Part shown: one piece after another, positions 1 through 56,143 of the stretch
How positions within the stretch are numbered: the first letter of the stretch is position 1
Layout: the number at the start of each line of letters is the position of its first letter
Assembly (NCBI GenBank): GCA_938028465.1
Contig: CALJAA010000122.1
Coordinates: forward strand, 1 to 56,143
Direction: 5' to 3'
Source of the DNA: an uncultured Granulosicoccaceae bacterium
GTDB taxonomy: Bacteria; Pseudomonadota; Gammaproteobacteria; Granulosicoccales; Granulosicoccaceae
Length of the DNA: 56,143 bases
Made by a program: the position numbers and the translations under genes
The notes under the pieces: generated by a model
The model's database searches: none
Told to the model about the DNA's origin: nothing
The model's input: only the letters and a program-made list of their open reading frames with translations

Positions 1-668
1 GCTTGATCACTATTATTTTGCTCGCTGATATGGCCCAGCAAAATATGTTGCAACCCAGCGTGATCCAAGTGCTTTATTAAATCTGCACCTTGATCATTAC
101 CCAAGTGCCCGAAGTTACCTTTTATTCGTTGCTGCAAACTGTAGGGGTATGGGCCGTTAGCTAACATGGAGTTGTCGTAGTTGGTTTCCACAATCAAACT
201 ATTCACACCTGCTAACTTTTCCATAACATGAGGAGTGCAAGCGCCTAGATCAGTTACACAAGCAAAACGAACCGCATCATGGGTAAAAATATATTGACAA
301 GATTCGGCGGCATCGTGTGGTGTTGGAAAAGGATTGATATCGATATCACCTATTTGCCAACTTGAGTGCGCGTCAATAATTTGTATTTTATGAAATCGGT
401 TATCACGCAAGCTTGAATAGGTGCCATGCGTTAACCAAATAGGCGTTGCAAATTTACGGGATAGCGGGCCAACACCTTTAACGTGATCACCATGCTCATG
501 AGATATCAACACGGCATCGATATCAGCTGGGTGTAGGCCCAATAATGACAACCGTGCAGTTGTTTCTTTTAGTGTGAAACCACAATCGAGTAGTAACGTT
601 GTGTTTTCGGTACGGATAACAGTGGAGTTACCGCCACTACCACTACCTAATGAGGCTACATGCAACAT
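1..668 (-). CDS. MBL-fold metallo-hydrolase (YycJ/WalJ-like), 3' end cut by window
   Basis: The frame read leftward from ATG at 668 is open to the window edge, giving about 222 residues. The N-terminus MLHVASLGSGSGGNS is the typical start of the small YycJ/WalJ-type metallo-beta-lactamase fold hydrolases. The metal-binding signature HEHGDH follows at about residues 57-62, and a later GHISEQNN segment matches the family's conserved HLS-ENN motif. This family is predicted to act on nucleic acids or phosphodiesters; the substrate here cannot be told. It lies 13 bases downstream of bamC on the same strand, so it is probably the last gene of the dapA-bamC operon. There is no strong ribosome-binding site. 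The C-terminus is missing only because the window ends. Confidence 0.88.
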   Translation of the reverse strand, partial: MLHVASLGSGSGGNSTVIRTENTTLLLDCGFTLKETTARLSLLGLHPADIDAVLISHEHGDHVKGVGPLSRKFATPIWLTHGTYSSLRDNRFHKIQIIDAHSSWQIGDIDINPFPTPHDAAESCQYIFTHDAVRFACVTDLGACTPHVMEKLAGVNSLIVETNYDNSMLANGPYPYSLQQRIKGNFGHLGNDQGADLIKHLDHAGLQHILLGHISEQNNSDQ

Positions 669-681
669 GGCAATGGTTGGC

Positions 682-1668
682 CTAGATAAGTTGTTGTCGA
701 AGCGTATCCAATACGGACTTCTCAGTATCAGCATCAAGCCTTTCGCCGGCAGCTGAGGCTACTGACACTCTAGATGCACTAACGTGTACGGGAGAAATAG
801 CGAAAACATAGGCAGCCTCATTAGCATTAGCTTCAACTCGCCCACGTTGTATATCTGCACGCGTAACCTTAAAGCCGTTTCCTGCCAATGCTTGGCGCAC
901 TGATCTAAAGCTAGGACGGTAACCCTTATGCATAACCAACACACTACCTCCAGCCGTGGTTTGCAATGTTGCGTCATCTAATAAGTTTGCTGCTCTAGCA
1001 TCACTGAGTATACCTTTGGCTTTTTGTTCTTCAATACCAAAGAAAACCAACAGCTCACTGAGCATCTGATTAGTGTTCTCAGGTGCATGTGCCGACGCAG
1101 GCCAGCTCGCATCAGGATTGTCTTCTACAAAGGACTTATCGGCTTGCTGTACGCGAGCAAATAAGCGAGACGCGCTACCTGCACGCTCAAGACGAAACGC
1201 TATGCGCATAAACGTATCTTTACCAATGAGGCCGCTTAACAAGCCGCCTTCAGAAAGCGCACGCCAATCGCTGGCAATCACACCTGAAACTGGCAGGGTT
1301 TGAGCGACGGTGTAATCTTTCTTGCGAGTAAACGCCAATAATCTTGGCCAAAGTTCTTCTGGCGCTTGATCGATCTCTAGCCAACTTTGACCACCATTAC
1401 GAACAAACTTTACGGATTCAAATGCAGGCAATAACGTATTGCGTGAAAGTGCATCGCCACTGATGCCAGGCAAGATAAATTGTTCGCCATTACTAATGTC
1501 GGTGAGATCAGGTGGAACTTGCAACACCTTGGCTTCAGCCGAAGTCGTGCTGTATTCAGATTCGGGACTGCCTAAGCGATCCATCGAAATGCATCCGCTA
1601 AGCAGAGTCACACTAGTCACAGCCGCAAAGGGCAATGCCAACAAAGATCGGGTAAGACTTAAGCGCAT
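682..1668 (-). CDS. bamC: Outer membrane protein assembly factor BamC (lipoprotein)
   Basis: 328 residues, close to the family length. It starts with a lipoprotein signal peptide: a hydrophobic stretch and the lipobox LSGC ending at Cys26. Behind the signal come the BamC features: a disordered N-terminal region with the PPDLT segment (binds BamD in E. coli) and two helix-grip domains. BamC is an accessory lipoprotein of the BAM complex that inserts beta-barrel proteins into the outer membrane. The gene lies 40 bases downstream of dapA on the same strand, the usual dapA-bamC (nlpB) order of gammaproteobacteria, which supports the call. Confidence 0.9.
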   Translation of the reverse strand: MRLSLTRSLLALPFAAVTSVTLLSGCISMDRLGSPESEYSTTSAEAKVLQVPPDLTDISNGEQFILPGISGDALSRNTLLPAFESVKFVRNGGQSWLEIDQAPEELWPRLLAFTRKKDYTVAQTLPVSGVIASDWRALSEGGLLSGLIGKDTFMRIAFRLERAGSASRLFARVQQADKSFVEDNPDASWPASAHAPENTNQMLSELLVFFGIEEQKAKGILSDARAANLLDDATLQTTAGGSVLVMHKGYRPSFRSVRQALAGNGFKVTRADIQRGRVEANANEAAYVFAISPVHVSASRVSVASAAGERLDADTEKSVLDTLRQQLI

Positions 1669-1708
1669 TATTGTCGTCTACGTGCTAAAGCCTAGGATTA
1701 TAGGCTGT

Positions 1709-2584
1709 TTACAGGGCCTCGGCCTTTTTCAATGCAGCAATAACACGTTCGTGATGTTCCGTGGCGAGTGGCGTAAGCGGCAAACGAATGCCCTCAGGTA
1801 TGCGACCCATCTTATACAGAGCCCATTTCACTGGGATTGGATTAGATTCGCAGAACAAATCCGTGTGTAAATCTTTGATGTTAGCTTCAATTAGCTCAGC
1901 TTTTGAACGATCGTGCGTCATCGCAGCTGTACACATTTTAGCCATCTGTGCCGGGACAACGTTTGCCGTAACAGAAATATCGCCATGCCCACCCACTAGC
2001 ATGCTCTCCATCGCGGTTGCATCATCACCGGTAAGCACTTTAAAACCGCGCTCACATAGTTCGAGTAATTCTTTTATACGTTCAACCGTACCAGTGGCCT
2101 CTTTAATGCCAACAATATTCTTAATTTTTGATAATCGAGCCGTAATTTCTGGGCTCATATCAACGGCGGTACGGCCTGGCACGTTATACAGAATTTGCGG
2201 AATATCAACCGCAGCGGCAATGGCAGCGAAGTGTTGATATAGGCCTTCTTGCGTGGGCTTGTTGTAATAAGGGGTGACCAACAAGCAACCGTCCGCACCC
2301 ACACCTTTAGCATGCTCCGTTAGCTCAATGGCTTCAGCTGTTGAGTTTGCACCGGTACCAGCAATAATGGGGATGCGCTTATCAGCCATCTCCACCATAC
2401 GTTTAATCACATGGCCATGTTCAGCCACAGTTAGCGTGGCTGATTCGCCAGTCGTGCCCACCGCAACAATGCCGTGAGTACCAGACTCAATATGGAATTC
2501 GACCAAGTTGGCCAATGACTCTTCGTCGACGCTGCCATCCGCGTGCATCGGTGTGACAATTGCGACTATGCTGCCCTGAAACAT
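1709..2584 (-). CDS. dapA: 4-hydroxy-tetrahydrodipicolinate synthase
   Basis: 291-residue TIM-barrel enzyme that condenses pyruvate with aspartate semialdehyde, the first step of the lysine/diaminopimelate branch. The active site is complete and numbered as in E. coli DapA: Schiff-base Lys161 in GIKEATG, Tyr133 in YNVPGRT, Arg138, Thr44 and Thr45 in GTTGES, and Tyr107. The start ATG at 2584 has an AGAGGGT ribosome-binding site just upstream. It is the first gene of a leftward group with bamC and the MBL hydrolase. No lysine riboswitch is visible in the 75 bases upstream. Confidence 0.97.
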   Translation of the reverse strand: MFQGSIVAIVTPMHADGSVDEESLANLVEFHIESGTHGIVAVGTTGESATLTVAEHGHVIKRMVEMADKRIPIIAGTGANSTAEAIELTEHAKGVGADGCLLVTPYYNKPTQEGLYQHFAAIAAAVDIPQILYNVPGRTAVDMSPEITARLSKIKNIVGIKEATGTVERIKELLELCERGFKVLTGDDATAMESMLVGGHGDISVTANVVPAQMAKMCTAAMTHDRSKAELIEANIKDLHTDLFCESNPIPVKWALYKMGRIPEGIRLPLTPLATEHHERVIAALKKAEAL

Positions 2585-2659
2585 GTTTTACCCTCTATCA
2601 GAGGCGACATACTACTAACAGGGCCAGCGAACCACAAGCAGGTAGATTATTTAACTGCT

Positions 2660-3781
2660 TCAGCTGGCAGCATTAGCCATATCAGCATCGCTCGCTCGCG
2701 GCCAGGCATTGAGCACAGCTTGGATCAATGTGGCCAGCGGAATCGCAAAAAATACACCCCAAACACCAAACAAGCCACCAAAAAACAACACGGCAACAAT
2801 GATCGCAAGTGGATGAATATTGACCGCCTCGGAAAACAGCAGTGGCACCAATACATTGCCATCAAGTATTTGGATGATCTGATACAGCAGTAACACCCAA
2901 CCCAAATGAGCACTTAACCCCCATTGGAAAAAACCGATAACTACAATCGGCACAGTAACCACAACAGCGCCCACATAGGGAATGATCACAGACAAGCCAA
3001 CCAAGGCGCTCAGCAAAAGGCTGTAGTTCAACCCCATCAAAGCAAACACGACGTAGGTTGCTACCCAAACAATAACAATCTCAATAAACTTACCGCGAAT
3101 GTAGTTAGCCATTTTTTGGTCAACATCTCGCCAAACTTTAAATGACAGCTCACTTCGACGCGGCACGAACTTGTTTGCCCAACCAAGAATTTTGTCTTTA
3201 TCTTTTAATGCAAAAAACACCATAAACGGCACTAGTACCGCATAGATGGTGATCATCACCAAGGTGCCTAATCTGGCAACCGAAAACTGCAAAATGTTCT
3301 GCCCAACGCTCCCCGCTTCATTCTTCACATCGTCAATGAATTCATTAATTTGTTGCACGGTGAATACGTCTGGGTACATTTCAGGCAATCGCAACAGCTG
3401 TTCTTGACCCTTCGCGATCATGCCCGGCAGTTCGCGCACCATTTGCGTAAGCTGTTGTGACAAAACTGGCAACAGACCAAAAATTAATACTAAGGAGAAA
3501 GCAATAAACAGCAGTAGCACGATGATGGCAGAGAATGTTCGTGGAGCACCCCACCGCACCATGATGGCAACGATCCCTTCGAACAAATACGCTAATACCA
3601 GCGCCACTAAAACTGGCGTAAGAATATTGCCGAAAAACCACAGCATGGCAAATGCCAGCAGTAGAACGATGGTCAGGATAACGGCTTGTGGATCTGAGAA
3701 ATTGCGGTTGTACCACCCACGCAGGATGTCGAGCATAGCTGGCGCTACGCTATCATCTTCGGATTTGGGTGATTGACTCAT
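2660..3781 (-). CDS. AI-2E family transporter (PerM/YdiK-type permease)
   Basis: About 373 residues with multiple membrane helices and the family's long hydrophilic loop in the middle. The conserved C-terminal half contains the GLNYSLLLSALVGLSVIIPYVGA segment typical of the AI-2E transporter family (TqsA, PerM, YdiK and Na+/H+ antiporter relatives). The substrate cannot be inferred. An outermost start would be TTG at 3793; the ATG at 3781 (MSQSPKSEDD) is preferred. It lies 75 bases upstream of dapA on the same strand and may be co-transcribed with it; perM is near purM in many related genomes, which is also true here only loosely. Confidence 0.88.
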   Translation of the reverse strand: MSQSPKSEDDSVAPAMLDILRGWYNRNFSDPQAVILTIVLLLAFAMLWFFGNILTPVLVALVLAYLFEGIVAIMVRWGAPRTFSAIIVLLLFIAFSLVLIFGLLPVLSQQLTQMVRELPGMIAKGQEQLLRLPEMYPDVFTVQQINEFIDDVKNEAGSVGQNILQFSVARLGTLVMITIYAVLVPFMVFFALKDKDKILGWANKFVPRRSELSFKVWRDVDQKMANYIRGKFIEIVIVWVATYVVFALMGLNYSLLLSALVGLSVIIPYVGAVVVTVPIVVIGFFQWGLSAHLGWVLLLYQIIQILDGNVLVPLLFSEAVNIHPLAIIVAVLFFGGLFGVWGVFFAIPLATLIQAVLNAWPRASDADMANAAS

Positions 3782-3916
3782 CGGATTGTTCAAAGCTAAC
3801 GTCGCTAACCTAATTGATTAATAAAGCAATATTAGTGCTAATGCTGCCATTTTCGAGGGCCGCAGGGTGAATAAGATGGAATTACAGCATCGAAATTCAC
3901 ATATGAACACGTAGAG

Positions 3917-4825
3917 TCAAACTTCCGCCTCATCGGACCCGCAATAGCGCCTGGCAAATTGAAACAACTCGTCCATTAGGTGGGTGCGGAACGGCTGGCG
4001 CTGGCGAACAAAATAAAAGCGCCTAACCAATGGCGGCGACAACGGTATCGCCTTCAACATGTCCAAACCCAACTCTTTACTCATGGCTGCTCGCGAAACA
4101 ATTGAAATACCCATGCCAGCCTGTACCGCGCCTTTGATGGCTTCCGTGCTGCCAAGTTCAAAAGGTTGGTTAAGTTGATTTTCATGGAGCATGTGTTCTT
4201 CAAGATAGGCAGCGATAACCGTTCGTGTGCCCGAGCCATCTTCACGAAAAATAAACGGATGATTAAGCAACTCGGTCGGTTTAATTTCTGATTTACCTGC
4301 CAGATCGTGATTAGGCGGCACCGCCACGATGAGCTCATCAAATTGGCAATGCTCAACCAACAACAACTGACTATTCACCTCGCCTTCTACAACACCAAGA
4401 TCGATCGAGTTATCAGCAACCATGCTCACTACCGCATCGGTGTTGGCCACGCGCAAGCGCATTTGTACCTGTGGGAACTGTTGTTGAAAATCACCTAGCA
4501 GGCCTGGCAACATATATTCAGCAATCGTCGTGCTCGCCCCCAAGGTGACTAGGCCCGTGGTGTCGCCGGTGAGCGTCTTAACAGCCACATCCATCTCGCC
4601 ATACAAGGCTATGATCCGATCCGCGTACTCGAGGACCTTCTTGCCAGCATCAGTCAAACTGATCCGATTGTTAGCACGATCAAATAATCGGGTATTAAAA
4701 TCCGCTTCTAGCTGACGGATCTGGTGGGTCACGGCTGGCTGAGTCATGTTGAGTATTTCAGCCGCACGGGTGAAGCTCAGGACTCCCGCCACCGTATGAA
4801 AAACTTGTAATCGCCGATCAGACAT
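3917..4825 (-). CDS. LysR-family transcriptional regulator (CysL/YeiE/CbbR-like)
   Basis: 302 residues. Residues 1-60 form the winged helix-turn-helix of LysR proteins (FHTVAGVLSFTRAAEILNMTQPAVTHQI), followed by a linker helix and a type 2 periplasmic-binding-protein effector domain. The core is closest in style to the CysL/YeiE/CbbR subgroup, in which the effector domain starts GLVTLGASTTIAEYMLPGLL. It is divergent from proS, with about 160 bases between the starts, so its operator may lie there, but I see no clear T-N11-A palindrome that I would defend. Target genes are unknown. Confidence 0.9.
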   Translation of the reverse strand: MSDRRLQVFHTVAGVLSFTRAAEILNMTQPAVTHQIRQLEADFNTRLFDRANNRISLTDAGKKVLEYADRIIALYGEMDVAVKTLTGDTTGLVTLGASTTIAEYMLPGLLGDFQQQFPQVQMRLRVANTDAVVSMVADNSIDLGVVEGEVNSQLLLVEHCQFDELIVAVPPNHDLAGKSEIKPTELLNHPFIFREDGSGTRTVIAAYLEEHMLHENQLNQPFELGSTEAIKGAVQAGMGISIVSRAAMSKELGLDMLKAIPLSPPLVRRFYFVRQRQPFRTHLMDELFQFARRYCGSDEAEV

Positions 4826-4986
4826 ATTGCTTAAGCATAAATGAGTACGGTCCGGTTTGGAAATTGCTGTTGCTTGGGCTAACTATAACAACTGGCAGAT
4901 GATTAACTAAGTGACAGAATACAGGAACTGGTACAGCCAATCGGCCGGTGGCTTATACTCAAGGCTCAATCAACAGAGTTAGGGCT

Positions 4987-6678
4987 ATGCGCGCCAGCCA
5001 ATTTCATATATCCACCAGCAAAGAAACCCCTGCTGATGCCGAAGTCGTCAGCCATCAGCTGATGCTAAGAGCCGGGCTGATCCGCCGCTTGGCCTCCGGC
5101 CTGTACAGTTGGATGCCAATGGGTTTGCGCGTGATCCGCAAAATAGAGGCTATTGTGCGTGAAGAGATGGATCGCGCTGGTGGCGTTGAGCTCATCATGC
5201 CAGCGGTTCACCCAGCAGAGCTATGGCAAGAATCAGGGCGTTGGCAAAAATATGGCCCTGAACTTCTACGCCTCACTGATCGACACGATCGCGAGTACTG
5301 CGTTGGCCCAACTCACGAAGAAGTCATCACAGACATCGCTAGGCGCGAGCTACGCAGCTACCGCCAAATGCCAGTCAACTTTTATCAAATTCAAACTAAG
5401 TTTCGCGATGAAATACGTCCACGCTTTGGTGTCATGCGTTCACGCGAGTTCATCATGAAAGATGCTTACTCGTTTCACCTAAGCGAAGAGTCGCTATTGC
5501 AAACATTCGACGACATGCACAACGCTTATTGCGCCGTGTTCGATCGTGTTGGTTTGGAATACCGCCCCGTCGAAGCAGACAGCGGTAGCATCGGGGGTGC
5601 AAAGTCGCGCGAATTTCACGTGATTGCTGATAGTGGTGAAGATGCCTTAGCCTATTCAACCGGCGATGATTTTGCAGCCAATGTTGAAAAGGCAGAAGCC
5701 ATTAGCACGGCCACTCGCCAAACTCCAACGGCCAAAATGGAATCAGTTGACACACCGAAAGTGCACACCATAGATCAACTCACCGAAGCGCTAAAAGTTG
5801 ACGTAACCAAGACCATAAAAACACTGTTGGTAAAAGGTGCCGAAGCGCCAGTAGTTGCACTAATAATAAGAGGCGATCACCAACTAAATGAAATCAAAGC
5901 AGAACACATCGATGCTGTACTCGCTCCATTGACGTTTGCTGATGCTAAAGATATTCAAGCGGCCGCTAATTGCGACGCAGGCTCATTAGGCCCAGTTGGA
6001 TTAACGATTCCTGTTATCGCTGATGGCGACGCCGCAGCAATGAGTGATTTTGTATGTGGCGCTAACGAAAATGGCAAGCACCTGCAAGGCGTTAACTGGG
6101 CACGCGACCTACCAGAACCCATCGTTGCTGATCTACGTAACGTAGTGGATGGCGATCCAAGCCCTACAGGCACGGGTGAAATTAAAATCGTGCGTGGCAT
6201 AGAAGTTGGCCATATATTTCAACTTGGCACAACTTATAGCGAATCCATGAAAGCCGCCATCCCGGATGAAAACGGCGAGATGCAAAACATGCACATGGGT
6301 TGCTACGGTATTGGCATTACGCGCACAGCTGCCGCCGCAATCGAACAAAACAACGACGATAAAGGCATTATCTGGCCAGATGCGATTGCGCCCTTCACGG
6401 CCGTGATCTCACCTATCCATATGGCAAAATCTGAAACGGTAAAAGCCGCTGCTGAAGCGCTCTACAAAACAATGAAAGACGCCGGTGTTGATGTGCTGTT
6501 CGACGACAGACCACTACGACCGGGCGTTATGTTTGCTGACATGGAACTCATCGGCATACCGCATCGCTTTGTTGTTAGCGAAAAACATATTGCGAATAAT
6601 CAACTTGAATACAAGGGGCGCCGCGAGAGCGAAGCGGAAATTATTGATATTGGTGATGCACTGGGTAAGCTCGGATAA
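4987..6678 (+). CDS. proS: Prolyl-tRNA synthetase (bacterial type, with editing insertion)
   Basis: 563 residues from ATG 4987. The N-terminus [19 protein letters not shown] matches the standard ProS start, so an upstream in-frame GTG at 4948 is rejected. Class II motifs are present: motif 1 region with [17 protein letters not shown], motif 2 [21 protein letters not shown], and motif 3 GCYGIGITR. Between motifs 2 and 3 (about residues 225-400) is the YbaK-like INS domain that clears mischarged Ala-tRNA(Pro), followed by the C-terminal anticodon-binding domain. It charges tRNA(Pro). A short GCTTG/CAAGC hairpin followed by T residues just after the stop may end transcription. Confidence 0.97.
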
Positions 6679-6681
6679 GCA

Positions 6682-7359
6682 CTAAGCTTGCAAGCATTTT
6701 TCTAACTCATCCCAGTCATCCATCTGCACTACCTCACAAGGTAAATGCACGTGCTCTAACCAAGTAAAGACTGAAATAAATGGTTGCTCATAAACTCGCG
6801 TGGCGTGTAATTCACCCGATGCATTCCATATAAGCGAACCGGCCGAATAGTCTTGCCAGTCACCACCGCCAAACCGCCAACCCGAACGCCCAGAGGGATT
6901 CACATATAGCTCCGGCGCGGCGTGGCGGTGGTCTCGTTACAAGGTACGCGGCCCAAGCATAAAAAAGCCTAAGCTGAAATCACGCTGTTCAAAGCCGCAA
7001 CCACCTGGCCCGATTAATAAGCTGTGCAGATTGCAGCGGCGATAACCTTCACCTAAGTCAGCACCATCCTGATAGTACTTACCATCATCTTCGCGCCACA
7101 CCAAATGTTCTTTGGCTGCTTTTAATTTAGAGGCGATGCCCGTCAAAGCCGGCGACGATATATGGCCTATAGCCTCGTTAAGGGTTTCATCATGCCGGCT
7201 GGCTTGCGGCGCAACATCAACGATGCTGCTTTCAGTTAACTCCATACGATCAAGCTTTTGAAGAACTGACGCGGCCCCCTCGGATTCCGCAGAGTGTTGT
7301 TGCAAATAGAAAATGATCGCCTGAATTAGGTCGTAAATTGTTTGTTGTTTTTGATTCAA
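6682..7359 (-). pseudogene. DMSP-lyase-family cupin protein interrupted by one in-frame TAA
   Basis: Reading leftward from ATG 7359, 140 codons are open, then TAA at 6939-6937, then the same frame stays open to TAG at 6684-6682 (225 codons in all). The two halves join into one cupin of the dimethylsulfoniopropionate lyase family (DddL/DddQ-like). The first part ends SLGFFMLGPRTL; immediately after the stop come R-DHRHAAPELYVNPSG, the metal-binding H-x-H-x3-E-x-Y motif, then a second-motif His in SGELHA. The stop stands where relatives commonly carry Tyr before the HxH motif, and TAA differs from TAC or TAT by one base. Without readthrough the product lacks every metal ligand. DMSP cleavage is the family's best known activity, not proven here. 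Sequencing error remains possible. Confidence 0.75.
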
Positions 7360-7538
7360 TTTCTAATCCATAACGGGTTTCACGATTGCGATGCAGTGCA
7401 AGGCCACATTGTAGTCCATCGAATCACCACACCATGCCCATGGTTCTTTTTTGCAGCTTGGCAATGACTCATCACTTTCCATAGTGTTATTAGACTATTG
7501 ATAACTATCTACCTCAACAGCTATCCAGTCTGCCTACT

Positions 7539-7562
7539 AAAACCCCTCCACGGAGGGGTTTT
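7539..7562. terminator. Bidirectional intrinsic terminator-like hairpin
   Basis: A perfect inverted repeat with arms AAAACCCCTCC and GGAGGGGTTTT around a two-base centre. It has A residues on the left and T residues on the right, so it could stop transcription in either direction. It sits between two divergent genes, the broken DMSP-lyase-like gene and the nitroreductase, with no annotated gene ending nearby. It could insulate the two promoters or end a small RNA from the 7360-7538 interval. Nothing else is recognisable in that interval. Confidence 0.7.
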
Positions 7563-7606
7563 ATTCTAAACTCACATACTCATCGATAAAACAGTGTGAG
7601 TGATCA

Positions 7607-8281
7607 ATGGTGAGCAAGGAACACAATTTCAAACCACTTGAGTTTGAATACAGAGATGAGCCCAGTTTAATCGAGCGTTCAGAGCAATTCCTCAGCTTGA
7701 TGAAAAAACGACGAACGGTTCGATCGTTCAGCTCGCGCAAGGTACCAGAATCAGTTATTGCTAATGCGATAGAAATTGCTGGAAGCGCGCCGAGTGGCGC
7801 CAATATGCAACCTTGGCATTTTGTAGCCGTAAGCAGCCAGAGTGTAAAAAAACAGATTCGTGAAGCTGCTGAAATTGAAGAACGAAAGTTGTATGAACAT
7901 CGAGCATCTGACGAATGGCTAGATGCACTTGCGCCACTCGGGACTGATGCCAACAAACCCTTTTTAGAAACAGCGCCTTGGTTGATAGCGGTATTTGCAC
8001 AAAAATTTACCCTGGATGATCAGGGTAAAAAACATAAGCATTACTACACTCCAGAATCCGTTGGTATCGCTACGGGTTTTTTAATTGCAGCACTACACCA
8101 GGCCGGGCTTGCAACCTTGACTCATACGCCCAGTCCGATGAGCTTTCTGCGCACGGTACTCGATAGGCCTGAACACGAGAAGCCCTTTTTATTGCTGGTA
8201 GCTGGTTATCCGGCGGAAAACACAACAGTGCCGGATATAGAAAAGAAATCGGCAGAGATGTTAATGAGCTGGAAGACGTAG
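7607..8281 (+). CDS. Nitroreductase-fold flavoprotein, iodotyrosine deiodinase (IYD)-like
   Basis: 224 residues of the FMN-dependent nitroreductase fold. FMN-contact segments are RRTVRSFS (residues 35-42) and SGANMQPWHF (63-72), and the C-terminal THTPSPMSFL and GYPAENTTVP. The sequence follows the iodotyrosine deiodinase subgroup rather than generic nitroreductases. The three residues that bind the substrate amino-acid zwitterion in mammalian IYD (Glu, Tyr four later, and Lys) align with Glu92, Tyr96 and Lys117. IYD enzymes reductively dehalogenate halotyrosines; bacterial homologues do so in vitro. The true substrate here is unknown. Start ATG 7607; it is convergent with the GNAT gene, 7 bases apart. 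Confidence 0.85.
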   Translation: MVSKEHNFKPLEFEYRDEPSLIERSEQFLSLMKKRRTVRSFSSRKVPESVIANAIEIAGSAPSGANMQPWHFVAVSSQSVKKQIREAAEIEERKLYEHRASDEWLDALAPLGTDANKPFLETAPWLIAVFAQKFTLDDQGKKHKHYYTPESVGIATGFLIAALHQAGLATLTHTPSPMSFLRTVLDRPEHEKPFLLLVAGYPAENTTVPDIEKKSAEMLMSWKT

Positions 8282-8288
8282 TTAATGC

Positions 8289-8810
8289 CTACAGTTCGCG
8301 CTGCATATAAACCACATCCATCCACTTACCATGCTTATAGCCAATTGATTTTGCAATACCAATGGGTTCGAACCCATGCGCCTTATGCAAGCCAATTGAG
8401 CCTGCGTTATTGCTGTCACCGATTACCGCCATCATCTGATTGTAACCATCCTGCTTGCAAACATTGATCAACGCTTCAAGCAAACGAGACCCGATTCGCT
8501 TACCTGTAAAGTCTTGGTTTACATATATGGAATCTTCAACGGTAAAACGATAGGCAGAACGGGCTTTGTGTGGGCCTGCGTAGGCATAGCCCACCACTTC
8601 GCCACCTAATATTGCCACTAGATAGGGGTATGACTGTTCAATCAAAGCGTTGAAGCGTTCCAACATTTGCGCGTTATTGGGCGGGGTTTCTTCAAAGCTG
8701 CCGTTGCCGTTTAAGACATGCCAAGCATAGATTGTTGTGATTGCAGGGATGTGGTCTGCAGTGGCGGGGATTATGTCGATTGAGGTGGCAGATTGAGTAT
8801 CCATACTCAT
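8289..8810 (-). CDS. GNAT N-acetyltransferase, phosphinothricin/methionine sulfone acetyltransferase-like
   Basis: 173 residues with the PAT/bar/MnaT arrangement: an N-terminal DHIPAITTIYAWHVLNGNGSFEE segment, VVGYAYAGPHKARSAYRFTVE, and the acetyl-CoA loop GKRIGSRLLEALI (about residues 104-116). Members acetylate the amino group of phosphinothricin, methionine sulfoximine or methionine sulfone; the natural substrate is probably a methionine derivative. Start ATG 8810 has an AGAGGT ribosome-binding site. It lies 21 bases downstream of the GspE-like gene on the same strand, but a functional link is not evident. Confidence 0.88.
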   Translation of the reverse strand: MSMDTQSATSIDIIPATADHIPAITTIYAWHVLNGNGSFEETPPNNAQMLERFNALIEQSYPYLVAILGGEVVGYAYAGPHKARSAYRFTVEDSIYVNQDFTGKRIGSRLLEALINVCKQDGYNQMMAVIGDSNNAGSIGLHKAHGFEPIGIAKSIGYKHGKWMDVVYMQREL

Positions 8811-8831
8811 ACTGTACCTCTTTTACTACAA

Positions 8832-10649
8832 TTAGTTACCCAGCGGTGAAGGCGTTACCTTCAATATTTCATCGTACGAGGTTTTACCCTGCGCAACTTT
8901 GGCCATGCCACTCACACGTAGTGGGCGCATGCCGTCTTTGTAGGCTTGCTTACGCAGCTCTTCTAAATGTACGTCAGGCACAATGCGTTCTTTTACGCTC
9001 GGCGTCATTTGTAGCAGCTCATATATGCCCGCTCTACCAAGGAAACCTGTATCACGGCATTCAAGGCAGCCCACTGCTTTGTTTACCGTTTTTGGAGGTT
9101 CTGCTTTCCACGGAGCCATGTTTGAGACCCATTCATTTTCATCAGCAGGTACGGCTTCAACACAGTGCGGGCAGAAGGTCCTAACTAATCGTTGTGCGAT
9201 AACGCCTATCAGCGTTGAGCGGATTAGATAGTACGGCACGCCGAGTTCGAGTAAACGAGTGACCGCAGAAGGTGCATCGTTGGTGTGCAATGTTGATACG
9301 ACCAGATGGCCCGTTAGCGCAGCCTGGACTGCCATTTGTGCTGTTTCAAGGTCACGTATTTCACCCACCATTATGATGTCTGGGTCTTGACGTAACAAAG
9401 TACGTACGCCAGATGCAAAATCTAAGTCAATATTATGCTGTACCTGCATTTGGTTAAACGCTGGCACAACTAATTCGATTGGATCTTCGATAGTGCAAAC
9501 ATTCACTTCAGGCGTAGCCAACAATTGCAAGCTACTGTACAAAGTTGTCGTTTTACCAGAACCTGTTGGACCGGTTACCAGCAATATTCCGTTAGGCTGC
9601 TTGATCATGTCGTTCCAGATACCCGACTCTCGGCTATCAAATCCAAGTTCTTCTTGGTTCTTAACCAAAACGGCTGGATCGAAAATACGCATAACCATTT
9701 TTTCGCCAAACGCAGTTGGCATGGTAGACATACGCAATTCAACTTCTTTACCGTCGGCGTTTCGAGTTTTAAGACGGCCATCTTGAGGGCGCCTTTTTTC
9801 AGCCACATCCATACGACCAAGAATTTTTAATCGACTCGTTACTGCTGCCATAACAGCCGCCGGCATGTCGTACACCTGCTGCATCACACCATCGATACGA
9901 AACCTAACTCCACCGTCAGAACGACGCGGCTCAAGATGAATATCACTGGCTCTCTGCTCATAAGCATACTGAAGCAACCAATCAACAATACTCACAACAT
10001 GGCTATCGTTGGCTTCAAGCTTACCGCCCTTGCCAAGCTCCATGAGCTGTTCGAGGTTTTGAACAGCGCTGCTGGAATGTAGAGTCTGGTCGTTCTTTGC
10101 ACCTAATACAGATTGAGACAAAGAATAGAATTCAACTAGGTAGCGTTGAATATCATCTGGGTTACAAATTACCAGCTTGATGTCTTTATTGAGTATTTGA
10201 GTGAGTTCTCTTTGCCACTCCAAAAAGTATGGCTCGGCTGTACCAAATACAACGTAATCTTTATTCGCTTCAATACAAACTACATTAAAGCGTGTGGCAT
10301 AGGCCGAAGACGTTACAGCCGTTACTGCTGGCACATCAACCTTTAGCGGATCAATTCGTACCCATGGAATACCCGACTTTTTAGCAAGCCACTTGGTCAA
10401 AAAATCCAAGTCAATTTTAGCTTTTTCATCCTTCGCACTATTCCACCCACTGGCAGCAATACGCTCCAACGCACCCTTCTCAGTGCTCCCGCTGGATAGT
10501 GATCGTAACAGCTGACTATTGGCCTCTTCTATCAAGCCTTCCTGCAGCAATGCCTCAAGTACGGCTTCAAGCTCTAGCAGGCCTGTCGCTGGGTTAGCTA
10601 AATACTCAGCGCTGTCGCTTACTTCTGGTTTTTGGAGTGGTATGTTCAT
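8832..10649 (-). CDS. Orphan GspE/PilB-type secretion ATPase
   Basis: About 605 residues from ATG 10649 (MNIPLQKPEV). Order of parts: a variable N-terminal helical segment, a GspE/MshE N-terminal domain (about 80-185), an N2 domain, then the ATPase core with Walker A GPTGSGKTT (about 360-368), Asp box TIEDPIE, Walker B IIMVGEIRD and His box. A C-x2-C pair (FCPHC) and a second C-x2-C (CLEC) form the zinc-binding tetracysteine motif. It powers type II secretion or type IV pilus assembly. The frame is open to GTG 10745 and also has ATG 10679; the internal start is preferred because it leaves room for a promoter against the divergent DUF2069 gene. No other pilus or secretion genes adjoin it. Confidence 0.88.
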   Translation of the reverse strand: MNIPLQKPEVSDSAEYLANPATGLLELEAVLEALLQEGLIEEANSQLLRSLSSGSTEKGALERIAASGWNSAKDEKAKIDLDFLTKWLAKKSGIPWVRIDPLKVDVPAVTAVTSSAYATRFNVVCIEANKDYVVFGTAEPYFLEWQRELTQILNKDIKLVICNPDDIQRYLVEFYSLSQSVLGAKNDQTLHSSSAVQNLEQLMELGKGGKLEANDSHVVSIVDWLLQYAYEQRASDIHLEPRRSDGGVRFRIDGVMQQVYDMPAAVMAAVTSRLKILGRMDVAEKRRPQDGRLKTRNADGKEVELRMSTMPTAFGEKMVMRIFDPAVLVKNQEELGFDSRESGIWNDMIKQPNGILLVTGPTGSGKTTTLYSSLQLLATPEVNVCTIEDPIELVVPAFNQMQVQHNIDLDFASGVRTLLRQDPDIIMVGEIRDLETAQMAVQAALTGHLVVSTLHTNDAPSAVTRLLELGVPYYLIRSTLIGVIAQRLVRTFCPHCVEAVPADENEWVSNMAPWKAEPPKTVNKAVGCLECRDTGFLGRAGIYELLQMTPSVKERIVPDVHLEELRKQAYKDGMRPLRVSGMAKVAQGKTSYDEILKVTPSPLGN

Positions 10650-10748
10650 CTGTAACTGTATCGGCTGATTCCCGCGCATATGAACGTGGATTTCAATTAC
10701 ACTAATGATGTGACTCACTGCACAGTTTTTAGCTGAAAAACACACTTA

Positions 10749-11147
10749 ATGGCCAACCCAAAAACCCTCACCCAAATCGGCAGATGGATAACCCTGCTTG
10801 GTTACTTTGGCCTGCTGACACTACTGTTGAGTTGGTTTACTTGGCTGGCACCTCCCGAGAACGTGCCACGCGTGGTGCTAATTGTATTGTTTGTTGTGCC
10901 ATTGCTGATACCGCTTCGCGGCTTATTACACGCACGACGCTATACCCACCAATGGGTGATGTTCTTCACGCTCTTTTATTTTTGTGTCGGTGTTGATGCC
11001 TGGTTCAACCCTGGCCGAGGTGGCGCGTGGATTGGTGCCCTAGTTACGCTATTTAGTATGTTGCTATTTCTTGGCTGCGTAATGTACGCCCGATACAGCG
11101 TGCCTAAAAAGAAAAAAGAAGTGCCTACAACAGATGATGCTAACTAA
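10749..11147 (+). CDS. DUF2069 inner-membrane protein
   Basis: 132 residues with four predicted membrane helices (about 13-33, 41-58, 70-86, 93-112) and a basic, lysine-rich C-terminus (KKKKE). It matches the DUF2069 family, which in many gammaproteobacteria lies next to hda as here. The function is not established. The gene converges on hda, and the two overlap by 8 bases at their stops. Confidence 0.85.
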   Translation: MANPKTLTQIGRWITLLGYFGLLTLLLSWFTWLAPPENVPRVVLIVLFVVPLLIPLRGLLHARRYTHQWVMFFTLFYFCVGVDAWFNPGRGGAWIGALVTLFSMLLFLGCVMYARYSVPKKKKEVPTTDDAN

Positions 11148-11853
11148 TTACCGTTTCATCTATTATTTTTTCATCAACTAATTGCTTTATCAAAGGTACA
11201 GTCACTTTTCGTTGTTCCTTAAGCGAGGCTTGATCAAGTAAATCCACTATTTTTTTAAGCGACGTAATATTTCTCGAAAAGCGATTTAATAAATAGACAG
11301 CCACATCGTTATTTACCTTAAGCGATCGGCTTTGGAGCTGATGCATTAAGGCTGCTTGCAGCTGATCCTCTGGCAAACTCTGCACTTGAAACACCGGCCC
11401 CCACGATAAACGGGTGCGTAAATCTGGCAACGTTAAATCAAGTGTATCAGCCTGGCCAGATGCTGCAAACAACATACGCACCGACTTATCTCTGCAACGA
11501 TTAATGCAGTGAAACAATTCAATCTCAGCTGTTGGGCTAATAGCATCGATGTCGTCAAAACAAACTAAGTGACATTCTTCCAAACCCTCTAAAGCGCCTT
11601 CACTTTCGATATATTCGGCCGGCAAGTAAGCAACTCGGTAACCGTTTGCGGCTACTGTATTGCAGGTAGCACTTAGCAAATGAGATTTGCCACACTGCGC
11701 ATCACCCCAAAGATAGATTTGTGAATCATCCAGAGTAGATGCTGCAAATGCCTGCAAAGCAGACACAACATGCTGGTTACTTTTAACAGTAAAGAACGTA
11801 TCGAAAGACGTTGATGGGACCGTCGCCAATGGCAACGGTATTTGCGGATGCAT
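11140..11853 (-). CDS. hda: DnaA regulatory inactivator Hda
   Basis: 237 residues, a single AAA+ domain related to DnaA domain III without a DNA-binding domain. Residues 4-9 (QIPLPL) are the sliding-clamp-binding motif that ties Hda to DnaN. The nucleotide site is GDAQCGKSHL (50-59), with CFDDIDA as Walker B and a sensor 2-type segment SRNITSLKKIVDLLD near the C-terminus. Hda with the DNA-loaded clamp promotes hydrolysis of DnaA-bound ATP and so prevents over-initiation. It follows the DUF2066 gene by 6 bases, and an AGGGT ribosome-binding site precedes the ATG. Confidence 0.93.
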   Translation of the reverse strand: MHPQIPLPLATVPSTSFDTFFTVKSNQHVVSALQAFAASTLDDSQIYLWGDAQCGKSHLLSATCNTVAANGYRVAYLPAEYIESEGALEGLEECHLVCFDDIDAISPTAEIELFHCINRCRDKSVRMLFAASGQADTLDLTLPDLRTRLSWGPVFQVQSLPEDQLQAALMHQLQSRSLKVNNDVAVYLLNRFSRNITSLKKIVDLLDQASLKEQRKVTVPLIKQLVDEKIIDETVIS

Positions 11854-11859
11854 AAGACC

Positions 11860-13038
11860 CTACTGCAAAAAATCGAATGCAAGCTCGGCTTGTGCCGAAA
11901 GGCTACCGTCAGCTGGTGGCGATGATCGCCTTAACCATGTCTGCGATTGTGCATTTGCTGCTATCGCATTTAACGCTGTACGTGGCATAACAGCAAACAA
12001 GGTACCGTTCGGCCCGATCTCTTTTGGGTAAACGCTTGCTACCGAATCAACTGAATTTAGAAAACCCATCATCTTGGCATAGGCAGCCGTCGCACCACCT
12101 GAGCTAACCCAAACCAACCCTTCGGTGTGAGCCGGTGCATCGCCACCATATTGGTACTCACCTTGGGCGCCAGCGGATGCTGGGTTTAGCCATGAAATAC
12201 CAAGCGCCATCATGTCGTCTAAGGTGTCCGCTTCAATTTCTTGATGCTCGACTTCTTCTCCTGCCACTTTGCTCCACAGGCCAACCCACCCACGTGAGCG
12301 TTTCCGTGCAAGATAGGCAGCAACAACAACAGGCTCTGAATATCGAGAGGCGGCAGCGCTAACAGCTGCAGTATCTTTTGCGCGTAATTGATCACCCGTT
12401 AGAGCATCTATATCAACTTGGTCAGCCGCTGGGAACGTTAATCGAATACCGTTACCGCCAGCAATTTCTCGCGAGCGTTGCATCACGCTAGCCCCAACAC
12501 TACCGCCAACTAACACATCAGACCGGCCGTCCTGTACTAGGATCCAAGCTAATGCCGATGTGACATTCGCCAATGCGGAAGGGGCAGGTTCGTCGCTATC
12601 TTCTTGTTTCGGTTTCTTCGCGCTAATCAGCTCTTGAATACGCGCTGGATTAAACGCGACCATCATTAACTGGGCTGCTTCGCCGGTACGACGGACCACG
12701 TCGGTAACCGGGGTGGAACGACTAATGATGGTGCCAGGCTCAGGCGAGCGGTAACTAAACGACTCAACATAGAGTTCAGCTTCATTTAGACCGGCACGAA
12801 CGTCGTCGCGGTTCAATAGGGTTTTATCGGGGCTGTTAGTCAGCAACACTCGGCGAAGCGCCACTTGGTAGGCCTGTTTTTGCTCAGCCGCGCTCTTGTC
12901 GGCTACGGCTACTTCAACCACATAACTGCTTTGCGCAGAGGCCGCAACACTACCCATTAGTAGGCAGGCGACAGCCAGCAGGCGCAAAGCGCCAGACTGT
13001 GGAGACAAATTGGACAAACTAAGCCAGTTATTTCGCAT
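11860..13038 (-). CDS. DUF2066 domain protein, exported
   Basis: 392 residues. A long N-terminal signal peptide with a hydrophobic core about 19-35 ends at ASA-QS. The rest contains the DUF2066 region (ADKSAAEQKQAYQVALRRVLL; SFSYRSPEPG), a family found beside hda and purM in many gammaproteobacteria and of unknown function. It is probably periplasmic. It is transcribed with hda and is divergent from purM, with 113 bases between the starts. Confidence 0.85.
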   Translation of the reverse strand: MRNNWLSLSNLSPQSGALRLLAVACLLMGSVAASAQSSYVVEVAVADKSAAEQKQAYQVALRRVLLTNSPDKTLLNRDDVRAGLNEAELYVESFSYRSPEPGTIISRSTPVTDVVRRTGEAAQLMMVAFNPARIQELISAKKPKQEDSDEPAPSALANVTSALAWILVQDGRSDVLVGGSVGASVMQRSREIAGGNGIRLTFPAADQVDIDALTGDQLRAKDTAAVSAAASRYSEPVVVAAYLARKRSRGWVGLWSKVAGEEVEHQEIEADTLDDMMALGISWLNPASAGAQGEYQYGGDAPAHTEGLVWVSSGGATAAYAKMMGFLNSVDSVASVYPKEIGPNGTLFAVMPRTALNAIAANAQSQTWLRRSSPPADGSLSAQAELAFDFLQ

Positions 13039-13151
13039 GGTGACTGATGCTCTTACATACTCAGGTGCATTGTTTCATATTCACGACAGCGGTTGGCGTT
13101 CCGGCGTATCATGTGTCTGTTCCAGCACACTTATGCCCAAAATTACCATCA

Positions 13152-14207
13152 ATGACCAGTAAGACCAACGATAAACCATTAACGTATGCATCCGCCGGAG
13201 TCGATATCGCCGCCGGTAACGCCCTTGTGGAGCGCATAAAACCACTTGTTAAGCGCACGCACCGCCCAGGCGTTTTAGGTGGTCTTGGGGGCTTTGGTGG
13301 CCTTTTCGAGCTGCCCGAAGGTGATTATAGACAACCCGTGTTTGTTTCTGGCACCGATGGCGTGGGCACCAAGCTACGTCTTGCTATCGATTTAGATTAT
13401 CCCGATACCGTTGGCATCGACCTTGTAGCCATGTGCGTAAACGATATTCTCGTTAGCGGTGCAGAACCCCTATGGTTTTTGGATTACTTCGCTACGGGCA
13501 AACTCGATATCGAACAAGCGACCAAAGTGATTGCCGGCATTGCCAAAGGCTGCGAACTAGCAGGGGCTGCATTACTAGGCGGTGAGACGGCTGAAATGCC
13601 AGGTATGTACAGTGGTAAAGATTTCGACTTGGCAGGTTTTGCTGTTGGCGTTGTGGAAAAATCAAACATTATTACAGGCGATACAGTACAAGCTGGCGAT
13701 TCAATTATTGGTATTGCATCCTCTGGCCCACATTCCAATGGCTACTCGCTAATACGCGCTGTCACCAAAGATGAAGATTTAAATCAACCGTTTGAACAAT
13801 CAACGCTGGGTAAAACGTTACTGGCACCTACGCAGATATACGTAAAAGCAATACGCTCTGTATTGAGCAAACATCCTATAAAAGCGATGGCACATATTAC
13901 CGGTGGAGGCTTAACCGAAAACATCCCTCGCTGCCTACCAGTCAATACCATCGCTGCATTAAACGAATCGCAACTACACATGCCTGCGATATTTAATTGG
14001 CTCCAAGAAACCGGCAATATCAACACTAGTGAAATGCGGCTTACCTTCAATTGCGGCATCGGTATGGCACTAATTGTGAGCCCGAATAGTGCGGATGCCA
14101 TCTGCGACTTGCTCAACGCCAGTGGCAACCCCGCTAAGGTAATCGGATCAATTGAAACAAGCTCTGGCGATTCGGCTGAGCAGGCCCCGACGGTTTCATA
14201 CGTGTGA
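13152..14207 (+). CDS. purM: Phosphoribosylformylglycinamidine cyclo-ligase (AIR synthetase)
   Basis: 351 residues from ATG 13152, whose N-terminus [16 protein letters not shown] is the standard PurM start; the frame is open to 13047 but the added 35 residues are atypical. The Gly-rich [13 protein letters not shown] and [10 protein letters not shown] segments belong to the ATP-binding PurM/ThiL fold, and [11 protein letters not shown] and [13 protein letters not shown] are family signatures. It closes the imidazole ring of AIR in purine synthesis. The stop overlaps the purN start by 4 bases (GTGA), so the two are translationally coupled. Confidence 0.96.
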
Positions 14208-14809
14208 ACACTATCGCCGTTCTGATTTCAGGACGTGGTTCCAATTTCAAAGCTTTGTTTGACGCCTGCGAAGATGGCCGCATCGATGCAACCATTATCG
14301 CAGTCGTATCTGACCAATCTGAAGCGGTCGGCCTGCAATTTGCAAAGGATCATGGCGTCGAAACGCATGTCGTTGAAAAACTTCCTGAGCAAGATCGACA
14401 GGCTTACGATCGCACGCTAATTAACACACTGGATTCAATAAACGCAGACTGGTTGACGCTGGCTGGGTTTATGCGAATATTGGGACCTGAGCTTGTAAAC
14501 CGTTATCTCGGCAAGCTGATAAACATCCACCCGTCGCTGCTTCCAGCCTATACCGGGCTCAATACACACCAACGTGTAATTGATGCAGGAGAACCAAAAC
14601 ACGGAGCCACTGTCCATTTTGTCACTGAAGAGTTGGATGGCGGGCCGATAATAAAACAACAAAGTCTGGATGTATTGCCCTCTGATACGGCGGAAACCTT
14701 GGCAAAGCGGGTGTTGCAAATAGAACACAAACTCTACCCGCTTGTGATGCAGTTCTTAATTAGCGGTCATGCACGATATGAGAATGGGAAATGTTACCTT
14801 GACGATTAG
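14204..14809 (+). CDS. purN: Phosphoribosylglycinamide formyltransferase
   Basis: 201 residues starting at GTG 14204 inside the purM stop. The phosphate-binding loop GRGSNFKAL (10-18) and the catalytic triad are present: Asn107, His109 in [10 protein letters not shown], and Asp145 in EELDGGP (E. coli numbering is one less). It transfers the formyl group from 10-formyltetrahydrofolate to GAR, the third step of purine synthesis. It forms a unit with purM upstream and the DUF3108 gene downstream, a common order in gammaproteobacteria. Confidence 0.96.
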
Positions 14810-14885
14810 CCAGACAATGATTCACGCTAACGCTCATACTCAGTACATCAGTGAGCATCAAAGCTCGAAACGGACACACGACAAA

Positions 14886-15686
14886 ATGAGCGGCATCAAA
14901 CAACGCGTTCTCACACTTTGCTTAGGCACATTATTGTCGCTAAGCGGGCAAGCTTTTGCCCAAGACAGCTCTGCTAATAGCGCTGAACCGTTACTGCCAT
15001 TCGAGGTGGTGTACGACGTAGGAAACAACTTGATTAATGCTGGTAGCGCTAACCTATCTCTTACGCGCGAAGGTGACGAATGGGTTTACAACCTCACCAC
15101 CCGTCCTACAGGTGTTTTTAAATTAACAGGCAAAGGCAAAATACAAGAAACAAGCGTCTTCACGGTTGTTAAATCTGCCAATGACGACATGCGTGTTTTA
15201 CCTAAACGCTACAGCTATCGTCAAGACGAAGAAGCCCGGCGCAGCGTTGATGCTTGGTTTAATTGGGATAGCAACGAACTCACCTACAAAAGTCGTGGTG
15301 AAGAAGGTACAGAATCTTTTTCTGATCCCGTTCTTGATCGCTTGTCTGTCACATTAAAGGTAATGAACGAGCTCAGGCATCGCCCATTTGAAGAAGCCAA
15401 ATTAACCGTGTTTGATTCAGGTCGTATCAAACAGGTTTTGTTTATCAACGAAGGGCCTGAAACGGTTTCAACCAACGTAGGCAAAATCGACACTATTCGA
15501 GTACGTAGTCAAAATGCCGGAAGCGTTAGACATACGGTCACTTGGTTCGCACCCGATCTAGACTACATACCAGTCAAAATAGAGCAGCATAAACGCGGCG
15601 ATTTAGTCGCACGACTCACATTGGTTAAACTGCGTAACGAGAATGGTGATTTGAAATCAGTAAAAAAAAAACTGATCAATAAATAA
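14886..15686 (+). CDS. DUF3108 exported protein
   Basis: 266 residues from ATG 14886. That start gives a clear signal peptide with a core LTLCLGTLLSLSG and an AFA-QD cleavage site; a longer frame to 14769 would run through purN and bury the signal. The mature part is beta-rich and matches DUF3108, a periplasmic family found downstream of purN in many gammaproteobacteria. Function is unknown. Nothing in the sequence points to an enzyme active site. Confidence 0.82.
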   Translation: MSGIKQRVLTLCLGTLLSLSGQAFAQDSSANSAEPLLPFEVVYDVGNNLINAGSANLSLTREGDEWVYNLTTRPTGVFKLTGKGKIQETSVFTVVKSANDDMRVLPKRYSYRQDEEARRSVDAWFNWDSNELTYKSRGEEGTESFSDPVLDRLSVTLKVMNELRHRPFEEAKLTVFDSGRIKQVLFINEGPETVSTNVGKIDTIRVRSQNAGSVRHTVTWFAPDLDYIPVKIEQHKRGDLVARLTLVKLRNENGDLKSVKKKLINK

Positions 15687-15698
15687 AATTAACGGCTA

Positions 15699-15712
15699 AC
15701 TAGCAGATGCTA
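15699..15712. other. Short hairpin between convergent genes
   Basis: CTAGCA-GA-TGCTAG is a 6-base inverted repeat between the stops of the DUF3108 gene and the convergent hypothetical gene. It has no T-run, so a role as terminator is only a guess. Confidence 0.3.
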
Positions 15713-15713
15713 G

Positions 15714-16547
15714 CTACTTAAACTGTTTTTCAAATACAGCACGCAGTTTGTAATCAGGCTTTTCGAGATCGTCAGTAATCAGCTCAACTGGCAACTGCAC
15801 CTGAGCAGAAAACGTAAACCCAGGTTGTTGCCAAAACAGCGACGGGTTTAAATACCAATCGTTGTTTTGATCGTCTTCGCTTTGTTGCTGCACGTCAAAA
15901 TTGCCCTTCAGCGACAATAACCAAAGCGGTGATTCTGCATCTAGGCCCGTAAAGCCCAAGCGCCGACCCGTGGTTAGATCAAAGGTGAGTACCTCGTTTG
16001 GCTCTTGGCCACCCGTATTAGCAAACTGCTCAATATTGACATCGACGCCGCCGTACCAAGTACGCCCGAGCCGACCATAAGACAACCCTAGCTGGCTAGA
16101 ACTAACATAAGCCGTACCATCAATATCTTCGTCTTCGTGTTCAACTTTGAAGCCGGCGGAGTATGACAGGCCTTCATGCAAATCTGGGATGAAATCCTGT
16201 AGATCCTCATTGCTGATTTTGCCGGTTTGAATCGCCATTTCAGGACGGCCAAACATCTTCAGGCCAAACGCACCTTCACGTGAGAAATCGGGCCGAGCAG
16301 GCTTTAGCTGGAACGAGAACTCGGTGCGGTGATCAGCAACCACTGGGATTGATTGGGTATCTTCACTCTCTGCTCTGGAAAAGCGAATCGGCGCTAGTTG
16401 TTCAGGGTTGAGGCGAAACGCATCGGTATCAGCAACCGCAGGCAAATCGACTGGCATGTCGATAGACCCCGCATAAGCCGTCGCTCCAGCCAGTAAAGAC
16501 GGTATGATAAGCGCGTATTTAGCGCAATTGTTTAGGATCGTTCCCAT
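15714..16547 (-). CDS. Hypothetical exported, probably outer-membrane beta-barrel protein
   Basis: 277 residues with a signal peptide ending at AYA-GS (about residue 27). The mature part is rich in alternating polar/aromatic strands (SYSAGFKVEHE, LGLSYGRLGRTWYGGVDVN, TFSAQVQLPVEL) and ends DYKLRAVFEKQFK, a pattern typical of small outer-membrane barrels, although the last residue is Lys rather than Phe. I do not recognise the family. It is monocistronic, convergent with the DUF3108 gene and divergent from yjgA. Confidence 0.7.
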   Translation of the reverse strand: MGTILNNCAKYALIIPSLLAGATAYAGSIDMPVDLPAVADTDAFRLNPEQLAPIRFSRAESEDTQSIPVVADHRTEFSFQLKPARPDFSREGAFGLKMFGRPEMAIQTGKISNEDLQDFIPDLHEGLSYSAGFKVEHEDEDIDGTAYVSSSQLGLSYGRLGRTWYGGVDVNIEQFANTGGQEPNEVLTFDLTTGRRLGFTGLDAESPLWLLSLKGNFDVQQQSEDDQNNDWYLNPSLFWQQPGFTFSAQVQLPVELITDDLEKPDYKLRAVFEKQFK

Positions 16548-16660
16548 GGAGTGATTAGACCGCTATTGTCGTAAAAATACAACGGTAAAAAGCACCAATA
16601 TTGTAAAAATTAGCCAATTCTAATGATCCTCGGATCGCCCATAAAACAAGCCTTACTTAT

Positions 16661-17197
16661 ATGGTAGACGACAATTCGCCAAAATCCAGTGAAGATGACG
16701 ACTCACTGGCGCTCAGCAAGAGCCAACGCAAGCGTGATGCGCACGAAGTGCGAGATCTAGGTGGCGAACTGGCAGCCCTAGGCGCAAGCGAGCGCGCCCG
16801 TGTGCCGATTCCTGAAGACATCGTACGTGAGATAGACAAGCTCAACGCCTGCAAAGCCAACGGTGCCCGCAAGCGTCAGCTTGGGTTTCTGGCCAAACAG
16901 CTACGTAGGCACGATGTGCAGCCCATGCTCGATGCGCTAGAGGCGATTCGGCAGAACGCGCGAAGCCACACACTGCTTCACCATGCGGTAGAAGAATGGC
17001 GCGACAAGCTATTGGGCTTGAAAGAAATTGGCGCATCCGAAGCGCTGACTCAATTTTTGGTCGACTACCCGGATGCTGATCGCCAGCGCCTACGACAACT
17101 ACAACGCAAAGCAATTACTGAACGAGAAGCCGAACGTCCACCTGCCGCTGCCCGCGAGTTGTTTAAATTGGTTCGCGACAACGTTATACCCAGTTGA
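16661..17197 (+). CDS. darP: Ribosome biogenesis factor YjgA/DarP (DUF615)
   Basis: 178 residues, highly charged and helical, with the DUF615 pattern: SKSQRKRDAHEVRDLGGELAALG near the N-terminus and RQLRQLQRKA/AARELFKL near the end. In E. coli YjgA (DarP) binds late 50S precursors. It is followed by a lipoprotein gene whose ATG overlaps its stop by one base (TGATG). Confidence 0.92.
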   Translation: MVDDNSPKSSEDDDSLALSKSQRKRDAHEVRDLGGELAALGASERARVPIPEDIVREIDKLNACKANGARKRQLGFLAKQLRRHDVQPMLDALEAIRQNARSHTLLHHAVEEWRDKLLGLKEIGASEALTQFLVDYPDADRQRLRQLQRKAITEREAERPPAAARELFKLVRDNVIPS

Positions 17198-18174
17198 TGC
17201 GCTGCGGGGTTTATTGCTTGGCATTAGCCAGCCTACTCAGCTCATGCGCCGCCACAGCACCTCAAAGCCCTCCGGAGACTGAGCAATCTATACCAACACC
17301 TTCAACAGGAGTGGTCAAAAATAACAACAACGTTAACGACGCGAAAATTACTCACAATAAACTAGCTGAGATAAGCGGCATTACAGCTGCATCATCACCC
17401 AAGATTCGGTTCTGGGCGATCAACGATAGTGGTAACGACAGCGCGTTATTCGCCATTGGTAACAACGGCCAGCTACTAGGCCAGTTTTTATTGCCTGAAA
17501 AAAATCGCGATTGGGAATCACTCAGCCGAACACAGATTGGCGACAAAACGGTTTTGATCGTTGGTGAAACCGGCGATAACCTGCGACATCACAAGCAGTA
17601 CAAGCTGTACTTTGTGCCAGAACCAATGCTGACAAACAACTCCAAACAAGCCATTACTGCTTACCACACCATCCGTTATCAGTTTCCTGATGGCAACCAC
17701 AATGTCGAAGCAATGGCGGCAACCGGTAATGCGATTTTTCTGATAACCAAAGAACCTTTGCGCAAAGGTGAGCCCACGCCTGGCAAGCTATTTCGTTTAG
17801 ATATAACTAAAGGTCAAAGTGATTCAACCCAATTCGCCACCTACATAGGGCAAATGCAACCACGGCCCAGCTCAGTAACATCCAGGTTGGCTGCCTCTTT
17901 TGCAAACGTAGATTTGAATCAAGCAACAGCGCTAAGCTTCGCGCCCGACGGATCCGCCGCTTTTATGCTCACATATCGACAAGTAGTACGCTTTACTAAA
18001 CGCGCCAACCAGAGTTGGTCGGATGCACTACTGGGGCGAGGGGACGTTATTCATAGGCACGGTTTGCGACAAGCTGAAGCAATGACAATGGATAACGACG
18101 GTGTACTTTGGCTAACGTCGGAGAAACTACCAGCGCCGATTGTGGCAGTGCCTGCCTTTTCCAGCTTTGAGTAA
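17197..18174 (+). CDS. Hypothetical lipoprotein, beta-propeller-like
   Basis: 325 residues from ATG 17197; an immediately preceding in-frame TTG is less likely. The signal peptide ends in the lipobox LLSSC (Cys17), so it is probably a lipoprotein. The rest carries repeated blade-like segments (FWAINDSGNDSALFAIGNNGQLLG; VLIVGETGDN; GVLWLTSEKLPAPIVA), including a NDSGN...VGETGDN pattern seen in SdiA-regulated/esterase-like-of-phytase type propellers. The exact family is uncertain. It overlaps yjgA by one base and lies 130 bases upstream of the H-NOX gene. Confidence 0.7.
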   Translation: MRCGVYCLALASLLSSCAATAPQSPPETEQSIPTPSTGVVKNNNNVNDAKITHNKLAEISGITAASSPKIRFWAINDSGNDSALFAIGNNGQLLGQFLLPEKNRDWESLSRTQIGDKTVLIVGETGDNLRHHKQYKLYFVPEPMLTNNSKQAITAYHTIRYQFPDGNHNVEAMAATGNAIFLITKEPLRKGEPTPGKLFRLDITKGQSDSTQFATYIGQMQPRPSSVTSRLAASFANVDLNQATALSFAPDGSAAFMLTYRQVVRFTKRANQSWSDALLGRGDVIHRHGLRQAEAMTMDNDGVLWLTSEKLPAPIVAVPAFSSFE

Positions 18175-18304
18175 AGCAGACGCACAGGGCATGTAACACA
18201 TCAGATATAAGGATATAACCCTCTGATGGGCGCAAATACTTCACTTTGAAGCCGCTATACCTATTGCTTGTAAGCATCTGGAATGCTTCGTGCAACAGTG
18301 GGGC

Positions 18305-18841
18305 ATGAAAGGCGTAATATTTACATACCTCGCTGATATGGTCGAGGAACACTTTGGGCTAGACGCCTGGGATGCAATCCTGCAGCATGCGGGGCTTGAT
18401 GGTCTCTATGTATCATCTGAATCCTACGACGACGACCAATTGTTTCGCTTGGTACAGGCAGCGCACGAAGCGACGGGCATACCAAGCAATGACCTAATCC
18501 GAACATTTGGCAAATACTCTTTCGCTAAATTTCAACAATCACACCCTGATTTTTGCAAACCACAGTACACACTAAAAGAATTTTTACTAAGCGTGGATAA
18601 GGTAATTCACGTGGAAGTTAAAAAGCTACATCCAGACGCAATGCTACCTTCGTTTGAATACGAAGATGAAGCAGATAATGAGCTTACGATGATCTACAGC
18701 TCACAGCGCAAGCTATGTATGTTAGCGGAAGGTCTCATTACAGGTGCCGCTCAGTTTTACAAAACTGAATATGTTCTAAAACATGACAAATGCATGCACA
18801 ATGGCGACAAGCATTGCAAATTGCACCTCACCATGGTCTAA
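18305..18841 (+). CDS. H-NOX haem nitric oxide-binding sensor
   Basis: 178 residues from ATG 18305 (MKGVIFTYLADMV). This start is chosen because it puts the conserved residues at the canonical H-NOX numbers: proximal haem ligand His102, Pro115, and the haem-propionate motif Tyr131-x-Ser133-x-Arg135 (YSSQR). Position 140 is Leu, not the Tyr that allows oxygen binding in some H-NOX proteins, so NO selectivity is inferred. Cys138, Cys163 and Cys171 with nearby His residues resemble the structural zinc site of Shewanella H-NOX. H-NOX usually controls a histidine kinase or cyclic-di-GMP enzyme; here the next two genes are a PP2C phosphatase and an RsbW-like kinase, followed by exopolysaccharide genes. 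Confidence 0.93.
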   Translation: MKGVIFTYLADMVEEHFGLDAWDAILQHAGLDGLYVSSESYDDDQLFRLVQAAHEATGIPSNDLIRTFGKYSFAKFQQSHPDFCKPQYTLKEFLLSVDKVIHVEVKKLHPDAMLPSFEYEDEADNELTMIYSSQRKLCMLAEGLITGAAQFYKTEYVLKHDKCMHNGDKHCKLHLTMV

Positions 18842-18887
18842 CGATCATGACAAACTCTAAACTAACGATCGTGACAAACTCTAAACC
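18840..18887 (+). repeat. 24-bp tandem duplication at the phosphatase start
   Basis: Two head-to-tail copies of a 24-base unit, 18840-18863 and 18864-18887, differing at two positions, followed by a 9-base partial third copy. The first copy contains the H-NOX stop and the ATG of the phosphatase; the second contains an in-frame GTG at the equivalent place (18871). The coding result is a doubled (M/V)TNSK(L/P)TI octapeptide. Confidence 0.85.
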
Positions 18888-19863
18888 AACGATCGATGAG
18901 GCGTTAGACAAAGTAGCCGTTTTACAGCGTGCATACGAGCGAGAAAAAGCTCGGCGCCGAAATGCCGAAAAAATACTTGAAGATAAATCACGAACTTTGT
19001 ATTTATCACAAGAAAAGCTTAATGATGCTTCACAGCGGCTGCAAAATCAGAATGCTGTTATTACGGGGCTTTCGGATAACTACATCCGAGTTACACAAGA
19101 CCTAAGCTATGCTGCAAAGGTTCAAAACAGCTTACTACCTGGGTCTCTAGATTTATCTTCCATAGCAGCAGCCGGCCAATTCAAACCAGCACAGTTTATT
19201 GCAGGAGACGGTTACGACTACTTTCTCCTCAATAAGGACGTACTAGCATTTTATGTAATTGATGTTGCTGGCCATGGAATAGCAGCAGCAATGACATCAT
19301 TTGCAGTTCAGATACAACTCAACCCAAAGGCGGATGGGCTCTGTCAAAAACATTTTTCAATCGATAAGCCGCTGGATGATGTAGTTTCAGATATTATGAT
19401 TGATATTAATCATATGTTTTTTCACGAGCACCCAGACTCACAATACTTCACCATGGTGCTTGGATTAATCAAGCTTAAAACGGGCGAAGTGTCTTTCGCT
19501 CAAGCCGGCCACCCAGCTCCAATACTATGGCAATCAAGCACTGAACTAGCCATACCCCACGGCAAAGGTGGCACGCCGGTCGCGATGTTTGATACTCCGT
19601 CATTTGGCATCTATCAATGCCTGATGAAAAAAGGAGACCGGCTATTGGTGTATTCGGATGGTGTTACCGAATGCCGAAACCAACATGACGAGGAATTCGG
19701 CGAAAACAGATTAATTCGGGCTATTCGCCGTTCATCTACCCAGACCATTCAACAGTCGACGGAATCTATTACGGAAACTGTCACTACATGGAATGGTGGT
19801 AGAATATTTGAAGACGATCTATCGATTCTTCTATTAGAATACAAGAAGAACTCCGATGAATAA
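18847..19863 (+). CDS. SpoIIE/RsbU-type PP2C serine phosphatase
   Basis: 338 residues from ATG 18847, five bases after the H-NOX stop. Residues about 18-75 are charged and helical, a probable coiled coil that could receive the H-NOX signal. The PP2C core has every expected acidic metal ligand: Asp121 and Asp124 in GDGYDYF, Asp139 in IDVAGHG, Asp271 in YSDGVTE, and Asp323/324 in FEDDLSIL. It should therefore be active, most likely dephosphorylating a phosphoserine STAS protein. The candidate partner is the STAS protein at 27307. A possible alternative start is GTG 18871 in the tandem repeat. It overlaps the kinase gene by 8 bases. Confidence 0.9.
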   Translation: MTNSKLTIVTNSKPTIDEALDKVAVLQRAYEREKARRRNAEKILEDKSRTLYLSQEKLNDASQRLQNQNAVITGLSDNYIRVTQDLSYAAKVQNSLLPGSLDLSSIAAAGQFKPAQFIAGDGYDYFLLNKDVLAFYVIDVAGHGIAAAMTSFAVQIQLNPKADGLCQKHFSIDKPLDDVVSDIMIDINHMFFHEHPDSQYFTMVLGLIKLKTGEVSFAQAGHPAPILWQSSTELAIPHGKGGTPVAMFDTPSFGIYQCLMKKGDRLLVYSDGVTECRNQHDEEFGENRLIRAIRRSSTQTIQQSTESITETVTTWNGGRIFEDDLSILLLEYKKNSDE

Positions 19864-20329
19864 CATCCCCACTTCTTCTAATACCCCTCAGTATGTACGA
19901 AAATGCACATTTTCTGAACTTACCAATATTCAGATTGAAATTGAAAAGTTGATGATTGATTGGTATGAAGACGACATCAAGTTAAATTTTTCAACCCTCG
20001 CAATTATCGAAGTATTGGCCAATATTTTTGAACACGGTGCAGATTCACTTGAACAATCTACTCTTCATGTTGAGCTCTCTATTTCTCGACACAATGACTT
20101 AGTTACTGCACTCATTGAAGACAATACTTCACCAATACCTGATGAAGCAATATTAACCATGACAGGAACTAAAACCCACATGCCTGCTACCGATGTGAGT
20201 CAAGACAAACTGCCTGTTTCCGGCTGGGGATTGAACCTGGTGCAACATGCTACCAAGTCTGTAAATTATGAGCGCAAAGCGCAGTTAAACTATCTTGAAC
20301 TCATTTTTTGTTGCGGTACTACGTCATAA
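19856..20329 (+). CDS. RsbW-like serine kinase / anti-sigma-type ATPase
   Basis: 157 residues with a GHKL ATPase fold of the RsbW/SpoIIAB class. The N box is EVLANIFEHG (Glu52, Asn56, His60). The G1 box is EDNTSPIP, with Thr where Gly is usual after Asp-Asn, and the G2 box is SGWGLNLVQ (residues 122-130). Such kinases phosphorylate a conserved Ser of a STAS partner and can sequester a sigma factor or other target. It follows the phosphatase with an 8-base overlap, so the H-NOX, phosphatase and kinase genes form one operon. Its 3' end overlaps the convergent polysaccharide gene by 40 bases. Confidence 0.85.
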   Translation: MNNIPTSSNTPQYVRKCTFSELTNIQIEIEKLMIDWYEDDIKLNFSTLAIIEVLANIFEHGADSLEQSTLHVELSISRHNDLVTALIEDNTSPIPDEAILTMTGTKTHMPATDVSQDKLPVSGWGLNLVQHATKSVNYERKAQLNYLELIFCCGTTS

Positions 20330-21744
20330 TTAAGGCCAACTAGTTTTTTTAAATATCTGTAAAACAAATCAGATCGCTTGCATCCCGGCCTAGTGGCATC
20401 AGCCATTAGTATTTCATCAATTGAACTTTCCTCGTCCAGCTCAATTTGCGCAGGGCCAATCAAACCTACCGGGCACTCATCCCGCATAAACTGCCAGGAC
20501 TCCGTCCGGCCATCCAAATCTTCTGGCGCTAACACCGACACCCCAAACCAATCAATATTGCCGCGCGCAATTTCAAGCATTAATGGCAACTTTACCAAAG
20601 CCTGATATCGAGTTTTAATTTCAAAACTACTGAATTGACGATGCGATAAATTACTGTGCACAGCGTTACCTAAGTAACGAACACGCTTACACATACTTAA
20701 ACCGTGACCAAACGAAGCATCAACTAAAGCCACTAACCACAAGGGTAACGACAGCAACAGAACCATGAGAGCTGTTAGCCTGCCTATAAAGCTACCCACT
20801 TTTACTGAAAATACAGAACTCGACAATGAACCTAACAATCGATCATCTTCGAGCGTAATGGACGTTTCTTTGTCGACACGGATCAAAATATTACGCCATA
20901 CGATTGCGTTTTCTAGGTATAAGTGTTCGCCAACGAACGTATTATCCAAAATCAAACTATTCACAATGGTGGTATTTCTATCCACCACAACATTATCACC
21001 CAATACAACCGTGCCCTTGCAAACAACGTTGGATTCCAAGCGACATCTCTCTCCCGCAAACAGCTCTCCACCGTCTATGTTATCGGCCTTAATCTGACAA
21101 CCCGGCCCAGCGAATATTCCTGGGTGCTTTTGTGTGCCTCGTGTCAATACTCGTTCAGGCTTATCATGTGCAAGCCGTAAATTACAGGCATGATATTTTT
21201 TTAGTAACGAAACATCCTCACAATAATCCATGGCTAGGTTAACAAAAACAGACGCCTCGCTTGCGACTTGGTCTAGCGCCCTATTCTTTGGATCGATGTA
21301 GTGAACCCCAGTCTCTTTTCCTCCAAACATACCGCTGGACAGCCAGCTACCTTGTGACCTAAATTGCTCAATAGCATCGCCTATATCAAAAGCTCTTAAA
21401 ATTCCCGTATCCAAAACTAAACAAGGAACCTGGTTATCTCGATCTCTTTTGGACACTACATCAGTGAAACTAGAATTACCTCGGGTGGTGCGGTAGCTAA
21501 CATCCACACCCCACCGTTCTCCACCACCAGCAAACTGTCGTACTTGCCCTGAAAATCCATTGACTAGTAATGTTACATTGCTCACCGAGAGTGGTATCAG
21601 AGATTCTAAAACATGCTCTAGCATGGGCTTACCACAAATAGGTAGTAACGCTGAACAGGTATATTGAGTTAATGGCAGAAGACCTTCGCCGCGATCATCA
21701 GCTATGATGATGATGTCCATTTTATTACTAATTCCATTGTCCAT
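20290..21744 (-). CDS. Nucleotidyltransferase-like / left-handed beta-helix membrane protein of the polysaccharide operon
   Basis: 484 residues. Residues 9-200 have the fold of NDP-sugar pyrophosphorylases, but the catalytic signature is degraded: IIADDRGEGLLPLT replaces the glycine-rich GGxGxRLxPLT, and the usual Pro-Lys before LLP is Cys-Ser. About 205-300 is a left-handed beta-helix of hexapeptides (FVGEHLYLENAIVW). A membrane helix follows at about 322-345, then a tail with RDECPVGLIGPAQIEL that recalls the end of bacterial sugar transferases. It may be a non-catalytic scaffold or regulator of the adjoining phosphoglycosyltransferase. Its ATG overlaps the upstream stop by one base (TAATG), making it the last gene of the leftward operon. 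Confidence 0.72.
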   Translation of the reverse strand: MDNGISNKMDIIIIADDRGEGLLPLTQYTCSALLPICGKPMLEHVLESLIPLSVSNVTLLVNGFSGQVRQFAGGGERWGVDVSYRTTRGNSSFTDVVSKRDRDNQVPCLVLDTGILRAFDIGDAIEQFRSQGSWLSSGMFGGKETGVHYIDPKNRALDQVASEASVFVNLAMDYCEDVSLLKKYHACNLRLAHDKPERVLTRGTQKHPGIFAGPGCQIKADNIDGGELFAGERCRLESNVVCKGTVVLGDNVVVDRNTTIVNSLILDNTFVGEHLYLENAIVWRNILIRVDKETSITLEDDRLLGSLSSSVFSVKVGSFIGRLTALMVLLLSLPLWLVALVDASFGHGLSMCKRVRYLGNAVHSNLSHRQFSSFEIKTRYQALVKLPLMLEIARGNIDWFGVSVLAPEDLDGRTESWQFMRDECPVGLIGPAQIELDEESSIDEILMADATRPGCKRSDLFYRYLKKLVGLNYDVVPQQKMSSR

Positions 21745-23660
21745 TAATAGGCTCCTCGCCCAGAGAAAACAGCAGGCACTGTTTTCAATAGAATCAATAC
21801 ATCTTGAATAAAGCCACGCGACTCAAGATAATTAATATCTAAATCAACTTGCTCTTCGAAGGTCGTATCTGATCGCCCAGATACCTGCCACAAGCCTGTG
21901 ATACCTGGTATCACCTCTAGACGACGACGATCACGCCCAGTGTAAAGTTCTACTTCACTCGGCACCGGTGGCCTCGGGCCTACCAACGACATATCCCCTC
22001 TTATGACGTTAATCAACTGCGGGAGTTCGTCTATTGAAAAACGTCGTATGAATTTTCCTACACGAGTGATGCGGGGGTCTGATTTCATTTTGAAGGTGAC
22101 GCCACCGGCAACCTCATTTGATTCGGACAAATTACTTTTGATACTTTCAGCATCAGTGCGCATAGATCTAAACTTAAGCATACTGAACGATTCACCGAAT
22201 CGACCAACACGATTCTGCCGAAAAAGTACAGGGCCTTTAGATTCAAGTTTTATTAATAAAGCAACTATCAGAAGCACGGGCGACAATCCAACCAAGGCAA
22301 CGGTGGACCCAAGTAAATCTATCAAACGCTTTCCGATTTTGGTTAATTGGAGCTTCAACAACCATAGGTATTGCTTGCGCTTATATCGTTTGTTTGGTTT
22401 TGAATCTGTTTTGTATGGATCCTTGAAACGCCGATAGTTAGCGCACTTACTATCATTGCTGACTTGCCTGTTTACTCTATAAAGGAACAATGGATTGCCC
22501 ACCAGATATCGACGCCATAATCGTCCGGGCTCCTGCTTTAAGCGCCATACCCACTCCATACCAATATCCTGAACCCAACGCGGTGAGCGAGATATTCTTT
22601 GAGTATGAAAATCAAATAAGCCGCCCACCCCAATTTGAACAGCTGGATTTAGTTTTTCGTGATGAGTGCTTATCCAAAATTCTTGCAATGGTGCGCCGAA
22701 CGCCACAAGCAAGATATCCGCACCGGACATGTTTATTTGGTTGATGACATCATCTGTATCCTCCTCGGCAAAATAACCATAATGTGATCCAACAACATTT
22801 AATCCAGGATTAGCGGCTTGCAAACTAAGGGCAGCCTCTAGCGCCACCCCTGGCCTACCACCTAACAGGTAAATAGAAAAATCATTCTTTACACTTTGTT
22901 GGCATATTTTAGGTAATAGATCGGTTCCATTAACGTTGCCTAGTAGCTCTACTCCCAACATTTGAGCGCCTATTTGCAAACCAATACCATCTGCAAAAAC
23001 GCGTGACATGTTTGATAAAGCATCTTTATAACGTTCGTTTTTTACAGCAATGTTCAAGCAATCCGCATTAACAAATGCTAGGCGGCACTTATCCCCCTCC
23101 AAGGCATGATCAACTACCAGAGAAGTAGCGGAATCAAGCGTTAAATTATCGATAGGCACCCCCAGCATCTTAAATCGATCAGGTCGATAGTAGCTTTGCT
23201 TGGGAACCATGATATTGATCAGCACATATCGGCTTAGAATGCTCAACTTATCCATCACCGATAAGTCAGTTAATTTCTGGCTTTCATATTGCGTTCCACT
23301 ACGCTTACGCAATTTATCTAGATTAATTAAACACGGCACTTCTGCGTGTTCTGGAGTTTTTTGGGTATCACCACTACGCTGCATTGCAATAGCTTCTTCT
23401 ACTAGCAGCCCTTCACCAACAAATACTAAATCTCCCTTCGCAATATTAAATAGAAACCCCAATTTTCTACCACGAGCAAAACTTGAAAATCTCAATAGAG
23501 TAAATTTTTTACGACTGCTATCTATCGCACTCTTTTCAAATACCGAGCCGGTTCTATACAAGCCCAAAGCTGCTCTTATTATTAAAACGGGCGTAAGTAA
23601 CAGAATACTTATCACCGCTACGATTTTGTCAAACCATTGAATATGATTAAAGTGCTTCAT
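21744..23660 (-). CDS. WecG/TagA glycosyltransferase fused to polyprenyl phosphoglycosyltransferase
   Basis: 638 residues in three parts. Residues 1-90 have a membrane helix and the remnant of a sugar-transferase domain (FTLLRFSSF, GDLVFVGEG) without its catalytic section. Residues about 165-395 are a WecG/TagA/CpsF (GT26) glycosyltransferase with MLGVPIDNLTLDSA, NADCLN, FADGIGL and the GAPLQEFW motif. Residues about 440-638 are a complete bacterial sugar transferase (WbaP/WcaJ type): a membrane helix, LKFRSMRTDA, the SIDELPQLINVIRGDMSLVG core and RPG-like PGITGLWQV. The C-terminal part should load the first sugar-phosphate on undecaprenyl phosphate and the middle part add the second sugar. 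It overlaps the sulfotransferase gene by 4 bases. Confidence 0.88.
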   Translation of the reverse strand: MKHFNHIQWFDKIVAVISILLLTPVLIIRAALGLYRTGSVFEKSAIDSSRKKFTLLRFSSFARGRKLGFLFNIAKGDLVFVGEGLLVEEAIAMQRSGDTQKTPEHAEVPCLINLDKLRKRSGTQYESQKLTDLSVMDKLSILSRYVLINIMVPKQSYYRPDRFKMLGVPIDNLTLDSATSLVVDHALEGDKCRLAFVNADCLNIAVKNERYKDALSNMSRVFADGIGLQIGAQMLGVELLGNVNGTDLLPKICQQSVKNDFSIYLLGGRPGVALEAALSLQAANPGLNVVGSHYGYFAEEDTDDVINQINMSGADILLVAFGAPLQEFWISTHHEKLNPAVQIGVGGLFDFHTQRISRSPRWVQDIGMEWVWRLKQEPGRLWRRYLVGNPLFLYRVNRQVSNDSKCANYRRFKDPYKTDSKPNKRYKRKQYLWLLKLQLTKIGKRLIDLLGSTVALVGLSPVLLIVALLIKLESKGPVLFRQNRVGRFGESFSMLKFRSMRTDAESIKSNLSESNEVAGGVTFKMKSDPRITRVGKFIRRFSIDELPQLINVIRGDMSLVGPRPPVPSEVELYTGRDRRRLEVIPGITGLWQVSGRSDTTFEEQVDLDINYLESRGFIQDVLILLKTVPAVFSGRGAY

Positions 23661-24508
23661 AAATGAGCTCTCATTAATTCTGTATCTGGCTTCGAGACAG
23701 GTTTGTCAGAATATCCATATGCTTTAGTATGTTTTGACAATGCGACTGAAATTATCAATTTTTGAAGCCAAGACAAATTACCCTTCTTCTTTCTTGCAAA
23801 GTTTTCAGGCTCCACAACATCTACACCAGAACGGCGTGCAAATTCACCGTATTTACGTAAACCATGTTTTTCGCTTACCATCCGCTGAAGTACGTCATCG
23901 TCGACAGAGCTATTTAAATAATCCAGTACTGTTTTCAGGGTGCTCTTAGGCGATGCTTTTAATTCTTCGTATCGCACAACACATAGATTCGGATCCTCTA
24001 GCAACAATTGATCTGTTCCTGGAACTGAAAAAAAGTATCGATAAGTTCTTACCGCAGAAAAAACCGAACTAGGTGCCCAGTTCCTACCCCAGCTCCTTGC
24101 AGCGCTAATAAGTGATTCAATAACATCTTCAGGTTTGCGCAACAATACAATGATGCGCGCCTCGGGAAATACCTTTCGTATATCCTCGATACAACGTATG
24201 TGATCTGGCGTTTTATCCAGAAATAGTTTATTAGCGTGAAACTCGGGCACATTGGAATAGACACGCTGAGCAGTATCTCGAATGGTATCGATGAATTCTT
24301 CTTCTGTGAGATACGCCGGCAAACCAATACCACCGCGACCATCGTCAAATTCCAACAACTCATTCCAGGTTTTCATCATCGGCTGCAGAAAATGATTAAA
24401 CAGATGCGATTCCTGTGCGGTACCGATATCTGGATGATTAGCTAACATGCCTTGCAACCAAGTGGTACCACTGCGCGGTGGACCAACTAAAAACACCAAC
24501 TTATTCAT
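23657..24508 (-). CDS. Sulfotransferase of the polysaccharide operon
   Basis: 283 residues. The 5'-phosphosulfate loop of PAPS-dependent sulfotransferases is GPPRSGTTWL (9-18), and the 3'-phosphate motif is RIIVLLRKPEDVIESLISAARS (about 118-139). It has no signal peptide, so it acts in the cytoplasm, presumably on a lipid-linked or nucleotide-linked glycan before export. Its place between a GT2 and the phosphoglycosyltransferase, with 4-base overlaps on both sides, suggests the exported polysaccharide is sulfated. No PAPS synthesis genes (cysD, cysN, cysC) are in the window. Confidence 0.88.
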   Translation of the reverse strand: MNKLVFLVGPPRSGTTWLQGMLANHPDIGTAQESHLFNHFLQPMMKTWNELLEFDDGRGGIGLPAYLTEEEFIDTIRDTAQRVYSNVPEFHANKLFLDKTPDHIRCIEDIRKVFPEARIIVLLRKPEDVIESLISAARSWGRNWAPSSVFSAVRTYRYFFSVPGTDQLLLEDPNLCVVRYEELKASPKSTLKTVLDYLNSSVDDDVLQRMVSEKHGLRKYGEFARRSGVDVVEPENFARKKKGNLSWLQKLIISVALSKHTKAYGYSDKPVSKPDTELMRAHL

Positions 24509-25581
24509 CGCAATACCTCAGCAGAATCAACAGGCTTCACCTTCCTCACGATGTTTTGGCCCATCCTATGAGCTGCAATTCGTGCCCTTTGTGCCACACC
24601 AGTGACAGCATTCGCTACAGGCATTAATTTGTTAAAAGTACTGCTAGGTACAACTCTCTGAATGTAGGCGGCCGATCCAGTGATGATTGTTCTAGATGGC
24701 TCGTTCCATAATATTGATGAATCGCATGACAATGATTTATTGAACATCTCCACGGCCATTTTTCCATCCCCTAATCGGATCGCCTGCCGGGCTAGATAGC
24801 GCAGCTGATAAGCTCTAGCTCGTTTGCCATACTGTTCGATTAGCTCGGGCGCATAGCCGTGGGTTTTCTCAATCACTTTCTCCCAACTTGCTAATTGCTT
24901 AGGAATATTGGCGGACAGGCCGCCACCGTTCAGCCTGTACAAGGTCAGCGCCTCTGATAAACCCTCAATGCGCCAGTTAGTTTTTATACGAATCCGAATC
25001 CAACATTCAATATCCTCAGATTGCCTGAACGCCTCGTCGAAATAACTAAAGTAATCTGTATTAAACTTATCCGCAGTAAACTTAATATCTTCGAAAACTG
25101 CTTTGCGCACAACGGGAGCAGAACCATTGCCAATGGGGTTTCGGCAAAGCAAGTGTTCAGCAGGCGCATAATCCAAACGTGGCATTTGCACAGTAGCGAG
25201 TCTTTTGCCTTCTTCATCAATAAATGCTGAGCGACTAAAACTAACGCCAATGTCTTGATTCGAATCCAAATGCGCGACGTGCGCCATAAGCTTAGCTGGT
25301 TCCCAAGCATCGTCTGAATCTAGAAATGCCAGATATTCACCCGTTGCACAACGTATACCCGTATTTCTGGCACCCGCTAAACCTTTGTTCTTTTCATGCT
25401 GAATAATTTGAATTCTTGGATCATCAAACAGCCGGCAAATTTCTACACTCTTATCAGGAGAACAGTCATCAATGATAAGTAACTCAAAGTCAGTAAAAGA
25501 CTGCGCTAAAACAGAACTGACAGCTGCTTCTACGTACTTCTCTACACCATAAATTGGCATTATCACTGAAACTTTAGTCAT
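24505..25581 (-). CDS. Family 2 glycosyltransferase
   Basis: 358 residues. The GT-A domain occupies about 1-240: VSVIMPIYGVEKYV at the start, IDDCSPD (37-43), and the metal-binding DSDD (88-91) in AFLDSDDAWEP. The C-terminal 100 residues are helical and variable. It should transfer a sugar from an NDP donor to the growing repeat unit on the inner face of the cytoplasmic membrane. ATGA-type overlaps with the flippase upstream and the sulfotransferase downstream place it firmly in the operon. Donor and linkage cannot be read from sequence. Confidence 0.92.
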   Translation of the reverse strand: MTKVSVIMPIYGVEKYVEAAVSSVLAQSFTDFELLIIDDCSPDKSVEICRLFDDPRIQIIQHEKNKGLAGARNTGIRCATGEYLAFLDSDDAWEPAKLMAHVAHLDSNQDIGVSFSRSAFIDEEGKRLATVQMPRLDYAPAEHLLCRNPIGNGSAPVVRKAVFEDIKFTADKFNTDYFSYFDEAFRQSEDIECWIRIRIKTNWRIEGLSEALTLYRLNGGGLSANIPKQLASWEKVIEKTHGYAPELIEQYGKRARAYQLRYLARQAIRLGDGKMAVEMFNKSLSCDSSILWNEPSRTIITGSAAYIQRVVPSSTFNKLMPVANAVTGVAQRARIAAHRMGQNIVRKVKPVDSAEVLR

Positions 25582-26852
25582 CCTATCAGTCCTCTTGATT
25601 TAGCAAACACGGTTTGCTGATTTTTTGATTGTTGCTTATTAACAATAAAAACATAATGTAGTGGTGCAGCAAGGTATTGCGATAGCAGTACAGCTACGAC
25701 CACACCGATCAATCCCCATTGCACTCCAATAAATATGGCGATGATAAAAATTGCGCTATAAGAGAGATGCCATTGCAAATCTGCTAATGGCCGATCTTGG
25801 GCGCGTAGGTATTGGCTACCAGCTTCGGTTACTAACAGTGGAATACCCGCCATACATAAAAGCGATACTAGAACAGCTGCATCCCGCTCAACCCATTGTT
25901 GGCCAAACAAGATAGGCACATAAATATCTGCCATAAAAGCCTGCAAGCTCAGTAGCGGAATCATCAATAACAACATGTACGACAAACCCTGTCGAAAGCG
26001 CTTCTGTAGTTCTTCACTTTGATGTTTAGCAGCACACAGATAGGGGTAAAAAGCATTGTTTAGAGATAGGATAAAGCCACGAGACAAACCAAGCCCTGCG
26101 TTATACGCAAAGTAATAAATACCTAATGCTTCCATTCCTAAAAAGAAACCTATCAACACATAATCAATGTTGTGGCGTATAACGCCCAACACCTCCACAC
26201 CAACAACCCGGCTATTAAAGGAGAGGTGATCCGATAATCGAGACAAGGTGAACCGCTTGGGTGCGATATATGTATTTGCGCGTCTATGGGCCCTTATCCA
26301 GATGGGAACAACAAGTATTTTCGGCAGAACCAGAGACCAAACACCAAAACCTAACAACACCATAGCTATGGTTAACGCCGCATCTACCACCGTTTGCTGT
26401 ATCTCTGTAGTAGCAATTAACGCGATCTTCTCTTGGCGCAGGTTTAAGGCAGAATGCACTTGCGCTACTGGCAATAATAGATAAGTAAAACCCAATACGG
26501 AAACAAGGTAAAAAATTGTAACGTCATCGTAAACCCACGATAAACCGAACCCCACTAAGCACTGAATTAAGAATACGGCAGCACCGACCAACCAATTAAC
26601 GTAATACGCGGTATCGCTCAGCGATATTAATTCGCACTCTTCCGCCCTAATTATCTTGCTATTGGTAGCATTACGGGAAAATACATGGGAAATTTCGTTT
26701 ACTGCCAATGCGATGGCAGCAACACCTAACAATTCAGGGGCTATCAAACGCGCAACAACAATCGTAGATAGTATTCTCGCTAGTCGCATAGCAAGCTGTG
26801 AGCCTCCTATCCAAGCAGCGGATTTACCTAAAGATTGACTAGCATCATTCAT
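25578..26852 (-). CDS. Polysaccharide flippase (Wzx/MATE-like)
   Basis: 424 residues from ATG 26852 (MNDASQSLGKSAAWIGG); a GTG-free extension to 26897 adds 15 atypical residues and is not used. About twelve membrane helices and the N-terminal ARILSTIVVARLIAPELLGVAAIA segment are typical of the polysaccharide transporter family (Wzx, RfbX). It should flip lipid-linked repeat units to the periplasmic side, ready for polymerisation by the ligase/polymerase encoded at 30896. It is the first gene of the leftward polysaccharide operon. Confidence 0.88.
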   Translation of the reverse strand: MNDASQSLGKSAAWIGGSQLAMRLARILSTIVVARLIAPELLGVAAIALAVNEISHVFSRNATNSKIIRAEECELISLSDTAYYVNWLVGAAVFLIQCLVGFGLSWVYDDVTIFYLVSVLGFTYLLLPVAQVHSALNLRQEKIALIATTEIQQTVVDAALTIAMVLLGFGVWSLVLPKILVVPIWIRAHRRANTYIAPKRFTLSRLSDHLSFNSRVVGVEVLGVIRHNIDYVLIGFFLGMEALGIYYFAYNAGLGLSRGFILSLNNAFYPYLCAAKHQSEELQKRFRQGLSYMLLLMIPLLSLQAFMADIYVPILFGQQWVERDAAVLVSLLCMAGIPLLVTEAGSQYLRAQDRPLADLQWHLSYSAIFIIAIFIGVQWGLIGVVVAVLLSQYLAAPLHYVFIVNKQQSKNQQTVFAKSRGLIG

Positions 26853-27306
26853 AGCGATCAATGTCACTTTAATAAATATACGGATGGAGAGGTGCATACT
26901 GCACTTACAACAGGCGCAAATCGAGGAGGTGTGAAAGTATTAGTAAAATACTAAACAGGGAGAATATTACGACTGGTTACACACCCAGCGAGAATAACAA
27001 TGTTGCGGATACTCTTCGAACAATCCAATTAACGGCCGATGTCCACGTTACATTTAATTGCAAATTCACATATCTCACCAGTACTCAGTATTCGCTATGT
27101 ACGTCGCATTAAAACGCAATGTTACATGTGATACAAACCCGCAAACTAAAGAGCTGCTCATTGCCAGTCGATAGTGCTCTTGGATGAAACGCAAGAAGTT
27201 CATTCATTATCAATTCTTAGGTAGTCATGTAACTGTTAAATAACCCTCTCAGTCTACAAAAACATCGCCAAGAAAAATCCACAGAGGGAACGGGAGTATC
27301 ACTGTA
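26853..27306. promoter_or_regulatory. Divergent control region of the two polysaccharide operons
   Basis: 454 bases without a gene between the flippase (left) and the STAS gene (right). Direct observations: inverted repeats GTGCA-TAC-TGCAC (26892-26904) and TAGTA-AAA-TACTA (26941-26953); and the heptamer GTTACAT at 27047-27053 and 27121-27127, with its complement ATGTAAC at 27227-27233. A GGGAG ribosome-binding site lies ten bases before the STAS ATG. I see no sigma-54 promoter and no sigma-70 pair I would defend. The region presumably holds both operon promoters. Confidence 0.55.
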
Positions 27307-27645
27307 ATGATCACACTAAGCCATTCTATTGAACAAGGCGTCGACATCGTCGCATTTCACGGCCGCCTAAGTGCCGCTGACGCTGGCAGCGTATCAGACG
27401 AACTGCATCGCATTCTCGAAGGCGGTAGTAAGAATATTTCAATCGATATGGCCGAACTAGACTTTGTCGATTCAAGCGGGCTGTCAGTACTAATATCCAC
27501 CCTAAAGTTTGCACGCAACGAAGGTGGTGATATGGTTCTAATAAATGTAAATCCTCGAATTATGGCCTTACTAGAGCTAACTCGTTTAAACGAAATCATA
27601 GATATCTTTGATGATCAAGAAGCGCTAATAGCCGCTTTTAGCTAG
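27307..27645 (+). CDS. STAS-domain anti-sigma-factor antagonist (SypA/SpoIIAA-like)
   Basis: 112 residues, a single STAS domain. The phosphorylation motif is FVDSSGLSVL with Ser57 as the likely target (the Ser just before Gly, as in SpoIIAA). This is the natural substrate type for the RsbW-like kinase and PP2C phosphatase encoded at 18847-20329. It is the first gene of the rightward polysaccharide operon, as sypA is in the Vibrio fischeri syp locus, where the phosphorylation state of the STAS protein decides biofilm formation. The downstream target is not evident, since no sigma factor is in the window. Confidence 0.93.
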   Translation: MITLSHSIEQGVDIVAFHGRLSAADAGSVSDELHRILEGGSKNISIDMAELDFVDSSGLSVLISTLKFARNEGGDMVLINVNPRIMALLELTRLNEIIDIFDDQEALIAAFS

Positions 27646-27677
27646 CTTCAAGCCAATAAGGCAAGATACACACGCCC

Positions 27678-29429
27678 ATGTTTAGTGCACCTAACTCTCT
27701 CGCCATGATAGCGTTGGCTATACTTTGTGCCGCCTTAACTGGCTGTCGCGCCATGGACACGCATGATATCGACGGCTCTCATTACCAAAATGAACGCCGT
27801 GCATTCTATGCACCTGAAAAGGAAGCGGATGTAAAAGCTATCAGTCATGCCTATCGTTGGGTCTCAGGCAACCTTCAGGGGAGTTGCACTGAAACAGATG
27901 GCGCTACTCTTCAAAACGCGCTTCCGTCATTAAAAAGTATATCTGACGAACAACATTATCCAGTTGACACCATTCATATTGAATCAGCTGGACTGTTTTT
28001 TACTAATTCAACTACCTTGACAGCAGAAGGCACAACAATACTTGCACAAGTAAAACAAAGGTTAGAAGGATACCCTGAACTCTTCCATCTCACTATCAAT
28101 GGACATACAGACAACAGGGGCTCATTCACTAGCAACGACGCTTTATCAAAAAGACGTGCATATGCAATATCAACTGCGCTACAAAGCATCGTACCGAGCA
28201 ACAAAATTCGTATTCAAGCATCAGGCGAACATAAACCTGTAGAAATTAATGTCAATGCAACTAAGCGCGCCAAAAATAGACGTGTAAGCATTACCGCAGT
28301 AGTCGGCACACAAGGCAGCACGCAACAATCACCCGCGACTGCAATCAGTACTCTCTGCCATAAAACCCAAAACCAGCAACCAACCACAACGCTAACGTCA
28401 TCTCGACTCAAACTACAAGATCGTGTCGATCAATCATTGCTACCCGCGTATTCCGATAGGCCCCCATTATCAGCAGGCGACAGGATCAGAATCGCAATCC
28501 CCGAAGGTGAGGATCTAAGTGGTGTCTACGAAGTGGGGTTAGGCGGGCAATTAGAAGTCCCTTTTATCGGTCTAATCTCAGCGCAAGGCATTGACACTCG
28601 AGAACTGGAAAAAACAATTCACGACCGATTAATTGAAGAACAAATATTCCGCCCTGGCATGCTACGAGTGAGCACAACGGTACAGGAGTGGGCACCGGTG
28701 GACGTGTTGGTATCAGGCGCTACCTTCGACCCTGGTCGAGTAACCATAAATCGGCAAAAAGCGGATTATCGTACTTTCAAGCAAAGCCAACTCTCTGGCG
28801 ACTTCGCGAAAGACAGGTTACTCAGTGCAGCGCTCTACTCCGCTGGTGGTATCAGACCCGACGCAGACTTACAGCACGTGCAATTAATTCGAAATGGTGA
28901 AGTGAAAATCATCGATCTTTACGGATTATTTGACGGTACGCTAACAAAAGATATCGCACTAGCTGCAGGTGACCAAATCGTCGTCCCCAGCACCGGCTAC
29001 TTTCAAGCAAAGCTCGTAAGACGTACCCAGATTACGCCACCGGGCATTCGAATATTCATATCAAATCTTAGTATACCGGCCTTGAACAATTCACAATCTG
29101 CCGTCAACAGTAGCTCGACCAGCATGCCATATGGCACTCGGTTCTTACAGGGCTTGTTATCAGGCAATTGTATCGGCGGAACCCAGCTTACTAACGCATC
29201 ACGGCGCGCTGTATTGATTAGCACTAACCCGTTAACGGGCCGCACAGAAGTCATTGAGCGATCAATACAACAGTTAGTTAGCGACCCAGAACGCGATGAA
29301 ATCAACCCCTTCCTTATGCCGAACGACGGCATTGCATGCTATGACTCTGGCGTAACCAACTTCAGAGATGTGACGCGGACATTCGGTGAATTTCTATCAC
29401 CTCTTCTGGATTTGAAGAGCTTGTACTAA
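27678..29429 (+). CDS. OmpA-domain / Wza-type polysaccharide export fusion lipoprotein
   Basis: 583 residues. A lipobox LTGC ends at Cys23. Residues about 100-208 are an OmpA-type peptidoglycan-binding domain (NGHTDNRGS at 141-149; NRRVSI at 200-205). Residues about 255-460 are a polysaccharide export domain with SLBB-like repeats: LSAGDRIRIAIPE, YEVGLGGQLEVPFIG, and AAGDQIVVPSTGYF. The C-terminal ~110 residues are not recognised. The protein should form the outer-membrane exit for the polysaccharide and anchor it to the cell wall. In the syp locus these two functions are separate proteins (SypB, SypC). It starts 32 bases after the STAS gene. Confidence 0.85.
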   Translation: MFSAPNSLAMIALAILCAALTGCRAMDTHDIDGSHYQNERRAFYAPEKEADVKAISHAYRWVSGNLQGSCTETDGATLQNALPSLKSISDEQHYPVDTIHIESAGLFFTNSTTLTAEGTTILAQVKQRLEGYPELFHLTINGHTDNRGSFTSNDALSKRRAYAISTALQSIVPSNKIRIQASGEHKPVEINVNATKRAKNRRVSITAVVGTQGSTQQSPATAISTLCHKTQNQQPTTTLTSSRLKLQDRVDQSLLPAYSDRPPLSAGDRIRIAIPEGEDLSGVYEVGLGGQLEVPFIGLISAQGIDTRELEKTIHDRLIEEQIFRPGMLRVSTTVQEWAPVDVLVSGATFDPGRVTINRQKADYRTFKQSQLSGDFAKDRLLSAALYSAGGIRPDADLQHVQLIRNGEVKIIDLYGLFDGTLTKDIALAAGDQIVVPSTGYFQAKLVRRTQITPPGIRIFISNLSIPALNNSQSAVNSSSTSMPYGTRFLQGLLSGNCIGGTQLTNASRRAVLISTNPLTGRTEVIERSIQQLVSDPERDEINPFLMPNDGIACYDSGVTNFRDVTRTFGEFLSPLLDLKSLY

Positions 29430-29432
29430 ACC

Positions 29433-30941
29433 ATGAGGAATCAAGCAAAACAGTTTATTTACAACGGTGAGGAATTGGATGTTGATCTCGCTGAAGATAT
29501 ACCGACACCTGAGACGGAATCGATAAATGATTCAACTAATAAAGCGACTCCTCTGCCTGACGACATAGAAAAGCAGCGGCCTACCATCTGGGACCGGTTA
29601 GGCTTATCTCGTAAAAAGCGATATTGTTTAGCTGCATTTTTTAATCTAGCCATCATATGGGCCAGTGCAGTCTCGTTTGTTATTTTCACACCAGATCGCT
29701 ATATCAGTAAGTTTACGCTGCTGATCCCTGGGGCTGGTGCGGGATCGAGCGTCAATCTTGATGATCTAGGGCAGGCAACTACGTCAGTAAATTCAGCCTA
29801 TTCAAGCTCCAAAGTTGACCCCAAAACAAACTACAAAGCCATCGCCATGAGCCCCGTTGTTATCGATCTAGCAGCCAAGCGCTTAGGCATAACCCGCGAA
29901 AGCTTTGGCAAACCTAAAGTCAAACTGATAGATCAAACCACCCTATTAGAAATATCGCTATCAGCTACGGAAAGCGAAGCAGCTTTCACCAAGTCAGCCG
30001 AATTTCTCGCAGCACTCGAATCGACACTATCTCAGCTTCGCAGCGAGGAGCTTAGCACTCGGCGCAAAGCGAACGAGCGAGTGCTGTCAGTTTACCGGGA
30101 TAACGTCAATCAAGCACAATCAGCCGTGCTCGCATTTCAACGCGAATCCACCATCGTCTCACCCCAACAGTTTGAGGATTTAGTTCTCAATGTCGAAACG
30201 ATAAAGCAGCGCGGCGCTGAATCTGAAGTTAAATTTCAATCAATCAATACTAGCCTTACAGACCTACAAGCCTCGCTGGATATTGATCCACAACAAGCAG
30301 CGCATGCATTAAAACTACAGAACGATTCCGTGTTTGGTTCATTACTTATAAAAGTAGCCGAAACACATGCTGAGTTAGTTGAAAAAGAAGCGGTCTGGGG
30401 GCGAAAACATCCCAAAGTGCTTCACGCACGAGCGCGTGTTAACTCTTCAAGGCAAGCCCTATTGAATCGAGCCAAAAGCCTAACGAATATCGATAGCCTT
30501 AATGCATTGGACAACCTTTACATCTCGGATGAGGGCGGCAGAAGCGAGCTATTTCAAACAGTGATCAAACTAACTGCCGACAAATCTGCTGCCGCATCAG
30601 AGATTGAGTCTTACAACACGCAACTGGAAGAGCTTGAAAGTCGGATGCATATAAATGCTGGCCTCGCAGCGACTTTGCAAGACTTAGAACGAACTCATCA
30701 AGTGGCCACTGCTATCTATGTTTCCGCAGCTGCCAAAACTGATTTGGGAAACTCGGACATCTTTGCCTCCTACCCAATGACGCAAATGCTAATGGCGCCA
30801 ACTAAACCCAACGGGCCAGAGAAATTCACTAAACCCGTTGCCCTGGCAGGTGCTGCCATCGCATCCCTTCTCATTTGTCTTGCTCTATTGATTTCATGGA
30901 AACGCAGCGTATTACTCCAGAAACTACAGAAGAGAAGCTAA
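29433..30941 (+). CDS. Wzz/GumC-like polysaccharide chain-length (co-polymerase) protein
   Basis: 502 residues. Two membrane helices, at about 65-87 and 475-495, bracket a large periplasmic part with long coiled coils (about 200-250 and 390-430) as in Wzz, GumC and KpsE proteins. The C-terminal PNGPEKFTKPVAL before the second helix resembles the family's Pro-rich motif. No tyrosine-kinase domain follows. It should set chain length and link the inner membrane to the OmpA-Wza exit. It starts 3 bases after the previous stop, and its end overlaps the next gene by 46 bases. Confidence 0.85.
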   Translation: MRNQAKQFIYNGEELDVDLAEDIPTPETESINDSTNKATPLPDDIEKQRPTIWDRLGLSRKKRYCLAAFFNLAIIWASAVSFVIFTPDRYISKFTLLIPGAGAGSSVNLDDLGQATTSVNSAYSSSKVDPKTNYKAIAMSPVVIDLAAKRLGITRESFGKPKVKLIDQTTLLEISLSATESEAAFTKSAEFLAALESTLSQLRSEELSTRRKANERVLSVYRDNVNQAQSAVLAFQRESTIVSPQQFEDLVLNVETIKQRGAESEVKFQSINTSLTDLQASLDIDPQQAAHALKLQNDSVFGSLLIKVAETHAELVEKEAVWGRKHPKVLHARARVNSSRQALLNRAKSLTNIDSLNALDNLYISDEGGRSELFQTVIKLTADKSAAASEIESYNTQLEELESRMHINAGLAATLQDLERTHQVATAIYVSAAAKTDLGNSDIFASYPMTQMLMAPTKPNGPEKFTKPVALAGAAIASLLICLALLISWKRSVLLQKLQKRS

Positions 30942-32209
30942 TTTGGTACGCGATGATAGGAACCTACGGTTTCTACTTCATAGGTGCCTTATATTTGATT
31001 GTGCCTGTTATGGCGTGGGTTTTATTGTTCATGGGCCTCTGGCGATGGCTTGGCCCAGTAAAATCCTCAAATAAAAATCAGATACCCAATCTACCGATAT
31101 CAGTGATGATTTGGTTTTTAGGCATGTCATTCATGCTACTTGCACTATGGATAGGCCATGCCAATCATAGCCTTGGGCTAGGCGCGACGATTAAATCAAC
31201 CATCGGCTGGGCAAAAGGTTGGGCCTTACTTGCAATATTTCCTTTCATCGGCTGCCTTTCTATACGCCCCGAGTTAATATATCGAGCAGCATGCATCGTG
31301 TGCTTACACACTTTGTTATTACTGCCCGTTTTTATCGGGGCCTATGCACTAGGTCTTCCACAAAATCTTTGGGTATCACCGTTTAAATTATTGGGCGGGC
31401 CAGGCCCAGAATTTTTTATGCTCAACCTTTATGAATTGGAACCGGGTACAGGAGCACCACGGTGGAGATTTTTTACACCGTGGGCACCGGCCGCTGGGTT
31501 TGTCGCAAATCTATACTTTCTTTTTGCACTTCAGGAGAAGGATATTCGCTGGCGAACGATTGGAATAATTGGTAGTGTCGTCATCGTATTAATGTCCAAA
31601 TCTCGCCTAGGCTTAATTAGCCTGGGCAGTGTATGGGCCGTTACCTGGTTTTTAGTTAATTTTGGGCGTCCGTTTGTATTGTACGGTATAGGCATAGCAA
31701 CCTTTTTACTTAGCCTCATTGCAATCCCGCTTGTGGCCTTCGCTGAGCAACTCGTCGATACGTTTACCCAAGCGCGGGTCGATTCTTCACGAGTACGTTC
31801 AGCACTAGCCCGTATTGCAGTTGATCGTTGGGCCAGAGAAGCGCCAGTATGGGGTCATGGTGTGGTAGAACGCGGGCCACACATGGTTGAGTACATGCCC
31901 ATTGGTTCTCATCATACTTGGTTCGGATTGCTATTTGTAAAAGGCATAGTCGGGTTCATGTCTCTAGCGATACCCATGTTGATCAGCTTTGTGGCGCTGT
32001 GGCGTAATGCTTTCGCCACTGGCTCCGCAGGCGGTGCTGCAAAAACAGGCTTGTCGGTTATTTTGGTTTTGTTTTTATATACTTTTGGCGAAAATTTAGA
32101 AATTCTTCCCTATTTGATTTGGCCAGGATTGATATTTATTGGTCTGGGTGTCTCTATGCCCATCACATCAACTCATGAAAATCAGGCTGACCAGCTCAAG
32201 GATGCTTAA
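30896..32209 (+). CDS. O-antigen ligase/polymerase-like membrane protein (Wzy/WaaL family)
   Basis: 437 residues from ATG 30896 (METQRITPE); the frame is open slightly further to 30875. About ten membrane helices. A large periplasmic loop in the second half contains RVDSSRVRSALARIAVDRWAREAPVWGHGV and a GSHHTWFGLL segment, the Arg- and His-bearing pattern of O-antigen ligase/polymerase family proteins (PF04932 type). It probably polymerises the repeat units. Last gene of the rightward operon; it overlaps the convergent CopD-like gene by 14 bases. Confidence 0.82.
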   Translation: METQRITPETTEEKLIWYAMIGTYGFYFIGALYLIVPVMAWVLLFMGLWRWLGPVKSSNKNQIPNLPISVMIWFLGMSFMLLALWIGHANHSLGLGATIKSTIGWAKGWALLAIFPFIGCLSIRPELIYRAACIVCLHTLLLLPVFIGAYALGLPQNLWVSPFKLLGGPGPEFFMLNLYELEPGTGAPRWRFFTPWAPAAGFVANLYFLFALQEKDIRWRTIGIIGSVVIVLMSKSRLGLISLGSVWAVTWFLVNFGRPFVLYGIGIATFLLSLIAIPLVAFAEQLVDTFTQARVDSSRVRSALARIAVDRWAREAPVWGHGVVERGPHMVEYMPIGSHHTWFGLLFVKGIVGFMSLAIPMLISFVALWRNAFATGSAGGAAKTGLSVILVLFLYTFGENLEILPYLIWPGLIFIGLGVSMPITSTHENQADQLKDA

Positions 32210-32576
32210 ATACCACCAGTGATACAACCAACAACACGAGTGCTAACAATGCCCAGGGTAGCGCCGAATTGGATTTTGCAGCAGACCCATTATGCCGCTG
32301 CCAACGCCTGAACATAATCGAATGTATAGCGCTAATAACAACAACCAACACGACTTTTATTTGCCACCACGTGGCGGTATACCAACTAGCCATCAACACC
32401 AGCACGATACCGGCAAGCCAAGTTAGGCCAATACCCGCCTCACTCACTTTTCGCGCCGCTTTGAGTTGTGAAGTGTTTAAGTTTTCGGAAGAGCTAATAA
32501 ACGAGAGTAGAAGCAGAGAACCAATCCAAACTACGACTGCAACGATGTGAAGAACTTTGAAAGACAGATAAAGCAT
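32196..32576 (-). CDS. CopD-family small membrane protein
   Basis: 126 residues with four predicted membrane helices. The N-terminus FKVLHIVAVVVWIGSLLLLSF, with a His in the first helix, and the KVVLVVVISAIHSIMFRR segment match the CopD/HemJ-like membrane family. Full CopD is larger and imports copper; this short form is of unknown role. It is the last gene of the leftward group that starts at proA, 20 bases downstream of yhdP. Confidence 0.75.
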   Translation of the reverse strand: MLYLSFKVLHIVAVVVWIGSLLLLSFISSSENLNTSQLKAARKVSEAGIGLTWLAGIVLVLMASWYTATWWQIKVVLVVVISAIHSIMFRRWQRHNGSAAKSNSALPWALLALVLLVVSLVVFKHP

Positions 32577-32596
32577 CTCTATACCTTTGCCCAGCG

Positions 32597-35500
32597 TTAA
32601 TAACCTCTTGCTGCATCAAAAGGCGATTGTTCGATCTTGGGGTCATCGAACGTGCCCTTAAGTGTGTATTCTCTTAGGCCGATCCGATCAAAATCAATGC
32701 CGATCGCTTTTAGCACGCCTCCAGCGAGCAACACCGTGAGGCCACCTGACGCACCGCCCGATATAGCGCCTAGCAAGGGCAAGGCCGAGCTCACACGAGG
32801 CAAAACCGTAATCGTTTGATCAAAATTTTGTGTCAGCAGGTTCGTCTCACCCGTCACCTCGACCACGCCAACTGGCCCGTCAAGCTGGATAGTACTCACG
32901 TTGCTAATGCCGTTTGCAACTTCAACCTGGCCACCAACCGAATCAAAATCTAAACCGTCTTCAACCAGGTCTTTAAAATCTAAGCTAAGCCTGCGCGGGA
33001 TCGCCTGAAGAGCAAACAAACCAACCAAACGTGCAGCACCGGGGTCAATTTTTATAATTCTGCCTCGCTTTAAATCGAAACTCATCGTGCCGTTAATTTT
33101 TTCGATCTCTGGGCTGTACAAAGCATCCGGCCAAGTAATCGCTGCAGTTATTCGCCCTTGCCCTTCATCCATGATTTTATCAAGGCCCATGTATCGTAAG
33201 CCATCACCAAAATCATCACTCTGCAATGTCATGTTCAAGCGCGTGTGCTGAACGCCAGCAAGCTGTGGATTAACTGACTGTGGATCTTTCACACGCCAAT
33301 AGCCGCTTCCAATCAATTGCGTTGTGCCCGTTGCAAAACCCAATGTGTCTATTTGCATACCACTGATATCCGGCGTACCGCGTAAGGTCACGTTTCGTAA
33401 ATTTAGATCACCCCATACAAACTGCGACACGCGCATTTCAACAGGCGGCAATTCACGCGGGTCCAAACGATTTTTTATGCCCCCGGTCACAGGGGCCGAG
33501 CCCAAGGCATCGATCACACTCATATCGGCATAGGCAATACGAACTTTCACTGGCTTTGTTTTACTCCAGTGCTCTCGAGGGTAGCGAAGGTTACCTTGAA
33601 TAACAGGGTTATCGACAACTACATTGACATAGCTTTTATCGGTGTTTGCACGTAACTGCGCAGCACCCAAGGATTCCACGCCAGCAATTAACGATGGGGT
33701 AACTACATCGATTGAGATCGGCATGATCGCCTCTTGCTCATCGGTTTCTGGCAGATTATCGATAACTTCCGATATCTTTTCTATCCACGCATCGATAGCA
33801 ATCTCTTGTGCTGCGCCATCGATACGAATACCTTCTTTAATATTGCGATTAAGCTTGCCGCCACCCAGATTAATTGACAATGATTGCAAACCATCAAGGT
33901 TACTGACTATACGAGAGCTCGCTACTTTGCCGGCATTGATGTACCACTCGCTACGACTTGAATTACCATTCAGCTGAGACCTCAGCGTTATCGGCAAAAC
34001 CCTTGATGTGGATTTGCTCATTGGTTTTGGTAAAAGCAAACGGGTACCAACTAAATCACTCTTAGCAACCAGCGCTATGCCGGCTCGGGGGTTTTCACGT
34101 GCGCCTGCCAAATCGAGCGTGACATTCCATTGCGACACACCGTTAATGTACTCAGCCATTGGCAACTCGTAGTGCGCCAGCACATCTCCTGCACGTAGCG
34201 CGCCTATCACTTGTATCTCTGTTGCTTGGTTCTTAGGTGTCGATTTGTTGTCCGTACTAATTCGCACAGCTTGATCAAGGTATTTAGCGTTTAAGTTGGA
34301 AATTCGCAAACCAAGCTCATTAAAGCCAACAGCGCCATTGATATCCGTTACGGTAAATTCAGCTTTCGGCAATGAAAAGCTATTACCTTTCAAAAATACA
34401 TTACCGTTAAGCTTCAAATCATCACCTATCTTACCGATAGGCTTGCCGAATTCATCTAGTTCTCTTGTAAGGGATAATTCAAGCGTTAGGTCGACCCGCG
34501 CATCGCCTTTACCACTAGTATTGGACAAGGCCGGGCTCAGAATCGCCTTCAGTGGCCCAGCATTACCAAACTTAATCATATTAGCGAGCTTTGCAGTGGT
34601 AGATGACTCAACCTTTAAATAGGGTTTTCTCAGATCATCAATGCTCGCCACGGCAGACACCAACTTCATGCCTTCCAAGGTTCCACTAGTAGTAATCGCT
34701 TTTAAACTAAAGCCAGAGAGTTCAACTCTACCTGTTCCGTTCTCGACATCAGGCCAGGTATTCAAAAACTCCACATGACCGTTCGAATAATCAAATGCTG
34801 CTTTAAAAACACCTTCGTCATCATCAAAAGGAAAATCAGCCAACTCGCCAAACAAAATAAACTCACCATTATCGACCTGCCCGCCTTTGAATGCGTTTTT
34901 AAACCAAGCTTGCGTTGGCTTCGACATTTGACGTGTGGGTAATAATGGGCGCAGTTGTCCAATGTCAGCAGCTGTAAATTGCCCAATCACATCAACATGT
35001 GGCGATCGCCCCTTTGTAGACACTAGCTTATGGCGTAGCTCTAACTGCATGCCATGGGTGTCGATTTTTGTCGTGCCCTCTACTTTGGGCTCCACTATAT
35101 TTTTAAAATCGACCTGAAACTCACTTTGCAAATCATCTATGGAGGTGACTTGATGCAGCGCTTTGGGATAATCCAACTGCATTGATTTTGCTAGCAGTGT
35201 CACAGCGCCTTGGTTGTGGCTGATTGCCAATGAGCCTGTGAGATTCTCAACACCTGGTAATCCGTTTGCCGCAGCAAGCGATACATCATAAAATGAGCCA
35301 TTAACACTAATATCGGGAACACCTTCATACATCGAAAATTCAGAATCAAACCGATGCATCACACCTGAAGGCGCTGCGTCAATGAGCCAATCTCGGCGTG
35401 AGACCCCTGCCTCAGTACTGAGCAACATTGCTGGCAAGCGAAGCGCTAGTGCTAACGGTATTTCATTACTTGAGCTAGATAGCTTCCAATCAATATTGGA

Positions 35501-36538
35501 TGCAGGTTCGTAAGCGAACTCAACGCTATCGATAACCGATATCTCATCGCCGTACTGCAACTCAGCCTCATCTGACTGCAGCACCCAACCTTCAGACTTA
35601 TTGGTATAGGTAACGTCAGTGCTAATACGATCAAGGACAGTATCGCCGTTTCGAACATCCAGAATATTAGCAGCCGTTATTTGCCCCCTAGCCGTAGCTA
35701 ATCGACCAGATTTTAGCGAGCCCCACAGCTCCACATCAACCGTGCCATCAAGGCGAGCAAAACTATTTGACACTTCGCCGAACCGTTGCAAAGCAGATGA
35801 GCGCAATGATCGCCATCCAGCAAAATGCAACTGATCGGCTTTTATATGAACCTTACCACTGGCATCGGAGAAACGGCTTATTGATTCGCTTAGATCAATA
35901 CCCATCGAAACCTTGCCGCCTAGCTCTTCCGGCAATTGCATATCAACACGTAAGAAGTGTTCGCCATCTTTATTGCGCGCCAAAACATTTAGTTTTTCGA
36001 TACGAAGCTCTTTCTGTTTCGAATCGATAAAAGTGATACGGGCGTCCTGGAGGTTAATGTGCCCAGCCTTAAGCAACCACGACAATGTATCGAAACCTCG
36101 TTTACTTTTACTACTTGTAGCTGACTCGTCACCTGTTACGCCTTGGATACGAATCGCACCGTCGCCAGCATATTCCATCGATAGATCAGCACCTATCAAT
36201 GTGAGATCATTTATTATGGGAGAGCCATGCCATAACGACTTGAACATGTTCAAGTCGATAACCAATTTTTCAAGCGCAATTTGGCGATCAGCAGATTGAA
36301 TGACCGCCACATCAGCTGCGTGGAGCTGTGGCCCAAAACCGTGCCATTGCGCTTCCAGCTCGCCAATAGTGACTGGGCTCTTAATGTAATCACTAACGCG
36401 AGATTCGATATCAGATTTATAGCCTGCTGCCATTGGCAAACCCACACGCACAACAGCGCTAAGTAGCGCTAACAGGATCAATACGATCCCGAGTAGCAGC
36501 AACGTGTAGCGCAATGTTTGCTGTGCAAATCTTTTCAT
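32597..36538 (-). CDS. yhdP: YhdP family AsmA-like phospholipid transport protein
   Basis: 1313 residues, the usual size of YhdP. One N-terminal membrane helix (about 9-36) is followed by a very long periplasmic region of beta-strands (DUF3971 and AsmA-like C-terminal domain), forming a predicted hydrophobic groove. YhdP, with TamB and YdbH, carries phospholipids from the inner to the outer membrane in E. coli. The C-terminal signature (LLAGGVLKAIGIDFDRIGLREYTLKGTFDDPK) is well kept. It lies 25 bases after rng, the usual order. Confidence 0.92.
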   Translation of the reverse strand: MKRFAQQTLRYTLLLLGIVLILLALLSAVVRVGLPMAAGYKSDIESRVSDYIKSPVTIGELEAQWHGFGPQLHAADVAVIQSADRQIALEKLVIDLNMFKSLWHGSPIINDLTLIGADLSMEYAGDGAIRIQGVTGDESATSSKSKRGFDTLSWLLKAGHINLQDARITFIDSKQKELRIEKLNVLARNKDGEHFLRVDMQLPEELGGKVSMGIDLSESISRFSDASGKVHIKADQLHFAGWRSLRSSALQRFGEVSNSFARLDGTVDVELWGSLKSGRLATARGQITAANILDVRNGDTVLDRISTDVTYTNKSEGWVLQSDEAELQYGDEISVIDSVEFAYEPASNIDWKLSSSSNEIPLALALRLPAMLLSTEAGVSRRDWLIDAAPSGVMHRFDSEFSMYEGVPDISVNGSFYDVSLAAANGLPGVENLTGSLAISHNQGAVTLLAKSMQLDYPKALHQVTSIDDLQSEFQVDFKNIVEPKVEGTTKIDTHGMQLELRHKLVSTKGRSPHVDVIGQFTAADIGQLRPLLPTRQMSKPTQAWFKNAFKGGQVDNGEFILFGELADFPFDDDEGVFKAAFDYSNGHVEFLNTWPDVENGTGRVELSGFSLKAITTSGTLEGMKLVSAVASIDDLRKPYLKVESSTTAKLANMIKFGNAGPLKAILSPALSNTSGKGDARVDLTLELSLTRELDEFGKPIGKIGDDLKLNGNVFLKGNSFSLPKAEFTVTDINGAVGFNELGLRISNLNAKYLDQAVRISTDNKSTPKNQATEIQVIGALRAGDVLAHYELPMAEYINGVSQWNVTLDLAGARENPRAGIALVAKSDLVGTRLLLPKPMSKSTSRVLPITLRSQLNGNSSRSEWYINAGKVASSRIVSNLDGLQSLSINLGGGKLNRNIKEGIRIDGAAQEIAIDAWIEKISEVIDNLPETDEQEAIMPISIDVVTPSLIAGVESLGAAQLRANTDKSYVNVVVDNPVIQGNLRYPREHWSKTKPVKVRIAYADMSVIDALGSAPVTGGIKNRLDPRELPPVEMRVSQFVWGDLNLRNVTLRGTPDISGMQIDTLGFATGTTQLIGSGYWRVKDPQSVNPQLAGVQHTRLNMTLQSDDFGDGLRYMGLDKIMDEGQGRITAAITWPDALYSPEIEKINGTMSFDLKRGRIIKIDPGAARLVGLFALQAIPRRLSLDFKDLVEDGLDFDSVGGQVEVANGISNVSTIQLDGPVGVVEVTGETNLLTQNFDQTITVLPRVSSALPLLGAISGGASGGLTVLLAGGVLKAIGIDFDRIGLREYTLKGTFDDPKIEQSPFDAARGY

Positions 36539-36563
36539 TTAATTATGGCTGTAAGGGGCGCTG

Positions 36564-38027
36564 TTATTGCAAGACAACGTCATATTGTTCTCGTACATAA
36601 AATTGCTCGCCTTGAAGGCGTATGGGCACACCGACAAAATCTTCCAAGGCTGCAAGATCGTCGGAGCGTTCCTCTGTAAACCATTCAAGCAACTCGATAG
36701 ACGCCAAAACTGTGACAGATTCGATATCGAACTGCCTTACCTGACGAATAATCTCTCGGGTAATTTCAAACCCTACTGTATCAATCGTTTTGATCATGCC
36801 ACGGCCGCTACACACTGTGCATTCTGAACACAGGCCTTGCTCTAAACTCTCCCGCGTCCGTTTTCGAGTCATCTCTACCAGGCCTAAATCGGACACGTCA
36901 CTTACCTGCGTCTTGGCATGATCTTTTTCTAGTGCTTTTTCAAGTGCGCGCATGACCTGCCGTCGGTGCTCTACCACGGTCATATCAATAAAGTCGATAA
37001 TGATAATGCCGCCAAGATTCCTTAATCGGAGCTGACGTGCAATTGATTGGGCAGCTTCAAGGTTAGTCTTAAATATCGTTTCTTCAAGCGTGCGCCGCCC
37101 AACAAACGCTCCCGTATTAACATCAACCGTTGTCATGGACTCGGTTTGATCAATAATCAGATAACCACCCGATTTCAGCAGCACTTTCTTATCCAGCGCT
37201 TTGTCTATTTCATCCTCTACTCCATGAAGATCAAATATCGGGCGTTCACCGGGGTAATGCTCAATCTTGCTAGACAGCTCAGGCACATACTCTGCACAAA
37301 ATTCAACGCAGCTTTGAAAGGTTTCCCGCGAATCAATACGAACACGTTCTATGTGATCTCGTTTCATATCCCGCAGGGTTCTCTGCACTAAGGGAAGCTC
37401 TCTAAAGATGACATCCCCTGGCTTGGTCGATTTGCGTTTGGTCCGCAAGCCTTCCCACACTTTATCCAAATAGGCCATATCCGCTAGCAGTGATTCCTCT
37501 GTGGCACCCTCTGCTGCGGTACGAACAATATAGCCATCAGTTTCATTATCACGGCCTTGCTCAACCAGTGAACGCAAGCGCTCGCGCTCTTCTTCATTTT
37601 CAATCTTTGCTGAGATACCAATGTTTTGTTCAAACGGCATCTTGACCAAATAACGAGATGGCGTAGTGAGGTTAGAGCTGACTCTGGCTCCCTTAGTACC
37701 CAACGGATCTTTGATCACCTGCACCGCCACGAGATCACCTTCATGCAACATGCGCGAGATGGATTGTGTTGTCCGCTCTCCATCGTCGCCCACAATCACC
37801 GAACCTGTTAAATCAGACACGTGCAAAAACGCAGCCTTCTCGAGGCCGATATCGATAAATGCAGCCTCCATACCGGGCAGTACACGTTTGACCTTTCCTT
37901 GAAAGATCGTGCCCACTAAACCGATTTTTTGCACACGCTCAATCCACACCTCAGTAAGCATGCCGTTTTCGACAGTGGCTACGCGCGTTTCTTGTGGCGT
38001 GACATTAATGAGCAACTCTTCAGTCAT
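36564..38027 (-). CDS. rng: Ribonuclease G
   Basis: 487 residues, the length of RNase G rather than RNase E. An S1 RNA-binding domain lies at about 38-128 (GTIFQGKVKRVLPGMEAAFIDIG). The catalytic core has the IIIIDFIDM motif with one catalytic Asp, and LCSECTVCSGRG supplies the Cys pair of the zinc link. It matures 16S rRNA 5' ends and degrades some mRNAs. It overlaps maf by 8 bases. Confidence 0.95.
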   Translation of the reverse strand: MTEELLINVTPQETRVATVENGMLTEVWIERVQKIGLVGTIFQGKVKRVLPGMEAAFIDIGLEKAAFLHVSDLTGSVIVGDDGERTTQSISRMLHEGDLVAVQVIKDPLGTKGARVSSNLTTPSRYLVKMPFEQNIGISAKIENEEERERLRSLVEQGRDNETDGYIVRTAAEGATEESLLADMAYLDKVWEGLRTKRKSTKPGDVIFRELPLVQRTLRDMKRDHIERVRIDSRETFQSCVEFCAEYVPELSSKIEHYPGERPIFDLHGVEDEIDKALDKKVLLKSGGYLIIDQTESMTTVDVNTGAFVGRRTLEETIFKTNLEAAQSIARQLRLRNLGGIIIIDFIDMTVVEHRRQVMRALEKALEKDHAKTQVSDVSDLGLVEMTRKRTRESLEQGLCSECTVCSGRGMIKTIDTVGFEITREIIRQVRQFDIESVTVLASIELLEWFTEERSDDLAALEDFVGVPIRLQGEQFYVREQYDVVLQ

Positions 38028-38637
38028 CTACGCTCGAGTCCCCATGATTGCAAAAGTCATATAAACAACATCCCAACTGCTCGATCATTTGCGCAGTCTC
38101 ATATAAAGGTAGCCCAACCACGTTGCTGTAGCTGCCCTCAATGCTTGTGACATATACCGCACCGTAACCTTGTATGGCATAGGCCCCGGCTTTATCGGTT
38201 GGTTCCCCACTATCCCAATAGCGCGAGGCCTCAGCGTAACTGATTACGCCCATATTCACCCCGGTTGTTACCGTTGTTGACACCATCTGCTCGCCAAAGC
38301 GCATGCAAACTCCTGTGACAACTTCGTGGCGTCGGCCCGATAACGCCATCAACATGTCAATACCGTGCTGCTGACTGCTTGGCTTACCCAGTAATTGGCC
38401 ATCAAGGCTAACTATGGTGTCAGCAGATATGACCAGCTCGTTATCTGCTCTTTTAACACCCGCTCCCTTAATCTCAGCCAAACGCCTCACCAATTCAAGC
38501 GACGTTTCACTCTCCAAAGGCGATTCATCAACCTGCGCAACCCTAATTACAGGGTTGAATCCCAATTGAGCTAGAAGTTCACGGCGCCGCGGCGAACCCG
38601 ACGCTAATATCAATGTGTAACCCGCCTGCTCAGGCAC
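38020..38637 (-). CDS. Maf/YhdE nucleoside triphosphate pyrophosphatase
   Basis: 205 residues from GTG 38637. Maf motifs: ILASGSPRRRELLAQLG (phosphate contacts), VDES, ISADTIVSLDGQLLGKP with the catalytic Asp, and DKAGAYAIQGYGA. YhdE-type Maf proteins hydrolyse dTTP/UTP and modified pyrimidine triphosphates. The gene overlaps rlmH upstream by 8 bases and rng downstream by 8 bases, a strongly coupled cluster. Confidence 0.93.
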   Translation of the reverse strand: MPEQAGYTLILASGSPRRRELLAQLGFNPVIRVAQVDESPLESETSLELVRRLAEIKGAGVKRADNELVISADTIVSLDGQLLGKPSSQQHGIDMLMALSGRRHEVVTGVCMRFGEQMVSTTVTTGVNMGVISYAEASRYWDSGEPTDKAGAYAIQGYGAVYVTSIEGSYSNVVGLPLYETAQMIEQLGCCLYDFCNHGDSSVDD

Positions 38638-39091
38638 GATGGTAAGGATGGTTAATGAGTAAGCTATGAGCGCGGTAAAGTTGTTCTAACAAAACGATAC
38701 GAACCAAGGGGTGGGGATAGGTTAAGGCTGACAAGCTCCACATCTGATTACTACGATCGCGGCAGCTCGAATGTAAGCCATCTGGGCCACCGATATAAAA
38801 TACGATCGGCTTACCTAATGATTGCCAGCTTTCTAATTGTGATGAAAGCTCGGTAGTGGACCAGTGCTTACCCAAGTTATCCAAAGCAACGACATGAGCT
38901 TGGTCGGGCGTTGCTGCAAGCAAGGCTTCGGCTTCGCGCTGCATAGCAGTTTCTGCATTGGGCTGTTTGGCTTGCGCAAATTCGCGCAAATCAAATCGCC
39001 AATGAGACGGTAGTCGTTTTTGATAATCACCCACACCTTGCTGCACCCAGGCAGGCATGCGCTTTCCTACTGCATAAACACTTATCGCCAC
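38630..39091 (-). CDS. rlmH: 23S rRNA (pseudouridine1915-N3)-methyltransferase RlmH
   Basis: 153 residues, SPOUT methyltransferase. It starts at GTG 39091 (MAISVYAVGKRMPAWV). The SAM-binding trefoil knot is seen in ALDNLGKHWSTTEL, FYIGGPDG and LSALTYPHPLVRIVLLEQLYRA, and the C-terminal NHPYHR is the family ending. It methylates the pseudouridine in helix 69 of 70S ribosomes. It sits between rsfS and maf, as in many gammaproteobacteria. Confidence 0.95.
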   Translation of the reverse strand: MAISVYAVGKRMPAWVQQGVGDYQKRLPSHWRFDLREFAQAKQPNAETAMQREAEALLAATPDQAHVVALDNLGKHWSTTELSSQLESWQSLGKPIVFYIGGPDGLHSSCRDRSNQMWSLSALTYPHPLVRIVLLEQLYRAHSLLINHPYHRA

Positions 39092-39111
39092 AACAGCGGA
39101 TAGAGCGCGTT

Positions 39112-39477
39112 TTAAACTGGTGATAAAACAGCAGAGTCTTGATCGGCTGAATCAGGACCCAATGACCAGAGCTTTTCTAGTGCATAAAAATCACGCATCT
39201 CTGGAGTCATCACATGCACAATCACATCACCCAAATCAACTAATACCCAGTCGCTGCGATTATCACCTTCAAAACCCAATGGCGGATGGCTAGCATCTTT
39301 GAATTGCTTACGCACTTCGCTAGCGAGTGAGTTCACATGGCGTTGCGAGCTGCCAGTCGCCACCAGCATGTTATCGGCGATGCTAGATTTATCGGCGATA
39401 TCCAAAACCACGATATCAATGCCTTTCAGCTCTTCCAACGCGGACACAGCCAGCTTGGTCATTTCTTCAGTGTTCAT
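39112..39477 (-). CDS. rsfS: Ribosomal silencing factor RsfS
   Basis: 121 residues of the Iojap family: GIDIVVLDIADKSSIADNMLVATGSSQRHVNSLA, then GDNRSDWVLVDLGDVIVHVMTPEMRDFYALEKLW. It binds L14 on the 50S subunit and blocks subunit joining when nutrients fall. It starts 4 bases after nadD and is followed by rlmH 20 bases later. Confidence 0.95.
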   Translation of the reverse strand: MNTEEMTKLAVSALEELKGIDIVVLDIADKSSIADNMLVATGSSQRHVNSLASEVRKQFKDASHPPLGFEGDNRSDWVLVDLGDVIVHVMTPEMRDFYALEKLWSLGPDSADQDSAVLSPV

Positions 39478-39481
39478 ATAT

Positions 39482-40111
39482 TTAGTTCTTTGGTTGGCCA
39501 GCCACGCTGGGAGCGCTCCGGTACAAATTATTGTGCGTAATATACTCCTTTACAGGCTCTGGCACCAAGTACCTGATGCTCAAACCGTGGAATACTCGGC
39601 GTCTTATATCCGTGGCTGATATGGATAGTTGCGTGACTCGTCGGCGCTGGATTACGCCAGAACGCTGCTCAATTAGCTGCAGAGCCCAATCAGAGAGCTG
39701 CGTTTCAGGGCGCTCCATCACCACGATATTGGCAAGCTCCAGGATTCGCTCCCAGCGATGCCAACTTTCAAAACCATTAAATGCATCTTCGCCCATGCAA
39801 AATACCAGGGCACTGTCAGGATGTTCATTGTGCATGGCTTGTAATGTATCGACAGAAAATGAAGGTTCGTCACGGCGCGCTTCACGATCATCCACCTGCA
39901 AAGCAGTGCCTTCGACCGCTAGCTCCAGCATAGCCAAACGTTGCTCAGTGGTCGCTTGAGGTTGCCCACGGTGAACAGGCCGATGATTAGGGATTAATGT
40001 CATTACATCGAGTTCGAGCGCTTCGCTTAATTCAAGAGCGGGTCGAAGATGGCCATAGTGGACGGGATCGAACGTGCCGCCTAGCACGCCTATACGATGG
40101 GATTGTGTCAT
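39482..40111 (-). CDS. nadD: Nicotinate-nucleotide adenylyltransferase
   Basis: 209 residues. The nucleotidyltransferase signature GGTFDPVHYGHLR (residues 11-23) contains the HxGH motif, and LSISATDIRRRV is the variant of the SSTxIR motif. It converts NaMN and ATP to NaAD in NAD synthesis. Its ATG overlaps the stop of the small basic gene upstream (TAATG), so translation is probably coupled. Confidence 0.95.
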   Translation of the reverse strand: MTQSHRIGVLGGTFDPVHYGHLRPALELSEALELDVMTLIPNHRPVHRGQPQATTEQRLAMLELAVEGTALQVDDREARRDEPSFSVDTLQAMHNEHPDSALVFCMGEDAFNGFESWHRWERILELANIVVMERPETQLSDWALQLIEQRSGVIQRRRVTQLSISATDIRRRVFHGLSIRYLVPEPVKEYITHNNLYRSAPSVAGQPKN

Positions 40112-40383
40112 TAAGCGGCTGCTTTAAAACGGTGACTAGCCAAACTCGATATTGCCAAACTCGATACCGGCAAACTCATTTCCGCTAAAACAAAAGAGCT
40201 TGAGCCAATCGCCGTGATAACAGCGCCTCGCTCAAACTCTCTTCTTTTCAAGGCTACTTTTTGTGCCTGACGTTTTGCTTTATGACTTTGTTGATGCACA
40301 CCACCTTTTTGGATCAAAGGGTTTTGTGCAACCCGATTTCGTACCGACACCTTTTTGGCTGTCAGCGCTTTTTTTCGCTTCAT
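40111..40383 (-). CDS. Small basic hypothetical protein
   Basis: 90 residues. The first 53 are very rich in Lys, Arg and Gln (MKRKKALTAKKVSVRNRVAQ, then NPLIQKGGVHQQ and a basic helix), which suggests RNA or ribosome binding. The rest is a simple Ser/Ala/Leu tail encoded by a 15-base repeat. It is likely a real gene: GGAGG stands at an ideal distance before the ATG, and the stop overlaps the nadD start. I cannot assign a family; the place often held by holA lacks it here. Confidence 0.6.
   Translation of the reverse strand: MKRKKALTAKKVSVRNRVAQNPLIQKGGVHQQSHKAKRQAQKVALKRREFERGAVITAIGSSSFVLAEMSLPVSSLAISSLASHRFKAAA
40139..40183 (-). repeat. 15-bp tandem repeat, three copies, inside the small basic gene
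   Basis: On the + strand 40139-40153, 40154-40168 and 40169-40183 are copies of a unit of the form GCCAAACTCGATAYY; the third is diverged. On the coding strand they encode the repeated pentapeptide (V/I)SSLA at the C-terminus, pointing to recent slippage expansion. Confidence 0.8.
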
Positions 40384-40426
40384 TTGAAGCCTCCGTTAAG
40401 AACGACAAATATTAGATTCATAAAGA

Positions 40427-41716
40427 TCAGGAACGAGTTGTTCCATCTCCGGTTACTACGTACTTTTCAGTCGTTAAACCTAGCGCGCCCACCGGGCCTC
40501 GCACGTGTAGTTTATCAGTACTGATGCCAATCTCTGCACCAAGGCCATATTCTGCACCATCTGCAAAACACGTAGCGGCATTAATCATCACAGAGCTTGA
40601 GTCAACTTCGCGAACAAACTGTCTAGCGCGTCGCATATTCTCTGTAACGATGGCGTCAGTGTGATGCGAGCCATATTGTGCAATGTGCTGCATAGCTTCA
40701 TCAATACCGTTTACTACTCTTATTGATAATATGGGGCCAAGATACTCAGTTTGCCAGTCATCATTTGTTGCAGCCAGCACATTAGGGAGTAACTTGCATG
40801 TTTGCTCGCACCCCCGCAGCTCCACCCCGTGCGCTTCAAACTGCTTTGCAAGCTCCACCAATAGATCGGTTTCTGATTGGGCTACCAACAACGTTTCCAT
40901 CGAACCACAGATGCCGTATCGAAACGTTTTAGAATTAAATGCAACGCCTAGCGCTTTGTCTTTGTCAGCGCCAGTATCAATGTACACATGACAAATACCA
41001 TCAAGGTGCTTTATCACTGGCACGCGCGCGTCTTCACTCACTCGCGCGACCAGATTTTTGCCCCCTCGCGGAATGATCACGTCTACCCAATCACGAGCAG
41101 TAAGCAATGCACCCACCGCGTCACGATCAGTGGTAGCGACTAGTTGTACGCAATCCAATGGCAAGCCGCCCGCCTCTAAACCAGCGCGCACACAGGCCGC
41201 GATAGCTTGGTTGGAATTAAAGGCCTCTGAGCCGCCTCTTAAAATGACGCTGTTGCCTGACTTCAAACAAATGGCTGCTGCATCGGCTGTAACATTCGGC
41301 CGCGACTCATAGATAACGCCAATCACTCCCAAGGGCACACGCATGCGAGCTATTTCAAGGCCAGATGGTCGCAGCTCTGTTGCTGACAATGCACCGACAG
41401 GATCACTCTGAGCTGCTATGGCACGCAAACCATTCGACATTGAGTTAATACGTGCAGGCGTAAGCTCCAGCCGGTCCAACATGGCATCTGAAATCTTTCG
41501 CTCTTTCGCTGCCGCCATGTCAAGCTTGTTGGCAGCAATCAAAACATCCTTTTGCGCATCAATTGCATCTGCCATCGCTAGCAATGCTTTGTTTTTAGAA
41601 TCGGTAGCGGCAATAGACAGCACTTTTGCGCTTTCCCGTGCCCGCTCACCCAGCTCATTAATATGAGCGACTGGATCAGTTACTTCTGTCTTTACTACTT
41701 GAGATTGTTGATTCAC
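40427..41716 (-). CDS. proA: Gamma-glutamyl phosphate reductase
   Basis: 429 residues from GTG 41716, preceded by an AGAGG ribosome-binding site. It has the aldehyde dehydrogenase fold with catalytic Cys270 in [15 protein letters not shown] and the NADPH-side motif [10 protein letters not shown]. It makes glutamate-5-semialdehyde for proline. proB is not in the window. It heads the leftward nadD-rsfS-rlmH-maf-rng-yhdP series, separated from the small basic gene by 43 bases. Confidence 0.95.
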
Positions 41717-41838
41717 ACGGGCCTCTATACACGTCGCCTAACGTTTAAATTTGCTGCAAAAATACAACCATACCCGATTACTGCCCTGACTCGCACCCTC
41801 ACAACGCGCTAAACTGGCGTTTTTTTGCGAAAACACTT

Positions 41839-42624
41839 ATGCACATCGTCGACTCACATTGCCATCTTAATTTTCCTGACTTCGATGGCCGCATCAACGA
41901 GGTGCTGGAAAACTGTCGAAACAACGATGTGCATCATTTACTGTGCATATCCACTAGTTGGGAGAACCAACAGGATGTACTAAAACTTTCAGCAGAGCAT
42001 GCACCAATCTACGCCGCTATCGGCAAGCATCCCACCACAGAAGGTGGTTTTGAACCCACCGCTGATGATTTAGTGGAAGCTGCGAAGATCGACAAGGTCG
42101 TCGCCATCGGTGAAACCGGGCTTGATTACTTTAGAAGCAGCGGCAACCTTGATTGGCAACACGAACGTTTCCATCATCACATCGAAGCGGCACGCCAATG
42201 CAAAAAGCCGCTGATAATCCACACACGTGCCGCAGCGGCAGACACCATGCAAACACTTCGCGATAAAAAGGCGGCTGATGCAGGTGGTGTAATGCATTGC
42301 TTTGCTGAAGATTGGGAGACTGCAAAACAGGCACTCGATATTGGGTTCTATATTTCGTTTTCAGGCATCGTCACCTTTAAAAGTGCAACCAGCGTGCAAG
42401 AGGTTGCTCGCAAAGTACCACTCGACCGGGTACTAGTTGAAACCGACGCCCCCTATCTTGCCCCTACGCCGCATCGTGGTAAAACCAACGAACCTGCATT
42501 TGTTAGGCATACAGCCGAGTTTGTTGCTGAACTACGTGGAATGGAATTGGAAGCACTTGCAGAAGCCACAACAAACAATTTCTTTGAGCTTTTTGGTGAT
42601 GCTAAGAACCTACTAAAAAGCTGA
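41839..42624 (+). CDS. TatD family metal-dependent DNase
   Basis: 261 residues. TIM-barrel metal ligands: His7 and His9 in VDSHCHLNF, Glu in AIGETGLDYF, His in IIHTRAA, His in GVMHCF, and Asp in VETDAPYLAPTPHRG. TatD proteins are 3'-5' exonucleases acting on DNA damage; the closest E. coli paralogue is YcfH/YjjV. It is divergent from proA, with 122 bases between. Confidence 0.93.
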   Translation: MHIVDSHCHLNFPDFDGRINEVLENCRNNDVHHLLCISTSWENQQDVLKLSAEHAPIYAAIGKHPTTEGGFEPTADDLVEAAKIDKVVAIGETGLDYFRSSGNLDWQHERFHHHIEAARQCKKPLIIHTRAAAADTMQTLRDKKAADAGGVMHCFAEDWETAKQALDIGFYISFSGIVTFKSATSVQEVARKVPLDRVLVETDAPYLAPTPHRGKTNEPAFVRHTAEFVAELRGMELEALAEATTNNFFELFGDAKNLLKS

Positions 42625-42648
42625 TATTGCCAATCAGTATTCTCGCTG

Positions 42649-42664
42649 TTAGGGTTAACCCTAA
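42649..42664. promoter_or_regulatory. 16-bp perfect palindrome TTAGGGTTAACCCTAA
   Basis: TTAGGGTTAACCCTAA is a perfect palindrome 24 bases after the tatD stop and 16 bases before the ATG of a decayed small gene. An outer pair CAGTATT/AATACTG (42635-42641 and 42663-42669) partly overlaps it. It could be an operator; a hairpin without T-run is less likely to terminate transcription. Confidence 0.5.
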
Positions 42665-42680
42665 TACTGGGGAGAATACT

Positions 42681-42930
42681 ATGAAAAGCTTGCTATTACT
42701 GGCAGCCGTAACACTACCCTAATTTCAATCCACCAATGCAGATCTATGCGGTTTTACCCCTAGGCTTCACATCTCCAACTAGAGAAACGCTATGAGCGAC
42801 GCCGACAAGCGAAAAGATTTCTCTTATCGATGAATCATGGGGCTCCGAACAGTTAGCCGCCGTGGGGTAATCTTGCGTCAAACGAAGCGTACCTCAAATA
42901 TCAGCAATAGAATCACCGACAACTAGTTAA
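42681..42930 (+). pseudogene. Decayed gene for a small secreted protein
   Basis: A GGGGAG ribosome-binding site precedes ATG 42681, which opens MKSLLLLAAVTLP and is then stopped by TAA. In the same frame FQSTNADLCGF follows, so signal peptide and cleavage region straddle the stop. A second coding-like segment, EKISLIDESWGSEQLAAVG, appears from 42811 in another frame before a further stop. The 314 bases between tatD and the next gene hold this remnant and the palindrome, and nothing else I recognise. The original product is unknown. Confidence 0.45.
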
Positions 42931-42938
42931 GCACTGCT

Positions 42939-43334
42939 ATGAACTGGAAATTCGAACAAGAAACAACATCAACTGGTGGTCTTTTTTTAAAAGCCTTGCG
43001 CAATACCGGCAATGAAGTATCGCTAAGGGTTGATGAGCACGAACGTTATCGCATTTATCAGGAAGCTTTTTATTTGGAGGTGTCGCTGGGCACTCTGCCA
43101 AGCAAGGCGCTATACATTGTTATCTCTAGCCTAAAAATACTATGGTTAAGTAAATACAATGAAGTCGCTTTTGGCTCATGGCTAGTAGCTAGCCCTGACG
43201 GTATTGTTCGTTATGTTTATGATGGTAAAGCACTAACGTTAAAATACTATTGCGACGAGGCACCACCTGAGTGGCAGTACCGAATCGAACAAAAGAATGA
43301 CGTAACCAAGGAAGTATTCTCCAGCCTAGCTTAA
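42939..43334 (+). CDS. Hypothetical protein
   Basis: 131 residues, no signal peptide and no clear membrane helix. The composition is ordinary, with hydrophobic strands (SKALYIVISSLKILWL) and aromatic residues near the end (PPEWQYRIEQ). I do not recognise a family. No good ribosome-binding site precedes the ATG. It stands alone between the decayed gene and the YjbR-like gene in an accessory-looking stretch. It may be a beta-rich cytoplasmic protein; function unknown. Confidence 0.55.
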   Translation: MNWKFEQETTSTGGLFLKALRNTGNEVSLRVDEHERYRIYQEAFYLEVSLGTLPSKALYIVISSLKILWLSKYNEVAFGSWLVASPDGIVRYVYDGKALTLKYYCDEAPPEWQYRIEQKNDVTKEVFSSLA

Positions 43335-43421
43335 CCCTACTAAAGCCCTTCCCAATAACCTAAGTGAAATTTTAAGCATGATCATTTATAGTTAGTAACA
43401 CGGTAGTTTTGGAGATTCACA

Positions 43422-43793
43422 TTGACATACGATGAATACAACGAATTTTGCGGATCGCTACCAGCAACCTCGCATGTTGTTCAATGGGGTGGCTCTCATG
43501 TATGGAAAGTCGGCGGTAAAGTCTTTGCTGTTGGTGGATGGGAGAAGCTCGACGAACCATCCTTCTCTTTTAAAACTTCCGAAGGTGATTTTTACTTTTT
43601 AAAAGATCAGCCTGGCTATCGACCAGCACCCTATTTAGCATCTCGCGGCATGAAGTGGATACAACAACAAGACACATCGGATAAATCTAAAATAGAGGAT
43701 CTAAAAGATCACCTTCGGGAATCACATCGAATCGTCTCACTGGGTTTAACCAAGAAAAAGCAAAGAGAACTAGGGCTTAATCAAGAATCATAA
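43422..43793 (+). CDS. MmcQ/YjbR family protein
   Basis: 123 residues, the size of YjbR. It starts at TTG 43422, supported by a GGAG ribosome-binding site seven bases ahead; no ATG is suitable. Family features are VVQWGGSHVWKVGGKVFAVGG, FSFKT, LKDQPGYRPAPYLASRGMKWIQ and the C-terminal helix SHRIVSLGLTKKKQREL. The CyaY-like fold of this family has been proposed to bind DNA; the physiological role is not known. Confidence 0.87.
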   Translation: MTYDEYNEFCGSLPATSHVVQWGGSHVWKVGGKVFAVGGWEKLDEPSFSFKTSEGDFYFLKDQPGYRPAPYLASRGMKWIQQQDTSDKSKIEDLKDHLRESHRIVSLGLTKKKQRELGLNQES

Positions 43794-43818
43794 AGAGATA
43801 CTATTCGGACGGTGCGAT

Positions 43819-44394
43819 ATGAGATTCGATACAACCAAGCCCTTACTTATGTTAATCGATCTCCAAAAAGCGATTGACGACCCGAGCTGGGGCACACGAA
43901 ACAACCCTGATGCTGAAACTCAAATAGCAAACCTCTTACGCTTGTGGCGAGAAAAGAAACTTCCCATCTTGCATGTTAAACACATGTCTACTGACCCTAA
44001 CTCAAAATATCGACCGGGCACGCCAGGGAATGACTTTAAAGATATCGCTATACCCTTTGATTCAGAAGAAGTGTTGGAAAAGAGTACTAACAGCGCATTC
44101 ATACAAACAGATCTTGACACTACTCTGCAAAACAGAAGCATTACCGAAATGGTGATAGTGGGCGTTATTACAAACAACTCTGTAGAGGCAACGGCAAGAA
44201 TGGCGGGTAATTTAGGCTATCGCACCTTCGTGGTATCTGACGCCACATTTACCTTCGATAAAACTGATTTTGGCGGCCTTAAACACAAAGCTGAGGTTGT
44301 GCATAACATGTCATTGGCCAATCTAGATGACGAATATGCGCAGGTTGTTCGTGCCGATGAAATTCTAGATTTATTCGGTAGTCCTGCCACATGA
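43819..44394 (+). CDS. Isochorismatase-fold hydrolase lacking the usual catalytic Cys
   Basis: 191 residues. The fold is clear: Asp14 in MLIDLQKAI, Lys88 in LEKSTNSAF, and GYRTFVVSDAT. The position normally held by the nucleophilic Cys in cysteine hydrolases (GxxTxxCVxxTAR) is Ser121 in GVITNNSVEATAR. Asp and Lys of the triad are kept. It may still act as a serine variant, as an isochorismatase-like hydrolase that does not need Cys, or be inactive. It begins 25 bases after the YjbR gene, and its stop overlaps a RidA-like remnant (ATGA). Confidence 0.88.
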   Translation: MRFDTTKPLLMLIDLQKAIDDPSWGTRNNPDAETQIANLLRLWREKKLPILHVKHMSTDPNSKYRPGTPGNDFKDIAIPFDSEEVLEKSTNSAFIQTDLDTTLQNRSITEMVIVGVITNNSVEATARMAGNLGYRTFVVSDATFTFDKTDFGGLKHKAEVVHNMSLANLDDEYAQVVRADEILDLFGSPAT

Positions 44395-44459
44395 AAAAGA
44401 ATGAACAAAAAGCACTTACCCAACCGGTAGGCCCGTACTCTCAAGCACTTGCTGCATAG
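44391..44459 (+). pseudogene. RidA-family N-terminal remnant (22 codons)
   Basis: ATG 44391 overlaps the isochorismatase stop and opens a 22-codon frame ending QPVGPYSQALAA before TAG. VGPYSQA is the hallmark near the N-terminus of RidA/YjgF enamine-imine deaminases, which run to about 130 residues and are often next to isochorismatase-fold genes. The remainder of the gene is absent, so this is a truncated relic or an extremely short product. Confidence 0.6.
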
Positions 44460-44482
44460 CACCGCCCAATAAGGAAGCTCAC

Positions 44483-45118
44483 TTGGTCGTTAAAAAAATA
44501 AAAGCGCTACTAAGAAAATCAAACAAGGCCAAAGTCGATCGAGTTAAAAAACTGGTCGATCAAATTCTAAAACATGACCCGCTTGATCGTGCAAAGCATA
44601 GCAAGCAACTAAGCCACTGCTTAGATGCAATGGAAGAACAAGCCACACGTATTAGAGCACAAGCCAACGATTACCCAAGCTACAGCCTCAAAGCGGACAG
44701 CTGGATTGAAGGCGTTGCACTATCAAACTATGCAGAAGTATTGGCCCGCTTTCTTTCGGATAAAGATTTTTTACCGGAACAAGATAGAGCCACAAAACTG
44801 TGGGCGCAAACCACGCTAAGCGTAAGCTCCCGCGATCATCATCTGATTGGCCCTGCCATGATCGCGGCTGCCGCCATTAGCGAACGCACTGGCCAGTTAG
44901 ATTACGCTGAAGCAGTGTATAGCGCTGTACTTGATGATTTCCAACCCTTGCTAGAAGAAGCTGAAATGGAAGACACAGAACTTGACCAAGATACATTGAT
45001 TGCTTTGCAGTCTCTTAGGACAGCCGCTACTACATTAGTAAAACCCGATACAGCTACGCAAGCAAACCCACTAGCTATGGAGACGCTAAGACGAATAGAC
45101 GCCTTAGTAGTCCGCTAG
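44483..45118 (+). CDS. Hypothetical helical protein
   Basis: 211 residues from TTG 44483 with an AAGGA ribosome-binding site; no ATG is well placed. Basic N-terminus (KKIKALLRKSNKAK), then helices that look like a TPR-type or other helical repeat (AMIAAAAISERTGQLDYAEAVYSAVLDDF). No signal peptide. Family not recognised. It follows the RidA relic by 23 bases, and the next gene is convergent. Confidence 0.6.
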   Translation: MVVKKIKALLRKSNKAKVDRVKKLVDQILKHDPLDRAKHSKQLSHCLDAMEEQATRIRAQANDYPSYSLKADSWIEGVALSNYAEVLARFLSDKDFLPEQDRATKLWAQTTLSVSSRDHHLIGPAMIAAAAISERTGQLDYAEAVYSAVLDDFQPLLEEAEMEDTELDQDTLIALQSLRTAATTLVKPDTATQANPLAMETLRRIDALVVR

Positions 45119-45188
45119 CACTAGCAACAATGAGAGGACAGACAAAAACATTCATCATTGTAACGCTAGACCATATCACCGGTATACG

Positions 45189-46169
45189 CTAATTATTCAA
45201 ATGGCGCTTACGCACTTCTCCTGGCGATAATCCGACTTCACGTTTGAAAGCGCGGTTAAATGCTGGTTCTGATTGATAGCCAACATGCTCTGCTATTTTT
45301 GCAAGCGTATCGTTCGTTTCTCGCAGCTCGCGATGGGCCAATTGAATGCGTAGTGTGGTGAGATAGTGCTTTACCGATTCGCCCATCATGGCAGTAAATC
45401 GTGCTGAAAATCCCGAGCGCGACATTCCAATTTCTTTAGCTAGGCTCTCTACTTGCCAGTTGCGAGCAGGCTGCCTATGCATCAACGACATCGCCTTGCC
45501 GATAAGAGGATCATTCAATGCGGCAATCCAACCTTTCTCTTCTTCACGCAAGCCTTGAATCCAATCACGAATAGCTTGGATGACTAGAATATCTGCCAAG
45601 CGAGTAATGACAGTTTCACCAGCGGGTAACTTTTGCTTTGCTTCTTGAGCGATAAACTGAATCGTGCTTTGCAACCAACTACCATCTTCGATGTGGCTGC
45701 GCTGATGCAGCATTGCGGGTAGCAGCTGAATAAGGCGATTAGCCAAATACGGGTCGAAACGCACACCATAATACGTTACCTGGGTTACGCGTCCGCCACC
45801 ACCAAATTTCATTTTTTCAAAGCGATCCCCAACCCGCTCAACCGGAATATCTTCAAGGCGCGTCGCTTTGTCTCCGGGATTGCCACGCAAAATATGTCGA
45901 TTGCCACGCGGGATCAAGATGAGGCTGCCCTGTGGCATAAAAACGGGCGCTTCGCCTTCGAGCTCAATCCAGCAATGCCCGGAGGTGACCATTTCCACGT
46001 TCATAACGCCTGGTAAATGCGGTATCTCTATACCCCAAGGGTCAGTTAGTTGTGCGTTGCAATAGAGAACGCCAGTGAACTTCAGCAACTGCAAGACTTC
46101 ACCAAACGGATCCGAGCTTGGCGGTAATTCAGGATCGATATGTGGTGCTTCCAATTGAAACCCAGTCAT
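45189..46169 (-). CDS. AraC family transcriptional regulator with cupin domain
   Basis: 326 residues. The N-terminal cupin sensor is seen in IPHLPGVMNVEMVTSGHCWIELEG and LILIPRGNRHIL. The C-terminal double helix-turn-helix carries the AraC signature (WQVESLAKEIGMSRSGFSARFTAMMG; LAKIAEHVGYQSEPAFNRAFKREVGLSPGEVRK). This cupin_6-AraC type often regulates a divergent oxidoreductase gene, as is the case here with the NmrA-like gene starting 143 bases away. The ligand is unknown. Confidence 0.93.
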   Translation of the reverse strand: MTGFQLEAPHIDPELPPSSDPFGEVLQLLKFTGVLYCNAQLTDPWGIEIPHLPGVMNVEMVTSGHCWIELEGEAPVFMPQGSLILIPRGNRHILRGNPGDKATRLEDIPVERVGDRFEKMKFGGGGRVTQVTYYGVRFDPYLANRLIQLLPAMLHQRSHIEDGSWLQSTIQFIAQEAKQKLPAGETVITRLADILVIQAIRDWIQGLREEEKGWIAALNDPLIGKAMSLMHRQPARNWQVESLAKEIGMSRSGFSARFTAMMGESVKHYLTTLRIQLAHRELRETNDTLAKIAEHVGYQSEPAFNRAFKREVGLSPGEVRKRHLNN

Positions 46170-46193
46170 CGCTGCTCGTGAACCTAGACGATT

Positions 46194-46266
46194 AGATAAT
46201 TATCTTAGACATTTCGTGATTTTAACTCCAGCTCAATCACTACAAAATTACTCACGTTGGCAACGT
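46194..46266. promoter_or_regulatory. Candidate operators between araC-like and nmrA-like genes
   Basis: The divergent intergenic region has a perfect 12-base palindrome AGATAATTATCT (46194-46205) and an inverted repeat ACGTT-GGC-AACGT (46254-46266). Either could bind the AraC-type regulator or another factor. The nmrA-like ATG has a GGAG ribosome-binding site. Confidence 0.4.
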
Positions 46267-46311
46267 TAAATACTTGCTGACTTTCCTAAAACATAAACTG
46301 GAGATCTAAAA

Positions 46312-47157
46312 ATGAATAATTCGCCCATTTTGGTTATTGGTAAAACCGCTAAAACTGGCTTGCGCGTAGAGCAGCGTTTGCATTCGCTTGGGTATTCCAC
46401 GCGTGGCGTTTCGCGCAGTTCTAGCCCCACATTCAATTGGGAGGATTCCACAACTTGGCGCAAGGCACTTGAGGGAACCCAATCAGCCTACGTTACGTTC
46501 TATCCCGATCTTGCTATACCCTCTGCTGAGGATACAATCCGAGAATTTGTCGAGGCAGCTAAAGACGCTGGCTTGCAACATCTAGTGATGCTTTCTGGTC
46601 GAGGCGAACAAGGCGCACAACGCGCCGAGAAAGTATTGATGAACAGTGGGCTGGCTTGGAATGTTGTTCGCGCCAGCTGGTTCATGCAAAACTTCAGTGA
46701 GGGTTTCATGATTGAAGGTATTGTAGGCGGTGAGCTCATGTTGCCGGCTGGAGACAACCTTGAACCCTTTATTGATATCGATGATATTGCAGACGTTGCT
46801 GTAGCGGCTCTTACACGCTCCGAGCTGCGCAATCGCTTGTTTGAAGTCACTGGCCCGCGCGCAATGACGTTCACACAATGCGTTGCTGAAATTTCTAAGG
46901 TAGTGGGTTACCCCGTCAAATACACATCAATTTCGATAGACGATTTTCTTACGGCACTTCGCGATCAAGGTTTGCCTGAAGAAATGCTGTGGCTTATGCG
47001 TGAACTGTTCACGGTGGTGTTTGATGGCCGAAACTCTAGCCCTACGAATGGCGTGGAAGAAGCGCTTGGGCGGCCTGCAACAGATTTTAGCGAGTACCTG
47101 CGCAAAGTGATGGCAACCGGAGCCTGGCATCACAGTGGGTTGTTACATCAGGCTTAA
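46312..47157 (+). CDS. NmrA-like NAD(P)-binding oxidoreductase
   Basis: 281 residues, atypical short-chain dehydrogenase fold. The dinucleotide loop is VIGKTAKTGLRVEQRLHSLG (residues 8-27), then HLVMLSGRG, WNVVRASWFMQNF and FIDIDDIADVAVAAL, the pattern of NmrA/HSCARG-like NAD(P)H sensors and quinone reductase 2-like (QorB/YtfG) proteins. It is divergent from the AraC regulator and is followed 52 bases later by DUF4345 and DUF1772 genes. The substrate is not known. Confidence 0.88.
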   Translation: MNNSPILVIGKTAKTGLRVEQRLHSLGYSTRGVSRSSSPTFNWEDSTTWRKALEGTQSAYVTFYPDLAIPSAEDTIREFVEAAKDAGLQHLVMLSGRGEQGAQRAEKVLMNSGLAWNVVRASWFMQNFSEGFMIEGIVGGELMLPAGDNLEPFIDIDDIADVAVAALTRSELRNRLFEVTGPRAMTFTQCVAEISKVVGYPVKYTSISIDDFLTALRDQGLPEEMLWLMRELFTVVFDGRNSSPTNGVEEALGRPATDFSEYLRKVMATGAWHHSGLLHQA

Positions 47158-47209
47158 GCCCAGCCAATCTTCTATCTGACTTTCTTGCTTAGCTTCACAG
47201 GGGATTAAT

Positions 47210-47623
47210 ATGAAAACGAATCTATCGCAAATACAAAATGCGCTTCTGATCGTATCTGGAACGCTTCTGATTGTTATCGGTGTGTCGATTTTTTTATCAC
47301 CAGACAAATTTTACTCATCGAGCAACATCGATATTGGTGCAAACGTTAGCCTGCTTAACGAACTCAAGGCATCAGCAGGATTTTTACTGGCAGCGGGTCT
47401 GTTTATTAATTATTCTGTTTTTGTAAAAACATATCGCGATATGGCATTAAGATTAACTGTATTGATTTATCTGTCGTATGCCGGCGCACGTGCTGTGAGT
47501 ATGGTTGCAGATGGTATACCAGCCTCTGGCCTAGTGTTAGCAACCGCACTCGAAGCAGCAATTGGCTTAGGGTGCCTGCTTGTGTTACTGATCAGCAGGA
47601 CACAGATGAAAAAGGTGGCGTGA
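47210..47623 (+). CDS. DUF4345-like small membrane protein
   Basis: 137 residues with four predicted membrane helices (about 12-30, 50-67, 75-92, 105-127). The pattern IGVSIFLSPDKFY...NELKASAGFLLAAGL fits DUF4345. Function unknown. AGGGGAT precedes the ATG as ribosome-binding site. Its TGA overlaps the ATG of the DUF1772 gene (TGATG), and it follows the NmrA-like gene; the three probably form an operon under the AraC regulator. Confidence 0.72.
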   Translation: MKTNLSQIQNALLIVSGTLLIVIGVSIFLSPDKFYSSSNIDIGANVSLLNELKASAGFLLAAGLFINYSVFVKTYRDMALRLTVLIYLSYAGARAVSMVADGIPASGLVLATALEAAIGLGCLLVLLISRTQMKKVA

Positions 47624-48111
47624 TGTTCGACAACATAATGACAATATCACTCACCGTAGCATCCATTTGCGCCGGCCTCATGGCCGGCGTCTACTTCGCA
47701 TTCTCAGCGTTCATCATGCGCTCATTAGATCGACTAGGGCCTGTAAAGGCTGCGGATGCAATGAACTCCATTAACGAAGTCATACTGCATTCGTGGTTTA
47801 TGCTGTTGTTCTTTGGCTCCACACTGTTGTATTTATTTATGGCTGTGATAGCTGCGATTAGTGCTGAATTAACAGCACGATGGGTATTGATTTCAAGCGG
47901 GCTGATATATGTGATCGGCATGTTTTGTTGTACAGCTATGTTGAACGTTCCACTTAATAATCGCTTAGCTCAAGTAAAGAACGGTGACAAAGAGAAGATA
48001 GAAACATGGGCGTTATACTTTGAGCAATGGACAAGATGGAACCACCTACGCGGCACTTGCTCTTTGGTCGCTATGATACTGAGTATGTACTACCTAGCGA
48101 ACTGCGCCTGA
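47623..48111 (+). CDS. DUF1772 (anthrone oxygenase-like) membrane protein
   Basis: 162 residues from ATG 47623, which overlaps the preceding stop; an extension to 47572 is not used. Four membrane helices. GLMAGVYFAFSAFIMRSLDRL, NVPLNNRLA and WTRWNHLRGTCSLVA are DUF1772 signatures; the NVPxNxxL and W--WN--R pieces are the conserved polar motif. Some members act as anthrone oxygenases in polyketide pathways, but most bacterial members are uncharacterised, and no polyketide genes are here. Confidence 0.82.
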   Translation: MFDNIMTISLTVASICAGLMAGVYFAFSAFIMRSLDRLGPVKAADAMNSINEVILHSWFMLLFFGSTLLYLFMAVIAAISAELTARWVLISSGLIYVIGMFCCTAMLNVPLNNRLAQVKNGDKEKIETWALYFEQWTRWNHLRGTCSLVAMILSMYYLANCA

Positions 48112-48294
48112 GCCAATTAATGGGTAAATTAACACTGGAAAAGATCGGCCAAAGCCTGACAGCGGCAAGGTGTTAATCAAGCGAGCTGCCTTTTAGGAAC
48201 ACCCTGAAGAGGTTGAAGAGACCACGCTAAGCTTGAAAGCTTTTGAAATTACTGACGATATAATTCAACCCAGCATCAGTTCGGCTCACCAAGC

Positions 48295-48311
48295 TGAGAA
48301 TAAAATTCTCA
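48295..48311. other. Hairpin between convergent operons
   Basis: TGAGAAT-AAA-ATTCTCA is a perfect 7-base inverted repeat at the stop of the prepilin-like gene, between convergent transcription units. A T-rich stretch (GATTTTCTC) lies just to its right, so a weak rightward terminator is possible. Confidence 0.35.
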
Positions 48312-49037
48312 CCTGATTTTCTCAGGGTTGGCAGGCGTGAGCCAATGCGCTCGTAACAACCAATATGCCATATCGCTGCTACTGAGAGCAATCATCATAT
48401 CGTCAAATACGGTAGCCTCAATTTGAGAGTGAGCAGTAAGCACGTAATCGGTATCGCCGTCCTGATTCTCTTTTTGGTTTGCATTAGCACTACCGTCTCT
48501 ACCATCGGAAAGAACAATTGCTACCAGTTGATCAGCTCGCAAATACTGTTTTACACACTTATTATCCGCGTTAAGACATATGCGTAAATCAGCCTCCACG
48601 TCAGCCAGACCAATAGCAGCAACCTCTCCGGCTGTAGACCAATCGGGTAATCCGACTACACCTTTGCTTTGATGATCCGCCCTACTTAGCGCGTACCGCA
48701 GCGGCCTACCCCACGCATCCAACACCGCTCCTGCAGAACTTGTAGTACCTAACAAACCAACACTGGCTGCAGGTAGCCCTCCTTCGGCAATTTGGCAGAT
48801 TCCCGTGTAGTTCTCAACGCGAGTTAAGGGAATTGGGCAGGGCAACGCACCCGTCCTTATAATATGCCCAATCAGCGCCTGCTTAACGTCTTGTAGTTGC
48901 TGCCTAGTTTGCTTACGCATTGCTGTATCACGCAGCTGGGGTAGCGGCACTATTGCGGCGCGTAATAAAATTGCGCTAATAAAAAGCACGATACTCAATT
49001 CGATCAAAGAGAACCCTCGTTGATGCATTAGATTCAT
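48309..49037 (-). CDS. Prepilin-type protein with N-methylation motif
   Basis: 242 residues. The class III prepilin signal is MNLMHQRG followed by FSLIELSIVLFISAILL, with cleavage after Gly8 and Glu5 of the mature helix present. The long soluble part has several Cys and an Asp/Asn-rich segment (DGRDGSANANQKENQDGDTD). It is probably the major or a minor pseudopilin of the machine encoded upstream. A prepilin peptidase is not in the window. It overlaps the previous gene by 4 bases. Confidence 0.85.
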   Translation of the reverse strand: MNLMHQRGFSLIELSIVLFISAILLRAAIVPLPQLRDTAMRKQTRQQLQDVKQALIGHIIRTGALPCPIPLTRVENYTGICQIAEGGLPAASVGLLGTTSSAGAVLDAWGRPLRYALSRADHQSKGVVGLPDWSTAGEVAAIGLADVEADLRICLNADNKCVKQYLRADQLVAIVLSDGRDGSANANQKENQDGDTDYVLTAHSQIEATVFDDMMIALSSSDMAYWLLRAHWLTPANPEKIR

Positions 49038-50068
49038 AACGGCTTCACATACAAGGTGATGCGCTGATCGTTAGTAGCCGCCTGAACCATGGCAGAGCAA
49101 TCATTTAACGCTTTTGCACAGGTATCTGCTACTTGAATATCAACATGCTTCCACCAATTGTTTCGAAAGAACCAGTGACGACGTAGATAAACAGAATCCA
49201 GTTTAGAGTCATTGATGATTCGCCCAACCCGATCAATATCTTTAGGCGTCCCGTCACAATTTACGCTGTTATGTGCTTGAAGCAGTATAAGCATTGCTTT
49301 GCTACGAATGGGTATACCACAAGCACTTACAGCAATATAAGCACACGCACGGTCAGAAACACAGGTAAATAGAGTTGAAGTTTGATATTGCTCATGCATC
49401 CAAAGAGCAATTCGCTGGCTAACCGCTTTTAGCAACAATTCGGGCGTAATTAGTACATATTGAGAAATTGCATCTTCTAAATCATCCAAACCCTGCCCAC
49501 CTTGCAAGGCTTCTCGCAAACGATTTGAAACAACATCGTTATCTTGGACCCATAGTGATGCCGCATCACGAGGGATAAAAACCATTGCAGCTGCCGGCAA
49601 CGCGTCGACTAAATCGATACGGCCAATGGTGTCAGGATTAACTACCCGATTAACAGGGTTATTGATAAAGCGAGTATCTACCGCATACCATAAGGCATGC
49701 TTATCTTCTAAATGAAACGCATAGCGGTTCTTTCCGTTAGTTATATGCCTAGGTAACTTACCAACAGCAATAGTATCTTTGCCACATGGCGGATTTGGTC
49801 CATCACCGCGTAATCCTGCCTGCACCTTATACGTATTAGGCGACCAATCGGTATCAGGACAGGGCAAGTGACCGGGGCCAGCACCTGTTGGTTTGTAGGA
49901 TTCGAGATAACTTGCAGAATAAGCAATTAGTTGATGGCGTGCATCAGTTAATACTTGTAGCTGTCGAACAGACTTGTGGCCAATTGATGGTTGAAGTATA
50001 GAAATTGACACGGTTATTACCAACAATGTTGGTAGTAACAATAGTATTGCATAACCACGCTGCTTCAT
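49034..50068 (-). CDS. Pilin-like accessory protein without Glu5
   Basis: 344 residues. The N-terminus MKQRGYAILLLLPTLLVITVSI resembles a short prepilin leader (KQRG, then a hydrophobic helix) but lacks Glu at mature position 5, as GspK-type and some MshP/PilX-type minor pilins do. The exported part has many Cys (about ten), probably in disulfides. No homologue is recognised with confidence. Both neighbours overlap it by 4 bases, so it belongs to the secretion/pilus operon. Confidence 0.7.
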   Translation of the reverse strand: MKQRGYAILLLLPTLLVITVSISILQPSIGHKSVRQLQVLTDARHQLIAYSASYLESYKPTGAGPGHLPCPDTDWSPNTYKVQAGLRGDGPNPPCGKDTIAVGKLPRHITNGKNRYAFHLEDKHALWYAVDTRFINNPVNRVVNPDTIGRIDLVDALPAAAMVFIPRDAASLWVQDNDVVSNRLREALQGGQGLDDLEDAISQYVLITPELLLKAVSQRIALWMHEQYQTSTLFTCVSDRACAYIAVSACGIPIRSKAMLILLQAHNSVNCDGTPKDIDRVGRIINDSKLDSVYLRRHWFFRNNWWKHVDIQVADTCAKALNDCSAMVQAATNDQRITLYVKPL

Positions 50069-50499
50069 GGTTGAATTTCCACCGTTTCACCCGGCAGCAA
50101 AAGGTGCTGGTTACCATTAGTTGTCTTAATTTCTATTTGCTGTGTTTCAGGTTGCAAACGCGCGCTAATAACGCCCAGCTGGCCAGGTAGCCAGGGATAA
50201 CCGTTAAGTAAAAGCTGCACGCCCCTGTCACTATAAACAATGCCTGTATAGTGCAACATGTCATCCGACCCAAGCTCAGTTGGTGACGCACCGCGTGCAG
50301 AGCCCTTGTTGACAGCACTTTTTGTTGATTGTTCTCTAAGCGTTTTTCTTTTAATATGTGCTTGGCGTTGATCTTCACTAAAAAACAATCGTTTGTTTTG
50401 TAACGCCTGAGCATCTATTGATGCAGAGTCAGCTTGGTTGGCATGGGCTAAAGATAGCACTAAGTACCAAACCATAAATAACGACGCTAATAACTTCAT
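50065..50499 (-). CDS. PilP/MshK/GspC-like periplasmic protein
   Basis: 144 residues with a signal peptide ending at LAHA-NQ (about residue 20). The C-terminal ~65 residues (YTGIVYSDRGVQLLLNGYPW; NGNQHLLLPGETVEIQP) have the short beta pattern of MshK, PilP and GspC HR domains that touch the secretin. It lies 3 bases after the PilO-like gene and is followed by the pilin-like genes. It probably links the inner-membrane platform to the secretin. Confidence 0.7.
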   Translation of the reverse strand: MKLLASLFMVWYLVLSLAHANQADSASIDAQALQNKRLFFSEDQRQAHIKRKTLREQSTKSAVNKGSARGASPTELGSDDMLHYTGIVYSDRGVQLLLNGYPWLPGQLGVISARLQPETQQIEIKTTNGNQHLLLPGETVEIQP

Positions 50500-50502
50500 T
50501 TT

Positions 50503-51081
50503 TTAGTTGATCTCCGTATCAGCATTGGTCGTCCATGACCAATGGTAAATATCAATCGTGCATGCAGTTGCTAATCGAGGTTCAGATGCCAAACGCTGCA
50601 TCGCACACCCTCGAACTTCCATTACTCGCCAACCCGCCACCAACGCAAACCGTTCCAGGATGGTGAGCAAAGCTGGTGCATCCTGCAAGGTCGCTTCGAT
50701 GCTAATTCGAATCGGCTTTATCAAACTCCCAAGCTCGTCCTCTATTTCTAAGGTATCTGTTGGTAATACAGCAAACGCATCGATTTGCACTTCTCGCCGC
50801 GCTTGTAATGATTGAGCAACTTCACGCAACGCAACTTCCAACGTTGTTCGATTGGTAGACTTCGATAGCTGCACTATCGGTGCATTTGAAAGCAGATTTA
50901 GATACTGTTGCCAACGTACATTCTCCAATTGCACTTCGCGACTTAAACCCTGTAACTCCTGCCCAAGTAATTCAATTTTCCACGCAAACACCGGCAATCC
51001 AAATAGCAACAACAGTGACAAAACAGGCCCTATTAAATATCCAAACGGGGCTGCAGTAAAAATAGCCCTAACTTGATGCAT
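50503..51081 (-). CDS. PilO/MshJ-like inner-membrane assembly protein
   Basis: 192 residues. One N-terminal membrane helix (about 15-33), a coiled coil (about 35-60) and a ferredoxin-like periplasmic domain, the plan of PilO, GspM and MshJ. It overlaps the PilN/GspL-like gene by 14 bases. Its partner role is inferred from order and topology, not from a strong motif. Confidence 0.72.
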   Translation of the reverse strand: MHQVRAIFTAAPFGYLIGPVLSLLLLFGLPVFAWKIELLGQELQGLSREVQLENVRWQQYLNLLSNAPIVQLSKSTNRTTLEVALREVAQSLQARREVQIDAFAVLPTDTLEIEDELGSLIKPIRISIEATLQDAPALLTILERFALVAGWRVMEVRGCAMQRLASEPRLATACTIDIYHWSWTTNADTEIN

Positions 51082-52456
51082 CGCTTAACGAGAACCTTAA
51101 GGTAAAACTATCAACAGCGCTTCCAGCTTGTTGAGCCAACGCACTATCAGGCATTCGCCATTGCGTAACAGGCGTTTGCTCTTCGACTAAGTCACCCACT
51201 CCTCGCAATGACATTAATGTAGCTTTGAATTCGCTAAATATTGCTTGTTGTTGACTCAGAGAATTGGCGTCGATATTTCCAGTGATTAGTATCGACAGGT
51301 AATCAGAATGGGAAACACTCATCGATAATTGATCTCGATGGGCAACTTGAGTTTGCGATTGAAACTCTTCGTCGGCAACTACGGTAAACCAAGAAATATG
51401 ATTTAGTGAAACATCGGGGTGTTTTTCAAAAGCGTCCGAGACTGTTGCAAGCAATACATCAGGGCCAGCAGGCTGCAATGATCTGAGTAAATCAAGCCGC
51501 TTTAAGCGCTGTGCTGTGATTGTTGGAGCAGTGCTAAATGCTGCCGCTTTGTTACGCAACACTTCCGTATTATCAATAGTGCTTGCAATTGAATTACGCG
51601 TGTGTAGCATATTTTTCCAATCCTTATGGTTAACACTGAGTAAACCCACGATTAAAATCAATGCCAACACACATAACGCCGATGTGCTTAAAATCGATAA
51701 GCATCTAAAACGATAACGCTCAAGCCCATCAAGCCAATAAGCAGGCAACTGGCCCTTCATAAACCGCCGAAGGCGTTTACTTAAATAGGATTTTGCGGCG
51801 AGTGACGATAACGCAGAAGTATCGCTGCTAAGTAACCCCACAGTGCCCATCGTACATTTGTCTTTTATCACGAGCAGTACAGATTCAGACAAGCCATGAC
51901 ATAAAATACTTGGCTCACCGTCCGACATGCCTCTATTAACCAAATGCTGAATCGTCGCCTCTAAAGGCTCCATATAATCCACTGTGCTGCCATTAATCGG
52001 CAACAATCTTATAAAAACGGGCTTGTGGTCAATTAAATAAACGTGCCTTACGCTATCGATACCTTGAACCACCAATAACGTTGACTTGTGTCGTAATGGT
52101 AGGTCGTATCCAATACTCATCAGTTGCGAGCATACAAACTTCAAACGCTTAGACTTCGCTACGTAGCTTGCTAATTCGCGCTCAGCATCAGTATGCAAGG
52201 AAAGATCTGATACGCATAGATACCCCGTCATCTTATCCAGTGAACACCAATAGACTGCACAGGCTGGGTTAGCGGCTTGTATTTCATGCAAAGACTTAGC
52301 TCGTTGCCACAAACGAAGCAATGGATTCTTATGTACAGTTACTCGCTTAGCAGAAATCGTTTCAGATGTACTATCAATTAGTAACACAGTTGGCGATTCG
52401 CTACCTGAGATCGTCAGCGACCCATCGCCAGACGTTGCAAAAGATGCGCTACTCAT
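51068..52456 (-). CDS. PilM/PilN (GspL/MshI)-like platform protein
   Basis: 462 residues. Residues 1-240 are cytoplasmic and look like a diverged actin-like PilM/GspL domain (TVLLIDST; KSTLLVVQGIDSVRHVYLIDHK), a single membrane helix lies at about 253-275, and the remainder is a periplasmic PilN-like domain with a coiled coil. Such proteins couple the ATPase to the periplasmic ring. It lies between the GspF and PilO-like genes with overlaps of 4 and 14 bases. Confidence 0.72.
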   Translation of the reverse strand: MSSASFATSGDGSLTISGSESPTVLLIDSTSETISAKRVTVHKNPLLRLWQRAKSLHEIQAANPACAVYWCSLDKMTGYLCVSDLSLHTDAERELASYVAKSKRLKFVCSQLMSIGYDLPLRHKSTLLVVQGIDSVRHVYLIDHKPVFIRLLPINGSTVDYMEPLEATIQHLVNRGMSDGEPSILCHGLSESVLLVIKDKCTMGTVGLLSSDTSALSSLAAKSYLSKRLRRFMKGQLPAYWLDGLERYRFRCLSILSTSALCVLALILIVGLLSVNHKDWKNMLHTRNSIASTIDNTEVLRNKAAAFSTAPTITAQRLKRLDLLRSLQPAGPDVLLATVSDAFEKHPDVSLNHISWFTVVADEEFQSQTQVAHRDQLSMSVSHSDYLSILITGNIDANSLSQQQAIFSEFKATLMSLRGVGDLVEEQTPVTQWRMPDSALAQQAGSAVDSFTLRFSLSDASS

Positions 52457-53502
52457 AGCGTCGCCCCCATCGTCACCGCCGAACTGAATATCGGGCCCAG
52501 CAAACCTACTACTAAAGCCAACAAAACAAAGCCCAACAGGAGTACCAGAATCGGTGGAGCAAGCGTGGTAAACCGTGCAAGCATGGCAGCGGCTTGCTCA
52601 TCTAACTGTTGAGCAACCCTATGCAAAGCAGGTGCTACATCACCGGATGATTCTGCCGCATTCATTAGCGGCTCTAGAATCATTGGAGCCGTTGTTAAAC
52701 CGCGTATTGATTGACTAAAGCGATTACCTACCTGCATCTGCAATCGCATCTCGTTGAGTTCGGCACCGATAAACACGTTATCGATGCTGTTACTAGCAAT
52801 AGCAAGCGCTTCATCGATAGTTGAACCACTATCGAGTAGGCGAGCAACAATTCGACACAGGCGCGCATAAAGAATATCTCGCCTAACATCACCAACAATC
52901 CAAATCAACAGCAAATGCCGATGCCAGTGATATCGGACGCTAGCATTAAAATGAGACAACAGATAAAAGACACCAATCCATATCGGCAAAACCATTAGTA
53001 GCCCTACTGCTATAGCGCCTTCGCTTGCCAACCAAAATAATACTTGCGTTGTTGGCCCTGGCGTTGCACCTACTGACAATAACAATGGTTTAACTGCTGG
53101 TGTGAGGTAAGCAATCATAAACACCAATGTTAAAATTACCGCAACACTAAGCAGCAATGGATAGGCCATTGCATTGCGCATACGATCTCGGCTTACGGCT
53201 TCTTTATTGATCAGATTGGCGATTTCTCTAAAACTGTCAGCAAGAGTACCGTCATGTTCGGCTGCTGTTACTAGCGCAATCGAAACCTCGCTAAATACGC
53301 TAGCGTGATTGCCCATTGCTGCTGAAAGCATACTGCCACTTTGTACTGCTTGACAGATGTCATCAATTAGCTGATTTAATTGGCTCGAGGGTTCGGATTG
53401 CTTTAGCAAGGTAAGAGCTGCCGGTAACGAAACGCCACCGCTCAACAAATAGGAAAGGTTAATTGAGAACGACGCTAGTGCTGCGGACTGAACCGGCATC
53501 AC
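52453..53502 (-). CDS. Type II secretion/pilus platform protein, GspF/PilC/MshG family
   Basis: 349 residues. Two GspF domains, about 7-125 and 210-330, each with the helical pattern (FSINLSYLLSGGVSLPAALTLL; RLCRIVARLLDSGSTIDEALAIA), and membrane helices at about 112-132, 158-180 and 317-340. It is the polytopic inner-membrane protein on which the ATPase acts. It overlaps both neighbours by 4 bases. Confidence 0.88.
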   Translation of the reverse strand: MMPVQSAALASFSINLSYLLSGGVSLPAALTLLKQSEPSSQLNQLIDDICQAVQSGSMLSAAMGNHASVFSEVSIALVTAAEHDGTLADSFREIANLINKEAVSRDRMRNAMAYPLLLSVAVILTLVFMIAYLTPAVKPLLLSVGATPGPTTQVLFWLASEGAIAVGLLMVLPIWIGVFYLLSHFNASVRYHWHRHLLLIWIVGDVRRDILYARLCRIVARLLDSGSTIDEALAIASNSIDNVFIGAELNEMRLQMQVGNRFSQSIRGLTTAPMILEPLMNAAESSGDVAPALHRVAQQLDEQAAAMLARFTTLAPPILVLLLGFVLLALVVGLLGPIFSSAVTMGATL

Positions 53503-54977
53503 ACTGCCCCCATAACCCGATGCAATTCTGCGCGATCAGTCAAACCACAATCAATCATTGTTTCAACCTGATCACGCAGCGATAGCGAGCCGTCAGCTAC
53601 AGCACATTGCCATATCTCAGATAGAGTCGCTTTGCTACATAGTAAAGAGCGAAGCGTTTCAGTCACAGACATGATTTCAAGCACTGCAAATCGACCGAAA
53701 TAGCCTGTCCCGTTACATATTGTGCAAATACCAGATGAGTTATGTAATTGGTTTGACGAGCATTCATCACATAACCGGCGTACCAAGCGCTGTGCAATCA
53801 GCACATTAACGCAGCTTGCAATCCCGCTGTAGCCAATTCCTAGATCCAACAACCTCGACATTGCCGATTGCGTATCTCGGCAATGTATTGTGGTAAAGAC
53901 GCCATGCCCTGTTAATGCCGCTCTAAAAGCCATTGCCGCACTCTCCGCATCACGTATCTCACCAATCAACAGCACATCGGGATCTTGCCGCAACATCGCA
54001 CGAACACCATCTGCATAATCCAATTGTCGATTTGCCTTAATAGAGCACTGCTGTATACCTTCAACTGTGTTCTCAACTGGATCCTCCAGTGTCATGATAT
54101 TGAGCGATTGGCTATCCAGCTCTGACAACATCGCCAATAGCGTGGTTGATTTACCGCAACCGGTTGGCCCACACACTATAGTTAAGCCATCTTTCCTGTC
54201 GCAGTGATTTTTAATCTGCAGCTGCTGCCCTTTGTTGGTTAGCAACTCACTGATTCCAAGCATTCTCTCGCGCTTGTCTAACACCCTTAACACTAAGTTT
54301 TCACCCGCAGTGGTCGGAAATGTCGACACTCTAAAATCTATCCAACGCCCTTGCACCTGCAAACTAAACTGCCCATCCTGCGGTAGCCTCGATTCGGCAA
54401 TATCTAACGAAGCCAGCAGCTTGATTCGTACTGCGACAGCGACAAGCTGCCCTGCTAACATTTTTTGCCACACACTCAATACGCCATCTATGCGAAATCG
54501 TACATAGCACGTTGGCCTTAGGCTTGGATTGAAGTGAATATCAGAGGCGCGATAATCAACAGCAGCATGTAACACACTATTAACTAACCGGATTAACGGA
54601 TGAGAATGATCAGAGGGTTTTTGTAGGCTATCACTTGAATTAACGCCAAGTTCAGAAATGATCTCATCAAATTCTAAAGCATTCGAATAACACAGCATGA
54701 TTGCTTTATCAAAAGCAGAGCAATCCAGGGGACCAATAGTGACCTGTATCGAATCTGGCAACGCACGAATGAGTCGTTCGGTAATCAACACATCGTGAAT
54801 CGCTTCAGTTGCCAAGAACAATCGATTACGTTGCCTATCAAACGAGATGGGCAACGTGCAACATTCTTTCGCCAATGAAATATCTAAGCATTTAACCGCT
54901 TGTGGATCGGGTACAAAACTATCCCAGTCCACAAACGTTGTACCAGAGGCATTAATCGAAAAATTCGCTCCATCCAT
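53499..54977 (-). CDS. Type II secretion/pilus assembly ATPase, GspE/MshE family
   Basis: 492 residues, starting at ATG 54977 after a clear AAGGAG site. Walker A GPTGCGKST (270-278), Asp box TLEDPVEN, Walker B VLLIGEIRDAES, His box GHGVFTTIHCRD. The zinc motif is C-x2-C (CDEC) and C-x2-C (CTIC) with a short spacer. The N-terminal domain is much shorter than in the other GspE-type ATPase at 8832-10649. It powers pseudopilus or pilus assembly with the GspF protein next to it. Confidence 0.9.
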   Translation of the reverse strand: MDGANFSINASGTTFVDWDSFVPDPQAVKCLDISLAKECCTLPISFDRQRNRLFLATEAIHDVLITERLIRALPDSIQVTIGPLDCSAFDKAIMLCYSNALEFDEIISELGVNSSDSLQKPSDHSHPLIRLVNSVLHAAVDYRASDIHFNPSLRPTCYVRFRIDGVLSVWQKMLAGQLVAVAVRIKLLASLDIAESRLPQDGQFSLQVQGRWIDFRVSTFPTTAGENLVLRVLDKRERMLGISELLTNKGQQLQIKNHCDRKDGLTIVCGPTGCGKSTTLLAMLSELDSQSLNIMTLEDPVENTVEGIQQCSIKANRQLDYADGVRAMLRQDPDVLLIGEIRDAESAAMAFRAALTGHGVFTTIHCRDTQSAMSRLLDLGIGYSGIASCVNVLIAQRLVRRLCDECSSNQLHNSSGICTICNGTGYFGRFAVLEIMSVTETLRSLLCSKATLSEIWQCAVADGSLSLRDQVETMIDCGLTDRAELHRVMGAV

Positions 54978-55018
54978 GGGGCGGCTCCTTAAGTTTGAAA
55001 TTGAATTATCAATAAAAT

Positions 55019-56143
55019 TTAGTGTTGTCGGCTGGGCATGACTGTGGGCCGTAAAACCACTAGCAGTTCTGTTTGCCGGCGGTTACGTTTTTTACTGGAG
55101 AACAGCTTACCAATGCCGGGCAATCGGGATAAACCTGGCAATTGGCGATGGTTATCTTCAACCACATCCTGCATCAAACCACCAATAACGGCCAACTCAC
55201 CACTCTTAACTCTAAGCATAGATTCCATTTCTCGAACCTGTATTTCAGGCACACCATTACGGACATTCGCCTGAGCCAACTCCGGATTGGGATCGTCAAC
55301 GAACCCGATGATTCGCGACAAGCTTGGCCGCACATTGAGCATGACTTCATTGTCTGCACTGATAAATGGAGTGACATTCATGACTAGCCCCACAGGCACC
55401 GTATGAATTTCTGACTGAGTGCTTATTTGATCTTTAGTGTCGCTACTTTTACGCTCGATGTTAAGCGTAAAGTACACACGGTTATCAACCACTTTAAGCA
55501 CAGAGGATTGATTGTTCAGTGCGATGATGCGCGGCCGGGATAGGATTCTTACATCACCAAACTGCTGTAGCAAACTTAGGGTTGCCCGCATATTGCCTTT
55601 GCTGCTTTTTTGAACCATGCTAAATAATGCTGACGGAGTGGGCAATCTGGCAGCAGAAGTGGCATCAACGGCTCCTACACCTAATAGCTTCTGTACACCA
55701 CTAAGCCCACTTACGCCATCAGCCAAAAACTGCCAATCCACACCAGCTTCAAACTGATCGGACAGGGTTACCTCTACTACAGTTGCTTCGATCACCACTT
55801 GCCGCCTGACGCTATTATTGAGTCGTTCAAGGTAGCGCTTCAATATTTTATGTACTTTGGCATCAGCAAACAGTGTTACTAATCCTGCATCTCGATTGAT
55901 CGTGTATGACATAGCTAATGCAGCAGCACCTTGAATAGAGGGTCGCGAAAACTGACTCTGAATGCCCTCAAGGTCGGTCGCCAGTGAATCCCAAAAACGA
56001 TGCAACGCTTGGTTTCTGATGAGCGTTTCGGAACTGTTGGTCACCGCTGTAGAACCTTCGCTGAGATTCGCATTGATGCTGCCTACTTGTGTAGCCAAAC
56101 CGACACTACTCAAGGTGGTGCGGTCCAAATTAAGATAGTCCAC
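55019..56143 (-). CDS. Secretin (PilQ/MshL/GspD-like), 5' end cut by window
   Basis: At least 374 residues; the N-terminus lies beyond the right edge. The N-domain ring end (VVIEATVVEVTLSDQFEAGVDW) and the secretin beta-barrel (RILSRPRIIALNNQSSVLKV; TVPVGLVMNVTPFIS; ELAVIGGLMQDVVEDNHRQLPGLSRLPGIGKLFSSK; TELLVVLRPTVMPS) are in order. It forms the outer-membrane channel. The YFTLNIER segment after NR resembles MshL-type secretins. It is 41 bases upstream of the ATPase gene on the same strand. Confidence 0.9.
   Translation of the reverse strand: MDYLNLDRTTLSSVGLATQVGSINANLSEGSTAVTNSSETLIRNQALHRFWDSLATDLEGIQSQFSRPSIQGAAALAMSYTINRDAGLVTLFADAKVHKILKRYLERLNNSVRRQVVIEATVVEVTLSDQFEAGVDWQFLADGVSGLSGVQKLLGVGAVDATSAARLPTPSALFSMVQKSSKGNMRATLSLLQQFGDVRILSRPRIIALNNQSSVLKVVDNRVYFTLNIERKSSDTKDQISTQSEIHTVPVGLVMNVTPFISADNEVMLNVRPSLSRIIGFVDDPNPELAQANVRNGVPEIQVREMESMLRVKSGELAVIGGLMQDVVEDNHRQLPGLSRLPGIGKLFSSKKRNRRQTELLVVLRPTVMPSRQH

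Follow-up and report, generated by a model that had tools for sequence, protein, structure and literature searches.

The product of an H-NOX sensor gene in this bacterium probably provides the input to a partner switch that works by serine phosphorylation and governs polysaccharide output in a manner similar to SypE/SypA; the switch probably arose when an H-NOX lineage gained a PP2C phosphatase bearing an H-NOX-partner helix. Within the window (the whole stretch of DNA analysed, 56,143 nucleotides), comparison with known families and with relatives gave the following features:

18305-18841 (alternative start 18290), plus strand: H-NOX (HNOB) sensor (Pfam HNOB 4.9e-44)
~18847-19863, plus strand: SpoIIE-type PP2C phosphatase with an N-terminal H-NOX-partner helix (Pfam SpoIIE 2.1e-38)
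18919-19047, plus strand: H-NOX-partner adaptor segment of 43 aa, common to H-NOX-linked histidine kinases (helix profile comparisons)
19856-20329, plus strand: RsbW/SpoIIAB-type serine kinase (Pfam HATPase_c_2 3.3e-10)
20290-21744, minus strand: sugar nucleotidyltransferase-like protein (Pfam NTP_transferase 2.3e-4, at the cut-off; LbH-type matches below the cut-off)
21744-23660, minus strand: WecG/TagA glycosyltransferase fused to a bacterial sugar transferase (Pfam Glyco_tran_WecG 1.3e-56, Bac_transf 2.2e-73)
23657-24508, minus strand: sulfotransferase (Pfam Sulfotransfer_3 3.9e-30)
24505-25581, minus strand: glycosyltransferase family 2 (Pfam 2.4e-36)
25578-26897, minus strand: polysaccharide flippase, Wzx-like (Pfam Polysacc_synt_3 4.2e-41)
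27307-27645, plus strand: STAS switch protein, SpoIIAA/RsbV-like (Pfam STAS 7.9e-20)
27678-29429, plus strand: OmpA domain fused to polysaccharide export domains (Pfam OmpA 3.7e-14, Poly_export 1.1e-8, SLBB_2 6.9e-7)
29433-30941, plus strand: Wzc-like chain-length protein, a guess from position (ORF, 0 Pfam families; matches in L096, L259, L260 and L262)
30875-32209, plus strand: Wzy-like polymerase, a guess from position and hydrophobic sequence, and last gene of the shared block (ORF, 0 Pfam families; matches in L259, L260 and L262)

The H-NOX, PP2C and kinase genes form a tight operon (the cassette), and the STAS gene separately heads the export operon. The PP2C ORF spans 18790-19863 on the plus strand; its likeliest start codon, judged from the sequence, is the ATG at 18847, 5 bp past the H-NOX stop, and the kinase gene overlaps the PP2C gene by 8 bp. 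A sequence-only reading of this DNA had recognised these three neighbours correctly but had the cassette running into a polysaccharide operon, which is not the case: the next gene (20290-21744) is encoded by the minus strand and its 3' end shares 40 bp with that of the kinase gene, so that cassette and first polysaccharide operon are convergent. A transcript covering both the cassette and the polysaccharide genes was rejected for the window, where the strands are opposite. Because the locus includes a sulfotransferase gene, the regulated product may be sulfated. An Rfam scan of the window returned 0 matches.

The sensor is an HNOB-domain protein in which H102 (codon 18608-18610), which we take to be the proximal haem histidine, and Y131, S133 and R135, presumably the YxSxR motif, are invariant across 14/14 aligned H-NOXs; the haem ligands are intact, as first read. 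The zinc-site residues C138, H160, C163 and C171 are just as invariant in the same 14 proteins. Solved relatives include 2kii (8e-36) and 4u99 (2e-35). In the phosphatase, which carries a SpoIIE domain with intact metal-site acidic residues, G120-D121, D139, G142-H143-G144, D271-G272 and D323-D324 are invariant in 11/11 aligned sequences. Its AF2 model (pLDDT 80.4) has a helix at 16-95 followed by the PP2C fold, with the P. aeruginosa RssB phosphatase as best Foldseek match (3f79, 4e-17); no Response_reg match was found in it with Pfam. The partner gene of this H-NOX encodes a SpoIIE PP2C and not a HisKA/HATPase_c kinase.

A tie between this phosphatase and the sensor is supported by its N-terminal helix, a segment of ~43 residues that is also found on histidine kinases adjoining H-NOX. 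In 48 genomes of the family (the order-level set consists of the same 48), the helix gave 22 matches, one per genome, all on the same strand and 72-212 bp 3' of the H-NOX domain, 11 of the 22 being rows of the helix query itself; no match was found in the 23/48 genomes without H-NOX. A class-wide search gave 18 matches in 17/369 genomes, of which 14 lie 75-1216 bp 3' of an H-NOX. All 13 matches below E 1e-6 are 3' of an H-NOX, and the four not beside one all have E above 1e-6. Among the named H-NOX loci (best 80 of 92), the helix occurs at most two genes from H-NOX in 76/80, or in 58/62 once the loci of profile-source genomes are set aside, and the partner is a PP2C in 11 and a histidine kinase in 63. 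Four of these 80 loci do not show the helix next to H-NOX; one of them ends at a contig edge and another (L110, the same as G043) is a gene-calling miss.

The kinase is a small stand-alone HATPase_c_2 protein with E/N and G boxes and a SpoIIAB-like fold (AF2 pLDDT 80.7; best Foldseek match SpoIIAB 1l0o, 3.6e-6). Its residues E52, N56, D89 and G123-W-G125 are invariant in 8/8 aligned kinases, and a ninth (L259) has Asn at the first Gly. The STAS protein is likewise stand-alone, with profile matches to RsbV (6m36_B, 3.5e-13) and SpoIIAA (1th8_B, 1.6e-12), and carries D55-S56-S57-G58. The first reading had placed a STAS with this motif at the head of the second operon, which stands, and the phosphosite at Ser57, which we do not retain: that position is Cys in L096, and the phosphorylated serine of SypA is Ser56 according to the available part of PMC10120452. 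From the sequence we expect the phosphosite of the window STAS to be Ser56 (codon 27472-27474).

The cassette adjoins a nucleotidyltransferase-like gene in five genomes (the window, L100, L080, L108 and L096), and cassette and polysaccharide block recur in all five, two contigs sharing the set in one of them; relatives thus do keep these genes together, so that the first reading is not refuted on this count. In the window, L100, L108 and L096 the same genes lie between cassette and STAS. For the window genes beyond the cassette, on its side of the locus, L100, L108, L096 and L259 gave no match; the cassette is co-directional with the polysaccharide operon in L096 only, among the 5 window-type loci. 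A sixth genome (L259) has the locus without H-NOX, with another PP2C type (receiver match below its cut-off) and a kinase at the same spot. The alternation recurs at a second polysaccharide switch locus: in L267-L270 it comprises receiver-PP2C, STAS, kinase, GT2 and DUF3131, while in four other genomes (L032, L033, L042 and L048) an H-NOX-PP2C pair faces STAS-kinase-GT2-DUF3131. Phosphatase, kinase and STAS genes are therefore conserved together. The linkage has its exceptions. In L037 and L038, H-NOX-PP2C pairs have no kinase or STAS nearby. In four genomes (L260-L263) a related STAS-headed locus has no kinase or PP2C in the stretch examined and no SpoIIE match better than 2.8e-8, which indicates that the STAS can function in the absence of the switch. 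No loss of the phosphosite was seen in these genomes, Asp-Ser being kept with S, R, R and K as next residue in L260-L263, and this comparison is therefore neutral. A candidate from Woeseiaceae (L107), with an H-NOX by a similar polysaccharide locus, was set aside: its neighbouring kinase is of the hybrid histidine type, and a search that had no positive control in that genome found no STAS of the window type.

Kinase and STAS also differ together between the two loci, in a pattern that represents two clades and few independent events: a kinase helix-1 residue is Arg in 8/8 second-locus kinases versus Glu/Asp in 6/6 at the window-type locus, and the STAS residue at the SypA Asp22 position is Asp in 8/8 versus Ser/Gly in 6/6. 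In SypA itself, single changes at Asp20 or Asp22 did not free the protein from SypE (PMC10120452, available part).

In an H-NOX tree of 41 rows (the window and 40 of the 80 named loci, themselves the best of 92), the 12 PP2C-partnered rows form one clade beside kinase-partnered H-NOXs, with moderate support (82/77) and an outgroup that did not root cleanly. The partner label changes once on this tree, 0/500 shuffles being as low, and several origins of the PP2C partnership are not needed. The PP2C tree (3 distant rows dropped) does not separate single from several origins of the H-NOX-type PP2Cs, nor does it decide whether their catalytic domains descend from local receiver-PP2Cs. We suggest that a PP2C carrying the helix of the histidine kinases became the partner of an H-NOX lineage that works with such kinases, and that the pair would now occupy the place where some relatives have other PP2C types. 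We lean slightly towards a broader view, in which the docking helix is a portable plug: it would have been kept in passing from histidine kinase to serine phosphatase, and the resulting unit would have displaced phosphatases of the receiver-domain or receiver-like kind at two different polysaccharide partner switches, so that gas or redox state would act directly on Ser phosphorylation where two-component control had operated.

Mechanistically, the H-NOX (free, NO-bound, or oxidised at the zinc site) would dock on the N-terminal helix of the PP2C. This helix continues into the phosphatase domain and probably forms a pair with its counterpart in a second PP2C molecule; the state of the H-NOX could thus set the dimer and thereby phosphatase activity, much as RsbT acts on the RsbU linker. 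The RsbW-like kinase would add, and the PP2C remove, the phosphate on STAS Ser56; the STAS, encoded ahead of the export gene, would then permit or block polysaccharide production, as SypA does for Vibrio fischeri biofilm. The most likely sign, suggested weakly by analogy with reports on histidine kinases, is that activated H-NOX inhibits its PP2C partner, so that the STAS would stay phosphorylated and polysaccharide fall. The chain from H-NOX through PP2C to STAS that had been read from the DNA thus gains support in both steps, the former from the shared helix and the latter from the linkage, the correlated interface residues and the fact that the genome yielded no alternatives; its adjuncts, the continuous operon and Ser57, fall away.

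The wiring could be the same and the signal another: it is a tentative possibility, rather on the unlikely side, that oxidants, by themselves or in addition to NO, are what the H-NOX reports by way of its Cys3-His zinc site. The zinc-site residues bear the same numbers as the zinc ligands of the Caulobacter H-NOX, in which oxidation, not NO, triggers inhibition of the kinase; however, the NO-inactive state of that protein is called an exception among related systems (all PMC12329717, available part), the haem residues are equally invariant here, and 4u99/4u9b, which rank with the closest solved proteins, carry the name of NO-binding sensors. That the PP2C is an incidental neighbour and the H-NOX acts elsewhere, for instance on a histidine kinase in trans, seems very improbable. 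The partners given in the available part of a 2022 review are indeed histidine kinases or DGC/PDE enzymes (PMC8738867), but this PP2C bears the helix of H-NOX-linked kinases, which occurs once per genome and beside H-NOX in 22/22 helix-bearing family genomes.

Two further readings concern the target, and we regard both as improbable. H-NOX and PP2C might be one unit while the PP2C and kinase serve another STAS/anti-sigma pathway, the polysaccharide genes being merely linked, as the opposite strand of the cassette, the pairs in L037 and L038 and the switch-less STAS-headed loci would allow. Against this, searches of the genome found no further phosphatase of SpoIIE type, no second small RsbW-like kinase and no additional stand-alone SpoIIAA-like STAS, although it is 88.76% complete and a partner could therefore be missing; moreover, in four genomes the same genes separate cassette from STAS, the interface residues differ together between loci, and a like association is present at the second locus. 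Alternatively, the module might control a sigma factor or other transcription regulator whose targets include the polysaccharide genes, in line with the resemblance of kinase and STAS to SpoIIAB/RsbW and SpoIIAA/RsbV; yet no sigma-factor domain was found among the cassette and block genes scanned with Pfam, and SypE/SypA, the closest described analogue, acts below transcription (PMC10120452, available part).

The direct link from H-NOX to PP2C and STAS had been put forward as undescribed, and no H-NOX-PP2C link is described in the available text of the open-licence literature that pairs H-NOX with PP2C or SpoIIE, with STAS or anti-sigma proteins, or with partner switching (including PMC6473078, PMC4976288, PMC2828450, PMC5847659, PMC6335343 and PMC3843225). 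If true, our proposal would add (i) a further class of H-NOX effectors besides histidine kinases and c-di-GMP enzymes, (ii) a partner switch that relies on H-NOX for gating by gas or redox state, and (iii) a natural experiment on the exchange of sensory inputs among phosphatases, histidine kinases and cyclases via helical linkers, the same sensor family and helix being found on kinases and on phosphatases within one bacterial family (Granulosicoccaceae). How freely inputs are exchanged through such linkers is a question left open in the available text of PMC12143880, which contains no mention of H-NOX, heme or nitric oxide.

Among known systems, Vibrio fischeri SypE/SypA is alike in that Ser56 of a small STAS encoded at a polysaccharide locus is the target of an RsbW-like kinase and a PP2C (PMC10120452, available part), and second-locus relatives have a receiver domain as SypE does. 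In contrast to the single kinase-REC-PP2C protein, however, the window kinase and PP2C are separate genes (one ORF in L108), and the proposed input is an H-NOX protein, whereas in SypE a histidine kinase signals to the receiver domain. Bacillus RsbU/RsbT/RsbV/RsbW and P. aeruginosa RssB also have a PP2C whose phosphatase domain is preceded by a helical linker, linker control having been described for RsbU (PMC12143880, available part). They differ in that the activator proposed here is an H-NOX. The O2 sensor of the Vibrio stressosome is reportedly a haem RsbR, a stressosome sensor where the window has an H-NOX. That system nonetheless resembles the proposed one in that a gas sensor feeds a partner switch in a Gram-negative bacterium (PMC4976288, available part). 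Finally, H-NOX/histidine kinase and H-NOX/DGC-PDE pairs also have the partner gene directly 3' of the H-NOX gene, and the H-NOX-linked kinases have the same N-terminal helix, whereas here the partner is a serine phosphatase and the output would be STAS Ser phosphorylation, not a His-Asp relay or c-di-GMP.

The positions assigned by the sequence-only reading to the H-NOX, phosphatase, kinase and STAS genes were borne out by an ORF and Pfam scan of the window, in which the relevant features are:

18305-18841, plus strand, H-NOX
18847-19863, plus strand, SpoIIE-type PP2C phosphatase (likeliest start ATG 18847)
19856-20329, plus strand, RsbW/SpoIIAB-type kinase
26897 to 20290, minus strand, operon of flippase, GT2, sulfotransferase, fused WecG/sugar transferase and nucleotidyltransferase-like protein
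from 27307, plus strand, operon headed by STAS, followed by an OmpA-export fusion and two genes without Pfam match

The H-NOX stop lies at 18841, the PP2C and kinase genes overlap by 8 bp, and the last 40 bp of the kinase gene are shared, tail to tail, with the minus-strand gene 20290-21744. A 24-nt direct repeat (two copies, 96%, 18838-18885) spans the PP2C start, resulting in two in-frame start codons, ATG 18847 and GTG 18871. Two ORFs of the locus are fusions: 21744-23660 (638 aa) combines WecG/TagA glycosyltransferase with bacterial sugar transferase and has matches of 98-100% coverage in relatives' loci L100, L080, L108, L096 and L259, and in 27678-29429 Pfam places an OmpA domain N-terminal to polysaccharide export domains.

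The named relatives of the window are mostly Granulosicoccaceae MAGs, and their loci were sorted by gene arrangement. In type A (window, L100, L080, L108 and L096), H-NOX, PP2C and kinase adjoin the nucleotidyltransferase-like gene; STAS lies beyond the minus operon, on the far side from this cassette, in the window, L100, L108 and L096, and on a separate contig (L264) in the L080 genome (G042). The cassette is reversed in L096, and PP2C and RsbW-like kinase are fused into a single 507-aa ORF in L108 (10486-12009; the same locus as L047). None of the window genes in 14204-18174 is matched in L100, L108, L096 or L259 (L080 is too short for comparison). The right-hand end of the block, 32209, is based on L259, L260 and L262, other stretches ending sooner, and L260 and L262, the sole two stretches extending that far, contain no match to the window genes past it. 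In L259 the cassette spot is occupied by a 404-aa PP2C and a kinase; the N-terminus of this PP2C gives a weak receiver-like match (1.1e-4, below cut-off), and the family HNOB search found no H-NOX in its genome (G002, 84% complete). L260-L263 keep the STAS-headed locus (motifs DSSG, DSRG, DSRG and DSKG), no kinase or PP2C being found within the fetched stretches; the best SpoIIE match in their genomes is 2.8e-8.

Type B has two forms. One (L267-L270) consists of consecutive genes for a receiver-domain PP2C (receiver E values 2e-15, 1.7e-20, 3.8e-21 and 1.5e-25), STAS, kinase, GT2 and DUF3131. In the other (L032, L033, L042 and L048), the run STAS-kinase-GT2-DUF3131 has an H-NOX-PP2C pair facing it, and its GT2 and DUF3131 share 66-68% and 55-57% identity with those of L267-L270; the L035 stretch ends too early for type B assignment. 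Among genomes with such a facing pair, G018 lacks any further SpoIIE match, and one more occurs in each of G011, G014 and G019 (E 6e-27 to 2e-30). Finally, type C (L037, L038) carries H-NOX-PP2C alone; elsewhere in these genomes, G028 has a receiver-PP2C-STAS-kinase locus (L268) and G033 a SpoIIE/STAS pair on contig C51. A Woeseiaceae MAG (L107, 7294-10546) has H-NOX near a similarly composed polysaccharide locus, with a hybrid histidine kinase bearing the H-NOX-partner helix on the opposite strand; no STAS of window type was found in that genome.

HNOB is present in 25 of 48 family genomes (the order sample is the identical 48) and in 26 of 369 drawn class-wide. The partner helix, a segment of about 43 residues at the PP2C N-terminus (18919-19047), was found near H-NOX in most of the best 80 of 92 named loci (L080-L159): on a histidine kinase in 63, on a PP2C in 11 (ten Granulosicoccaceae-titled, one Granulosicoccus) and in a gene unmatched as kinase in 2. 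Two more have a kinase without helix and two have neither, namely L115, which ends at a contig end, and L110, from G043, where the helix search does detect it. Of the 31 class-sample H-NOX places besides the window, 29 were covered, with about 1.5 kb on each side, and the PP2C profile had no match at any of these 29.

Searched alone, the helix matched once in each of 22 of the 48 family genomes, always just 3' of H-NOX; 11 of these matches are rows of the query itself, so the weight rests on the 11 others and on absence elsewhere. It had no match in the 23 family genomes without H-NOX, nor in G024, G026 and G034, whose only H-NOX is distant (23-26% identity). Class-wide, 14 of 18 matches lie beside H-NOX, and the remaining four (one of two in G393; G246, G117, G176) all have E > 1e-6. 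In an H-NOX tree of the window and 40 of the 80 named loci, the 12 PP2C-partnered sequences form one clade (82/77; 79% of 200 bootstrap trees) beside kinase-partnered H-NOXs from the same family; every non-PP2C row was labelled kinase, although L110 and L112 have no called kinase. In a Bugula-associated Chromatiales genome (L050, 2498-3063; the same locus as L114), a stop interrupts the H-NOX frame, with a helix-bearing kinase gene behind.

Alignments show the expected haem-binding (H-NOX), catalytic (PP2C) and ATP-site (kinase) residues intact. The AlphaFold2 model of the kinase (pLDDT 80.7) is nearest to SpoIIAB folds 1l0o and 1til, RsbW from the RsbV/RsbW complex 6m37 coming fifth. That of the PP2C (pLDDT 80.4) has a single helix, 16-95, leading into a phosphatase domain nearest to P. 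aeruginosa RssB; the helix is less confident (block-mean pLDDT 54-77 across residues 21-90), and its best hydrophobic period, 3.49, was equalled by 41 of 2000 shuffles. Rv1364c, a single chain that combines RsbU and RsbW domains, is also among the fold matches of this PP2C.

Within the window's own genome (88.76% complete), the other SpoIIE matches are two near-identical 277-aa proteins, one better matched by PP2C_2; these PPM-type phosphatase genes (L161, L162) lie on two contigs with differing flanks in the fetched stretches. HATPase_c_2 has 12 matches including the window kinase: ten belong to open frames 442-1641 aa long, assessed on length alone apart from L163, and the remaining one, L173, is a contig-start fragment better matched by HATPase_c. 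Besides the window STAS, L176 (159-aa cut frame, Pfam STAS only) is read as a probable SulP transporter tail and L177 (STAS_2), from its neighbours, as MlaB. The proposed wiring, in which H-NOX would act through PP2C and kinase on STAS, has good comparative support.

Types A and B also differ at the putative kinase/STAS interface. The kinase helix-1 position, equated with the SypE residue by our own reading of the alignment, is Arg in 8/8 type B and Glu or Asp in 6/6 type A (L259 counted); at the SypA Asp22 position, STAS has Asp in 8/8 type B, Ser or Gly in 6/6 type A and Val in the four switch-less proteins. Since G040 contains both types, this difference could insulate the two switches. A passage of PMC10120452 predicts that SypE Arg19/Arg22 contact SypA Asp20/Asp22, and reports that single changes at Asp20/Asp22 do not free SypA.

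Concerning the signal, C138/H160/C163/C171 of the window H-NOX match the zinc site of Caulobacter H-NOX. Leu140 occupies the position of Tyr140 in O2-binding H-NOX, arguing against O2 as signal. NO, as in the sequence-only reading, is kept as the default. A section of the 2022 review (PMC8738867) describes inhibition of kinase autophosphorylation by NO-bound H-NOX; for Caulobacter, an excerpt of PMC12329717 attributes kinase inhibition to zinc-site oxidation, not NO.

According to the same review, HK/RR systems or DGC/PDE enzymes are the partners of most studied H-NOX proteins; SpoIIE is absent from the neighbour-family list in its figure legend. An extract of PMC12143880 describes how RsbT switches on RsbU by bringing its linkers into a coiled coil, the authors proposing that phosphatases, kinases and cyclases can swap inputs with one another; by analogy with the RsbU linker, the H-NOX helix may be one such input. 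For the downstream part of the switch, the closest system is SypE/SypA, in which, as a portion of PMC10120452 states, unphosphorylated SypA promotes biofilm below transcription.
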